This document shows positions 1 through 64,000 of a stretch of 64,000 bases of DNA, piece after piece. How positions within the stretch are numbered: the first letter of the stretch is position 1; each line of letters begins with the position of its first letter. The notes under the pieces are model-generated. The model worked only from the letters and a program-made list of their open reading frames with translations, was not told the DNA's origin and did not search any database. Origin of the DNA: Romanomermis culicivorax. Its lineage: Eukaryota; Nematoda; Enoplea; Mermithida; Mermithidae. Both the position numbers and the translations under genes were made by a program. The stretch spans positions 2,108,249-2,172,248 of the forward strand of contig CAWUHX010000011.1 in the NCBI GenBank assembly GCA_963922205.1. Reading direction: 5' to 3'.

Positions 1-245
1 GTGCAAGCACTGCCATTAGCTTTCGTAATTCGAATAGTAAAATATATAAATTTTTTTGATAAGTCCAACATATATGAATCAGGTGAAATAACAAACTCGT
101 GAGGTCCTTCATTAGTACAAGGATTTTGTAACTGAATTTCAGACCAAAAACTTCTAGGAATAGCAACTTGTGTTGGAGGTACGGTAAATAAATCTAACTC
201 CGTTTTACTACTAGGAGATGACGCAGCATCAATAAATTTACTCAT
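1..245 (-). CDS. Polinton major capsid protein, N-terminal 81 codons (runs off window)
   Basis: This is the start of the double-jelly-roll major capsid (hexon-like) protein of Polintons. The ATG is at 245-243, and its first two codons overlap the TGA of the upstream core-protein reading frame (ATGA overlap). The segment LDLFTVPPTQ, then a WSEIQ stretch, then SYMLDLSKKFIYFTIRITKA matches what I know of the conserved N-terminus of this family, where the first jelly roll begins. The frame is open to the window edge. Full-length relatives are several hundred residues, so only the beginning is visible and the state of the rest is unknown. Confidence 0.8.
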   Translation of the reverse strand, partial: MSKFIDAASSPSSKTELDLFTVPPTQVAIPRSFWSEIQLQNPCTNEGPHEFVISPDSYMLDLSKKFIYFTIRITKANGSAC

Positions 246-768
246 TTTGAATAGATATCCTTGAAACGGACTACTCTACGTGGAGTCTTTTTTAAGAATG
301 AGGAACATCGTTTCAGGTGTTTACGTTTATGTTGTTTTTGATGTTGTTGACACTGACCATCATTTAACTTTTTATTGTTTTTTATATGTATCGTAGAATT
401 TATATGTTTACACTTCCCTAAACCTTTTCCTTTATGAATGCGTTTGCCCTTTGTAATAAGCTGCCAGCTGCGTTTCATCCATGCTCAGCAACACTTTCTT
501 TAATAGAACGACCTTCTACAACATCACCTGCAATTTTGGAACCTGGAGCAAGTGCATGCTTTCCTGCAGATTTTAACAAAGGCATAGCTAGACGCCACAA
601 ACTCTTAAAAAAATTACCAACTCCAGCTCCTTTATGTCTATAATAATACGGGTATGCTGCTCGGAAACCTTCTTAGGTACCACCTAGTTGAAATTGATTA
701 TCTTGAATGCTGTGTTGATAAATTTTGATCTAGTAATCAACAGTTTCAGGGATAAATACAGTATGCAT
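242..768 (-). pseudogene. Small basic virion core-type protein of Polintons, broken
   Basis: The likely ATG is at 768-766. The frame contains TAG at 732-730, TAA at 675-673 and TGA at 477-475, and the last part is best read in the next frame (ATG at 478, end at 242). The middle has a glycine-flanked segment GAGVGNFFKSLWRLAMPLLK followed by an alanine- and lysine-rich helix, then a strongly basic tail rich in K, R and H. I know this pattern from small basic proteins next to the hexon gene in Polintons and adintoviruses, thought to be core or membrane-active virion proteins comparable to adenovirus minor proteins. The short end overlaps the capsid start codon. Three stops in about 175 codons make it a pseudogene. 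Confidence 0.65.
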
Positions 769-903
769 ATTTTGCTTTGAAAATCAAAAGGAACAACTAA
801 ATGAATTAATTAATTAATTAAGAGCATTTGCGAAAATTCAACCTGACGACAACGTGTCCAAATGAAAATGAATGAATGAATAAATAAAAATTTGATGCTA
901 TGA

Positions 904-1816
904 TCATAGGAATGAAGGAGTACATCGCTGGAAATGTAATTTTACTATAACATTCCCAAACTAAAAGGGTATAAGCTCATTCATACTGTTTTTTATATTA
1001 ATTTCGAGTACTGTAATTTCTTTTAATTGAATGGGTATATAGTGAGGTGTTTCATATAATCGACTCACATTATCTTTGTATTTTCCCTGAACATTTACTA
1101 TATGTAAAAGCGGTGCTAAGTATTTCCAACAATCTGATTTTCAATAATATTACAGTAAACATAAAAACTCTGTAAATCATTCAAATTTGGTGGTTGAATG
1201 CCTAACATGTATAAATGATTAGTTCCAGGCTCAGCAAGAAAAACAGCTTTGGATGGTGGAATATGTGTGTTAGAATTTTTTGGAGGTTTCTCTCCAACAG
1301 TATATAAGTTAATATTCACATCTCTATTTAAAAAATCATCAGCTGTTGCATAGGCAGCAGTATTGGTAGAGCTAAATCTGAGAAGCTCCATTAACCATTT
1401 GGTTATATCGATTTTATGTAAGATTGTACCACTTTTTATTTTCAAATTAACTAATCCTCTACCATTTTCATCGTATGAAAACAAAATTTCCATGTTAGTT
1501 CTGGCAATAGCTAATTTTTGCATTCAACTCTTCAATTAATTCGGATATGGTAAAGTAATGTTTTTCAAAAACTATTACTTTAATTTTTTTGACCTTATTT
1601 CCAACACCATCCATAATTAACATTATTACATTATCTCCACCATGGTTGGAAATTGTAGCCCAACTATAGGGGTATATTATTTCACTCAACCCTACCTCCC
1701 AGCTTCCATCTAGTTTTAAACGGTAAGGTAGATGGGCTGAAAAATCAGAGGGCTTGTTTCCATTTTTCGCTATTACTAGGTAATGTGATATAAAATTGAT
1801 CTTCAAAGTTTGTCAT
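904..1816 (-). pseudogene. Polinton minor capsid (penton) protein, frameshifted
   Basis: A single-jelly-roll penton gene is recognisable in pieces. The probable ATG is at 1816-1814, 14 nt inside the end of the upstream membrane-protein gene. The frame then shifts near 1750-1775 into one holding LDGSWEVGLSEIIYPYSW, the family signature. It shifts again near 1500-1520 at an A-rich run, carries on through FYVYCNIIENQIVGNT, and shifts again near 1115. The last part, with ETPHYIPI and FGNVIVKLHF, has TAG at 963-961 and ends with TGA at 906-904. Total length, about 300 codons, fits the family. Three frameshifts and a stop mean no functional penton from this copy. Confidence 0.8.
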
Positions 1817-2111
1817 TATTTATAATGTTGTTTGTTGTTGCTGTAGGTACGGTCTTCAATGAATTAGATGACTGTAATACTGTCGGTACGGGGCTAGGTA
1901 ATAAATATCCTATACAAGCACACAAGAGACCAACCCACAATTGTGTATTATTATTGTAGAGAGATAAATTTATTATAGCTGTAATGACTACAATGTATAT
2001 TAGTATGACCTGACTGAAGAAAACCACTTCGTTTCGAGGTAGACGTTTTCCAAAAAACTCCCAAACGCTAATGCGAGATGTTTCTGAATGTGTACTATTA
2101 CTACTATCCAT
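1803..2111 (-). CDS. Small two-helix membrane protein conserved in Polintons
   Basis: This 102-residue open frame starts with ATG at 2111 and ends with TGA at 1805-1803. It begins with a polar segment containing WEFFGKRLPRNEVVFFSQV, followed by two hydrophobic stretches (about residues 33-50 and 57-72) separated by an asparagine-rich loop, and a polar tail. I recognise the WEFxGKxLPRxEVVFFxQVILIY pattern from small open frames next to the penton gene in animal Polintons; its function is not known to me. It overlaps the penton start. The frame is intact, unlike its neighbours on both sides. Confidence 0.6.
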   Translation of the reverse strand: MDSSNSTHSETSRISVWEFFGKRLPRNEVVFFSQVILIYIVVITAIINLSLYNNNTQLWVGLLCACIGYLLPSPVPTVLQSSNSLKTVPTATTNNIINNDKL

Positions 2112-2160
2112 TTCAAAATAAAAAATTTTTTATTTAACAACTAAACACTCAGTTATAAAT

Positions 2161-2275
2161 TTATAAGAAGGTGGAGCTACTAAAGTAACCAATAAAATTA
2201 TACAAAAATATAAAGGAGGCGGAGCTATCAAAGTGAAGTAAAATTATATATAAATACATAAAGAAGGAGTTAACT
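2161..2275. promoter_or_regulatory. Imperfect repeats with a GGAGGxG(T/C)TA motif between virion genes
   Basis: Three spaced copies of a purine-rich motif sit just upstream (minus sense) of the membrane-protein gene: at about 2171-2180 (GTGGAGCTAC), 2213-2229 (AAAGGAGGCGGAGCTAT) and 2261-2273 (AAGAAGGAGTTAA), each followed by AT-rich sequence. The same motif recurs at 8,448-8,590 upstream of the leftmost-reading gene block. A shared upstream element in two intergenic gaps suggests common transcriptional control of Polinton genes. This is inference only; the motif also borders the end of the broken protease gene. Confidence 0.35.
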
Positions 2276-2765
2276 TTTTACAAACATGTACATAATTTAT
2301 TTCGCAAGTGACCTTTACAGAAAATTTACAATGAAAAAACTTACAAATCAATTTATCATTATAAACAAAACTTGTGTTACTGAAACTTTTAAACATTTTA
2401 TACATAGGAACATGTCACACTTTATAATACAAAAAATATAAAGTATATATACCACAAACCCTACTATTAAAATTTTGTAAATGTTTCTTATTTGTATATC
2501 TTATTAAAGCATTTTAGTTAATATAGTTTATAAAAGCAGGAATAACTGGTGGTAAACCATAAGAATCAAATTATACAGAGTTAGCATTATCAAAATACAT
2601 AGCTATCCAATGACTTCCTTTTTGAAAAGATGTATCAGTGTTTGCAATTAAAGCCGCAGGTCTTTCAACTATCTTCGGTAGAGTATCGCAAGCAAAAACC
2701 CCTAAAAAATTTTCTGATAATAGCACATCTTGTTGAACATAATATGTCAATTCAAAGTTGTTCAT
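2244..2765 (-). pseudogene. Polinton adenain-type cysteine protease, three in-frame stops
   Basis: This is the virion maturation protease (adenovirus-protease family). ATG at 2765-2763 opens [13 protein letters not shown], which lies 14 nt inside the integrase 3' end. The segment [10 protein letters not shown] and the catalytic-His motif [10 protein letters not shown] follow. TAA at 2573-2571 then interrupts the frame just before FDSYGLPP. After further stops (TAA 2516-2514 and TGA 2417-2415) the same frame still shows the catalytic-Cys motif RVCGIYTLYFLYYK, with the Cys codon at about 2456-2454. Both active-site regions are preserved and no frameshift is needed, so the gene decayed by point changes. 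Confidence 0.82.
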
Positions 2766-3840
2766 CGTAAACGTCGTCGTCATCATTTTGTATATCCTTT
2801 TCTAAAATCCAGCTGTTGAATTTTTCAGGATAACCCCACCACTTCACAAGTACTCTATTCTGACCATCTGGTAAACATTTAGTTTTCAAAACCTTTTCAA
2901 TTTTGTATTCTTTGATATTAGGATTAAAATCAATTTTCTGTAGTTCTTTTTCATAAAAACGTCCTTCTATATCTTCGCCTTCCAGATCTTGAATTGTATA
3001 AAGTATATGATTTCGAGTCTTCACAATATGCTTTACTTTGAAAACTTCTTTACTCCATTGAGGTAAATAACTTTTGTCAAATACACCTCTATGTTTACTA
3101 ATTCGCACATAATCTCCTATATCAATCGTAGACTTTCCAGTGTATAATCTTTCAGGGTAGAGTCTTTGCCATATAATTTTTTCGTTGGAATAATCTACAT
3201 TAATAGGTTTTTCCTTAATCGATCTATGAACAGAGTGATTGTAGTTGGAAACAACTGAGGGTAAAATATCAATCCATTTATAAGTAGTAAACTCTGTAAA
3301 ATATTTAAATAATTTAGTTTTTAAAGTTCTATTAAACCGTTCCACTATTGAACATTTAATGTCTTCGTTTTGAGAAGTAAAAAAATGTATATCATTAGTT
3401 TTCAATAATTTTTGGAAATCTTTGTTGACAAATTCTTTTCCTTCATCGCTGCGCACTCTCCAAGGGATTCGACTTCTTTTTAAAATATTTTGAAAAGCAT
3501 CACAAACATTCTTTGAATGTTTTGATTTTAATGGTTCAACCCATGCGTATTTACTTAATACATCTATACATGTAAGCATAAATTTGTATCCATCATTAAA
3601 ATCTGCTAAAGAAGACATATCTGCCAAATCAATTCCCCATTGCTGATCCATAGCTGTAACATAAATACGATTACGTGAAAATTTTTTGTTGACTTGTTTA
3701 TGTAAAGTATAACTATCTTGTTTTGAAAGCCAATCTTTAACATTTTTACGTGTAATTGTTTTACAGTGTTTTCTAGCTTCAGCATATAATTTTTCAATAC
3801 TAGAAAGAGCTGTAGGGTTTCTGTGTAAATTTTTGTATAA
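2752..3840 (-). pseudogene. Polinton integrase (rve fold) with C-terminal chromodomain, N-terminus lost
   Basis: This retrovirus-type integrase inserts the element and gives it 6-bp duplications in the family. The frame is open for 362 codons from 3840, just after a TAA at 3843-3841; no ATG precedes the conserved region, and the first Met (3651) is too late. The helical segment with RKNVKDWLSKQ is followed by the DDE core: Asp in GIDLADM, Asp in RSDEGKEF and Glu in IVERFNRTL. A C-terminal chromodomain reads YKIEKVLKTK, then VKWWGYPEKFNSWI. An acidic tail DDDDVYDE ends the protein. Sequence at 3,841-3,998 does not give a clear N-terminal zinc-binding domain, so the 5' part is damaged. It overlaps the protease start by 14 nt. 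Confidence 0.85.
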
Positions 3841-4045
3841 TTAGGAAAGTAAGTTGTGTTCATCTCTCTAGTACAAAGGAGTATACCATCTAAGTGCTCT
3901 AACTTTGCATCGTATCTTCTTTTCTGTCGAGTTTTTTTTATTAAAGAATGAATCGTCTTTGATATCTCCCTTGGCACCACTTGAAAATAAATCAACACCT
4001 TTCACAAGTGGTTTATTCAACCGTTTGACACTACTAACTGTCTGA

Positions 4046-4711
4046 TCATCTGATTCTTCTGGAGGTGTATGGTAGGAGAGTTTCCGAGGTAAACATTTTA
4101 CGTAATGGGTTTCCTATAGCCTCTAATGGTACATTATATTTTTTCAAAGCATTAACAAACTTGTCTACTCCAAGCGTTTGCGTAATTTTTGAACGTTTAC
4201 GAGACAAATCATGTAATAAATCAATAATATGTGATCCTTCAATTAATTTTCCATCAATTAATACTTCACCTTGCTTATTAACATTTATACTAGGGTTACT
4301 TCGCACATGTTCCAATAATAAGGATGCTGAGCATTTAAACTGTTTAGGAATACCACTAAGTAACTTTTCATCATTCAGCCAATTTTTTTCTTTTTGTTTC
4401 AAATCGTCACTATCATTCTCATCTTCTTCGTTATCAATAACTTTTTGTTTTAAAATCACTGAAGAAGGTTGAGCCTTTTCATGTTCAAAAGTTAAATATT
4501 GTGAAAATAGTTGTGAGTACATTTTGTATTGTTCTTCAGGCATTAACGTATTATCTTCCAAAATGCGCTCTAGCTCATTACGATACATGTCAACTTGCTT
4601 AGCTATACCTGTCTTTTCATTTGAACTCGTCGTCGAAGAAGAAGCCTGAGAATTATTCAACTTATTCAGAACCTCCTGAGGTATAAGAGCAAATTTATTA
4701 GCAAATTTCAT
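4046..4711 (-). CDS. Polinton-conserved protein of unknown function, 221 aa
   Basis: The open frame is intact. I prefer the ATG at 4711-4709 (MKFANKFALIPQEVLNKL), because relatives begin with a similar LIPxExLxxL segment; an in-frame ATG eight codons earlier is possible. An N-terminal helical part is followed by an acidic linker and a C-terminal domain with LLEHVRSNPSINVNKQGEVL, then DGKLIEGSHIIDLLHDLSRK and VPLEAIGNP. I recognise this C-terminal domain (short helix bundle, pattern GELxxxGKxIxGTxIxDLxxD) from many Polintons, where it has no established function; a virion core role is plausible. It begins at the 3' end of the next small gene. Confidence 0.7.
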   Translation of the reverse strand: MKFANKFALIPQEVLNKLNNSQASSSTTSSNEKTGIAKQVDMYRNELERILEDNTLMPEEQYKMYSQLFSQYLTFEHEKAQPSSVILKQKVIDNEEDENDSDDLKQKEKNWLNDEKLLSGIPKQFKCSASLLLEHVRSNPSINVNKQGEVLIDGKLIEGSHIIDLLHDLSRKRSKITQTLGVDKFVNALKKYNVPLEAIGNPLRKMFTSETLLPYTSRRIR

Positions 4712-4712
4712 T

Positions 4713-5066
4713 CTATAATAATTTCTCTGTAACAAAACTTGCTAATGTAGATAATAAAACGGGTAGTACTAGAGGTAAAAATGCTCCACCACTTTGAACA
4801 ATTCTTACAGGTTTATTATGTAAATCTTTTTTCTTGTTTTCTTCGTGTCTTGTAGCTAAACCTCTGAGCAATAATTTATGTTTCGCCAATTTCTTTTTTA
4901 AGCTTGAATTAATAGGAATATTACCGTTCAAAATGTTCAAACAAATTTCACATATACAACAGATCAAATCGGGGAAAGAATGTTGAAGAAAAGCACATCT
5001 TTGAACACGATTTGAATTTTTCAACACATTGAGCTCGTGAATATATTTCTTTAATCTAGAAGCCAT
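4713..5066 (-). CDS. Small basic Polinton protein with glycine-hydrophobic C-terminus, 117 aa
   Basis: The intact frame starts with ATG at 5066. A basic, helical N-terminal part (RLKKYIHELNVLK) is followed by a CCICEICLNILNGNIP segment with four cysteines. A lysine-rich stretch comes next, and the protein ends with QSGGAFLPLVLPVLLSTLASF. The pattern of a DLIxxICExxLNxLxGNI motif and a C-terminal GGFLxxLLxPxL membrane-active tail is common to a short open frame found in most animal Polintons. Function is not established; the tail resembles membrane-lytic virion peptides. The start overlaps the end of the HMG-like gene by 11 nt, as in a compact viral block. Confidence 0.7.
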   Translation of the reverse strand: MASRLKKYIHELNVLKNSNRVQRCAFLQHSFPDLICCICEICLNILNGNIPINSSLKKKLAKHKLLLRGLATRHEENKKKDLHNKPVRIVQSGGAFLPLVLPVLLSTLASFVTEKLL

Positions 5067-5614
5067 ACAAAACAGACCGTACAGTACAGAAAAATTTTAC
5101 AATAATGACCAAATGATGAGTAAACATTGAAATATTTATTGTATTACATTGAGATAGTAATGAAGCTTCATTTTGTATGATGATATTCAACTCTTTGCAT
5201 CTAGAAAAAGCACACAAGTTATTCATATTCATAAAACATAGTTTATGAGCTGTATCTAGTTTTAAGAAAAGATCTTCTACAAAAATAGCACGAGTTTTGA
5301 TCATATCCAACTCCGTCAGTAATAAACTAGCAAAACACCAAAATTGTGTAACTTTTTTACATCCCATGGGTAAACCAACTTCACACCGTAAATGGTTGCA
5401 CGCCTCAGCTATGTCTTTGTAAAAAATCTTGGCTTCGGGTGAGAAACGAGTCCAAAACAAATCAGCTATTTCCCATTTCTGTTTGTTGTTTAGTATTTTA
5501 CCTTAAATAAAAATACTATAGTTTAATAAATAGTTAAAGAAGAAGAGATATAAAATTTTTACCTTTCACTTTATTTTGCACCATTCTGACAAAAACTTCA
5601 AATGCAGCTGACAT
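5056..5614 (-). CDS. HMG-box-like protein with a 61-nt intron
   Basis: Exon 1 starts with ATG at 5614-5612; a GT donor at 5562-5561 and an AG acceptor at 5503-5502 (after TTTATTTA) remove 61 nt and restore the frame through 5501-5056. The spliced N-terminus reads MSAAFEVFVRMVQNKVKG, then KWEIADLFWTRFSPEAKIFY and KDIAEAC. Its spacing of an AF-FVR helix, a W-x-ADLFW helix and an E-A-K-x-FY-x-x-A helix is that of an HMG box. The remaining 110 or so residues, with many Cys, His and Met, match nothing I recognise. HMG boxes bind DNA, so a chromatin or packaging role in the element is possible. Distant relation to Maelstrom-type HMG boxes cannot be judged by eye. Confidence 0.5.
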
Positions 5615-5661
5615 CGTAATTGTCACAAAACAAACGAATTATAGAAAAACGACCAACCTCT

Positions 5662-6105
5662 TCAAAATTCTTGACTAGACTGATGAAGGGTATAATATTT
5701 TTTCTGATTATGTAATAAAGCTATCGTATCAATATATCGTAATCTACTTCCATTGAAGTACAAGTTTTGAAAATTACTGCTTCGAACACAACAAGAAAAT
5801 ACGACAGGATTAAAAATATATATTTTGAAACACGCTCGTAATTGCATAAATTGTCAGTCATTCTGAGGACAATGTAAAATTTTTTCTACATAACGTAGTA
5901 AGGGTATTATATGTAATTTATAATTTTCCTGTAATAATAATTTCTGATCTGTAACATTTTTTGTGTTTGGTATCGTAAAATCTGTAACATTTACAGGTTC
6001 TTCATTTTCATAAAAGTGAAAAGGGTATTGTACCCATTTAATAAAAACAACTATGAAAAGAATCACAGCAAGAGTATTAAAAAAAATGTATTTACTGTAT
6101 ATCAT
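5662..6105 (-). pseudogene. Membrane-anchored small protein interrupted by TGA
   Basis: ATG at 6105 opens an N-terminal hydrophobic anchor (FFNTLAVILFIVVFIKW), then a polar ectodomain-like part with two NVT glycosylation sequons. TGA at 5856-5854 ends this after 83 residues, but the same frame continues open for about 60 more codons to a stop at 5664-5662, with FKIYIFNPVVFSCC and LRYIDTIALL. Because the continuation stays in frame and looks coding, the TGA is probably a mutation of a protein of about 147 residues. It could also be a real stop, with the rest spacer. No family is recognised. Confidence 0.45.
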
Positions 6106-6165
6106 ATCGCTAAAAAAATAGGATCCGACTAACTTGTATAAAGTTTTTTTTGTAAAAATGATGAA

Positions 6166-6840
6166 TCATTTAGGTGTATACAAAATCATGTGATCATTGT
6201 GGGGAAATATATTAGATCTAAGTCGATATTTTTCAGGACATGTCTGTGTAAGATCTATTAATAAATAACCGTATGGTTTACTAGTAGCATCCTCATACGC
6301 CTCTATCAAATAATTTGAAGTAGTTGGAAAAATCTGTCGAGCCAGTGTGCGGACTTGTAATCTATCGCTTGGGTTTTTTAAAAGAATTAAATATTGAGCA
6401 TTTATCCTACTCGTACGCATTCCATCAAAAAATGCATTCTGAACTATATGAATAATTGATATATTCCAATGATGCGATCCTTTAGTAAAAAGTTGAGTTA
6501 AACTTTGATCATTCTTCATCTCTTGCATCATATCATCCATAATTAATAATTTAGGTGTATCTTTACTTTTCTGAAGTTCATTCAGATCAGGCGAACCTTG
6601 AATAAATTCTACATAAGAACATTTCTGAACTAATTCATCGTAAGCTTCTTGCCATTCCGAATAACACCAATAAATTTTCACAGGAGCAGGGTGATGCATT
6701 TCTTTAGCAAAAATTACAAGTTTTTTAACAAATTGTGTTTTTCCTGATTTTGTTGGAGCAGAAACTATACAGTTAAATGGATGTTTCCATATATAAAACT
6801 TTTCATCATCATCATTTGACATCTCTTTTTTTGACAACAA
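6166..6840 (-). CDS. Polinton genome-packaging ATPase (FtsK/HerA type), 224 aa
   Basis: This P-loop ATPase drives DNA into capsids in Polintons and relatives such as adeno-like and giant viruses. Walker A is APTKSGKT at about residues 29-36. Walker B is KLLIMDDMM at about residues 97-105, and the polar segment WNISIIHIVQN fits the sensor region. Length is usual for the family and the frame is intact, in contrast to the broken virion genes downstream. Its start gives 8 residues before the acidic stretch SNDDDEKFY; an internal Met (MSNDDD) is an alternative start. Confidence 0.9.
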   Translation of the reverse strand: MLSKKEMSNDDDEKFYIWKHPFNCIVSAPTKSGKTQFVKKLVIFAKEMHHPAPVKIYWCYSEWQEAYDELVQKCSYVEFIQGSPDLNELQKSKDTPKLLIMDDMMQEMKNDQSLTQLFTKGSHHWNISIIHIVQNAFFDGMRTSRINAQYLILLKNPSDRLQVRTLARQIFPTTSNYLIEAYEDATSKPYGYLLIDLTQTCPEKYRLRSNIFPHNDHMILYTPK

Positions 6841-7120
6841 GAAAAACCAACCACTTTTTACTTGAACAATTTTTAAAATGATTTTTATTATTTTAAAACA
6901 AAATGTTATATATTATTATCAAAATTACAATATAAAACAGTGCACATGTAAAATATAAAGATAGATGATTATATAAAATAGAATAACATTACTGTATGCA
7001 AAAATATATGCGCAAAATATGTATGAAATTATATAACAAGCAAATACGTAAGCAACTACATAAGCAAGCAAACTATAGCTAATTAAAACATACAAACTGT
7101 AATGAATGTAAGCAAAACTT
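6841..7120. other. AT-rich gap downstream of the unknown 276-aa gene
   Basis: No open frame with coding character is seen. The stretch is very AT-rich with repeated TATA-, CATA- and GCAAxTA-type short words, probably 3' untranslated sequence of the neighbouring gene plus promoter sequence for the ATPase. Confidence 0.4.
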
Positions 7121-7951
7121 TTACAATTTACTGTTAATAAAATCGCGTAGTGTTTTGATAACAACAGCATCATCAAAATCATAATGATAACCTTCATCAA
7201 TAAAACAAGCTACAGTATCCTTAAGAATTTTGGGACCAGTACTTGTAAGTGGTATACATCTAAATATGTCAATCATCTGTTTAAAAGTGCGAAGACAGTA
7301 ATAACCTTGAACTTCACCTATAACATATTCAAAACAGTCAATGATAAGTCCCATCTTTTCATATAAACGATTAACTGTTGATGTAATTGCAATATTATAT
7401 ATGGAATTACGAGCTGGACACTGATGATCCTCAACAATTCCTACCTCTTTAGCGCAATAACAATCAAAAATACACCCATTAAAGATGTCTTGTATAACCA
7501 GCTCAGCACATATAACTATAAATAATTTTTCACCTTTTACTACTTGCTCATCAAAAAACCATGGAATATCTAAACTTGGAACACATAACTCACAAATACG
7601 CTTAGTTTCGGTGTCCAACGAACTGGTATCTGACGTTGAATTGTAGTCAGGATCATTGAAACAGTTCATGAAGAGATCGTTGACAAACGTCGTTTGAACG
7701 CTAGCTACCTTTTGATCTTCACTAGCACTGCGTTGTTCTCCGGCGAATTTTGTAGCATGAACCCCTTCTTCTTCTTCTTCTTTAATAATTTTCTTATCTG
7801 CAGCGACTTCTTCTTTATCAATTTTTGGGGTAGAACCATCTTTTCCAGCTATGTCATCGTTTTCGTTTGTTTTGTGTTTTATGGCTAATTGGTGATTTGC
7901 TGCTGAAGTGTTGTACTTGATTGAAATAGCTGGCGCTATCTCATGTATCAT
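7121..7951 (-). CDS. Unrecognised Polinton protein, 276 aa
   Basis: The frame is intact from ATG at 7951. Residues 1-90 are low-complexity and charged (KEEEEEG and a lysine-rich stretch), and residues 95-276 look globular, with eleven cysteines including CYCAKEV and YYCLRTFKQM. No motif I know is present. An AG acceptor-like site lies 25 nt upstream of the ATG (TTCTTTAG), and the frame is open back to it. A GT donor-like site lies upstream near 8,034, so the gene may be the second exon of a longer gene starting at 8,337. It is the second gene of the leftward block. A non-structural or host-interaction role is a guess only. Confidence 0.5.
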   Translation of the reverse strand: MIHEIAPAISIKYNTSAANHQLAIKHKTNENDDIAGKDGSTPKIDKEEVAADKKIIKEEEEEGVHATKFAGEQRSASEDQKVASVQTTFVNDLFMNCFNDPDYNSTSDTSSLDTETKRICELCVPSLDIPWFFDEQVVKGEKLFIVICAELVIQDIFNGCIFDCYCAKEVGIVEDHQCPARNSIYNIAITSTVNRLYEKMGLIIDCFEYVIGEVQGYYCLRTFKQMIDIFRCIPLTSTGPKILKDTVACFIDEGYHYDFDDAVVIKTLRDFINSKL

Positions 7952-8079
7952 ATTGGTCCAGCACCAAAATTGCTAAAGAATAAAACATTATATATTTTAA
8001 GAGAAAGAAAGAAAGAATTCATATATCAGCTCACTTCTTTAGATAAACACCATATCGTTCCATTAAACAATTTGTTAAA

Positions 8080-8337
8080 TCATACTGTAACCCTGTCGCT
8101 CTCGACCAACATCTTATAACCAAGGTTGATGCCGCATTGACCTCCATGTGAAAATGTCTTTTCAATAATATTGACATTGCGACCTAGTATACCGTATTGT
8201 GGTAAAATGAGCTTGAATCCGTGACCGTACGCCTCTTTTGTTTTAGGGTCGACATTACGAAAATTAATTGACACGTATCTACCTTCAACCACTATAAATA
8301 ATGCCATGTTTTCATCTAACATGAACTGGTGTTCCAT
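8080..8337 (-). CDS. Unrecognised 85-aa protein or first exon of the next gene
   Basis: ATG at 8337 opens an 85-codon frame with globular character (MALFIVVEGRYVSINFRNV, then GGQCGINLGYKMLV). The frame stops right after SDRVTV, but the adjacent frame continues with coding-looking sequence (LQYDLTNCLMERYGVYLK) up to a GTGAGC donor-like site near 8,034. A one-base change plus splicing to the gene at 7,951 would make one longer protein. I cannot decide between a short gene and a damaged 5' exon. It is the first gene of the leftward block, next to the divergent intergenic region. Confidence 0.4.
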   Translation of the reverse strand: MEHQFMLDENMALFIVVEGRYVSINFRNVDPKTKEAYGHGFKLILPQYGILGRNVNIIEKTFSHGGQCGINLGYKMLVESDRVTV

Positions 8338-9139
8338 TTTCGAAAATTCTTGAAGAAATATATTAAAGAGAGAGAGAGAAAAGAAGCGAGTAGTTTTTGT
8401 GGCAACAAAACAGATAAATGTATGAAGTGTTCAAAATTTTAGAGTAAAAGGAGGTTATAACTATAATAAAATAACCAGGATATATAGCTTATAGATGTAA
8501 GAGGAGGAGTTATAAGCATAATAAATATTCAAGACATATATCCTACAGTATTCTACTATTCTGAGGAGTATATGAGAGGAGGAGCTATGTTCTACAAAAA
8601 TAAAAAAAATGTGTTTATGTGCTATGGTAACCTTTGAGATCAAAGCTAGAAAAATATATGTGTTTTATGTGTTATAGTAATTATCAAGGTCAAAGCTATA
8701 GAAGCAATATAGCCACATGCGCATGAGTTATAAGGGTCTTTAAAGCTTTCCCACATAAAAAGAAAAGATGGTGCAACAGGGTTATAAGCAGCTATTACAG
8801 TTATTTTACAGCTTCAAGAATCAAAACAAAAATACTAGGGTTGTACAGTAAAACAGGTTTTCAACTGGTTTTATCTGGTTATATGCTAATAAAATAAGCT
8901 AAAGAAATGATATGGGCATGTGTTCATGAGTTATAGAGGTCTTTAAAGCTTTCCCATCATAAAAAAGAAAAGTACTACAATAGCCTCGTAAACAATAATT
9001 AAATCTCTACCATAAAATTAATAGTTTTTGCTAATTTATAAAAATTTTCTATAATTACTGTATAAGTTTCGATGAATAGGTTATTTTCTATTTTTCTAGT
9101 TTATAGTTTTTATATTTTCTAGTTTGGATAATTTTTATA
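8338..9139. promoter_or_regulatory. Divergent intergenic region between virion block and PolB, with repeats
   Basis: No coding frame is supported. It carries GGAGGAG(T/C)TATA-type motifs at 8,448-8,460, 8,501-8,516, 8,561-8,570 and 8,574-8,588, of the same type as at 2,171-2,273. An imperfect direct repeat of about 60 bp lies at 8,700-8,768 and 8,911-8,970, each with GAGTTATA, then GGTCTTTAAAGCTTTCCCA and an A-rich tail. A GA-rich run occurs near 8,365-8,385. Both transcription units start from here, so promoters for both directions must lie in it; which element serves which gene cannot be told. Confidence 0.5.
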
Positions 9140-12100
9140 ATGAAACCTATTTACGAGGATATTACTTCGGACGAAGATGACATGCCTATAGAAATTTTAG
9201 AAGATATTACTTCGGATGAAGATGACATGCCTATGGAAATTTTAGAAGATATTACTTCTGATGAAGACGATAAAACGATTGTGAATGAGTCTTCAGAGAA
9301 TATTACCTCTGGGAAAGAAGAAGAAGAAACACTTGATAATAATATTTTGGAAGAAGAAGAAGAAGAAGGAACTGTTTTAGATTATGATGATGATGAAGAT
9401 GATCAATACAAAAGTTATACGCCTTACAGTTCTGATGAGGAAGAAATTTATGAAGCAGCTCAAATTGGTGGCGGTGGTGGTGGTGTTGGGGGTAGTGGAG
9501 GTGTAACGAATGCATCTTTTGTTGCGGATGATTTTTTCGAACTAGGTCAACCCAGTACTGTAAATATTAGGCGTTTTAATACCGAAGGTCGCGAGTACTC
9601 TGTGAACTTTCATAATACTGAACATATGGATGATTTAAATGCTCAAATAGTGCCAACGTTTCAATGTATAGTAGAGCGAATTTCTGAGAATGTCGCTGAT
9701 AATGCCTTTATAGGGTTTTCCTTTGACCATCCAGATTTGACGAAAGGTCGTGTTTTGATACCTTTTAGACCGAAACATGCTTTAACTGGAGATTTGATTG
9801 TAAACACTCTTAATGCTGTTCTTCAATCAAATGAGCAAATACAAATTGATAGTCGTCAATCTACAATTCGTACGATTGTTGTAACACCACCTGAGGGTAG
9901 CAGTAAGCTAATTAAAATTACTTATGTAACATTTTTATTTTTATTTATTTATTTTAATTTAAGGTATTCACAATGCTCATCAATATTTAAAACATAATGA
10001 TTTTCTAAAAGATAAACACTGTATTATTCAAATCAACAACACGGATGATTTATGTTTTGCTAGAACTCTAGTTGTTGCTAGAGCTTACATTCATAAAAAA
10101 GATAGGAATGCTGAGCACAAATGGGAAAGTATTCCAAAGTCTGACAAGTCACATCTGCTGCAAACAAAGGTTGCTAAAGAACTGATGACCTTGGCAGGAT
10201 TAGCTAATCACCAAGGAGCTTGCGGTTTTCATCAGTGGGAACAACTGCAAGTTGTTTTATTACCCAATTATCAAATCAAAGTTTTTAGCAAAGAACGCTT
10301 TAAAGATTTGATATTTAGAGGTTAGAGTTTTTCATTTTTCTGTTATTGTGTATGTATTTAGAGTTTTAAGGACCTGAAGCAACGCATGTTTTGAATATTT
10401 ACCACCATGATAACCATTACTCCATCATTACAAAGATGCCTGGATTTTTTGACCGCGGCTACTTTTGTCCTCATTGCGATCTGGCCTACAATAACAAAAT
10501 GGAACACAGATGCAGAAACCTTTGTCCATTGTGTTACAATACACCCCCCATGTAATCAATTTAATGCTCGAAAATGCAAAGATTGTCTGCGATATTTTAA
10601 AAAGGATGAGTGTTTTGGTTGACACAAGTTTTTTTTTACTCAAAGAGGTCAATCGAAATGTCAAAAAACAGGGGTATCTATTTGCGATCATTTCAAAGTG
10701 TGCGAACAATGTGATACACTGATTCGATGAGCACATTCTAAAACTCATAATTGCGGTTATTTTGAATGCAAAACATGCAATAAAAGCGTACCTAAAAAAG
10801 GTATTAGATACGGTATAATTATTTTATTTTATTTTATTTTATATGAAAATTTTTAATTTTAGGACATTTATGTTTTATGCAACCTGTTGGTAGTGGAAAA
10901 ATTGAAGAGGAAGAAGATATATTTGAAACAAATGTTGATGAGGATGAGTGTCTAGATGATAATGAAACAGGAATTACTGATAAGTGTTCTATTAATTAAA
11001 ATTTGTTTTTTATGATTTTGAGACTACGCAGGAAAAAATTCTACGACAAACCGAATTAGGGGATGTGTTGGAACATGAACCAAATTTATGTGTTGTCCAT
11101 ACTGTATGGGATCAGTGTGGTCAAAACCAGGGAAATTTTGCTGCGATACATGCGGTCAACGCGAGTGTATTTTCAAAGGCTCTACATGTCTAAATGATTT
11201 CTGTGAATACCTTTTTGCAAAAGGTATGAAAAACATTACAGCAATAGCGCAAAATTCTCCAGGATTTGATGGACAATTTATAATGCAGTTTTTGTATCGT
11301 AATGGACATCATAAACTACATATCATTAATAAGGGTGAATTAGTAAATTGTTTATAGTTTTTCATTTTCATTTTCATCTATTTATTTATTTATTTTAGGT
11401 TTAGAGTTGATGTGTATCAGAGTAGGGTCGATAAAAATTAATGATTCTCTGAACTTTCTTCCGATGCCTTTGGGGGCTTTACCAAAAACATTTGGAATAA
11501 GTGAAATATGTAAAGGATATTTCCCTCATTTCTTTAATAGAAAAGAAAATTACAGATATATTGGCTCATATCCATCACCCGACATGTACAGTTACAATGC
11601 TATGAAACCTGCAGCTCATGCCACATTTCTGGAGTGGTATAATGGAAAGCTTGAAGCAGTAAGTTTGCAAAAGTATAAAGTTTTGCATTTAAATGCATCA
11701 TTGTTTAGGGTTGTCATTTTAATTTTGATAATGAGTTACTTGACTACTGTCGTAGCGATGTGCAAGTTTTATGACAATGTTGTATGAAATTTCGCGATAT
11801 TTTTATGGAAGAAACGAATGTCGATCCTTTAGAAAATTCAATAACCATTGCTAGTGCTTGCAACTTAGTTTTCCGACGTTTATTTTTGAAGCCAGATACT
11901 ATTGGTGTAATACCGTACAAAGGTTACGGTAAAGAAGAAAGACAGTCTGTTATAGCCTTAAAATGGCTGAAATGGTTAGCCCATAAAAATGAAAAACTGT
12001 ATATTCGACATAAACTTAATGGTGGTGAAGTTCAAATTGGAAGATACAAAGTTGATGGTTTATCAGGTAATTTTGTTTAAATTTTTGAAATTTTAATATC

Positions 12101-14008
12101 TATATGTTTGCTCATTAAGACACCACAATTTATGAATTTTACAGTTGTTATTGGCATGGTTGCCCTAAATGTATGAAAAATAGATATCAATTAACAGCCG
12201 ATAATAATACAAAAGCAGTCGATGCATGTGAACGCACTTTTAATCGGGCTATGGAACTTCAATCACTCGCTTATAGCGTACTCGAAATGTGGGAATGCAA
12301 ACTCTTACAACAACTTCACTCAGATCAGGAAATGAAAACATTTTTTGATACAGTCAAAATACCTGAATCTATAAATCCTCGAGAAGGTAAAATCTTGAAT
12401 TGTTCTTTTTTTATTTTGTCAAAAGTTTTCTTGTTTTAGCTTTCTTTGGCGGTCGCACTAATGCTGTAAAACTGTATCATAAAATTAAGTACAATGAAGA
12501 TGGTACACCTGCAGAAAAGATCAATTATGTAGATGTATGCAGTTTATACCCATTTGTCAACAAATATGGGAAATAGCCTACAGGCCATCCAAAAATCTTT
12601 ACTGAAGATTTTGAAGAGGTCAGCTCAACGTCCCAGACTTATGAGGGGTTAATCAAGTGTACGGTTTTACCACCTCCCAAACTCTTACATCCTGTTTTAC
12701 CGTATCAGCATGGTGGTAAATTATTGTTTCCTTTATGCAAAACTTGCACGCATGATTCACAAAAGACCACATGCGAGCGTAACGACCAAGACAGAGCATT
12801 AGATGGTACATGGGTTACGATAGAATTATATAAAGCCTTAGAGAAGGGATATAAGGTATACTGTCACTGTAATGGTTCTTTTTCTATGTATATTATTTTT
12901 GTTTCAGATCCTCAAGATTTTTGAGGTTTGGCATTATGATAATATTGAGCAATATCATCCAACCAAAAACCCTACTGGTGGTTTATTTATGCAATACGTC
13001 AATACCTTTATGAAAATGAAACTAGTAAGTTTTATATTATGTAAATGTGACAGAATTTGATTGTAATTTTTATAGGAAAGTGAAGGCTACCCTGCTAACG
13101 CTCAGACAGATGGGCAAAAACGTCAATACGAAATGGAGGTCTACAATTGTGAGAATATTTCATTGGATTCTTCGAAAATTTTAAAAAATCCTTGAAAGAG
13201 GGCTTTGACGAAATTAATGCTAAATTCTTTCTGGGGAAAAGTAACTTTGCATAGTTTTTTTGTATTCTATTTAATTATTTTTATGTTTTTTTAGTTTGGT
13301 CAACGAAAGAATATGGATAAGACTGTTATCCACAATGCACCCAAAGAATATTTTGAACTTGTGATGAATGTGGCCTACATTATTAAGAATGTTAGACTAA
13401 TCAATGAACAATTGGTGTCAACAACATATTGTCAACATGATGATTTTGCGGAAGTCATGGGAAATACTAACGCTGTTATTGCAGCTTATACAAGGGCTCA
13501 AGCTCCACTAAAGTTATATTCTTACATTGAGCGATTAAAAAGTCGAGTATTGTATTTTGACACGGATAGTATTATTTACCTGTCAGCAGTTGACAAACAA
13601 CAATATCAGGTACCCACTGGTTGGTGTCTTGGTGAAATGACTGACCAGTTACGTGAATATGGTTCTGGATCTTACATTACCGAATTTGTCAGTGGAGGTC
13701 CTAAAAATTACGCCTACAGGTTGTACAGTCCATCTACAGACCAATACCGTCACGTAATCAAAGTCCACGGTATCACTTTGTCATCAGATACTATGAAAAA
13801 AGTTTATTTTTATTCGCTTTGTCGAATGGTTTTTGCTTTTGTAAAAAACAATGGAGAAGAAGAAGTAGATGTACATAGTCTCCATATAGAGCGTCAGCAA
13901 GATCGTAAAGTTGTTACTTGTAAAACTTTGAAAAAATTTCGTATAGTATATGATAAACGTATTTTGAAACGTAATTTTTGTACATTTCCTTATGGTTGGA
14001 TTAAATGA
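9140..14008 (+). pseudogene. Polinton protein-primed DNA polymerase B, 11 exons, with stops
   Basis: Replicates the element by protein priming. Ten GT-AG introns are inferred: 9903-9963, 10321-10370, 10813-10862, 11335-11398, 11659-11708, 12067-12119, 12387-12439, 12856-12907, 13025-13075 and 13241-13294; each restores phase and family sequence. The order is acidic N-terminus, Cys-rich region (10,470-10,850), exonuclease motif I YDFE (11,011-11,022), motif III ELLDYCRSDV (11,730-11,760), palm motif A DVCSLYP (12,532), motif B NSFWGK (up to 13,240) and motif C YFDTDS (13,553-13,570). The C-terminus is complete, ending with TGA at 14,008. Damage: TGA at 10,620, 10,728, 11,772 and 13,193, TAG at 12,574, and frameshifts near 10,555, 11,000 and 11,130. 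Catalytic aspartates of motifs A and C remain. Confidence 0.88.
9155..9290 (+). repeat. Three 45-nt tandem repeats encoding acidic units in PolB N-terminus
   Basis: The repeated peptide EDITSDEDDMPIEIL occurs three times in a row (third copy diverged to EDITSDEDDKTIVNE). Each copy is 45 nt and keeps frame. It creates an acidic, probably disordered N-terminal extension ahead of the conserved polymerase regions. Confidence 0.8.
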
Positions 14009-14015
14009 TTTTTAC

Positions 14016-14021
14016 AATAAA
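14016..14021 (+). terminator. Poly(A) signal after PolB
   Basis: AATAAA lies 8 nt after the PolB stop codon, in AT-rich sequence. It fits the 3' end of the polymerase transcript and marks the latest position I can assign to the Polinton. Confidence 0.5.
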
Positions 14022-14075
14022 GTAGAATGTTGCATCAAATTAAAAAATTTTTTCTTTTTGATATGTAAAGATTTT

Positions 14076-15125
14076 TCAACTCTCCAAATTTTCTACACTT
14101 TTTTTACGACCAACTTGTTCTGGTTATTTTTTATAAAAGACCTTCTGGATCATTTTTGGCAGTCAATCAAACTTTATACGCATGCACCCGTAAGGATAAT
14201 GTTTCATCGCGTATTGACTCTCCCGAGATTTTACTCATTAAACAGACTATTACTGACCAATTTGACCGTTTGAGATTGACTTGAACGATCATTCAGGAAT
14301 GGGGCCTCCGAGCATATTTACGCCTGCAGGTGGTGCCCTTTTGTCAAAGGGGGTCCAGGGGCGCAAATTTTTGAAAGGCTTCTTCTGCCCACGGGAGAAG
14401 CCATTTTTACACACGATCGCTTTTTAATTCTGTTTCATTTTTGTTCATTTCAGTTTTCCTTTTTTCATCTACAGTAACACATCTATTACTCTAATTCCTC
14501 TATTACCATAATAGAAAAGTTACCGTAATTCTACTATTACGATAACTCCCAAATCTGTATGCTAAAATGTACGTCAACTCTCCAAATTTTCTACACGCTT
14601 TTTACGACCTGCTCGTTCTGATCATTTTCTATAAAAGACCTTATTTGTCTACATGCTTTTTATGGCCAGTTCCCTCTGGTCATTTTTTATAAAAGACCTT
14701 CTTGGTCATTTTTGGCAGAACATCAAACTTTATACGCATGCACCCATAAGGATAATGTTTCATCGCGTATTGACTCTCTCGAGACTTTACTCATTAAACA
14801 GACCATTACTGACCAATTTGACCATTCTGACATTTGTTGGGACCTCCGAAACATATTTACCCCTGCAGATGGCACCCTTTTGACAAAGGGGGTCCGGGGT
14901 GCAAATTTTTGAAGGGCTTCCTCTTCCCAGAGGGGAAGCTGTTTTTACACATGATCTCTTTTTATTTCTTTTCCATTTTTTGTTCATTTTAGTTTTCCTT
15001 TTCTGCGTTCATCAATTTTCCTTTTCCACCTACAGTAACACACTTATTACCCTAATTCCACTATTACCATAATCGAAAATTACCGTAATTCCACTATTAC
15101 GGTAACTCTAAAGCCTGTATACTTA
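14076..15125. repeat. Tandem duplication, period about 0.5 kb
   Basis: A unit beginning TCAACTCTCCAAATTTTCTACAC at 14,076 recurs at 14,574. Shared parts include TTATACGCATGCACCC, GGATAATGTTTCATCGCG, a GGGGTCC plus GCAAATTTTTGAA segment and a run of short words TATTACxxTAATTC. Copy 2 has an extra internal duplication of about 55 bp (14,591-14,645 repeated at 14,646-14,699). Short open frames here are parallel in both copies but are split by stops and resemble no protein. It is an unclassified repeat; it might belong to the Polinton end, which cannot be tested without the other terminus. Confidence 0.7.
15080..15105. repeat. Perfect 10-bp hairpin TTACCGTAAT/ATTACGGTAA
   Basis: TTACCGTAAT, a 6-nt loop TCCACT, then ATTACGGTAA. 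The equivalent place in the first 0.5-kb copy (14,519-14,547) has a diverged version. It could be a terminator- or recognition-type structure, or chance in AT-rich repeats. Confidence 0.6.
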
Positions 15126-15127
15126 AC

Positions 15128-15330
15128 CGTATGACCTATAAATCGACGAAGAAATTGACCGTATATGTTTACTGTAAGACCTGTAAATCCACCAAAAGTC
15201 GTCCGTATATGTTTACTGTAGGACCTATAAATCGACCAAAAATGACAAATTATAGGTCGTACACAAAAGATAGGGGTATCCTTAACCGTAGGACCTATAC
15301 AGTCCGGCCTTACTACTCATGTGCTCAAGT
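15128..15330. repeat. Degenerate tandem repeat, about 57-60 bp unit
   Basis: Recurring words are GACCGTATATGTTTACTGTA and GGACCTATAAATCGACC, in about three and a half diverged copies directly after the 0.5-kb duplication. No coding potential is seen. Confidence 0.55.
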
Positions 15331-15822
15331 GCCCTGTGACAGTATGAATTCTAATGTATGCTGAGCATTTGACCCTATATTTTCAGAACAATGAACACAA
15401 ACTACAAGGTGTTCCAAAAATCTGTTATGACTTGGGTATGAAATCTATCTTGTCATTCTTATTTGAAAGAAATTTTATGAGTATTGTCATTCTGTAGTGG
15501 GAGATGCAGTGAATTTATAAGAGTAAATAGTTTGTTCTTTGAAAAGATTCCAAATATAAAACTGTGTCACTGACAGCTGCTCAAGTGATATTACAGTATA
15601 CCTTTAATCTTGTACAGAATGCTCGTTTATTATTGTGTTTGTCCACTTTCGCATTCGGATCTTTTTGTAACTATTTATGTACTTGACATACGACTATAGC
15701 AAACAGAGTCGGCATCCCTCCAGAGGCCTCCTTCCTGTGGAATAATGATGGGACCTGAACTTCTCCAGAGTAAAGAAAAAATGTGTGTATTGACCTAAAC
15801 GTTAAAAAATCTTTTTTCAATG

Positions 15823-15870
15823 AAGGCGTGGCCTAACAGCAATTTCTGGATGACTCCATGGCCACGCCTT
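15823..15870. repeat. Inverted repeat AAGGCGTGGCC ... GGCCACGCCTT
   Basis: Two perfect 11-bp arms (15,823-15,833 and 15,860-15,870) are separated by 26 nt. The arms are GC-rich in an AT-rich setting. It could be the termini of a tiny element or a structured site; nothing else identifies it. Confidence 0.6.
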
Positions 15871-16257
15871 TTTGGACAAGAACGATTGGCTAATATAGAA
15901 ATGATGTTCGCCATGCATGAAATCGATAAGATGTTTTTCCTTGTAGGATTCCCTGCCACGGTTTGTAAACTCCTATTGATTTTCAGTCCTGAAAACCTCT
16001 TCATGTCTCTGATCATCAAATTTTTTTGATTGGTCATGCGAGCAACAGTCCTCAAAATGTTGAGTCATCAAAATCATTTACATAGGGCTCTTACAATAAA
16101 ATTTTTCACTCGAAAAATTGTTGAAGGTCAGGTCAGTATACTGTCAAATTTTCAGTCCCATATGGTATACTGTTTATTAGAAAATCCTGAAAATGTGAAA
16201 TACTACTTGCTCTCCATTTTCATTATTCAGAAGCATTTCAAGAAAAACAGACTCATA

Positions 16258-16837
16258 CAGGGTGAGCCAAAAAAAAGGCGACCAGTACTGACTTTTATAG
16301 CTTTCAAATGGATGAAGCTTTTTTAATGCATTTTTTTGTCTCGATAGATAAAACATCTGGCATAAAAACTGCAAAGCTTCAGCCACATTTCTCGAATATT
16401 GGCTGACTAGAATCAAAAATACTAAACATCGGTTTTTTCCAAGTAAATTTTGAAAAATTGACAAAAATTGACAAAATCAACATGTTTTATGACAAAAAAC
16501 TACGAAATTTGCCCCATATTGAAACAAGAAGTTAATGACTTTAAATTAGGTGTAACTTACAAATCTGGGTGACGTTTGAAGTATTATTGTAGCTTTACAA
16601 AACGTTTCTCACAATAGGACAACTTTTACTTTGATTTCACAATTTTTACATTCTGAAAAATAACAACGTTTACTAAATTCCTGTTTGTACAGTAACAATG
16701 AACGCTAGAAGCATAAAACTTGACCTTTACAGCAAAGATAAACAGGGAATTCTAATGCAGCAATCTGCATTAAAAAAGCTGTAGCCATTCAAAAGTTATG
16801 GAAGTCAGCACTGGTCGCCTTTTTTTGGCTCACTCTG
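16258..16837. mobile_element. Non-autonomous Tc1/mariner-type MITE, 580 bp
   Basis: Terminal inverted repeats of about 72 bp are at 16,258-16,330 and 16,766-16,837. They start CAGGGTGAGCCAAAAAAAAG and CAGAGTGAGCCAAAAAAAGG on the two strands. TA dinucleotides flank both ends (16,256-16,257 and 16,838-16,839), as expected of the TA target duplication of this superfamily. No transposase frame is inside, so it would need transposase from elsewhere. Confidence 0.82.
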
Positions 16838-16839
16838 TA

Positions 16840-18954
16840 TACTTTATACAGAATTCAGATCCTATTTGGATCCAGTCAGATCTGCCATTAGGGATCCGAC
16901 TCTGATACTTGCAGTTTCCTAGATTCAGAAATTCTTAATATTTGGGTAATTGGGATGTTCTGGAAATAGGGACATTCGGGGAATAGGGATACAATCATAA
17001 GGGACACATCTTTTTTTAGTTGTGACTGGGGGTTATATAATACATGACTATTTTTAAGACTTTTCGTGTCTGCTATGGAAGAATTTTTCCTATAGCCGGC
17101 CAGCAGAGTTTCTTTCAGCCGTCCCAAGTTTTTCTGTTGCCATAGTGTTTGCATGTTATAAAAACTGAATCAATCGTGTGCGAGTGCATGCATAACAATG
17201 AAATCTGAAAATAGTTACAAAAATGGTGGCGTCAGGATAGATGATGAAAAATTTCGCCTTACATGCATTTAAGCAGTTACGAAAGTTTTGGTAAATTTCA
17301 TTGGACCCAAGGAAAAACAAGAAAATCTAAAAAGAAAATTTTGTTTTTCTACAGAAATACTGTCAGCACTATTGTAGAAGTAGCTGAAAACCAAGCATAG
17401 CATGGATTAAAGAATCCAATGGTCTTTAAAAGTTTTGGCAAATTCTACAGTAAAAGAATGCACTACTTTTAGTAATACAATAAAAACTTTTGGAGGAAAT
17501 GCTTATTTCAGTGTTTTCTAATTTATAAGCATTCTGTAGAAACAGACTCAATGGAACTGCTAATTGCAGTTCAAGAATTCCAAGTTTCTGCATCAAAAAC
17601 AAAATGCGACATTGTGAATGCAAGAAACGTCATTACTTTAAAAATGTTTCTTGTGCTTTCTGATATTTTTCTATGTATTTTTTTCACTGTAATAACGACC
17701 CATGCAAATTTGAGATGAAGTGCTATGCATCAGGAAGTTTGAAAAAGAATCCGACGTGAAAGACGTCTGCAAGAAACAAAAAAAATGATCAAACTCTTCT
17801 GCAATCGAAAAGTCTTATGGATTATAAATCATAGTGGTGTAAAGTATTGTATCTCATATCTATCATATGATCATTTCTTGTTAGAGTAAAACTGGAGTTT
17901 CTTGATATCAGGCAAGATTATTCCAGACTGTTGTTGAGAATTGATTTAAGTCTATATTCAAGGCAGTACCTCATTCTGCATTCATAATTTACCAGAAAAT
18001 ATTTTTTAGTTCAGCTACAAAGTATTCCAGTCAGTTTTTTCACCTCACATTGACGAGACATTTTTGGGTTACTTGTCGATCAATAAACGAGATTTTACTG
18101 TCTGAACCGTAGTTAACTAAAAACAATTTCTACTTGAACATTTTTCTGGTAAGTTATCGATGTTTCTATGTTTCACCAATGCAACCTAATGGGAAGCCAG
18201 TACACACAACACCCATAACACTGTTGGAGGATCCCAGCGCTTTCTATTGGTTGTTTTTCTGGTATGTTAGGAACAGTTGGGGAGGAGTTAGTGAAAAAAG
18301 TTGATTCATGATCATTGGAGGGCAAAGTACAATAAGTAAATCTTGGCAAAATCATATGGTTCTTACACAGAAATGCTACCCGACGATTGGCCTATCCAAT
18401 GGTGTAACAACAAATCAAATTGGCCCATACAGTCAAAAGTTACGCCTTCTTTTCTGAAATACGCTCTTTTTGGTTATATCTTTTAGTGTGGAAGAATTTT
18501 CCAAGTTGATATACTTCAAAGCGAAGAATACTGTACCACGTTTAATACAAACCACACAAAATTAATAGTGATTCTGATGCAGAAGAGAACGAGCTTTTCA
18601 AAAATGCAACAACAAATCACGTAGGACGAAAATCAGAAAAGTTATGCCTGAAAAACCTTCAAAAAATGCAGTTTTCACCACAAAATCGTTCTTTTAAAAA
18701 ACTGCATTTATTACGTTTGATGCACTATGAGGATAGCATTTTTGAGCTGAAATGTAGTTATTTTTGAAATTATATTATTTTCGGATTTTTTATTTTACTC
18801 TGATCTAGTGGGTTCTGTGCTCTATTAACCTGCACTCTAATGTCCCTGGCGCTCTATTGTACAAAATTTGAAGAGCTCATTACTGTAGTTTAGGACAAAC
18901 TCATTCACGATTGCGAAAGAGGCAAACCGGTTATTTTCCGAAATTGACCACTTA
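16840..18954. other. No gene recognised
   Basis: About 2.1 kb of AT-rich sequence with only short, unconvincing open frames on both strands. It may include the 3' untranslated region and downstream spacer of the minus-strand membrane-protein gene that ends at 18,955. Confidence 0.5.
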
Positions 18955-20616
18955 CTATTTTTTCTTGTGTTTTGCAGCCGATGCAAGAGTTCTATCCAGA
19001 TCAAAAGTATGTGAGTATGATGTGCTGTCGAAATTTTGATATTTCTGTCGGGGAAGGGGGAATTCACTACAGTAAAAAGCTTTTTATCCCGTAAAGATAT
19101 CGATCAAATTGAACCTTTACTCTCGTGGCTTCAGCCGCGAAACCCATTTCAAAAAGAACGGACTATAACTAACATGTCTACATCTACCACATACTAACAA
19201 GTAGGATGAAACACTGTGAAATGATCAATTTTTGTCAAATGTATTCAAAATATTCAGTTCTAGGGTATTCCCACAGTAAATTTTTATCAGACTTACATCG
19301 GCAAAACTTCCGCCACTCGCTGCTTTCATCCTATCGGTCCTACTGTCGGGTTCTTTGATGGTCGATGCATTCCAAAAAGCAGCACAACAGCCGATCATGC
19401 AAATTAGGCAACACAAACTGGAAACTATTAAAGCTGCCGACGCGTAAATCACTATTAATCCTATGAAAATTGTCTTGTAGAAAAATTCGTGACAATAGCG
19501 GACGGATTTTTCATCTTGATGTTCGACGTCGTGGTTCAAGAAAACGAAGACCGATGCTGAGAGAGAAATCGATGATCGTGAGCAGTTTTGAATATTTTCG
19601 GACTCTAGGACAGATAATAAAAGTAGCCGGTACAAAGAAGCTCAGCTCAGGGCCACGATGATACTATTCGATGCACTTACTAAAACATTCATTGTAATAT
19701 CCTAGTAGGGTCAAAGAATCTTATTGATAATTTTACTGCCACAAGTTTTATCCGAATTCGGCCTAGGATTAAGCTTAGGAGGAAGCTTAGGCTTAGGAAC
19801 TCGTGGTGGAAAAATTGTTAATAAGATCCTAATCAGCTATTTAAATATTTTTTTAGAAAATTTAATGACTATACTCTGCCTAGCTGTAGTTTCTAGAAAA
19901 TACTTAATTATACTCTATACGTTCTGAAAGGATCAATGCAGCAAGCTCCTGAAAGTAAGTTCAATACGGAAAAAAGTAGGCTTATTACTGTGATCAAAGA
20001 AATAATTGTTTCGTCAGTGAGCAGCAAACATAACAGTTGAAAATTTCCTTCAATAATCTGGTTAAGTGGACAAAATTTCTCGAGTAGCATTCAGAAATCG
20101 GCCGAGTTTTGCCCAAATCGACAGTGAACAAGCATAGCGTTTTTTCATTGATTTTGGCCTTTCCCATTCTCATCAAGAACTCTAGAATTTTTCTGGAGTT
20201 AAAATTTTCCAATGAGTGAAAACTGCGCATCAAATTGAATCTACTTTCTTGGCTTTCGTCGTGTCCATCATTTTATTTGAAATGGACCATGGTTAACCTC
20301 ACTATTGAATTGACTGTTTCTAATGCAACCCAGCCGGGGCTCTCCCACTTCTAATGAAATACTCATAAAGTGTTAAATTTGTTATTGTATTTACTTGTTA
20401 TAAAGGCCACTATGACGAAAATTGCTAAGCAATATTCCATAACAGTCAAAAAATCTTTGGGCGCTAGATCAATCGGTAAATTCTGTTTGAATAATTGTCT
20501 TATTCTATATCGGTTGATATTGGTGACTGCTAACGAAAGAACGCCCAGACATCCAGTCACTAGGATACCAATAGTTATAGCTGAATCGGCGGGGCAATTG
20601 TGGAAATAAATTGAGG
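18955..20616 (-). CDS. Cellular multi-pass membrane protein, last three exons (TMEM272-like?)
   Basis: Three exons on the minus strand join in phase: 20616-20395 (acceptor TTCACAG, donor GTAAAT), 19556-19297 (acceptor TCTCTCTCAG, donor GTAAGT) and 19042-18955 (acceptor CCCCGACAG), ending with TAG. The first begins with HNCPADSAITIGILVTG and gives two hydrophobic segments. The second gives another long one (FIGLIVIYASAALIVSSL) after an RYCHEFFYKT loop. The last is a short polar tail ending AAKHKKK, which fits a KxKxx ER-retrieval signal. The CP-x-x-x-x-I motif before a membrane segment recalls TMEM272-like four-helix proteins, but this is tentative. The 5' exon(s) should lie further right; element A at 21,903 may sit in an upstream intron. 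Confidence 0.6.
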
Positions 20617-20741
20617 CTGTGAATTGAAGAAAACAGCTTTTGCAGCAAAAATGTGACTGAAACAATGGTATCGTAATAGCTTCAGGATTGATTACTATAT
20701 TTAGAGCTTCCGAAAAACTGATTGACTTTATATATAATGGG

Positions 20742-20885
20742 GTCGGTGGTCTACTTGTAAGCAGGGGTGGTCTGGGTGTAAGCAGGCGTGATCTGGGTGT
20801 AGGCAGAGGTGATCTCGGTGTAGGCAGAGGTGATCTGGATGTAGACAGGGGGTCTGGGTGTAGGCAGGGGTGGTCTGGATGTACA
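20742..20885. repeat. Minisatellite, 21-bp unit, about seven copies
   Basis: The unit is close to GGTGATCTGGGTGTAGGCAGA with small changes and one shortened copy. It is G-rich on the plus strand and stands out from the AT-rich background. Confidence 0.85.
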
Positions 20886-21168
20886 GAGGAGTTGCCATGG
20901 AATGGTCATACCCAAAATCTAGGGATAGGATGGAGAAAAAAGTTTGAAATTTTTACCTCACAGAATATTTAGGAACTTTGTTGTCTGAAATCCAAAACGT
21001 ATTTATGGTGCGCCGAAAAAGTGGACGTTTTCGAGCATTTTTTATCTAAATGGCTATTTTCAATTCAACCAAAAATTAATATTTTTCAGCAGTTTTTCGT
21101 CCCGAGGGCCATACCCTAGCCTAGGTTCTTGCGGATTGTCGCCATACATGTACATAGAGGGCCGGGAT

Positions 21169-21182
21169 GGGGGGGGGGGGGG
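21169..21182. repeat. G14 homopolymer
   Basis: A run of 14 consecutive G on the plus strand, prone to length error and slippage. Confidence 0.9.
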
Positions 21183-21468
21183 CTCTGGATCCCAAAAGGT
21201 TTAGATTTACTCCTAGCAGATTCTTGCTCCTAGCATTGATCAAGAAGATGATGAAGGAAAATGAGAAAGAAACGAAGAGAAAGGCGCCATAAGAATGAAA
21301 ATGGAGCGGTAATATTATGGTTTTTCTGAACAAAGCATAATGATTCCTAAGAAGTAACATCTGTAATATTAAACTCCAATTGTCGGTCCATTTGTTTGCC
21401 TGTTTGTCACAACACACAAAATGTAACCACTTGTTAAAACTTATACCAAAAATTTTCTATATCGAAGC

Positions 21469-21745
21469 CATATGTTATAACATAACGCTACGCTGTAACA
21501 TATCCCTATGTTATAACATAGGCCCACATTATAACATGTAAAAATAATTTGAAAAAAATTTCCTTGCAAAGCTATATGTTACAACAAATAGCTATGTTAT
21601 AACATAGCCTTATTATAACATAGGCTTATGTCATAACATATAAAAAATTTTTTAAAAAAATTTTCTATATCGACATTATAACAAAGCTTTAAGCTATAAA
21701 ATAGGTCTTGTTTTTTCAAAAAAATTCAGTTTAGAAGCCATATGT
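21469..21745. repeat. Cluster of TATGTTATAACATA palindromes
   Basis: The 14-bp palindrome occurs repeatedly. Extended perfect 18-bp versions are at 21,505-21,522 (CC...GG) and 21,591-21,608 (GC...GC), another copy lies at about 21,471-21,484, and there are several partial ones (CATTATAACATG, TATTATAACATA, TATGTCATAACATA). They alternate with A/T-rich linkers. It may be a satellite fragment or a site for a dimeric binding protein. Confidence 0.7.
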
Positions 21746-21902
21746 TATGAAATGAAAGTTATGAATTAAATATTGCAATTCGACATTTAAAAGCCCAATT
21801 TGTTGGAAAAATTGCTGCTGAAATTCTGAATCCTTGTGAGGAGGAGTAAGTAAAAGTTTTGCAATTTTGAGAAATAGTTTGAGTTTCTGATGTTGTACAT
21901 AC

Positions 21903-22759
21903 GGTAAGATGAGTGATTAGAATTGATGTAAATTAGTAATGTATAATATGTGGATCTTATTAATGTACATAATTTCATTTTTTGGGTCAAGCACTTTTGA
22001 ATGTGTCTGATTTTCTGTCTCCTTAATGCTCCTGTACATTTTTCTCGAGTGTTGGATAAGTATTTTGTTTTGAAAGTTCCTGCACCAAAATCCACTATTG
22101 ACCCAATTAGGAATTGTCACATAATAATATCATACATCAGCACCTGGTTTTTTAAGAAATAATATAACCCACTCAAAACACATGAAGATGTACATTCTCA
22201 AGAAATACAGTACACTGGAAGTCTTAAAAAACACCTGCATGTGTTATAAAATGCAAGCGACCCAGACACAAGTCTCAAGTGGAAGAGTAGCCGTCATCAC
22301 ATAGCAACAGTGTACATAATAATTAGTGGAATAAGAAAGGAAACACTGATGTGTGGAAATAAAGCATATGGTAAACTAAATCATGTAGGCATGGAAAAAA
22401 TGAAGCATACAGTAAATGGAAGTATGTAAAGATAAAAGCAGCAATTGGTCAGAAAGATATAATGAAAGCAGCCCCCCCCCCATTGGTCTAAAGGCATTGT
22501 TTAAAGAAGCAGTAAGAACCAGAGCATGATGAAAAAATGTTCAGTTAGTTTTACTACTGTTCGGAAATCATTGTGTTGTTTAAAAATTCAGAAATCATCT
22601 TCATGTTACTTACCTTCGGAAATTGTAGTCACGTTTAGTATATTGTTTTTATATCATGTAGCATTCCATTATTGGAATTTTTCAAAGATCCGGATTGCAT
22701 TTGTCAAGTAAATGTATAGTAGGATCCTCAGCAAACAAAGACGTGAATTAGGCATTACA
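21903..22759 (+). repeat. 5' LTR of element A
   Basis: It matches 29,974-30,826 over its whole length. The first base is changed (G instead of T); it ends TTACA. Sequence just inside (TTTTTGGCCACTGTACC) is the diverged counterpart of the primer-binding region of C (TTTTGGTGACCGTACC). Confidence 0.9.
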
Positions 22760-22997
22760 TATTTTTGGCCACTGTACCCTATCCTTAACCATTAGAACTC
22801 ACTGCCCCATAACCTTTTCCTGCAATCATAGCAAGTAATTTGAAAAATCAAAAGCGTTTTCCCCTGCACCTTAGAGCTATAAGTAATTTGTAAGCATCTA
22901 AAACTGGAAAAAGCCCTAAATGAAACACTGAGTGACACATTCATATGAATTGAATGTAAGTATAATTTTGAAGCATCCGCCAAAACACAAATTGAAA

Positions 22998-24125
22998 ATT
23001 ACCCACCATACACAAGATCATTTGGGAGAAATCATAAGAGAGCAAATTAATGAACTCTTTAATGAACATTTTCAGACCCTACACACAATTGAACCAAAAT
23101 ACAGTAAATCCCACCCTAATCAATGATTTAAGAACAGCCAATGTATGAAATAATATGGTAAGCAATGTTTTTGCAAAACCCACAAAATTTACAAGTGGAG
23201 TGACTCAGTATTTTGGTGAATGGAGCAAATGAATAGAGCAGTTTAGGGTACTACAAGGCATGAAAAATACCAATGGCCAACTAAAATTAGCATGTTTTAA
23301 AATTCATTTGAGTGGTGCAGCATTAGAAAAATTGAGAAGTTTAGCATCTGAAAACCCGCCTCAAATGTATGAACAAGCATGTTTCCCCAACAATAGAGAC
23401 ATTGAATTACACCAAAAATTTTGGCAGGAATGGAAGCAAAACAGATTAGAAACTGTAACTGAATTTTCGTTTGATCTTGAACATTTAGCAACCTTTGCTT
23501 ATCCTAATTTCAATTCAGATGCACCTGAAATGATAATCAAACCACTCTGTGTGGAAGGCATGCAGCATGGAATTAGGGAGGCACTGAAGCACAGACGTTC
23601 CTCAAACAAAAGGAAAATGTGTGATGAGGCAGCTAATGTCAAACAACAAATTTTCAGAAATGGATTAAAAACTAACAACATACCCTTCTTGTCCCCCAAA
23701 TGGGAACTGATTTTTTCATTAGGTAATCACATTGAACAGCAGGGAATCTTACATATGTTAGAACAACAAGTCAAGGAGTTACAATTGCAAATAAAGCACT
23801 ACTCTCACAGTCCACCCCAGAATAATAATGGCAATTTTGGACAAATCACATGTTTTCAATGTGGACAAGTCTGCCATTTGGCTAGAAAATGTAATTTACT
23901 GGGTACTCGAAAATCATGTGAAATTTGTTTTCCAAATAATCACATCACTCCTGATTGTAAAAGCAGATGCATTCACTGTTATCAAATAGGTCACTGATCT
24001 GACTGCTGCATATCCAAAAGTTATTCTAATGTAGAATGTTTTTTTTGTAAGCAGAAAGGTCCCACAAGTAGATATTGCCTGCACCTGATGACCTGTAATG
24101 TCCAAAATTGCATTGAAGGCAGACT
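22998..24125 (+). pseudogene. gag: Gag of element A, broken
   Basis: The region corresponding to the C gag start has ATT instead of ATG at 22,998. HHTQDHLGEIIREQINELF follows, then a frameshift. From about 23,260 to 23,997 one frame covers the capsid-like helical domain, a coiled-coil stretch (MLEQQVKELQLQIK) and two CCHC zinc knuckles (CFQCGQVCHLARKC and CEICFPNNHITPDC). A third begins CIHCYQIGH before TGA at 23,995-23,997. At the site of the first stop in C this copy has AGA (Arg), which shows that the knuckle region reads on past that point. A fourth knuckle remnant (CFFCKQKGPTSRYC) follows the stop. Confidence 0.85.
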
Positions 24126-24143
24126 AATATACCACAAATAAAC

Positions 24144-26455
24144 ATGGATGACCCAGCCCTGTACCCCACATTGCCCACTGTTCATAGTGGACCTCAACAT
24201 ACTTTAGGCACCATCATGCCTGGAAATCACAAGCATTTTGACAATAAGTATGTTCTTGACATAGCTGTTCCTGATTGGTGCAGCAAGTCACCAATTGCAT
24301 CACCAAAAAGCAGGGACACATCAAAATCCATTCTCTCCCTACCACCAGACTATAAAATTCCATGAAAATGCAAACAACCTGGAAACAGTGAGAAACCTGA
24401 ATCAGAACCTGCACACAAAAAAGAACGACTGAAGTTTTCACTGTTGCATGGCTTAACCACAGAACCCTACAAATTCGGGCCACAAAAAACTCTTCTTCCT
24501 GCCCTTAAATGTAAGAAAAATTTCCCCCGATTGCACAAAAACAAAACTCGATTTTTCATATATATTCGGACAGAAAACAGTGCATCCTTGCAACAAAAAA
24601 ACCCCAGGCCCCAGCCAAAGGTCCGCACAATTGGCACAAAGACCAACAGAAACCCATCTTTAATCATCAATTATAAATTTTGTTGGATTGGTTTATCAAT
24701 TTTTTTTGTATAATTTGACCATCATTTTGTCATGCCCAATATCAAATTTGTGGAATTTTCATGAGAAGTCATTCTATCAATATCCCAAAAACTGTATAGT
24801 GTATGCCCCCTTTATCTATTGATAAACCCATTCAGACATCTGGAAAAATTTACATCCCATTAACCAAACCTCACATAACATATGCATACAAATGTAGCAT
24901 TCGGAAAAGGAAAATTTGCACAAACATGGGATTTTTGGATCTAAAGGAATCGTTTTCGACCAAATTGAAATGGACAATCTAACACCCTACACTTGTAGAG
25001 CAATAGTGAATGACAAACATATAATGGTCAAAAATCGCATGAAACAAAGCCTAGGTTCTGGTCCACTAATAACACCTTAAACATGGAGTATACATGGTGT
25101 TGTAACAATCATTGTACATCCATAACAAATGTTATTGTTGAAATTGGTCAAATTCCATCCTGGAATGGAAAATCAATGACAAATACACTAGGCGACTTGG
25201 GTCCATGCAAAGCACATCAGGCCATTGTATCTCATCTGATGAGGTCATTATTTGGAATGAAACAGCACTAGAAAATATATTTTGAATACAAAAACACCTA
25301 CCCAATAAAACTAACAAGAATACATATGGTCATAGAAGAATTGCAAGTGTCATTTTCCATTAAAGATGCCTTTTTCTCAGCCCTCAATTGTCCCAGAATC
25401 AAAGACAGAGTTATGACAGAATGAGGTATTGTTGTCCAGCTGAACACAAAGACATCACACCGAAATGCATTTTTAACACCAAATTTAAATGAAACACAAC
25501 AAACATTGTATGACTTCAACAATTTTGAACCCATCAAAACAAAACTCAATTTTTTGACAGATAAAATTCAAGAATTCGAAATTAAAAGTTTTAAAAACAA
25601 GTGGACTGAATTATGTTGGCAAGCACAAAGGCATTTTGACCTGGTTTGACAAATCCTACAGCTTGATGCAACTCTTGGGGGCTGGGCATTTTTGCAAAGA
25701 ACTGACATAATTGCTGAGTTTACAGGGGACAACCTCATCATTTGGCCATTTAAACAAGTCAATGCATCACAAGTTTTCTATAATGACAAAGTAAATAGAA
25801 CATGCTACAAGCTTTTACCTGTTATTGTGGGAAATGATATTATGTTCTCAAACCCTCACAGGAATGACCTGACCCCTTTCCCCCAAACAATAGACTGTAA
25901 ACACATGCATGTTGTGCTGTACAAGCAGAATACAACTTGGTTCAGTGAAACAGAATCCCAACATGTAACAAACTTTTCCTTGGAAATCATTTGGAATCAA
26001 AATTTTTCGTTTTTCCACTTTAATACACTGGCAATTTTTCATAATCAACTCACAACAATTTCTACAAACTTAACCTTCCTGAAACAATATATGCACAAAA
26101 CACTTAGTCTTGAGGAGGTTGTTAAGAACCTCATTAATCATACTGCCCAAATGTCACTGAATTTGGATACAGTTTACAGCATGCTATCAGGAAGTGGTCA
26201 AGCAATCAGCAATACACTGTCCAGTGCTGGTCAGGGAATGGAACATATCATAAAGTGCACAACACATAGTTTAACCAAAGAGCTAAATAATTTATTAAAA
26301 GGTCCCTCACAAATGCTCATCAATTTAGGTGTTATCATTGTTGATATATCAGGTGCATTTTGTTTTCTAAATTTCTTCCAAAAATATTTCAAATGTCCTA
26401 AACATGACAAAACTGATGAAAATGGGTATGAATTGCCCTTGCACCATGGGTGATT
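24144..26455 (+). pseudogene. env: Envelope-like glycoprotein of element A, broken, placed between gag and pol
   Basis: It starts at MDDPALYPTLP, equivalent to the segment after gag in C. Proline-rich and hydrophobic parts are interrupted by frameshifts from 24,365 to 25,690. From 25,692 a 253-codon frame covers the membrane-proximal ectodomain, with several N-glycosylation sequons and DCKHMHVVLYKQ. A glycine/serine-rich amphipathic stretch (MLSGSGQAISNTLSSAGQG) and a membrane anchor (INLGVIIVDISGAFCFLNFF) follow, then a short cytoplasmic tail. At the two positions where C has TAA this copy keeps CAA (Gln): after MVIEEL and in IIWNQNFS. It lies before the protease, not after integrase. Confidence 0.8.
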
Positions 26456-26579
26456 ATACAACACCTCCCTTCATTTGGTCATGCCGGCTTAGAATTAGGG
26501 AACCATTGTGGAGCTCAGACTCAACAAAGTTATGTCATTTTTGATGTAATTACACTAAGAATACCCCTTAATTGAACTG

Positions 26580-29500
26580 GTAATCAATGTAGATCCACCT
26601 ACATTAAAGGATTCTCAACTGCTTACACAGGAGAAGCATACCCCCATATATCAGTCATGTTGAATAGAAAATTATTCACAAAAGGTATGATTGGAACTGG
26701 TGCCATGTATTCTTTGATAGATTCCTGCATTGCTGACATGTTACAACTAGACATGAAAGCTCCACTTTTTCAGGCGAAAGCAGCCAACAACCTAGTTATT
26801 CAATTCATAGGCACAACTTTTGTAATGGTAACTGCACAATCCATCCAAGAAACAATAATGGTACATGTCAGAAAGGCTGTACCGCAGATATACTACTCCA
26901 AAAAAACTTTCTTAGCAGATTTTCTGAATATACTATAGATAACCAAAAATTGTATGTCAAGTTTGGTGATGCAATACTCAATTGTGAAGGCCTAGAATAC
27001 ATCCTTCTGTGGAGTCATGGTGGAACCTACCTGGACGAAAAGTTGGAACTACCACCCCATACTATTACCGAATTCACTGTACTCCTCCCCAAAACATACA
27101 TGCATATTGACCATCTTGAATACCCCCAAAGAAAGAAAAAATCCCAAAACTCATTTTGCAGCCTACATTTCTCAAAATGAAAATAGTCGTGTGTTTCTGT
27201 CTTAAACATCCCCGACATGCCCGAATCCTCTATCCCAGCACATGCATCAGCTCCATTTCTTGTTTCCTTCTCGAGAAAAATTCATCCACCCAATCTCACT
27301 TTCCTGCTCAAAACAAACACAACCGGCTCAATAGGTTAAAAGACAATGTCGATTTGACCAAGAGTGACCTGAATGAAACAGTAAAAAATGAACTTATACA
27401 TTTCTTATCCAAATACCTCACCCTTTAAACTGAATCAAAAATGGATGTTAGTCACTCGACACTTGTCTCCCACAGCATTGATAAACATAATTGCAAACCT
27501 ATCCGCAGACCCCAATTTTCAACATCACCAAAAATAAAACAAATCATCAAAAAAGAAGTTGAACAACTTGAGAAAGCTGGTGTAATCAGTCAAAGCAATG
27601 CCCTTTGGTGTACAAATATGGTTTTGGTTCCAAAAATGGACAGTGGGCATCACTTATGTATCCCTTTTAGAGGCCCCAATAAGGCCACAAAGAAAGACAC
27701 ATATCTGCTACACAGAATAGACAAAATCCTAGACACCCAATGTGGCATAAAATATTCCATATCTCTTGATCAATCCGAAGCATATTATTCAATCCCCATT
27801 GCTGAAAATGACAGAGAAAAAACTGCCTTTAACTGCTCTGCTCGTCAATACTTCATCCCATTTGGCCTCACAAATGCCCCCACAACATTTCAATGCTTAA
27901 TGGATGTTATCCTTTCTAGACTACAATGGAATACCTGTCTCATGTACCTCGACGACATATTAGTTTTTGCGGAGTTACATTCTCAAATGATAGGACATCT
28001 AGACAATATCCTCAGCCCTTTTGCCACAGCAGGATTGAAGCTCAATGTACAGAAATAAAAATTTTGCCAGGTACAAGTCCAAAGTTTGGGCCATCTAATC
28101 TCAGAACAAGGTAGTTCCCCAGATCCAAGCAAAGTGAAATCCTTTATTGACATACGTACACCAAAACAATCCAGAGAAGTGAAATCTTTTTTAGGCTTAC
28201 CCTCTTATTATTGCCAATTTATTCCAAACTGTTCCCAAATCTCCAGCTTACTTACAGCATTGCTGAAAAAGAATTCCGATTTTCCATGGGGCCCTGAACA
28301 ATGCGATGCATTTGAAAAACTGAAAACTTCGCTGATACATGCCTGAGTCTTGCAGCACCCTGATTTTAACAAACGCTTCAACTTACAAACAGATGCATCA
28401 AAGCCCAGAATTGGTGCAGTCCTAGGCCAACTTGATGACAAAGGTCTTGACTATCCAACCACTATTGGGAGTCCTACATTAAAGCCTGCAGAATGCAACT
28501 ATCCCATAACAGAATTAGGAACTTTTGCTAGAAGTAGTAGAATTCATAAAACATTTGTGGCCATATCTTTTTCAATGACGTAATTATTCACATGGACCAC
28601 ACTGCTGTCCAGGCTGTCTTGCAAAAAGAAAATCCCTCCATGAGGATTGCACATTGGGGGTTAGCTCTCTCTTGTTTCAAACTCGATATTCGTCACAAAA
28701 AAGGTACTGCCAACTGGAATGCTGATGCCATTACCCATTTTCCCTCAGATACAGCAAAAGCTTCCTTTGATATCAAACAACTTGAAATCAGGCCATAGCT
28801 ATCCATTGTGAGCATGGTTCTGGAAGCTGAAGCTTCTGAGCAGGAAGAGGAGCAGAAAAACTTTGCGGAGTTACAGCACAAAGACACAAATATTAAGGCA
28901 ATATTACCAAAATTATTCAAAAGCACCCACTGACCCTGACGAAGTTTGCATTATAAGACAATATTCTATATTGCATTATTAATAGAAAGCCAAAATTGTA
29001 TATTACAAATTCAAAAGTTAACCAAATTATTGGATCACACCATGACAGCAAGTTTGCAGGTCATTTTGCTTCATGTAAAGCATTGCGTCATACATTGTAA
29101 TTGAGGGACAGATTTTGTGTCCAATCTATTCACATGAATAACCAAATTGTGTAATATGCAAAAAGTTAACATTTTGGGCATTGGAATGTGCCAATGGGGA
29201 ATTGGAATGCTGCAACCAAACTCTGGCTGCATCCATACACATGTACATAAATTGAAAACATACCGATTAGGATGATTATCTCCCATTTGCAGTTTTTGCT
29301 GTTAACACTCACAAAAATTATAGTACGTGTTACTCCCATTTCAAACTTTTACACACACACCAATCTAACTTGCCATCTGATACAGCATTTGATTTCATTC
29401 CAATATCCTGCATGATAGATATTGAAGATTATACACTGCATTTTAAATCCCACTTTGCAGAGGCTTTGTCCAAAGTCAAGAAAAATTTACAAAAAGCACA

Positions 29501-29950
29501 GAACCAATACACATCTCAATACAACAAAAACATGAATGGAATCAACTACAAGCCAGGGGATTTAGTTTTGTACAAAAATTATTCCTGAAAGCAAGGCTTA
29601 ACACTGAAATTTTCGCCTTGTCAAAATGGCCCCTGCAAAGTAAGTTACTCTCATATCCTAATGTCATTATTGAACATCTATGGGGACATGTTAAATATAC
29701 CATTCACATAAATGAAACCAACCGTTTCCCCCTCAGTTTGCTCCTAACAAAGCAAATGAAATCTCATCTATCCATGCCAGATTTTGATTGCCAACAAACT
29801 CAATTCATTTCCATCCTGCTCATAATTTTTGAACAATCCGACCAACTTATCAAGACTACAAAATCAAGTAAGACTGTTCCTATTGGCCATTTGAGAAGCT
29901 TTGATCATACAACAAACCTCAGTTCATTGATTTCACCAATGAATGGGAAT
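26580..29950 (+). pseudogene. pol: Pol of element A (protease, RT, RNase H, truncated integrase)
   Basis: The protease part begins near 26,657; its active site reads GTG instead of DTG. RT segments at 27,441-28,058 keep YLDD; RNase H fragments run to 28,798. RNase H leads into integrase in one frame, interrupted only by TAG at 28,796-28,798 (then VLEAEASEQEEEQKNFAEL). The integrase has lost about 130 codons: zinc-binding residues up to the second catalytic Asp are missing, with only SLQVILLHVKHC and GTDFVSNLF remaining around the junction near 29,095. The C-terminal part (29,370-29,590) keeps YKPGDLVLYKN. Many frameshifts. Confidence 0.85.
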
Positions 29951-29960
29951 GTTAAATTTT

Positions 29961-29973
29961 TGAAGGAGGGAAA
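29961..29973 (+). promoter_or_regulatory. Polypurine tract of element A
   Basis: TGAAGGAGGGAAA lies directly before the 3' LTR. The same purine tract precedes the 3' LTR of C on the minus strand. It is the plus-strand primer site for reverse transcription. Confidence 0.8.
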
Positions 29974-30826
29974 TGTGAGATAAGTGATTAGAATTGATGT
30001 AAATTAGTAATGTATAATATGTGGATCTTATTAATGTACATAATTTCATTTTTTTCGTGAAGAACTTTCGAATATGTCTGGTTTTCTGTCTTGTTAACAC
30101 TCCTGTATATTTTTCTCAAGTGTTGGATAAGTATTTTGTTTTGAATGTTCCTGCACCAAAAACCACTATTGACCCAATTAGGAATTGTCACATAATAATA
30201 TCATACATCAGCACCTGGTTTCTTAAGAAATAACATAACCCACTCAAAACACATGAAGATGTACATTCTCAAGAAATACAGTACACTGGAAGTCTTAAAA
30301 AACACCTGCATGTGTTATAAAATGCAAGCGATGCAGACACAAGTCTCAAGTGGAAGAGTAGCCATTATCACATAGCAACAGTGCACATAATAATTAGTGG
30401 AATAAGAAAGGAAACACTGAGGTGTGGAAATAAAGCATATGGTAAACTAAAGCATGTAGGCATGGAAATAATGAAGCATACAGTAAATGGAAGCATGCAA
30501 AGATAAAACCAGTGATCAGTCAGAAAGACATAATGAAAGTGCGCCTCCCCATTGGCCTAAAGGCACAGTTTAAAGAAGCAGTATAAAAAGCAGAGCATGA
30601 TGAAAAAACATTCAGTATTTAGTTTTATTACAATTTGGAAATTGTCTTCGTTTGTTTAAAAATTCAGAAATAGTTTCATTTTAGTTACCTTTGGAAATCA
30701 TGGTCGCATTTTGTTTACTGTTTTTCTATGGTGTTGCATTCCATTACTGGAATTCATCAAAGATATGGATTGCATTTGTCAAGTAAAAGTATAGTAGACA
30801 GACAAACTCCTGAATTAGGTGTTACA
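29974..30826 (+). repeat. 3' LTR of element A
   Basis: It starts TGTGAGATAAGTG and ends GGTGTTACA, followed by the duplicated ATAC. Compared with the 5' LTR it has many substitutions and small indels, so the insertion is old. Confidence 0.9.
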
Positions 30827-31778
30827 ATACTTCTTTTGGTTTGTAACATGGGCATTATTTTTCAAAAAATGTACACTCATGCCATTTTTGCCAATCATCC
30901 AATGCAGAGCAGAAAGTAAGAAGAAGTTCTGCACAAACCAGTCAAGTCAAAGCTACTATTTCGGATTAACAATGTGGTGCAGTTAAATTAGGGGCCATAA
31001 ACTCAATTCCATTGAGTTTGAAGGTGCTATCAGCCTTACAGTTCAACCTAAACTGTCCATTCACTGGAATTTTTGACTTTGTTAACTGTATGAAAAGTGG
31101 TTAACAAGGAGAATTTTCTTAACTTCCTTTAAACTGTTTTTGAAGATAAAAAAGTTTCTTCTTCATTATTGTTGGGGAGTTTGAAATTTTTCATTCATAG
31201 CCATCATAATGAATTATGTCTGAGCTATTCTAGAAACAAATTGTCAGACATTGCAAATTATTTATATCACAAATTGAATTCACATAATTGTCCAACATTT
31301 TTAGATTTTCAATTTGTTCATTTAAGTCTCTTTTTATTATTTAAATCTCTTTCAATTGTTTATTCCTAGGGTGAGATGATTACAAAAGCCTACTTTTTAG
31401 GTGTATGGCCAGCAACCTTCAACCCATGCCAAGCTTGGTTATGCCAGCTGTCATGTAATCAGGATTGTCTGAATAGATTGTAAAATAGATGCCCTGAAGT
31501 GTGTTCGCCCTTGGTTTATTGCTGTGAAAATTGTATCTGTACACTATGAGATACCAGGTAGAATGAATACAAAAGGACAATTATCTTTCATCTTAGTAAC
31601 CTTCTCCCATGTCAGGTCTGATTACACCAGCTGTTGTGGAATGAAAATTGCTTGAAGAGATGATAAAAAAAATTCATCTCCTGTTTTTTAACCACTGGTT
31701 TAGTTAATTTCTGTGCTAATTGTAAAGGGCAACACCTAAAGATAGCAGAGAATTTACATATATGATAAAAGACAATGT
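30827..31778. other. No gene; imperfect internal duplication
   Basis: AT-rich spacer. Two diverged blocks of about 150-180 bp (from about 31,376 and 31,560) share AATGATTACAAAAG-like starts, CCCATG, TGATTACACCAGCTGT-like words and a TTTATTGCTGTGAAAATTGT-like end. Not identified. Confidence 0.4.
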
Positions 31779-34700
31779 TTGAGAAAATTCAGTTTCTTAT
31801 ACAGAGAGTTGTGATAAGCAAAAAACAAACCCTACCTAAAAATCACATACTTGGTGTGACTTGATGCGCTAGAAACGAAAATGATATTCATTTTGTCTGA
31901 AAATCAAAATTTGCATAGCAATAGTGAGATGAAAGTTACAAACCTTCGATTTTTTCAATTTCTGAAATACACTTCTTTCAATTTTTGCAAGTTTAGGTGC
32001 ATCAGACATTGTGTTCTGAAAACTTATCCAAGCCAATGAATGGGGCACAATTCACTATAGATTTCATTAGTTTAGAATGCTTATTACACTGGCGCTTGAA
32101 ACGTTAAATTTTGGGAGAAAAAATTGTCGTTTTTTCACACAAATCACCATATATACTGCTAAAGCTCAGTAGCATCAAAAAATTAGCTATACAATAGATA
32201 GCTTACGATGTCTTCTACCTGCTGACAAAAAATTACGGAAATAAGGCTGCACAACCTGAAGTTTGAACACAATCTTATAATTGTATTTTCTGGTAGTTCT
32301 TACCTCCACTGTGGAACTACTTGATAAATTTTAAAATGAAACAGTAGTACAATTTTTGTATAGTGAATATTAAGTCAATTCCAAAGAAGACATAAAATTT
32401 GCAGGGCTACAGTATGCCAAAGTTTGGAATTTCTGATTTTTTAGCATTTTCCTGTCTATCAACACAACTTGAGGTGTACCGGCCTAGGCATGAAATAACT
32501 TTATTATTGACTATGTATTTGATACAGAATATAGGAAACCGTTTTCTGAACATTGCATTTTACACTTTTTAGGAAGTTTTAAAATATCAAAAATCAGATC
32601 ATAAAAATGGTGAAAAAGCAAGTTTCTCTCCATGAAAATGACTATATATACTGTTAAAGCCAAAAGCACAAAAATTTTCCTATACAGTGGATATATTATG
32701 ATCTCTGCTAGTTGCATACAAAAAATTTCCAAAGTTCGTATACTGCGAGTGTGTTAAATCGGCAAAAAACTACTATATTTGATAAATTTTTCTTGATCAA
32801 GAAATGTTTACTTTTCTCAAAATGTCATTTTCCAGTTGAGATCATAGGGAAATATTGGAAGTTTGGACATAAATAGAAAAACAAAGCATCACAAGCTTTC
32901 CAAGCAGTCAGTTTATAGCAATTCACTATCCATCTGCAAATTCGAGTCATATAGTGCTGGGTCATTCATAGCTTCAGCTTCATCTTCTTCACACAAACTG
33001 TCTGCTTCAGGAGGATCATAGTAGGTTCTTTGGTCGTCACAACAGTGACTTGCTTCCCGTGACCAGAAGCTTTCAATTTGTTGGCCTGTTATTAGAAATT
33101 CATGTTTGGAAAACTGTCCATTTTTGGGCATCAGCCTGGATATCATTTCAGCATCAAACTTTTGTTTGAGATAGATTCCATCATCAAATTTGCTCAGTAG
33201 AAACTGCTTCTGCTTTGCTGTGAGCATCTTACATCTTTGTTGACATTTGGTTGCCCATCCTTCTAAAATATTTGTTCGATGTGCAGTGTAGAAAGCTTGT
33301 AATGCTTCTTGAAAATCTGGAAGTAATGGCATCAAATGGGCTGCTTCCAATTTCCTGCTAAATGCATTTATAGCAGTGTCTCTCATGCTGACTCTTTGTG
33401 GTATCAGTTGACGATTACTGATAAATAGATGTCAGAGTAAGGTACCATATTTGAGGAAGACTTGACACATCCTTTTTCTGGACAATCGAAGGGACTGTTC
33501 TCACATTGTGGATTTTCAACCTACATATAGTCTTCAAAGTTGAAAGATGCTGCCATTTGATCAGGTACAGTACTCATCTTGCTTCCACCAATCATTGATT
33601 GCTACATGCTTGAATCACCAGATGAAGCTAGTTGTCTATTCTTTTGGTGAAAAAAATTTCTCTCATAAATTTCTGGAAGCTGGAAATCTCTGGAAGTAAC
33701 TTCTTCAAGGAAAAATAAGACGTCAGGACCAATCTGGTAAGTATGTCTTGCGAGCATATGGTCAATATCAAAATCGAAGTTGAAGAAGGAGCTTATTCTT
33801 GGCAGTTGAATTTTCTTTATTTTAAGAGGATATTGGAGTCGACTTTGGATAAAGTTGGCGCTTTTGACACCATCAAAAGCTTTTGCACATTGAATTCTGC
33901 ACATCTTTTGAGTTGGTGCAATTATTCTTTTGATTGATGAACAGCCAAACTTGTTGCTTCACCAAGACTGCAATACAATCGCAGGGTCCTTTGTCAGACT
34001 GATTTTCAGATAAATCCCATTATCTGACTGCCAAGCCCATTCTTTTTGAGATTACATGCATGGAGCCTAAAGTGTTGGATCCATGATAACAACCAGCTTT
34101 GTCTGAGCAGATATGAGCTAGACTTATGTTTGGAAGTTCTTGTCTGACTCGCATTATTGTATCGATGATTGCAATGACTGCATCACTATCTTGTGATAGT
34201 GGATCAAATACATGTGCATAAGTCCTTGAGTGGAGTTCTCTGCTGATATTAGCTAGGATATAGATGATTTGCCAAGGTATTCCTCTCTTGCCATAACAGT
34301 TTGTTTGATCCTCATGGCCACTGATTGGTAGAAATTTTATAGCATTGTCTAACTGCATGAATATTTCATCATCCCGTAAGCTAGTAATCAAATCAGGCCA
34401 TGCCGTATCTTGGTGCACTGCATGGAGAAATTTTTTGGATGCACTATATCCACTGTATAAGGAAATTTTGGGTGCTTTTGGCTTTAGTAGTTCATATAGT
34501 CATTTTCATGGAGAGAAACCTGCTTTTTCATTATTTTCAGGGTCTCATTTTTGACATTTTAAAACTTCCTAAAAAATGTGAAGCGCAAAATTCAGGAAAC
34601 ATTTTCCTATATTCTGTATCAAATACATGGTCAATAATAAAGTTACTTCACTCCTAAGCCGATACATCTCGTCATGCTAATAGACAGGAAAATGTTAAAA

Positions 34701-35326
34701 AATGCAGAAATTCCAAATTTGGGATACTGTAGCCCTGCAAATTTTTTTTATGAGTCTGGGAATTATCCTAATGTTCACCATACAAAACTTGTATTAGTGT
34801 CTCATTTTTAAATTTATCAAGCTCAAGTAGTTCCACAGTGGAGGTCTGAACTACCAGAAAATACAAATTATCAGATAGTGATCTAACTTCAGGTTGCCTC
34901 TAGCGGTACATGAATTTCTGTAATTTTTTGTCAGCAGGTAGAAGACATCGTAAGCTATCTATTGTATATGGGATTTTTGGTGCTTCTGAATTTTAACAGT
35001 ATATATGGCGATTTTTGCGAAAAAACGACAATTTTCGCTCTCAAAATTTGATGTTTCGAGCACCACTGTATTCTTAATGTGCCCTTTACACTAATGAAAT
35101 CTACAGTAAATTGTGGCTCATTCATTTGCCTAATACTGGGTAAATTTCCAGAACACAATGTCTGACGTACCTTAACTTGCAAAAGTCAAAAGAAGTGTAT
35201 TCCAAAAATTAAAAAAATCGAAAATGAATATTATTTTCGTTCCTAGTGCATCAAGTTACACCACATATGTGATTTTTAGGTAAGGTTAATTTTTTACTTA
35301 TCACAACTAAATTGAATCCTCTCAGA
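31779..35326 (-). mobile_element. DNA transposon with about 0.9-kb terminal inverted repeats
   Basis: The segment 31,779-32,745 is the diverged reverse complement of 34,430-35,326. Examples are GTTGTGATAAG at 31,808 against CTTATCACAAC at 35,298, and AGTTTCTCTCCATGAAAATG at 32,625 against its complement near 34,500. Each arm contains two related sub-repeats of about 0.5 kb (GACTATATATACTG-type words followed by TATACA-GTGGATA). The interior (32,913-34,418) holds transposase-like fragments on the minus strand. The exact ends and target duplication could not be fixed because the arms are diverged. Confidence 0.7.
32913..34418 (-). pseudogene. DDE-transposase-like gene in three broken frames
   Basis: Minus-strand fragments follow in order. 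34,418-34,020 reads QTNCYGKRGIPWQI, then YAHVFDPLSQDSDAVIAIID and ICSDKAGCYHG. The next piece, shifted in frame, has SENQSDKGPCD and CKSFDGVK. 33,904-33,602 and 33,386-32,913 give the C-terminal part, with an acidic tail. The pattern of YGKRGIxWH, QDSxxVxAII, QDNAGCYH and SDPQxGKxxCD is one I know from a widespread invertebrate protein family usually left uncharacterised; its acidic residues are placed as in DDE transposases, and its location inside long inverted repeats supports that role. Breaks between the three parts could be frameshifts or introns. Confidence 0.55.
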
Positions 35327-36984
35327 AATCGTGTCTTAAAAAGTGCGCGAGCCCATATCTAATACCAGGCTAAGCGAATAGTTTCACATATTTGATTAAT
35401 AGGTGTTAGGTGTTATTATAGGTGTTAGAAGCTGGACGTTAGAAATCCTTTCTTTCGGTAATCAAATAAAAAAATTCTACACCTACTTCCTGTCTCGGCT
35501 GACCCCCAGTAGAATTTCCAAGCTGTGCACGAACAATTGTTGAAATATGGCTCTATGATTCCTGAGGGGCCTTCTTATGGAACCTTCACGCCCCAATGTA
35601 AGTGTGTATAAGGCCAACAAGTGTGAGTCATTACAAAAGAATAATAGTAATTTTGTTCTTATCAATTTCTAGTAGAAAAGGGACCCATCTGAAGATCAAT
35701 TGGGGCAGTTTTCTTCCAGCTGTTAGTGCATGACTTCTTTATTCTTACCGTTAGGTGTGCATAATTGTCGAGACTTGTGTCAAGTGAAATTGACATTTCT
35801 TGTCGGCAAAATTCTGAATACTGGCATTAGTTGAAAAAAATTTTGCTCAGTCTTTTCTTAGATCTTATTAGTAAAAGGGATGGCGAATCAAGTCGATGCA
35901 AACAAAACCCAGGCCCACATGACAACACTTTTCGGGAAAATCATGTGAAAACCTGCTTTTATCCGTAGTGAAAGTCAAAATATATGATTTGTTTCATCGG
36001 ACACCGCCCTGCATCGATCAGTAAATCAAGCAACTTTTTTCTCTTCTTAGGAATAAATTCCACTGTGTTGATGATTTTCGCATCATGCTAGGTCGGCATT
36101 CTTTACAGATGCCATAAAAATTGTGCAAAGTAATCACTCGAGAGGATATGACTTAACTAATTATAACATGATACAGGCAGTGAACTATTCGGTATTTTAG
36201 AACTCAATAAATAACTCGCGTTTAACTCTAGCTACAATTCCACGATTTTTGATAAGTAAGAAAATTCTTCGTTGATTTATATTGAGTTATCATTCAGAAA
36301 ATCTTGACCCTCATTGTTCCAAAAAGAAGATACACCGTTGTTAGCTGAATGATTGGAATCGAAGAAAGTGCTTTCTTTTTAGAATACATAAAAAAAGTCG
36401 TAATGATACTCGTACAACCAAATATATGGTCTGATACAGGATGGAAACAAAAATCGAGCGGAATATTTTATAGCAACGACGTCAGTGATCAATGCAGATA
36501 AAAAACAGCGGAAGGCAAGTTCTTAAGTTTTACTGTAATGAGAAATATGCTAATTGTGGTGCCTATGCACTTTAGCGACCTCGGAATTTTTTTCCAAATT
36601 TTTTAGCATGTAAGGTATATGCAGCGTGTAGCTACCTAGTTTTTCAACCTGTAAGGAACACGCGCAAGTTCACTGCCTTCCGTCCACCAGTTACCCAACC
36701 AACAAAATCTTTTTGGCATTGTTAAATATCAAATTGTAAACTTGGAGTATGAACTCGTAAATGCACAAAAAAGCACCCATCCTTGTTTCGTGCGCAGCTG
36801 TCAGAATGGACTTAATTTGGAAGGTGCCTGACGGTATGTTCGCTGCGCGCCCGCCTACGTGGCTCCACCCCGCTTCGCCCTAAGCCTATGCCTATAAATT
36901 AGGTAGGTAAATGACAGGCAATACACTGTAGTTCTTTATATTTTACATCAAAATAAGTTTACACCATCTGATTCGGCGATTGGG
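35327..36984. other. No gene recognised
   Basis: AT-rich spacer without convincing frames on either strand. A GC-richer stretch at about 36,835-36,890 (CGCTGCGCGCCCGCC) stands out but matches nothing I know. Confidence 0.4.
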
Positions 36985-36987
36985 ATG

Positions 36988-37072
36988 CACAAGCGCCATG
37001 CAGTGCACAACCGCCTTGTAGTGCACAAGCGCTATGTGGTGCACAAGTGCCACCTAGTGCACAAGCGCCATA
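36988..37072. repeat. 21-bp tandem repeat, about four copies
   Basis: The unit is near GTGCACAAGCGCCATGTAGT. The reverse complement appears at about 38,735-38,815 (TACATGGCGCTTGTG). Part of the outer arms of the fold-back structure. Confidence 0.8.
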
Positions 37073-37857
37073 AAGAATATCAATCGAACACGTTCACGAT
37101 TTCACACAGATTAAGATGAACTCGTATTCCACAGTTCTTGAAAGTGAGGTTTATCCAGCATTTATTTGAGATCGATCATACTCTAATCATTTAATTGCAT
37201 TATTGTGACAAAAATTACATATTCTTATCGGTTTTCCTTGCCAAATGTCGCATGCAGCGCAAAAACACACATTACAAACTGATAGTTATGTGGTTTCAAA
37301 CTTTTACAACGTTGCGAAAAACTTGACATTTTTGGAAATTTTTCGTTCAAAAATTGGTATTTTTTAATCAAAAAATTTTGCAGTATTTTTCCCGACGAAA
37401 AGTATGTGCGTTTGTAACCATAGCATTGGCGAATTCTGTGGGGGGATCACCCAATTGCTAGCCATACGGCCGGCGATTCTCAAAAGGATTCGCGTTTGCA
37501 AAACCAATTTTAAGGTACGTTATTAAATCGGGAATACAGTAAATCTAGAGCAAAAAACGAAGTAGTCGGAAAAAGTGAGACAAACTCTAATGCTTCCAGA
37601 ACATTCTATAATTATCGACGAACTAATACACTTTTCTAAGAACACTGTCTAGTACAAAAAATTTCATGATTACACTATGCTAATTAATTTTTCTCAACCA
37701 TTACCTGTGCAGAGTGACCTGCTTGTTGAGGACAATGTATGCGACATTTGGTGATAGTAGAAAAAGAATCACGCGTAGCGTTCAATGATGAGAAAATGTA
37801 ATTTTTGTCAAAATAATGGAAATAAATAATTTCTATAGCATCGACCTCAAATAGATC

Positions 37858-37978
37858 GTGCCCAAACTCCGCCACCGTCCCAACACCGCCACCGTACCAA
37901 CACCACCACCGTCCCAACTCCGCCACTTTCGTGTCCCAAAACCGCCACCGTCCCAACTCCGCCACTTTCTTGTCCTAA
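37858..37978. repeat. 17-bp minisatellite CCGTCCCAACTCCGCCA
   Basis: About six diverged units rich in C on the plus strand; the complementary, shorter array is at 38,560-38,625. It forms the inner arms of the fold-back structure. Confidence 0.8.
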
Positions 37979-39097
37979 CTTTCGCAATCTTTCAAAAAGT
38001 TTGTTTTTTGTAACAAAGTTTTTTTGTTACTTAACAACATGACATTGCTAATTCATAGGATGGCAAAAACTGATATTATCATTAAAGCAATAAATACATG
38101 GTATATCTATATAATCTTCGTTTGTATAGTCGTACTTAACTATACAAACGATTTTACCGAAATAACCAAAAATAGAACAACGAGCATGAGACCGGAATTT
38201 ACTTCATTAGCATATTACCAAAATAAATGAGTGCTTTGCACATTAAAATACAAATATACGTGTCTGTTTTCATTTCTTGTTGTCAATTGATTCGAATTTA
38301 TGTAATCAAATCATGGGTGACTTTGGTACTATTGAAAATTTTAGGAATCAGGAATTAAAGAGTAATTTAGTGATAATTGCGGCGCATAATGATCCGGATT
38401 TGTATTTTCTGTTCCGGAAGAAAAGTTCTAAACGTTTGTCAAACAATGAAACATCGCTTATATCTTAAAATATTGTTCATTCATAGATCTGATAAGCACA
38501 TTTGGTTGAGTTTAACGTGTTACAAAAAATAAACTTTTTGAAAGATTGCGAAAGTTGGGACAAGAAAGTGGCGGAGTTGGGACGGTGGTGGAGTTGGGAC
38601 GGCGGCAGTGTTGGGATGGTACCCTTAAATAAACGATAGATTAACTTCACTTTCAAGAAACGTGGAACACGTTTTCATATTGATATTATGTGAAAGCATA
38701 ACGCATCCATACCGAATTGTTATTATATATGACGCATGTGCTCTACATGGCGCTTGTGAGTACATGGTGCTTGTGCTCTACCTGGCGCTAGTGCAGTGCA
38801 TGGCGCTTGTGAAATCGACCCAATGCAGCTTGTTCTTGTTTATTTATGCAAATTTTATTAAAAAGTAACGTTTATTTCTTGTATTGAAATCTTTCAATCT
38901 TCAGCTGCATCTCGTTTCCGCTAACTCAGTATAGATGAAAAATTATCAGCAAAATTCTCTGAATAAGGTGAAAAGCTAAAAAATGTTTTGGCACTTTGTG
39001 ACGAAACAAATATTTATCCCAAAAAACAAATTTATGTTCCACTCGGTATACATCAACCTACAAGTTGCAAAACACTTCGGATCATGAAAAATATTAG

Positions 39098-40795
39098 TAC
39101 TAGTTTATTAGAAAATGCCCCGATGGGGCAGAAAAAAAAGAATATACTTGCTTGGTTAGTCGCCAAGCTAGAAAAAGAAGTGGACTAGATTTTTGAGAAC
39201 TTGGGTTAAAGTTGGAAAAAATTCACTTTCATTATATTGCGTTTTCATTCTTTTTCAAAAAAAATTTTTCCATGTCTGTGAAAAAAAACATTCTGCAGCA
39301 TCGCGCATTTTGTCTTCCCCCGGCATCAACTACAGTAACATTTTTTTACATAAAAATCATATGCACATGACTTCAAATGTAAAGAAATGGTAAACCAATA
39401 GCATTCTAACTCCCAACCGATTCAAATCTTCTGCCTCTCACACTAGCAGAAGAATTGTGAGGGAGGCATATTATAGTCATTTTCAGAACTATAAAGAAAC
39501 CTAAGATCGGTTGCACTAACCCAACATGGAGATGATCTCAACATCGGAATTAAATTGATGATCTTTGAGTTTGAGCTAATCGCAATGTCCAAATTATTTT
39601 CTTCCAGTGCACAAACAATACTCACTTCAAGATTAAATAATACTGAGGTTTAAGTTCGAGTTTGGGAATTGCACAAATTTTTATATTTATCTGCTTTAGG
39701 GATAAGAAAATTATGCCAAAATGAAGTGCAACCCGACAGCTCGAGCTGGGGATTATCTCAACATTGAGATTCTACCAAACTTGAGATCAAACCGAGTTGC
39801 CTTTTTTCGAGAATATCTTGAGCTCGTGCTTAGACCCCTTTAGTGCAGTTGGGCCTTGGTAACAGTCGTTGGGCATCGATCCGCAAATGGGAGAACAGGG
39901 TAAAGCATACAAAAATGCACCTGATTCAGCCATGCCTATATTAGGGGTGTGCGCCAAATCCCATACCCAGTTGTCCCCCACTATACTCGCACCCGCACAG
40001 CAACAGTACGACTTTTTTGAAAGCAGGATGGGAGTGACAGGGATAGATGAAATTACTTCCCATCTGTTATCCCCCAAAAAGCTTGTGCTCTTTCTGCAAA
40101 TTTCAGTTTAAATACAAAAACTGTGAATGATGCTATTTCGTTGAATAATTAAATGGAGGAGAATAAATTTTTTATAGCTTGTAATCAGTAGAACTTACGG
40201 AGTGAATTATACATGATATGTTATATAAGATGAGTGAATTAAACATATCTTGTACAATCGATTTAGTTCTAAGAAGACTTCATACTGTAGCATTTTTTAA
40301 AAAACTGAGTGGGATTTCATGTGTTACTTTCCAAGAACTGATTCCTGTTATTGACACTAAAATTAGCAAAAAAATTCAATGCTGTTAGTAGCACACATGT
40401 GTGAGGGGAGACGTGGGGTACAAACTACCCCAAGGGTTTTGAAACTGGAAAATTTAAAATGAAAAAAAATTTTTGGTCAATTTTTTTTTAATTTTTTGTC
40501 TCAAAAAACGCTAAACAACGAAGGCCCACCCCTGTAACCTCCTCAAATTTCGGAGATGCACATGTTTGGTTGGAAAGTGTGTTGATGCACTCAGCTGCAC
40601 AATATACTTTTTCACAGACATGGAGAATTCTTCTTCAGAAAGAATGAAAATCCAATATAACGAAAGTGAATTGTTTCCAACTTTAACTCAAGTTCTGCAA
40701 AATCTAGTCCACTTCTTTTTCTAGCTTGGCAGCTATCCAAGCAAGTACATTATTCTTTTTTCTGCCCCATCAGGGCATTTTCTAATAAACTAGTC
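39098..40795. mobile_element. Element bounded by roughly 190-bp inverted repeats
   Basis: 39,098-39,290 (TACTAGTTTATTAGAAAATGCCC and onward through CCATGTCTGTGAAAAA) is repeated inverted at 40,605-40,795. A 66-codon frame crosses the left arm (38,988-39,188) with KKKNILAWLVAKLEKEVD; the right arm carries a diverged copy. The interior 39,300-40,600 has no recognisable transposase. Class unknown. Confidence 0.55.
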
Positions 40796-40944
40796 TACTT
40801 CAGAAGCACATTGAAGTTTTAAATTTTGTCATCCTTGCATCAGAAACAATAAAAAACAATCTCAAAGCTACAAATCCTCACTTTCAGTAAAAGTAAAAGA
40901 TGTAAACTACATAGAACTTGGAACCTGTTGTAAACCTAGTTAAA

Positions 40945-41030
40945 AGTGACCGTTTCCATTGAATTTGCCATGATCAAGAACCCATCAACCCAAAAACTGT
41001 AGAAATACATCGGTTTACACTGTCACATTA
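40945..41030. repeat. Satellite unit left of element B
   Basis: GTGACCGTTTCCATTGAATTTG, then CCCAAAAACTGTAGAAATACA and GGTTTACACTG correspond to the satellite at 54,255-54,595 and 63,887-64,000. One diverged unit is visible. Confidence 0.65.
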
Positions 41031-42023
41031 AACGAATTTGGAGCCATGTCACATTAAACGAAATGGGGACAATCACATTGAAGGGAAGAAACCCATGCCA
41101 TATTGATACGAATACGGCTGTGTCACTGTGAGTGAGGCACTGTGACCCCATTGGGTGGCTCGCTATTATATTCGTTCTGGGAACCCTACCCAGCTGGTAC
41201 TGGCTATAGGAGGGCCTATAGAGTAGGTACCTCGGTACTGTCCTTGGGTTCTGCTCTAGAATAATAGACAATGCCACCAGGTCAGGAGTGGCAATCCCTA
41301 GTCTCATTCAGTGAGAATGAAGGACAAGGCCATTTGTGGAATGGCCTACTCTAGGGGACCCGATTGTAAACCTAAATCCCCTTTTTGGCCCTAACCCAAT
41401 AGGAACAAGGGCTCTTCTAATTGAGGGGAGTCTCAAGGGAAACCTGACTTAGGAAAGGGTTCCCACAATACACCCTCAACAACAATAATCCCCTGAGAAG
41501 ACTTACCTTGTCTTTTTCTCAACTATGACTATGTGTGAGTTGATGAGTTCACGAACCCTGGGACGATGGAAATGGGGTGATGACATTCCAATTTGGGGTT
41601 CCGCGTGGGGTGTACTGTAAAACAGGTTGGCGGGTGATGCAAGCGATCCACTAATGGAGTGGCAGGCAGGTACTAGGGGAGAGGGGCAATGTATATCCTC
41701 TGTAGGAATGCTGGCGGCAAACGCAGTGATGGAGACAAAGACATATGCAAATTTATTCAAAAACGATAGGCAGCAGATGCAATGTGATGTTAAACAAAAA
41801 TAAAGTCGATAGAGGGGAAGACACAGAGCTAAACGCAAAAGAAAACGATGTAAGCCCAAAAATGAGTACAAAACTACCGGAACAGACCCTTTTAGAGGGC
41901 CTCGTAGACTTACAGTATGCCCTGGGTGGGGCTAACAATGCCCAAGCTAACTTCTGCAGCCGAAATTGCTGCAAAAGATGCCTATGGTCACATAGACATT
42001 TTCCAGTTCAAATACGTTAAGCA
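41031..42023. other. Unassigned sequence between satellite and element B 3' LTR
   Basis: About 1 kb, less AT-rich than its surroundings. The start has two copies of GTCACATTAAACGAA. No frames with recognisable domains are seen. It could be another solo insertion or an extension of element B not present at its other end. Confidence 0.35.
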
Positions 42024-42430
42024 TTGGGGCGAATTTCACTCTCCATGCTGAACATATGAATGTCTTTTAGAGAGAATCTCCAAACTAGTTGTTTTGCATT
42101 GCAAAACATTGCTAGTTTTTACTGATAAGAGGTGCATGTAATGCTCCAATTATGGCCATGAGCTCCTAGAGCTTATCTTGGCAGAAATTCTAACTAATGG
42201 GTTACATAACATAGTCTGTGTGCACAACAGAAAAATAACAAAACGCAACAGAAGTGAAAACACAAAATGAAACAGAAACAAAACACAAAAAATGCACACA
42301 AAAATGCATGTAAAATATAATGAACAAAACAAAAAGTAAGGTAACTCTTAAACAAAAAAGTGGCTGAAAACATTAAGTATTGGCATGATGTAAATCAGGT
42401 GAGGTTATGCAAAATTGATCAGCACGTGAC
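42024..42430 (-). repeat. 3' LTR of element B
   Basis: It matches 53,834-54,247 nearly throughout (CCATGCT-AACAT-TGAATGTCTTTTAGAG and more). The plus-strand ends are TTGGGGCGAATTTC and CACGTGACA. Confidence 0.85.
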
Positions 42431-42841
42431 ACAGCTGTCCTTGGAAAAAGGGCGTCCTTATCCTTGTGACGGTAGAGGTTCATGTGACATGTCCCTGGAA
42501 GTTGATCATCCAAGGAGTGTTACGGCCAATGGTCAATGGTCCAATAGATTTTCCGCGCATTCTGGCTCATGGAGTTATGTGTTGACTGGAAGTTGGTAAT
42601 GTTTGGAGTTGCTGACGTCAATTGATCCATGTGGTCAGTGATGGGTGGAGTTGCCATTGTCGACTGATCTGTGAGATCTGTAATGAGATAAAAAGAAAAA
42701 ATTTTAGGGGTGAGATGCAGGCATGGGGTTGCACCTGTGGTATAAGGCAATACCTTAGTTTAGATGCTTTGATCCCTGCTCATTCTCTTCTTTACACTAA
42801 TGATCCAGCGTGGAACAAGAGTGGGTATTCCATGAGGGGCA
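42431..42841. other. 411-bp segment between LTR and a second polypurine-like boundary
   Basis: In minus sense both edges carry CAAGGACAGCTG (or AAAGGACAGCTG) followed by TG, as if the LTR boundary had been duplicated with an insertion. The segment has no similarity I can see to the LTR and no coding frame. Confidence 0.4.
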
Positions 42842-42908
42842 CAGCTGTCCTTTGAAAAAGGACATCCTCGTCTATAAGCCGGGACAAAAGAAGAGAAGAG
42901 CTATTTGA

Positions 42909-44154
42909 TTAAGGGTCGGAGACCTCTGCATCAAGATGTGGGTTAATGGGATCTTGTATAAAATCTCGACTTGTTGATGGAATCAACAAGGGTGCAGTCT
43001 CAAATACCTGTGAAGTGGAAGGTATCTCTTCTGCTTCACTTGGTGGATCAGGTGACACGTAGCATCTAAGCTGATTGACATGCACAGTATCTTCTTGACC
43101 AGTCTCAAGACGAATGGTGACATCAGGATATGCCACATCTGTTACAGAATAGGGCCCATCTTAAATGGGCAGCAGTTTAGGGGTAAGACCACATCTGCTG
43201 GTAGTGCCCAGTCCGAGCACTTGATCCCCAACTTCATATGAGACATTTCATGCCATGCCATCGTAAGATCGAGCATAAGGCACCTGTGATTTCTCAATCC
43301 GACTCTGGATTAAGGTCAAGGCATTTGTAAAATGCTGTTTGACCTCCATATCATATGTGGAAATATCAATGATATGGGCCCGAGGGCGCGGTGTCAACAG
43401 GTGGCATGGGCATACGACCATACATGAGTTCAAAGGGGGAATATCCTGTGGACTCATTCATGCTAATGTTAACGGCAAACACAGAATACCGCAGGTGTTC
43501 ATCCCAATCAGTATGACTTTGATGAACATACATTCGTAGCCATGAAGCTAGCATTTGATTAGCTCTCTCCACTTCGCCGTTTGTCATCCCATGATAAGCG
43601 GTGTAGTGGATTTTCTTAGTCAAACAGATGGCAGTGATTTTGGCCATCAGTTTCAATGTGAAATCAGTGCCACAATCAGACTGAAGAATCTGTGGTGCCC
43701 CATGCTGGCAAACAATTTGTGTGACAAAAAGGCAGGCTATGGTTTGCGCAGTGATATCCGGAGTAGCGAAAGCCTTAACCCATTTGGTAAAGTAGTCTAT
43801 GAAAACTACAATAAAATGGTTGCCAGCCTTACTACTGGTCATTGGTCCCATACAGTTGACACCTACTCGATGAAATGACCCCCTAATGGTGAAAGGTTTC
43901 AGAGCTGTTCCGGTCTTTTGTCTACCAGGTTTATACTGTTGGCAAAAATCACACGGCTGGCAAAAGGACTTGATGTCCGCACTGAGGGAAGGCCAGTGGT
44001 ACCTGCAGGCTATTAGCCGCGGGCTACACTTAGCACCAAAGTGTCCAGCTATAATGTCATTATGATGGGCCTTCATAATGGTAATAACCATGGATCTGGG
44101 TATGACAATTTTGTTGGACTCGCCTGTCCACTTTTGAAGGATGTTATCCAACAA
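42909..44154 (-). pseudogene. pol: Integrase of element B
   Basis: A 262-codon frame (44,154-43,366) holds the zinc-binding region (AHHNDIIAGHFG, then CQPCDFCQQY) and the catalytic core. The first Asp is replaced by Asn (VGVNCMGP, where C has VGVDCMGP); the second (QSDCGTDF) and the Glu (GEVERANQ) are present. The frame shifts near 43,440. The C-terminal part continues in broken frames, with YSVTDVAYPDVTIRLETGQE and a Pro/Ser-rich tail, to 42,909. No chromodomain. Confidence 0.85.
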
Positions 44155-44412
44155 GTGGTAGCCATAAACATCGTTCTGATCACCCTCGGGTTTCAGTTAT
44201 CTAAGAATAGAGTCTATATCCGGATCCTCAAAATGAGCTGCGAGAAGGTCCTGGTGCTGTGCACTCATCGATATCTCAGCATAAGACTCTGATCTGGCCA
44301 GGCGCTGCGCACCATTGGTGATCAATTCAGATGATCTCTCCAGGCGCTGAGCACCATCGGTGACCATCATCACTTGTCCCTCAGGCCTGTAAAGAGGAGT
44401 ATCATCAATACT

Positions 44413-46152
44413 CTAACCGGTAAGGGAATTAGGATCTGGTAGGCGCCATAATGCTTCAGCATTACCATTAGACCAACCTTTTTGCAGCCGAATTGTCAGT
44501 TTGAATTCAGCAAGTGCGAGACCCCAGTGAGCTATCCTGGCAGACTGGTTAGGTTTCTCCAACACAGCCTTGACAGCAGTATGGTCCCTCTGTACGACCA
44601 TCTCATGTTGAAAGAGGTAAGGTGGAAAGTCCTTGACAAAATGGACAACAGCGAGTTTCCAACTCCGTAATAGAGTAGTTTTTCTCAGCTGCTGTTAACC
44701 CACAGCTGGCGTACGCGACAGGATGGTCATGTCCATCATCATCTAACTGGTTTAGAACCCAGCCTATTCTGGAAATACTTGCATTGGTTTGAAAGATGAA
44801 GGATTTCATAAAGTCTGGATGGCGCAGAATAGAGGGGTTCATCAGCAACCTTTCGAGTTCATTGAATGCCGCTTGCTGAGGTTTTGACCACAGGAAGGTA
44901 ACTTCTTCAGTAAGAGCTTGATCAGCAGCTCGCTGTGCCGGGTGCAACCAGGGATGAAACACCTGTAATAAGACAGGAGACCAAGAAAGGACTTGATGTC
45001 TTTGGTGTTTTGTGGAATGGGTAGATTCTGGATGGCAGCCAGTTTGACTTTATCCAGTTCTAGACTGTTCTCTGAGATGCCATAACCTAGATATTCCACC
45101 TCAGAGTGTGAAAACTTGCACTTGCTCAGTCTGAGCTTCATTCCACCCTGATGGAGATGCGAGAACACATCCGTTAGGCCCTCAAGCATCTGGGTGTGAG
45201 AGTTCCTGAACACAAAGATGTCATCGAGATAGGTCAATGCTGTACGCCACTGTAAATCCTGTAAGGAGCAGGTCCATGAGATGTTGGAACATCCCAGGGG
45301 CCTTGCAAAGACCAAACGGCAGATAGTTGAACTCCTAAAGTCAAATAGGCATATTAAATGCCATCTATTCCTTGTCAGCCTGGGCAATAGGTATGGACTA
45401 GTAGGCGTTAGCCTGATCAAGGGTTGTGAGGTACTTCATACCCTTGAGTGTGTTCAGGATGTCATCTATCCATGGGAGAGGGTAGACATCCTTCTTTGTG
45501 ACCTTGTTGAGTCCATGAAAATTGACACATATCCGGTGCCATCCATTTTTCTTTCCCAACAGGATGGTATTCGTAGCCCACAGTGATGTCCTAGGCCCAA
45601 TAATACATTTTTCCTGGAGTGCCCTAACTTCCTGCATGATGAGGTCCTTTTCCTTAGGTGCGGTGTGGTAAGGAAATGGGTGAACTGAGCGGGTGTCCCC
45701 CTTTTGATTTCATGGTGCACAAGGTCAGTGGAATCTGTGTCCTTCTCATCAATACCATAGAGTTCAGTGTATGTGACCAATAGGTAAAGTAATGCTGTCT
45801 GGTCCTATTAGTAGATATCAGGGGATATCACAGCATTTGCCTTGACCCACTTCTGGTCAAGGACAGTATCTGATTTGACCGCTGATCCCCGTGAAAGATC
45901 GGTGTGCATCTGCATATCACTGATGGTCATGTGCGGGTAGAGAACCACTGAATGTGTATTCGGGTTGACTACCTGTAAGGGGATGCGGCTGTTAGCCACT
46001 GTACTCACAGTGCCAGCAAAATATACGCTGCTATGAAATCCCGAGAGGGGCTTAGGGAAGAAAGCCACCTCTGGTACATTCGTATATAGTGATGGTACAG
46101 GTGCAGTAAATTGCGTCAGTGAGCGGGGCTCAAGCACAATCAACTCCTGCAA
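44413..46152 (-). pseudogene. pol: Reverse transcriptase and RNase H of element B
   Basis: Broken frames cover the pre-RT segment (LIVLEPRSLTQFTAPVPSLY, matching C), the RT fingers (LWATNTILLGKKNGWHRICV) and the palm with an intact YLDD at about 45,225. The connection and RNase H follow. The RNase H first Asp reads QTNAS, against QTDAS in C. Frame changes occur near 45,400, 44,950 and 44,600. It is less complete than in C. Confidence 0.85.
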
Positions 46153-46179
46153 GGGCAGAGCACCACATGCAGAAGGAGG

Positions 46180-46545
46180 ATTGTGAATGAGGCCATCACA
46201 TGGGACCTTTTAGTCCTTAAATTGGAGAAAGGATTTCTCCCAGTTCAAGCTAACACAATTGAACCATCTGAGGAAGTTTGTCCCCAGGACTAGTTCAGCT
46301 GAACAATTCTCCTGTATTTGGACCTGAATCTATTCAGAGACATCAGCTCTGTCACTGTGACACAGGCAGCGCCTAGCAGTAGGATCTGAGACCCATTAGC
46401 TGCTATGGGGCGAACCCTAGTCTCTGTGAGCACCAAGTTAGGTAGTTGGATGGGAGCAAGAAAACCCCTCCTGTATCTATCAGAGGCATGGCTTCCACCC
46501 TGCTGTTGAGGAGAACTCTGATATGAGGGGTCCTCATCTCAGTGG
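46180..46545 (-). pseudogene. pol: Retropepsin 2 of element B (the one adjacent to RT)
   Basis: The order is HIRVLLNSRVEAMPLIDTGG with the DTG active site, then, after a frameshift, a CVTVTE stretch. After another shift comes CSAELVLGTNFLRWF, the usual LG-x-N-x-L end of a retropepsin, then KVPCDGL. It aligns part by part with the single protease of C, so it is the orthologous domain. Confidence 0.7.
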
Positions 46546-46610
46546 ACTAGAAGGCTGACACTACATGACCTGGATCAGATGCAGTATCACCAAAGCTCGA
46601 CTCTGGCGTA

Positions 46611-46961
46611 TCAGTTCACTTTGGAATCGGCAAATTGGTGCGACAGAGTAGCCCTACCAGAGCATAACCAACAGATTTTTCCAGATTCCGGGGAAGTGGG
46701 ATGAACCTGTACAGTAAGTACATGACCCGATCGCTCCCCTGAACTCTGAGTAGCTCCTAGTGATTCAACTTCTGTGCCTGAAAGTGGTGGCACCTCCAAC
46801 ACAGGTGATACAGGGGCATCTGAATCACTAGGCTCAGGGAACCGGCCCTTCTCTAGTGTAACTGGAGAGTTTCCAGGCAGGGGTCGAGGGCAACTTGACC
46901 CTGGCTGGGCTATTAAATGACGACTAGCCCGTCTGGAAGAGGTCTGGGTACCTCTGATCAA
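46611..46961 (-). CDS. Pro/Ser-rich spacer of element B
   Basis: A 116-codon open frame rich in Pro, Ser and Gly between the two protease domains. There is no recognisable domain. Probably a linker of the polyprotein; a chance open frame is possible. Confidence 0.3.
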   Translation of the reverse strand: MIRGTQTSSRRASRHLIAQPGSSCPRPLPGNSPVTLEKGRFPEPSDSDAPVSPVLEVPPLSGTEVESLGATQSSGERSGHVLTVQVHPTSPESGKICWLCSGRATLSHQFADSKVN

Positions 46962-47129
46962 CCCACCTGATGAGGTGATGGAGGATGCTCATGAGGGTGG
47001 CCCAGAAATGGATGAAATCCTTGATCTTCATCGAGACCCAGACCATTAAGAGGCCCTTGATAGTGAATGTGTGTTCTCCCACCAGGGTTTGATCTGACCA
47101 ATCTCAGCCGCTGTCAGTAGAAGTGGCAG

Positions 47130-47525
47130 TTCTACCACATTCAACTGACAGACATTTTTTTGGTAGTCAAACCTGATATTCTTGAACCGTACAAGAAAGT
47201 ACAGTCAAAGAATCAGATCTACTGGTGCCCAGAAAGGAGACCTAGTCTTACACACATGGAGATGTATGTCAATCCTTGTGTACGGCTGGCGAGTCCCCGG
47301 CAACATGATCTCATACTGTCCCGATAGGAGAGTATAGACGGCTTTTCCATTGATACTCATCAATGGATTAAAGTCCTGATATTGCTGGAAGGCCATAGCC
47401 GCCTTCGGACTCTCTTTAATCAAAGCCTTGTTAAGACTTTGACTAATGATAGTCTGTGGACAACCAGTGTCGAGGAAAGCGGGAGTTTCCTTGGCATCGA
47501 CCAGTTGGACGAAACACGAAGTGAT
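47130..47525 (-). pseudogene. Retropepsin-like domain 1 of element B, directly after Env
   Basis: In the same frame as the envelope, after TGA at 47,528-47,526, sequence reads QLVDAKETPAFLDTGCPQTI with a DTG motif, then SINGKAVYTLLSGQYEIMLP. VDLIL is followed by TGA (47,207-47,205) where a Gly codon is expected, then FLVRFKNIRFDYQKNVCQL, typical of the C-terminal strand and helix of an aspartic protease. Elements A and C have only one protease, which corresponds to the other domain. This one is therefore an extra or diverged protease. Confidence 0.55.
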
Positions 47526-48840
47526 TCAATCTAACTGGGATGGTACGTCCTTCTGCATGTAGTGAAAACCTACCCAGTGTTGGACTTTGCGAAAAAGACC
47601 CAATGGAGAAAAGTGGCTAGCAAACCAAACCTGTCTTTTCGGCAAGCAGTAGCTGAGATAGTAGCATATCCCAACATAGGTGAGATATCCTATACCAGCC
47701 AGCACTGCCAGGGTGATGAGGGTGTTAAAGATCAACTGAACTGGTCCGCTCAGGACAGACTGTAAGCCCTGAACGACGTTGTGTTGTTGAGCAGTAATCA
47801 CATGGTTTGCCACCAGACCAACACCTTACAGAGAGGCCTTGATGTCAGTCCCTACCCCTGCCAATGCCTGATAGAGAGAATCTGGTTGCAGAGATAAACC
47901 AGTGGTAAAATTTACCGACTGGTTTAGAACTGCTTCAATCTGCTCAGTCTTGTAAACATACTGTTTAAAGAAGGCAAAACTCGAAGGGGTCATCGCCAAC
48001 TGATCATGGAAGAGCGCAGGAGCATCAAAGTGAGTGACGTAGAAGCGCTGTTTCCAGAAAAGTTCAAGCCGCATACGGCTCACATGGACCATGCCAGACT
48101 CAGTAAACCAGCCCGAGTGATTTTGGAAAATCCCTATAAAGTGATGGTCACACAGCACAATTGGGCTAACTTTAACAAGATCTGGGCCACCGGGGCTGGC
48201 AAAATAAATGGTACAGCCAACCTGTACAGGAAGATACTTCAGGGCAACTTGCAAATCATCGATGATGAAATGGTTCCCTGACACAGATGCAGTGTAATTG
48301 CCCTGAGGACGATAATGACACTGTGCTGTAAAATTCGTTGCGGGCCAAATGATTACTCCATCTAGAGTAGTGCATTGACCTGCAGTGGGGCTGCATCCAC
48401 CTACATCTCCTAAGGTACTTAGAGCTGTAGTGCCATCCCACAAAGCAATTTGTCCCTCCTTGATGAAGAGATTAGTCACTGTCTTGCAGACATCACTGCA
48501 GCAACATGAGTACATCACGTCCAGTGTTTGATTAGTGCTATAAAAGCTAGGGCGTATTTCCACAAGCTTTCGTAAATCAAACACCTTCATATGATGTGCT
48601 AGCAAGCAAGCTGCAGGCTCTAGATGCTGAGTAGTAATGATGTCTGCAGTAATGCCCCTAGACCCAAAGAAACCAGTGTTAGTGCAGACTTTACGGTTAC
48701 ACAATGTGCATTTCCACGCTAATGTAGCTATTGGATCAGAACTAGGAACATACACTGTGACATTCATGCCTCCTGGACTCCATGAAGATTTTGGTGGTTT
48801 GCATTCTACTTTTTGAGGTAGCTCAAGTGGATGACCACTT
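47526..48840 (-). pseudogene. env: Envelope-like glycoprotein of element B
   Basis: One frame from 48,767 to 47,526 is broken by TAA at 47,828-47,826. It aligns with the C ectodomain: CKPP, CTNTGFFGS, a cysteine cluster SCCCSDVCKTVTN, GDVGGCSPTAGQCTTLDG, then ASPGGPDL and a histidine motif (CDHHFIGIF). Several N-glycosylation sequons are present. A glycine-containing pre-membrane helix, a membrane anchor (LIFNTLITLAVLAGIGYLTYV) and a short basic tail follow. It leads in frame into the first protease domain. The 5' part with the signal segment is not clear. Fusion class cannot be assigned by eye. Confidence 0.75.
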
Positions 48841-48989
48841 CTTTAAAGACCACAAAAATGTTACTGAGCAGCATGTATTGCAGTACTCATTCCTAAGAAC
48901 AGTAATGTCACAAAGGTTCAATTTATTATATACAAACTATTTACAAATGGTGTCTGTAAATGTACACCAATATTCACAGTGTGGGCCTG

Positions 48990-50000
48990 TCAGGGGGCCT
49001 CATTCCTCGTCATCCTTGGACGATATCGGCTCCTTGCAGGGGAAGTTGATGACCAGGCCCCTGCACAGGTGGACTTCATGAAGAATGCCAATCTTCTGGG
49101 ACTGTGGGGCGGTAGCTGTTGGAAAGGGCAATGCGTCCATGATGCTGATGTCGTCTTTGAGGGCACGCAATGTCTCTTCAAAGGCATTGGCCACCTCCGT
49201 CAGTGAGTTGGTCGCGGGGGCCAATGGTTGTGGCTGGGCACTTGCCGACAGCATCTGGGCACTTGTCATTGTTGTTGGCAGTAGCGCTGCAACAACTACT
49301 GCGGGCTGCATGTTGCGACTCACCTGTTATACAGCCCAGCAGATGGCATCCACTGCCGGCAATGAAGGTTGGCCATCCAACAAAATCTTATCAACAGACA
49401 TTGCCCGGGTAGTCCTGTTGATGATGAACTCAAGGGCTCATTGAGCAACCTCGAGCCCCAATATCCGCAATGCTGCTTGTGCCGAAAGCACCATGTCAGG
49501 GGCCGTAAGGGCCTCCACCTTGAAGGGCTTGTTGAGCAGTGCCCAGGGTAGGTACGGATATTTCTTGGCCAAATCGGTTGACCAAACGGCCCACATTGCA
49601 TTGGTGACAGACGATGAATCTGTAAATGAGAAATCATTAGAGCCAGGGACTTACAATGACTTCTGATTTTCAGACCTGAAATGTCAGAAAAAGATTGTAG
49701 TATACTATCAGATTCATTGATTCCATTTGACCAATGACCTCCAGCACAAAGTCTGTTGGAATTCCTTTCTGCTGCCCCTGGGCAGCTAAACAGGCCCGAG
49801 GTGCCGGTGCAACCTCCATCCATCGGTACGAGGCACTCATGGTGACATCCCCAGTCGTTTTTGGCATCACTGATGGGTTTAAAGTGACTGGCATCATGAT
49901 TTCGGGGGCCGGGGTGGTAAGGCAGGTGTCAGTGCTGGTGCCGAAACCACTGCAGCGGCTAAAAATCCAATACTGATTAAACAGACAGGATAACACAGTT
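48990..50000 (-). pseudogene. Unexplained coding-looking segment between Gag and Env of element B
   Basis: One kilobase with coding character in changing frames. Recognisable stretches include a hydrophobic, signal-like segment (VCLISIGFLAAAVVSAPALT near 49,960), GIPTDFVLEVIGQMESMN, then WAVWSTDLAKKYPYLPWALL, ending with [15 protein letters not shown]. An exon-like piece at 49,321-49,620 is framed by TTCTCATTTACAG and CAG/GTGAGT. It has no equivalent in A or C. It could be an N-terminal extension of Env, or captured cellular sequence. No family recognised. Confidence 0.4.
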
Positions 50001-50295
50001 GTGAAGGATCTGCCAAGTGTTCAGCAAGCACTTCATCATCCAGATCGAACAGATCTGGATGAGGAAGACCATTGGTAGCCCCAACAGCATTATTTTGCCA
50101 TGGGGGTGGCCGATATTGGTTCCCTATCCCATTAGGAGGTGAATTAGCATATCATCGAGGATACCCACTTGTCTCCTGGGGAGAGTAACCGGAATTAACA
50201 TAGTCATTCTCACCAGGCATCGTCCCATTCCAATTTGTGCAGGCCATAGCTCTGTGCACTCATATTTTATGGCAATGCAGACAGGATCTGTCGCA

Positions 50296-51660
50296 TCAAT
50301 CAGTCGGGTGGGCCCTTGTTGGACAAAAATAGCAATGGCTGATGTGGGCAGCAGCAGCATCGCCAGGACGGGCGCTATTAAAACATTGAGCCCGGCAACT
50401 GGCGTCATTGTGGGTGCAACGTCCATGGAAGGAGCACGTCTGTAGATGTGTCCCCGATGGGCGATTGCCAGCCTTTTGGACATGCACCAACTGCTGTGTA
50501 GGTGGCGTCGGATTTCTCGGAGCTGGCGTCATTTGCTGAGCTGTAAACCATGCAATATGGGCTGTGAGCTGGGCCATCTCCGATTGTAATTGCCGAATAT
50601 CGTGGGAGGGAGTCAACGATGGACGTTGAGCATTGCTCCTTTGGTTCGGCATTGACCTGACATTATCAGTGGTCTTTTGTTCTGAAGAGAAAACAGCATT
50701 AGATGGAGGCAGTATACCTAATCTCATCCCGAAAAATCTGTGATTCTGCGTAACAAGCTGCTTTAAGAGTCTCTACAAGAGTTGTAAACTCCCTGAACTT
50801 AATACTATCTCAGAGGACTGGTTTCAGCACCCTCAGAAAGATAGGTTTTATAATCAAATCTCTGACGTCAGTAGGGAGATCTAGATAAGCCACTCTGGAT
50901 AGTCTCCTAAGGAGCTCAAGATAAACTATCGCAGACTCAGTCCGCTTCTGCAGATGATCTTGGATCAAGTGCTGATGCAGATCTGAGTCAAGCCCTACAG
51001 GAAAGTCTTTCTGTAGAAAAGTTGTAAACTCTTTGTAGTGGGTTGACTGTAGAGTGTCACTGTAAAGTCCTGATAGGATGCAAGAGCATGACCTGTAAGA
51101 CAAGACTTCAAAAATGCAATTTTATATGCATGATCCATTTTGCTTACACCTTGAAGTGTAAAGAAATGGGTCAAGTGAGATATAGAATCCGTTATAGACT
51201 CACCAAAAGCACCCTAAAAGGTAGGATGGGACATGAAGCTGGACACGGGAGGGTGCCTCCGGCCACTCATAGCCTCTAACTTCTGGTTGAGCAGTCCAAG
51301 GGCATTCTCAAATGCAGCCTGGACCTTGTTCTCTATCTGTGATGGGAGGTCAACTTCCGACTTCATATCTGAGAACTCCACTTCCCCTAAAATATCTAAG
51401 ACTGACAATCGTGCTTGTGAAGCTATAGGATCAAATTGAATAGAGATAGGCTCACTGGTCCATTTAAACTTAGTATTAAGATGGTAGGAACATCTAGGTG
51501 TTTCTATTTGTGAGAATAAGGTAAGTGTTACTCTTTGAAACTCAGGGCTAAGAGGGGCCGGAGGTTCTTGACCATTTTTGCAATGGCGTTTTTGAGGCTC
51601 TAACGGCTTGTTCTTTACAACAACTAGCGACAACTCGTTAATGGGGCTAGAAAAGAACAA
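50296..51660 (-). pseudogene. gag: Gag of element B, broken
   Basis: The frames 51,660-51,214, 51,103-50,810 and 50,727-50,296 together give a Gag. There is a helical N-terminal part (DLPSQIENKVQAAFENALG) and a capsid-like part (HYKEFTTFLQKDFPVGLD, then RVAYLDLPTDVRDLIIKPIF) that aligns with C (ANFNTDAREMIIKPLF in the same place). A Gln/Pro-rich linker is followed by a zinc-binding motif CSFHGRCTHNDASC. Two frame changes separate them. Confidence 0.75.
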
Positions 51661-52880
51661 GGTTTGTAGCTCTCAGAACAGCCCATTTAAATCAGGTTGA
51701 CACAGAAGGGAATTTATCTGGTCACCTGTATACTTAGAGGTGTAACCCGCTGTGAGGAAAGGGAACTAATTATGTCCCAATCAAATGAAGGAAATTGGGC
51801 TCCACCCAATTGATTTGAATGAAAGTTAGGAAAATTTGAAAGAAATGGCGCTTTCCCAGCAGAAAAGAAATGAGAGGACCTGTGGATGGATAAACCTGCT
51901 CAAAAGGGATTTTATTTGGAGACTAACCCTTATGTGCTAGTTTACAAAACCTTGGATTTGGGAGAAATCGTAACCAGCAAAGTCCTACTCACCAGGAGTA
52001 GCGCCTGAAGTGGCTTAGAAAGATAAGTAAAGGTGGACAACTTAAAGTAAACTTAATGGGTGTGAATAGATAGGGACAAAATTAGTTTACACATCTGATT
52101 ACTCTGGTGGAGGTGGGGATATGTCTGGCTCCCTCCTATGATTCGAGGCGGGCTCAAAGCATCTTGAGACAGGGGTACAGTCTGTCTTGGAGAAATGAGT
52201 GTAAAGTGTGAAGTAAGGACTGAGGCCGACCCAGTTGTAGTGTTTAGGCGGACTCTAACACCTTTGCTGAGGCCGACTAGCCGCTTATTATGCTAGAATG
52301 ACAACCAACGGAGGTGGACTCAGGATTAAGGGGTGACTCTAGTGCGGACATTATTAGGCCAGCTAACGAAGGCGTTTGAGTGAAAGAAGTATTACAGGGG
52401 GTTCTTTCAAACTTTAGGCCCAACTGGTGGCGATGCCGTAATTCCTGAGGAATTATTCCGGGGGGGACACTAAAGGAGATCTTAGATGAGAAGAAATGTG
52501 AGAAATTTAGATAAGAAATTTACAGGAACGTTACCAACCCCTGCAGACATCAGACACAGGCAGTATCGACTGCAAATGCCTAACATTTGCAGGAGTGAAG
52601 CAACTAACCCAGCTGAGGCTGAGTGTAACCCATTCAAACCTGCAGTAAAAGCTTTGAAGGCAGTCATGTGCTGACCAACAGTGCCGCTACCCAGTCAGAC
52701 AACGTGATGAGTAACATGGACTGAAGGCATCTCAGATTGAGTCAGCATGTTGACTGATGTTTCCCAGGCATCAGTGACACACAAACATTAAACCCTTAAC
52801 AAGAGTCATAGGTGAGAGGGTCATATTCCAACAATCACCTACAACTCAAGTGGCAACTTTGGAAATGAACAGTAACCGAG
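51661..52880. other. Leader of element B, upstream of Gag
   Basis: About 1.2 kb of untranslated leader without convincing frames on either strand, followed on the 5' side (element sense) by the tandem array and then the 5' LTR. Confidence 0.45.
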
Positions 52881-53760
52881 TGCTGACATCAAGGGTATGA
52901 TATACACCACCATACAACTGGTGCTGACCTCAGATGACTGGGATGTAAGTGCTGTAGTCTCATATTGCAGTATGAACCTCAGAGGTAAGGGCCCGCAGCC
53001 ACCAGACCTCTAGGGTAACATGGAGTATTAATGTTGCAGACGTCAGAATAGGATTGTAGAATCTCAATTCCAATACTAGGACATGAAACAATATCATTGC
53101 AGACATCAGAGGATAGGGTTCTGAGGCCAACGACCCTGCTACAGTAACAGAGGGTGTCACCATTGCTGATGTCAAAGGGACACAGCCGAATATCAGCTAC
53201 CGTACAGCATTGACATGAGATGCCATTGTTGCAGACGTCTGATGCAGGGTTTGTAAGGCCCACACATCTCAGAACAACAACACGTGGTGTTCCCATTGTT
53301 GACGTTAAGGGCTGAAGTTGGTGAACCAACCAGTCCTAGTGCAACAACATGAACCTCTGTTGTTGCGGATGTCAGAGGGACGGTGCTGTAAGATCATTGA
53401 CCCACAATGACAACATGTTATATTACCTTTGCTAACCTCAGAGGTAGAGCTGGTAGGGCCACCCACTCCTTAAGGCAACAGCAAGGGATGCAGCTGTTGG
53501 GGACGTCAGGGGAAGGATGCATAGAACCAGCAACCCCTGAATGGCTACATGTGATGCGGCCATTGCTGATGTCAGAGTCATGACCCGGAGGGTCATATGC
53601 CTCAATGCAACAGCAGCATGTGAGTCAGTTGCGGATGTCAGAGGTAGGGTCTCCAAGACACAGCACCTTATAACAACAACAGGGAATGTTGTCATTGCTG
53701 AGGTCAGCGGTAATGACTTGTGAAATCATGGCCGCTTTGCAACAACTCACAGAGACAGAA
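52880..53760 (-). repeat. Tandem array, about 66-bp period, in the leader of element B
   Basis: The core TTGCxGAxGTCAGAGG (plus strand) recurs at about 53,033, 53,095, 53,163, 53,228, 53,297, 53,362, 53,430, 53,498, 53,562, 53,628 and 53,693, with less regular copies from 52,882. Spacing is 62-69 bp. CAACAACA-type words stand at a fixed distance upstream of the core. Only the core is conserved while linkers drift, suggesting a bound site rather than recent duplication alone. Confidence 0.8.
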
Positions 53761-53833
53761 GGAACAGACTGTACAGTAGGTTGACGAAATAATAAGAATG
53801 ACCTTCTGAAGGGTTGCCAAACTATAACACATG

Positions 53834-54247
53834 TGTGGGTGAGTTTTACTCTCCATGCTTAACATGTGAATGTCTTTTAGAGAGAATCTCCAAACTAGTC
53901 ATTTCGCATTGTGAAATGTCACTAGTTTTTACTGATAAGAGGTGCACCTAATGCTCCAATTATGGCCATGAGCTCGTAGAGCTTATCTTGGCGGAAATTC
54001 TAACTAATGGGTTACATACCATAGTCTACGTGCGCAACAGAAAAATAACAAAATGCAACAGAAATGAAAACACAAAATGAAACAGAAACGAAACACAAAA
54101 ATGCACACAAAAATGCATGTAAAATTTAATGAAAGAAACGAAAAATAAGAGTAAGTAACTGTTAGACAAAAAAGTGGCGGAAAACATAAAGTATCAGCAT
54201 GATGTAAATCACTTGATGTTGGGCGAAATTGATCAGCATGTGACAAC
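53834..54247 (-). repeat. 5' LTR of element B
   Basis: Pair of 42,024-42,430; TGTGGGTGAGTTTTAC at the inner edge and CATGTGACA at the outer. The sequence just inside, in element sense, contains TGGCAACCC about 12 nt from the LTR, a candidate primer-binding site. Confidence 0.85.
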
Positions 54248-54254
54248 ACATAGA

Positions 54255-54595
54255 AATTTTTTTCTGTGAAGTGATTGTGCCCATTGAGTTTCCAATGGTC
54301 AGAAAGTTCTTCCCCCAAAAATCGCAGAAATACATTTGTATACACTCATTATAATTTTGTCTGTAAAGCGATCACATTCATTAAATTCCTCATGGTCAAA
54401 AACCTCTTTCCCACAAAATCACTTGTTGACATCCAGGATAATTTTTTCATGTCAATTGATCACATTCATTGAATTCCTCATGGTCCAAAACTCCTTCCCC
54501 AAATTATCACAAAAATATGCTTGTTTACACCAGAGATAATTTTTTGTGTAGAATGACCACATCCATCGAATTCCCAATGGTCAAAGCCTTTCGTC
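54255..54595. repeat. Satellite array, period about 88-97 bp
   Basis: Four units with GTGACCACATTCATTGAATTCC, CAATGGTC, AAAATCACAAAAATA and TTTACACxxxATAATTTTTT words. Ends of the CATGGTC/CAATGGTC word fall at 54,300, 54,397, 54,485 and 54,582. The array resumes at 63,887 after element C. Confidence 0.85.
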
Positions 54596-55495
54596 TGTAA
54601 CGACCAGATTCGTGTGAGGTACTTTACTTCTAACCAATTGGTCGATACGGCCGGGACAAAAGGGGCACGGGCGGTACAATACGGGGCGATAATATACGAA
54701 TGACCGACGGTCGCTTGAACGTCGACAATACAAAACACGTTTCAATTTATAATATGAATGGGGGCCTCGGTTTAAGTTGCTTTCGGATAATCAGCCGCTT
54801 GCAAATGTATAAAAAGGACGGGGCAAGCGCGGAAGGCAAAAACGTAAAACCACAAGAATAAGAATGATCAAAATCACGCTTTGCTTCTTCTTTTATACGG
54901 CAATTTTGGCTACTCCCTGGGCGTTGCGGGAGGTCGAGCTTCTGTCCATCTTCTTCCGCCAATCGTCGTTTCCTGCTACGCTTTTTATGCTTACTTAGTT
55001 ACGCCTCTCTAACGCTTTCCTGGTACTCTATGCTTTCTGTGCTTTGCTTGCTTCCTACGGTGGGCTTGGCCACACCTTTGTGCTTCTGTGCATGCTTCCT
55101 GTATCGGTTTCTCTGTATACACATGTTTTGTGGGGCCGCCGCTACCGTTACACTTGAGACTACTGTCTGGCGGGGCTTCTACGTATTTTACTGTGTGCAG
55201 GTGTTGTTTACGATTTTTATGGGGGATTGCGGTAGCTGTGGAATGTGTAGTTTAGTGTAGGTTCTAGGGGAACAGCTGCCGTTTGTGCAAATTAATTAGG
55301 GCATCTTAATTGGGCTACCGGGGTGTGAACGGATCAAAATAAAGTACTTCACGTAATTTTATAGGAATGTTTGGGTGTGAATCCCAGACACCCTTGAGAC
55401 GATAAAATGTGAAAATAAAATAATATCTAATAATAAATGTCTATCACATACAGTATGCTACATATTTACAGTACTGCTTTAGCAGGTACGTTACA
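54596..55495 (-). repeat. 3' LTR of element C
   Basis: 900 bp, pair of 62,986-63,882. Differences from the 5' LTR are few, concentrated in the first 200 bp, and mostly transitions, often at CG dinucleotides (for example TTCG against TTTG). Gives the age of the insertion. Confidence 0.95.
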
Positions 55496-55514
55496 TTTCC
55501 CTCCTTCCGGAGTT
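55496..55514 (-). promoter_or_regulatory. Polypurine tract of element C
   Basis: In minus sense AACTCCGGAAGGAGGGAAA directly precedes the 3' LTR (TGTAACG). The core GAAGGAGGGAAA is identical to that of element A. Confidence 0.85.
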
Positions 55515-55603
55515 GAACGTCCTCGTTCAAGGCTTTCGAGGTTGAGGAGGGGCGGTGGTAGATTCGATAGTTGCTTTCCGAGGGTAGAAAGGGGTTGTCT
55601 GGT

Positions 55604-56839
55604 TTACATGCACCCTAAATGGGGGTGTTTAAGTGTAACATTGGGGTACATGAAATTTGTAACTGTATAGGGCCCGTTTTGGCGAGGGAGGAATTTGGGA
55701 GTCAGCCCTTGTTTACATGAATGATTTTTGTAAAGAATAAGATCACCTGCCTTGTAATGTATGTTCTGAGCATGCTTGTTATACTGCCGGGTATAGTGGT
55801 CTTGAGCTTTCTGTAAACTTTTCTGGACAGTTGAGAGTGCTTCTGTAAAATGTGACTTTACAGGAAGGGTGTAATCGTCTAGATCCACCATGTAGGATGT
55901 GGGGAAAAAATTTAAAGCTGCGTCTGATGGCAGATTGGCTTGCCTACTGTGGAGTAGTTCAAATGGGGGATACGATGTGCTATCATTTTTATGAATGTTG
56001 ATCGAAAAAACGGCATATGGGAGATAAGTATCCCAATCAGTGTGATTTGAATTGATGTAAATGTGGATATGGGTGGCTAGGGTTTGGTTGCAATGCTCAA
56101 CTTCCCCATTGGCAATGGGATGGTATGGGGTGGTATGAATTTTCTGCGTATTGCATAAACTGGTGATTCGTGAGAAAAGATCGGATACAAAATGGGAGCC
56201 ACGATCACAATGGATGATTTTTGGGGACCCATGACGGCAAACAATTTTGGTTACGAATAACTTGGCAATAGTGGCTGCAGTGATATCGGGGGTCCGAAAT
56301 GCCTCTACATACTTTGTGAAATAATCGATGAAGATGACAATGAATCGGTTGCCGTCTTCAGTGAGGGGTAACGGTCCCATGCAATCAACACCGACTCTAT
56401 CAAATGGGCCAGTCGGCGGAATTGGTACCAAGTTTGCATGTACTTTGTGCCTAAGAGCTTTCTGTGTCTGGCATGGGTGACAAGTTTTGCAGTAATGTTT
56501 GATATCACGGCTCATTTGGGGCCAAAAATATTTTTGTCTGAGCAAGTGTAAAGTTTTTCGGGCAGCAAAATGACCTGTGAATTTGCTGTCATGATGTGAG
56601 GCGATGAGATGCTGGACCTGTGATTTGAGGATGTATAGTTTTGCCTGTTTGTCGACTATACGGAAGAGAATGTTTTGATGCACAGCGAATTTGATCAGAG
56701 TAAGGGGGTGTTTTTGGGCAATTTTTGCTAAAATACTTTTGACAGTTGGGTCAGTGCGTTGAAGTTCGGCAAAATTTTTCTGTTGCTCTTCTTGTTCAGT
56801 TGCTTCAGCTTCCAAAACCGAATTGATAGTGGATATTTC
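55604..56839 (-). CDS. pol: Integrase of element C
   Basis: Open from just after the G10 run (56,840-56,849) to TAA at 55,606-55,604; the Met at 56,815 is only the first one. The zinc-binding region (HHDSKFTGH, then CKTCHPCQ) is followed by the core with Asp in VGVDCMGP, Asp in HCDRGSHF and Glu in GEVEHCNQ, all present. The C-terminal domain (YKAGDLILYKNHS, then GPYTVTNFMYPNVTLKHP) is followed by about 35 more codons of in-frame sequence after the stop before the LTR. No chromodomain. In element A the same region is in frame with RNase H, so the frame change here is a mutation and not a genuine separate gene. Confidence 0.9.
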   Translation of the reverse strand, partial: EISTINSVLEAEATEQEEQQKNFAELQRTDPTVKSILAKIAQKHPLTLIKFAVHQNILFRIVDKQAKLYILKSQVQHLIASHHDSKFTGHFAARKTLHLLRQKYFWPQMSRDIKHYCKTCHPCQTQKALRHKVHANLVPIPPTGPFDRVGVDCMGPLPLTEDGNRFIVIFIDYFTKYVEAFRTPDITAATIAKLFVTKIVCRHGSPKIIHCDRGSHFVSDLFSRITSLCNTQKIHTTPYHPIANGEVEHCNQTLATHIHIYINSNHTDWDTYLPYAVFSINIHKNDSTSYPPFELLHSRQANLPSDAALNFFPTSYMVDLDDYTLPVKSHFTEALSTVQKSLQKAQDHYTRQYNKHAQNIHYKAGDLILYKNHSCKQGLTPKFLPRQNGPYTVTNFMYPNVTLKHPHLGCM

Positions 56840-59058
56840 GGGGGGGGGGTTTCTAGGTGATCAATGTCAAAGGATTGCTTTGCTGTCTGTGAGGGGAATC
56901 GAGAAACAGCATCTGCGTTGCGATTAGCAGTGCCTTTCTTAGGTCGAATGTCTAGCTGAATACCAGAGAGGGCTAATCCCCAACTGGCAATGCGAGGGGA
57001 CGGGTTTTCCTTTTGTAAGACTGCCTGAACTGCTGTATGGTCAGTGTGGACAATAACATGTTGCTGGAAAAGATAGGGGCGGAAATACTTGACAAATTCG
57101 ACTACTGCAAGGGTTTCCAACACAGTGATCGGGTAGTTGCGTTCTGCGGGTTTCAATGTGCGGCTCCCAAAAGCAATGGGGGGATCCTGACCTTTACTAT
57201 CTAGCTGACTGAGAATGGCGCCGATTCCGAGTTTTGAGGCGTCAGTTTGCAGAATAAACGGTTTTGTGAAATCGGGGTGCTGCAGTATTGGGGCATGAAT
57301 GAGTAATTCTTTTAGCTTAGAGAATGCATTTTGCTGTTCAGGGCCCCAGGAAAATTCTGAGTTCTTTTTGAGTAGCGATGTGAGTGGGCTAGAAACTTGA
57401 GAGCAATTTGGGATGAATCTGCGATAATATGAGGGTAGGCCAAGGAATGACTTAACTTCTTTTGAGCTTTTGGGTGTGGGTATGTCATAAATGGCCTGTA
57501 CCTTATGGGGATCTGGTGAAATGCCTTGCTGAGAAATGACGTGGCCTAAGTATTGGACTTGGGGTTGGCAGAATTTGCATTTTTGTATATTTAGTTTAAG
57601 GCCTGCTTGTGAGAATCGGGCAAGAATAGTGTCTAAACGTTCCAGCATTTGGGCATGGGAGTCTGCAAATACCAAAACATCCTCGAGATATACAAGGCAT
57701 GTGTTCCATTGCAGACCCGGAAGAATAACATCCATTAACCTTTGGAATGTGGCTGGGGCATTGGTAAGACCGAAGGGGAGGTAGTTGAATTGATACTGGC
57801 CGGCTGAGCAATTAAAGGCCATTTTTTCTCTGTCTGCTTGTGCTATGGGAATGGAATAATATGCATTGGATTGGTCAAGGGACGTAAAATATTTCATTCC
57901 ACGTAGGGTGTCTAGAATTTCGTCTATGCGGGGCAGGGGGTATGTATCTTTTTTGGTTACTTTATTGAGGCCTCTAAAATCAATGCATAAACGATGGCCT
58001 CCGTCTTTTTTGGGAACTAAAACTGTGTTGGTACACCATGGGGAATTGCTTTGGCTTATGGCACCTGCTGCTGCGAGTTGCTCAGCTTCTGCTTGTATGA
58101 TTTGCTTTTCTTTTGGGGAAGTCCGATAAAGTTGTCTACGTACGGGTTGGGAGCCATTGGTGTCAATTGTATGTGAAACGAGGGTGGTTCTACCTACGTC
58201 TATTTTGGATTTAGCATATAATGTAGGATACTTCGATAGGGCATGTAGGAGTTGCATTTTCTCGGTTTCTGTGAGGTCACTGGAGGTTAAATTGACATTT
58301 TCTTTTAACCATGTGAATGTATCAAAAGGGTTGGGCTGGGTTTGCGTGGAGGGGGTTACGCTAGTGGGGGCATTTTGTTTTGGGATGTAACAAGAGACTG
58401 TGCCAATGCATGTTCCAGGGTAAAGAATTTGAGCTGTGTCTTGTGTATTTAGGACGGATATGCGTATGCGACTGTTTTGATTTTCAGAGACACAAGCTGC
58501 AAAATGGACTTTTGGATTCTGTTTGGGTTTCGGGGTGAATTCAAGCTGTTTGACCTGTAAGTACGATTTGGGCAATGGGACAGTGAATTCAGTTACTGTA
58601 GGGGGTGGTAATTCTAATTTCTCATCCAAATAAGTTCCACCACGAGTTGAAAGAGGGCTATATTCTAGGCCATCACAAGGTAGTATGACATTGCCAAATT
58701 TGACCTGTGATTTTTGATTGTTGATAGTGTATTCCGAAAATCGACTGAGAATGTTTTTGCCTAGAAGGATGTCTGCTGTGCAATCTTTTTGGACATGGAC
58801 CATGATTGTTTCCTGGATTGTTTGGGCTGTCACTGTGACAAAAGTGGTCCCTACAAAGTGAATCGGAAGATTATTTGCTGCTTTTGCTTGGACTAGCGGG
58901 GGTTTCATGTCTAACTGTAGGATTTGAGCGATTCGGGAATCAATGAGTGAGTAAACTGCACCAGTGTCAATCATGCCTTTTGTCATTAATTTGCCGTTAA
59001 TTGTGATTGGAATATGAGGGGCATGTTTCTCAGGTACATTTTGGGGTGGCTTATTTGA
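56728..59058 (-). pseudogene. pol: Protease, reverse transcriptase and RNase H of element C
   Basis: The frame continues from Env after TGA at 59,103-59,101. Protease: MIDTGAVYSLID (DTG) and ILLGKNIL. A pre-RT region follows, then RT with CTNTVLVPKKDGGHRLCIDF and DQSNAYYSIP. The catalytic box reads YLED instead of YLDD, losing one metal-binding Asp. RNase H keeps all four acidic residues (QTDAS, LETLAV, HTDHTAV, ANRNADAV). The frame then runs through a G10 run (56,840-56,849) and ends out of frame at 56,728. Met 58,986 is internal to the protease and not a real start. About 750 codons, a usual length for these three domains. Confidence 0.92.
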
Positions 59059-59100
59059 TGCAGATTGGTGAATTTGATTAATGAGTTCGATTGCAGGAGT

Positions 59101-61635
59101 TCAGGGGGTATCAATATCGACAAGGACGTATTTCTGCTGTGTTTGTGCCCCACGACGATTAGCTAATTCTAAGAGAGCATGGCCGAAAGATGGGGGTATG
59201 GTCTCATGTAAATGTCTGTTGTTTGATGGTATTTCATACGCATGTTCATTTGTGGCATGATGTTTTGGAGAGGGGAAATATTTTCGAAGAATGAGAAAAG
59301 AATAAAAGATGCCTGCAATAACTACAGTAATAACGGTTAGATTGATAATGATTTGTAGGGGTCCTTTGAGTAAATTGTTTAATCCGTCCGTGAGACTTTG
59401 GGTGGTACCAGTTATTACATGTTCTATGCCTTGGCCGGCGCCAGAGAGGGTATTTCCGAGTGCTTGGCCAGTGCCTGAGATCATGTTGTAAACTGTATCG
59501 GAATTGAGAGACATTTGGGCGGTGTAATTGACGAGTTTTTTAACAACATTTTCGAGTGTGTGAGTTTTGTAAATGTATTGTTTCAAAAAGAGTAAGTTGG
59601 TTGAAATAGTTGCAAGTTGATCATGAAAAATGGCGGGTGTATTAAAATGGAAGAGGGAGAAATTTTAGTTCCAGACGATTTCTAAAGGTAAATTTGTGAC
59701 ATGCGGGGATCCTGTTTCACTAACCCATGTATTATTCTGTTTGTAAAGGGCTACATGCATGTGATGGCAGTCAACAGTTTGTGAAAAAGGGGTCAAATCG
59801 TTGCCTCCTGGATTTGAAAACATGAGTTCGGTTCCTACGAGAATGGGCAAAAGTTTGTAGCATGTTTGGTTGATTTTATGGTTGTGAAAGACTTTGGATG
59901 CGTTTACCTGCTTGCAGGGCCAGACTGTGAGGGCTCCTCCTGTGAGTTCTGCTATGATGTCCGTTCGCTGTAGGAATGCACGCGCTCCAAGGGTTGCATC
60001 AAGAAGTAAAATTTGCCATACGAGATCAAGGTGACGCTGCGCCTGTCTGCATAATTCACTCCATACGTTTTTGAAATTTTGAATTTCGAATTCCTGTATT
60101 TTGTCTGCTAGATAGTTTAGTTTCGCATTAATGGGTTCAAAATGATCAAAATCGTATAGTGTAGTATGAGTTTTGTTGGTTTTTGGGGTTAAAAATGTGT
60201 TACGATGTGGGGTGCTTTTGTCTAATTGTACGATAATGCCTTGTTCGGTTAGAATGCTGTCTTGGATTTCTGGGCAACTGGGGTTCGAAAAAACTGTATT
60301 TTTAACCGAGAATGCACCTTATAGCTCTTCTATTATCATGTGTGTTTGCGTGAGTTTGATGGGATGTGTATTTTTGTATTCGAAAGGGCATAAGTTTTCA
60401 AATGCTGTTTCATTCCAGATAATGGATCGGTCAGCTGTGACACAATGACCTGATGTCGGTTTGCATGACCCCAGGTCACCTAATGTACCTGTCATAGATT
60501 TTCCATTCCAAGATGCTATTTGTCCTATTTCTATGATGATGTTAGTGACCGAGGTACAATGGTCTGTGCAACACCATGTGTACTCTATGCTTAGGGAGTT
60601 GTTTGTTGACCAAAATCCTGGTTGGGTTTCGTATAATTTTTGACCGTTGTGTTCTTTGTCTATAACGACTGCCTTACAAACATGTGGGGTTAGATTTTGC
60701 ATTTCGGTTTGGTTGAAGACAATATCTTTTGATCCAAAAAATCCTGTATTAGTACAAATTTTGCATTTGCGAACACTGCATTTGTATGCGTCTGTAATGT
60801 GGGGCTTAGTGGAGGGGATATAGATTTTTCCGAATGTCTGTATGGGTTTGTCTACTGTGGAAGGGGGCATGCATGATACAAGTTTTGGTATGCTGACTGA
60901 GTGACCGCTCAATGAAGTTCCACACATCTGAAATTGGGCACTACACGATGTGGGGATTATTATACAAAGAAAAATACAAAACATCGGCCAAATAGAATGT
61001 TTTAGTGGAGGCGGCGGGGCACTGTGTTTTTTCGCTCTGCTCGATTTGGCGTGGCGAGTGTTGTCGTTTTGCGGTTTTGAGCTGGGGGGGGGGTGGCCGG
61101 TTTGAAATCTGAACGGTCTGTAAAATTTTAGAAGTTGAGTCATGGGATGGGGTTTGGACTTGCTTACTTGTGGGGTCGGTAGAAGTGTTTGGCGGGGGCG
61201 GAATTGGTAGGGTTCGGGGGTCAGGCCATGGAGAAGAGACAACAAGTTGCGGCCTGCTTTCGACGGGGTTTCGGGGGCGGTGGGCGGCGTAGTGTCTTGC
61301 TTTCGGGGGATCTTGTAGCCTACGGGGATGGTGGGAGGCGATTTTTCGATTTTTGCGGCTTCAGGCCTGGGGGGTGGTGACATGGCGCACCAATCGGGTA
61401 CGTCCAGGTTGAGGACGTATTCGTCACTACGGCGGTGGGTAGTGGGCATGATAGTTCCTAAAGTAGTCTGAGGGCCCTTAGTTATGGCGGGTAATTTTGA
61501 GTAAAATGCGGGGTCGTCAATGTCCATGAGGGGTTGGGGTTGCTTGTACTCAATGCAGTTTTGAATATTACGACTTTGCTGATTTGGACAATATCTGCTT
61601 GTATGACCTCTCTGCTTGCATATGAAACATTGAAA
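59101..61635 (-). pseudogene. env: Envelope-like glycoprotein of element C, between Gag and Pol in the same frame
   Basis: The frame runs through MDIDDPAFY (61,527), a proline-rich part of about 170 residues, a hydrophobic signal-like segment (SIWPMFCIFLCIIIPTSC) and a Cys-rich ectodomain. The ectodomain has CKICTNTGFFGS, a WCCTDHCTSVTN cluster, GDLGSCKPTSGHC and several glycosylation sequons. A Gly-rich amphipathic stretch, a membrane anchor (IIINLTVITVVIAGIFYSFLIL) and a tail follow. In-frame stops: TAA 60,321-60,319, TAA 59,667-59,665 and TGA 59,103-59,101. Element A has CAA at the first two, so these were Gln codons. It is a retrovirus-like membrane protein, with signal and anchor; which fusion-protein class it belongs to I cannot tell. 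Confidence 0.82.
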
Positions 61636-62742
61636 ATTGGAGTAGGGTTTTGAAAGGCAGTTATCTGATCTATGTCCTGTTTGGGAGCAGTGGATGCATC
61701 AGCTTTTACAATCACGTGTACTGTGATTATTACGGAAACAGATTTCACATGATTTTCGGGTACCTACTGATTTACAATTACGAGCTACGTGTCCAATTTG
61801 TCCACACTGGAAGCATGTGGGCTGCCTAGGGGTGGTATTGTTCCTGTAAGCATTATTCCTGCTGAAAGTATTGTTACTGAAATTGTTGTAGCTACTTTGT
61901 TGTGGGGATTGAGGTATTTGTTTGATCTGCAACTGTAAATCTTTTACTTGTTGTTCTAACTGATGCAAAAGGTCCTGTTGGTCTGTGTTTTTGGTTAGGG
62001 AAAAGATGGGTTCGGGTTTTGGGGGTATGAAGGGAAGGACGTTAGATTTTAACTCGTTTCTAAGGATTTGCTGTTCAATGTAAGCTGCTTCGTCTGACAT
62101 TTCTTTTAGAGTTGCGAATCTTCTATACTTAATTGCTTCCCTGATTTCGTTTTGCATGCCTTCTACAAAGAGGGGTTTTATGATCATTTCTCGTGCATCT
62201 GTGTTAAAGTTAGGGTAGGCGAGGGTTGCGAGATGTTCTAGATCAAATAAGAATTCAGTCACTGTTTCTGATCGCTTTTGCTTTCTTTCGCGTAAGAATT
62301 GTTGATGTAGCTCATTACCTCTATTGTTTGGGAAAAATGCCTGTAATGCAACTTTATACTGCTCGTATGTGTGGGGAGGGTTTTCGGAATTGGCTAAACT
62401 TTTGAATTTTGCTAACGCGGCTCCTCCTAAATGAATTTCTAAACATGCCAACTTTAATTGTACGTCTGTATCTTTCATGCCTTGGAGTGCCATGAATTGT
62501 TCTAATCTTTTGTTCCATTCACCAAAATGTTGGGTCACGCCGCCCGTGAATACTGTAGGTTTCGCATAGAAATTATTTGCCATGTTATTACGAATGTTTG
62601 CTGTTCTTAGATCGTCTATTAGGGTAGGGTTTACTGTATTCTGATTCAATTGTGTGCGTAGGGTACGAAAATGTTCTGAAAATAAATCGTTTATCTGCTC
62701 TCTAACAATTTCTCCTAAATGATCTTGTGTTTGGTGGGTCAT
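61636..62742 (-). pseudogene. gag: Gag of element C with four zinc knuckles
   Basis: I take the ATG at 62,742 (MTHQTQDHLGEIVREQ), although the frame is open back into the LTR. A capsid-like helical domain, a coiled coil (LLHQLEQQVKDLQLQIKQ) and an Asn-rich linker come first. Two CCHC knuckles follow: CFQCGQIGHVARNC and CEICFRNNHSTRDC. TGA at 61,701-61,699 then cuts the frame, but it continues with two more knuckles, CIHCSQTGHRSDNC and CFICKQRGHTSRYC, and leads into Env without a further stop. Element A has Arg (AGA) at the TGA position. It binds RNA and forms the particle in this family. Confidence 0.9.
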
Positions 62743-62957
62743 TCTTGGTTTACGCTGGGATTTCTGCTTAAACACTTCAATTTTTGCTTCACGCTGTATT
62801 CCTTTAAATGTATCGCTTAATGTTTCGTTGGAGGGGATTTCCAGCTTGCTTTCTACGAATACTGTCTTACTGTAGGAAATGATTACTACTGTATTATCTA
62901 ATGCTTCTAACTGCCCGGATAAGAGTACACCTAATTGGGGGCAGGGAGTTCCAGTGG

Positions 62958-62985
62958 TTAATGTAACGGTACGGTCACCAAAATA
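62958..62985 (-). promoter_or_regulatory. Primer-binding region of element C
   Basis: In element sense the sequence after the 5' LTR is TATTTTGGTGACCGTACC. TGGTGACCGTACC is the likely site for the 3' end of a tRNA primer; I cannot name the tRNA. Confidence 0.5.
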
Positions 62986-63882
62986 TGTAACGACCAGATT
63001 TGTGTGAGGTACTTTACTTCTAACCAATCGGTCGATATGGCAGGGACAAAAGGGGCACGGGCGGTACAATATGGGGCGATAATATACGAATGACCGATGG
63101 TCGCTTGAACGTCGACAATACAAAACGCGTTTCGATTTATAATACAAATGGGGGTCTCGGTTTAAGTTGCTTTCGGATAATCGGCCGCTTGCAAATGTAT
63201 AAAAAGGACGGGGCGAGCGCGGAAGGCAAAAACATAAAACCACAAGAATAAGAATGATCAAAATCACGCTTTGCTTCTTCTTTTATACGGCGATTTTGGC
63301 CACTTCCTGGGTGTTGCAGGAGGTCGAGCTTCTGTCCATCTTCTTCTGCCAATCGTCGTTTCCTGCTTCGCCTTTTATGCTTACTTAGTTACGCCTCTCC
63401 AACGCTTTCCTGGTACTGTATGCTTTCTGTGGTTTGCTTGCTTCCTATGGTGGGCTTGGCCACACCTTTGTGCTTCTGTGCATGCTTCCTGTATCGGTTT
63501 CTCTGTATACACATGTTTTGTGGGGCCGCCGCTACCGTTACACTTGAGACTACTGTCTGGCGGGGCTTCTATGTATTTTACTGTGTGCAGGTGTTGTTTA
63601 CGATTTTTACGGGGGATTATGGTAGCTGTGGAATGTGTAGTTTAGTGTAGGTTCTAGGGGAACAGCTGCCGTTTGTGCAAATTAATTAGGGCATCTTAAT
63701 TGGGCTACCGGGGTGTGAACGGATCAAAATAAAGTACTTCACGTAATTTTATAGGAATGTTTGGGTGTGAATCCCAGACACCCTTGAGACGATAAAATGT
63801 GAAAATAAAATAATATCTAATAAATGTCTATCACATACAGTATGCTACATATTTACAGTACTGCTTTAGCAGGTACGTTACA
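62986..63882 (-). repeat. 5' LTR of element C with TATA box
   Basis: 897 bp. In minus sense GCCGTATAAAAGAAG at about 63,293-63,279 is a strong TATA box, placing transcription start near 63,260 and the U3 part at 63,882-63,260. The open frame found from 63,267 starts right there, so its first Met is probably not used. Confidence 0.92.
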
Positions 63883-63886
63883 CGTC

Positions 63887-64000
63887 TAAAAAGTCATGGG
63901 AGTACGTTCATTTACATTAATGATGATTTTTTGTGTAAAGTGACCGCGTCCATTGAATTCCCAATGGTCGAAAACCTTTCCTGCCAAAAAATCATGCAAA
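63887..64000. repeat. Satellite array resuming after element C
   Basis: GATTTTTTGTGTAAAGTGACC, then GTCCATTGAATTCCCAATGG and CCAAAAAATCATGCAAA are a further unit of the same satellite as at 54,255-54,595; with C and one CGTC removed, spacing to the previous unit is about 96 bp. Runs off the window. Confidence 0.85.

What the first reader, a model, noticed from the sequence alone, without database searches (positions are those of the whole stretch)
54596..63882. Retroelements with gag-env-pol order, ancestrally one polyprotein
Seen: in C, Gag, a signal- and anchor-bearing glycoprotein, protease, RT and RNase H lie in one frame over 6 kb, separated only by TGA (61,701), TAA (60,321), TAA (59,667) and TGA (59,103). 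Element A has AGA, CAA and CAA at the first three. A also shows integrase in frame with RNase H, so C's G10 frameshift is secondary. B, a distant family, has the same order. Known: retroviruses and env-bearing Ty3/Gypsy and BEL elements put env after pol and usually express it from a spliced RNA. A glycoprotein fused in frame between Gag and Pol, shared by two divergent families, is a layout I do not know of.
Basis: partly seen in the sequence, partly recalled or inferred. Interest (0 to 1): 0.92.

Follow-up and report, generated by a model that had tools for sequence, protein, structure and literature searches.

The report
Retroelements with envelope inside Gag-Pol
This animal genome carries hundreds of virus-like jumping genes that encode their coat, membrane-fusion spike and copying enzymes in one long reading frame with the spike in the middle, an order that I found in no described retrovirus or retrotransposon.

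Summary
Confirmed and strengthened. Element C (54596-63882, minus) is a Ty3/Gypsy-type provirus: Gag, a Monjiviricetes-type fusion glycoprotein (PF24664) with signal and anchor, protease, RT and RNase H share one frame broken by four stops, against 123 and 120 in the other frames. Those stops and the RNase H/IN frameshift are decay of this copy. In the host genome 71 of 150 scored copies carry the env core in an open frame of at least 2,400 codons, commonest 2,486. Among copies picked for long frames, 6 of 6 3' halves are open from Env through IN to a stop 31 nt before the 3' LTR, 6 of 6 5' halves from Gag to Env, with LTR pairs 99.8-100% identical. Distant family B has the same layout. Two metagenome proteins fuse Env or its anchor to Pol. 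Env is as constrained as Pol and mostly lacks its own start codon. Best reading: one polyprotein threaded through the ER membrane, Gag and Pol cytosolic, Env lumenal. Ten paper searches, seen mostly as listings, showed no gag-env-pol element. Expression is untested; the spike's fold could not be modelled.

The parts
62986..63882 (-). 5' LTR of element C (TGTAAC...GTTACA)
   Evidence: 96.3% to the 3' LTR; GACG on both outer sides
54596..55495 (-). 3' LTR of element C
61588..62742 (-). Gag: capsid and four CCHC knuckles, from the first in-frame ATG that six 5' halves share; stop at 61699-61701 inside the knuckle array
61006..61587 (-). Proline-rich linker between nucleocapsid and Env, open in the Gag frame (0 stops against 8 and 6 in the other frames over 576 nt)
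60931..61005 (-). Signal peptide in mid-frame, signal-peptidase-like end SCSA/QF (motif recalled)
59374..60936 (-). Env ectodomain with cysteines and N-glycosylation sites; core 59680-60180 matches PF24664 Monjiviricetes_fusion E=3e-18; stops at 60319-60321 and 59665-59667
59275..59373 (-). Env membrane anchor
59104..59274 (-). Env cytoplasmic tail, running into Pol; stop at 59101-59103 in this copy
58741..59025 (-). Retropepsin (DTGA)
   Evidence: PF13975 E=4e-8
57535..58017 (-). Reverse transcriptase
   Evidence: PF00078 E=2.5e-35
56965..57348 (-). RNase H
   Evidence: PF17919/PF17917
55607..56842 (-). Integrase (H2C2, rve, GPY), in another frame in this copy; in one frame with RNase H in six of six 3' halves
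21904..30826 (+). Element A: old relative of C, same order, decayed; env piece 25650-26453 matches PF24664
42027..54245 (-). Element B: distant family, same order; gag 50717-51258, env 47634-48872, PR-RT-RH 44437-46534, IN 43110-44226

Best explanation
C, A and B belong to one lineage of Ty3/Gypsy-type, envelope-bearing LTR retroelements whose internal region is a single open frame: Gag, nucleocapsid knuckles, linker, signal peptide, class III-like fusion glycoprotein, membrane anchor, tail, protease, RT, RNase H, integrase. Shown: the one-frame order in natural copies of two families, its conservation under selection, and recent transposition. Inferred: the frame is translated from the Gag ATG as one polyprotein of about 2,400 residues. 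The internal signal peptide inserts it into the ER, so that the Env ectodomain is lumenal while Gag (before the signal) and Pol (after the anchor) stay cytosolic. Signal peptidase frees the Env N-terminus, and the element's own protease separates Gag, the Env tail and Pol at the membrane where particles bud. Env then mediates fusion with new cells. The layout needs no splicing to express Env and ties Gag, Env and Pol to one membrane site.
For: Open frames of at least 2,400 codons in 71 of 150 scored copies (C included) around the env core. No stop in 3,651 nt from knuckles to Pol in 6 of 7 other copies, the tool's best matches; the Env/Pol border is open in 7 of 7. 6 of 6 3' halves and 6 of 6 5' halves open, picked from rows with frames of 2,484-2,520 codons. 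LTR pairs 99.77-100% in six copies (one LTR cut by a contig end) and 4-bp duplications in 5 of 5 with both ends. First in-frame ATG is the Gag start in 6 of 6. The residue at the possible Env start is not Met in 11 of 13 copies; in 10 of 12 with an intact linker the nearest upstream Met is at least 129 residues away. Ka/Ks, C against six copies: env pieces 0.09-0.15, PR-RT-RH 0.10-0.13. The linker also evolves as protein between A and C: 0.32, bootstrap 0.18-0.52, 149 codons. Env-Pol in one 1,750-aa protein, and anchor-Pol in a 1,270-aa protein, from two other contigs. Family B: 21 of 100 other rows at 2,900 codons or more, less at least 2 that hold a stop in Env; 4 of 4 3' halves and 4 of 4 5' halves open. 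RT and IN clades at SH-aLRT 100.
Against: No RNA, protein or particle data. C and A both have a stop close to the Env/Pol border, 5 codons apart. 79 of 150 C-family rows have frames under 2,400 codons and 79 of 100 B-family rows under 2,900. The tool's frame length can read through a stop inside the matched stretch: two B rows given as 3,018 codons share a TGA within Env, and for the B rows not fetched a stop between the two matched env stretches could go unseen. Three B copies picked for shorter frames have stops in the Gag/Env linker; two of the three places fall at CpG sites in the four open copies, the third is shared by two copies and does not. One of 7 C-family copies has a broken linker (L006). 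Three of 14 rows (C, L008, L016) do have a Met beside the signal peptide. Structure models failed, pLDDT 33, and no solved structure matched Env by single-sequence search, so the class III fold rests on Pfam alone.
Confidence: 0.78

Rival explanations
1. The frame is continuous in the DNA, but Env is made mainly from a spliced or internally started message, as in other env-bearing retroelements; the in-frame order is a by-product.
For: Splicing is usual for retroviral Env (recalled). C, L008 and L016 carry a Met beside the signal peptide. The linker is the least conserved part: Ka/Ks 0.32 between A and C, and P0002 is 83-85% identical between C and seven copies against 96% for P0003.
Against: In 10 of 12 copies with an intact linker no in-frame Met lies within 128 residues upstream of the signal core. 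Pol has no separate frame after the Env tail in any of the 10 fetched 3' halves of families C and B, so at least Env-Pol should be co-translated. The linker is kept open in 12 of 13 copies and evolves as protein.
Confidence: 0.18
2. A stop codon between Env and Pol is part of the design and is read through, as between gag and pol of gammaretroviruses (recalled).
For: C has TGA at 59101-59103 and A has a stop five codons later.
Against: The stops are at different codons. The border is open in 7 of 7 best-matching copies, 6 of 6 C-family and 4 of 4 B-family 3' halves, and in P0127 and P0007.
Confidence: 0.03
3. Env is a chance insertion or assembly artefact without function.
For: C, A and B in the window are all broken.
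Against: 150 of 150 scored candidates matched in one genome, and two proteins of other contigs show the fusion; Ka/Ks about 0.1; same layout in a family whose env is about 36-46% identical.
Confidence: 0.01
4. On origin only: the glycoprotein came not from a chuvirus-like virus but from another class III source (rhabdo-, borna- or herpes-like).
For: Weaker matches to BDV_G (E=1e-5) and Glycoprotein_B (E=0.013) in the same region.
Against: PF24664 is far the best match, E=7.5e-19 for the whole Env.
Confidence: 0.3

Closest known systems
Atlas virus and kin (Belpaoviridae, hookworm; PMC9094657, passages read)
   Same: One stop-free ORF in an LTR element that includes an Env captured from an RNA virus
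   Different: Order is Gag-Pol-Env with Env last; BEL/Pao Pol; class II phlebovirus-type Env
Anakin (BEL/Pao, mosquitoes; PMC7642597, passages read)
   Same: Chuvirus-type glycoprotein captured by an LTR retroelement
   Different: BEL/Pao Pol. For three env-bearing BEL elements that paper states env downstream of the polyprotein; I saw no gene-order statement for Anakin itself. PMC10084718 (results section and passages) states no clear evidence of such capture by Gypsy
Errantiviruses (Gypsy, insects)
   Same: Ty3/Gypsy Pol with an Env
   Different: Env after Pol (recalled), baculovirus-type (origin stated in a passage of PMC12440569)
Lokiretroviruses (PMC9040795, passages read)
   Same: Env related to fusion glycoproteins of Mononegavirales
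   Different: Dual RNase H, retrovirus sister group; env after pol (recalled)
Bdelloid TelKA elements (PMC5408684, passages read)
   Same: LTR retrotransposon with a negative-strand-virus glycoprotein
   Different: Paramyxovirus F type, as ORF3 downstream of pol
Alphavirus/flavivirus structural polyproteins (recalled)
   Same: What it works like: cytosolic capsid first, then an internal signal peptide and glycoprotein in one polyprotein
   Different: Positive-strand RNA viruses, no reverse transcriptase

Membership tests
Ty3/Gypsy (Metaviridae) | Pol order PR-RT-RH-IN | tested here: met
Ty3/Gypsy (Metaviridae) | GPY/F module after the integrase core | tested here: met
   GPY in P0006, P0127, P0007, P0008
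Ty3/Gypsy (Metaviridae) | TG...CA LTRs with 4-6 bp target duplications | tested here: met
   TGTAAC...GTTACA, 4 bp in C and in 5 of 5 copies with both ends
Ty3/Gypsy (Metaviridae) | RT closest to Ty3 among solved RTs | tested here: met
   profile whose only Pol row is P0127: Ty3 7q5b E=4e-133 and 4ol8 ahead of the other RTs
Ty3/Gypsy (Metaviridae) | RT nested inside named Gypsy clades | not testable with these tools
   no named Gypsy reference set on hand; the clade stands apart from the unnamed hits used
Errantivirus | Env downstream of Pol | tested here: not met
   31 nt between stop and 3' LTR in 6 of 6 3' halves
Errantivirus | Baculovirus F-type Env | tested here: not met
   PF24664 is the only match above a curated cut-off; next are weak class III-type matches
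BEL/Pao with chuvirus Env (Anakin) | BEL/Pao-type Pol | tested here: not met
   RT_RNaseH and H2C2 matches as in Gypsy; no BEL-specific peptidase family listed at E up to 1 (that such a family exists is recalled)
Retroviridae / lokiretroviruses | Second RNase H with degenerate tether | tested here: inconclusive
   one RNase H region found by Pfam; tether not sought by structure
Monjiviricetes fusion glycoprotein | Match above the curated Pfam cut-off | tested here: met
   67.6 bits against 27; covers profile 295-468 of 653
Class III fusion protein | Class III fold | tested here: inconclusive
   models at pLDDT 33; no fold search made

The most novel reading that the evidence does not exclude
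A previously undescribed lineage of probably infectious Ty3/Gypsy viruses builds its particle from one ER-inserted Gag-Env-Pol polyprotein, a genome architecture in which the fusion spike is the hinge between capsid and replication enzymes. It is old enough to have split into families with about 40-50% identical proteins and has amplified in its host recently.
Probability: 0.6. Interest if true: 0.93.

Novelty: new variant of a known kind. Interest (0 to 1): 0.88.

Why it matters
Gag-Pol-Env is treated as the fixed gene order of retroviruses and env-bearing retroelements, with Env at the 3' end and made from its own message (recalled). Here Env sits inside the polyprotein frame and has been kept there by selection. 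That makes a general question testable: whether an LTR element can make an enveloped particle without splicing, and how Gag:Env:Pol ratios are set when all three start 1:1:1. It also gives a clear case of a Monjiviricetes-type glycoprotein in Gypsy-type elements, of which a 2023 survey reported no clear evidence (PMC10084718).

Tried and rejected
[quoted passage not shown] Relatives in viral and prokaryote contigs: none in 5 scans of viral contigs and 2 of genome contigs. Protein search with the gag-tail/env N piece: no hit among 1743 candidates. Two structure models were too poor to search with, so no fold search was made. PDB search with the env core and with the whole Env: no match up to E=10. 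Stops in the linker of three B copies as a conserved design: rejected in part, because the places differ between copies, two of three are CpG sites, and four of four other B 5' halves, picked for long frames, are open. A first version's test (end) was off by one base and is void. Element A as a recent family: its best matches elsewhere in the genome are about 68-70% identical, like the C family, and one is 72%. Search of the whole genome with PF24664 for other gene orders: not completed. Host species: not identified. Paper searches on gag-env-pol wording (no paper) and on env position or type were seen as listings; passages of six papers were read. Subscription journals, Repbase Reports and preprints were not covered, so prior description cannot be excluded.
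Full report
What is there. Element C occupies 54596-63882 on the minus strand. Its LTRs are 96.3% identical and bounded by a GACG duplication. Six stop-free pieces carry, in order: Gag with CCHC knuckles; the end of the knuckle array plus a linker, a signal peptide and the N part of a glycoprotein; the glycoprotein core; its C part with an anchor; protease-RT-RNase H; and, in another frame, integrase. The first five pieces share one frame with four stops, against 123 and 120 in the other frames. The core matches Pfam PF24664 (Monjiviricetes fusion glycoprotein) at E=3e-18, and a piece of element A's env does so at 2e-8. The first stop lies inside an array of four CCHC knuckles, so the Gag/Env border is open even in C.

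The decisive test. The genome of the window (G000, 359 Mb) was searched with the env core. 150 of 2,995 first-look candidates were scored and all matched, C included; 149 of the 150 matches have no stop inside. 71 of the 150 lie in an open frame of at least 2,400 codons, 115 in at least 1,500, and 27 in exactly 2,486 (counted from its table). Of seven other copies that the tool fetched as best matches, read over 3,651 nt from the knuckles into Pol, six have no stop at all (in L003 the Pol match ends after 172 residues) and one (L006) has a broken linker; the Env/Pol border codon is open in all seven. I then picked twelve further copies with reported frames of 2,484-2,520 codons. Six 3' halves are open from the env core through PR, RT, RNase H and IN to a stop 31 nt before the 3' LTR. 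Six 5' halves, from other copies, are open from the edge of the 5' LTR, or inside it, through Gag to the env core. Being picked, they show what the long frame holds, not how common it is. There is no room for an env after IN. The first in-frame ATG is the Gag start in six of six, which gives a polyprotein of about 2,400 residues. LTR pairs of the six 3'-half copies are 99.77-100% identical (one LTR cut by a contig end), and five of five with both ends have perfect 4-bp duplications: the family inserted recently.

Family B. The window copy lacks part of the env core and is frameshifted. In the genome 21 of 100 other scored rows report frames of at least 2,900 codons, 17 of them 3,018 (counted). 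That figure needs a caution: two of the 3,018 rows hold a shared TGA inside Env, which the tool reads through when it lies within the matched stretch, so at most 19 rows are fully open and most were not read directly. Of copies picked for 3,018 codons, four of four 3' halves are open from the env piece through PR, RT, RH and IN, and four of four 5' halves from Gag to the env piece. Against this, three copies picked for shorter frames have stops in the Gag/Env linker. Two of the three places fall at CpG sites in the open copies, and no place is shared by all three, which fits decay; the third, further upstream, is shared by two copies and is not a CpG site. B also has two retropepsin-like DTG domains between Env and RT.

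Outside this genome. A protein search found a 1,270-aa protein with an anchor followed directly by PR-RT-RH-IN, and a second search a 1,750-aa protein with most of Env, anchor, tail, PR, RT, RH and IN in one chain. Of 123 retrieved hits, 18 have at least 60 residues before a protease motif, and only these two show a membrane segment there. In an RT tree of 62 rows (of 125 available) C, A, these two and P0008 form one clade at SH-aLRT 100. In an IN tree of 52 rows (50 of 87 hits plus C and B) C, B, the same two and P0008 do so. Both are quick trees without bootstrap, with the nearest search hits as outgroup. P0008 starts within RT, so its env is unknown.

Selection. Between C and six copies Ka/Ks is 0.09-0.15 for the two env pieces and 0.10-0.13 for PR-RT-RH. 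Between A and C synonymous sites are saturated in most pieces, but third-position excess holds in Gag, Env and Pol, and the NC-to-signal linker has Ka/Ks 0.32 (bootstrap 0.18-0.52). Env is therefore kept as a protein, and the linker evolves as coding sequence in the Gag-Env frame.

How it most likely works. The signal core CIFLCIIIPTSCSA is identical in 13 of 13 copies read, but the residue where an Env start codon would sit is Leu or Val in 11 of them; L008 and L016 have Met, as C does. In 10 of 12 copies with an intact linker the nearest in-frame Met upstream is at least 129 residues away. With an internal signal peptide and one anchor, topology puts Gag and Pol in the cytosol and Env in the lumen. 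I infer a single ER-inserted polyprotein cut by signal peptidase and by the element's protease. That step is inference; no RNA or protein was available. Splicing to a separate env message is the main rival.

Compared with what is known. Pol order, GPY module, LTR ends, duplication length and similarity to Ty3 place it in Ty3/Gypsy. It is not an errantivirus by Env position or type. Atlas virus shows that an Env can be part of a single polyprotein, but at the end and in a BEL element. Anakin shows chuvirus-glycoprotein capture by BEL elements, and a later survey reported no clear capture by Gypsy. Lokiretroviruses have a Mononegavirales-like Env. Searches for the wording gag-env-pol returned no paper, and the listings and the passages read showed no such order.

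Limits. Copy counts come from the best-scoring candidates only: they are lower bounds for number and favour intact copies. The glycoprotein assignment rests on one Pfam family plus signal, anchor and glycosylation sites. 

Noticed in passing
47208-47525 and 46454-46534 (minus); L033-L036 codons 600 and 932: Family B carries two retropepsin-like DTG domains in tandem between Env and RT; P0127's protease region aligns to both in four of four 3' halves. The Pfam match of the first is weak, E=0.11.
   Followed up: partly
2752-3840 (-), 6166-6912 (-), 11347-11787 (+): Integrase with chromodomain, A32-like ATPase and a type B DNA polymerase piece within 9 kb: looks like a decayed Maverick/Polinton (name recalled).
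   Followed up: no
42500-53800; L037; L041-L043: Linker stops recur in B copies, partly at CpG sites, and CpG observed/expected is 0.40 in the window's B against 1.01 in one open copy: consistent with methylation-type decay of this family.
   Followed up: partly
L048, L049: Two B copies given as 3,018-codon frames share a TGA at the same place inside Env, so a copy with this stop seems to have multiplied.
   Followed up: partly
L009-L014: C-family copies with near-identical LTR pairs differ from each other by 2-3%: several sublineages seem to have been active at about the same time.
   Followed up: no
32085-35070 and 39132-40760: Long inverted repeat pairs (211, 97 and 135 nt arms), perhaps DNA transposon ends.
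   Followed up: no
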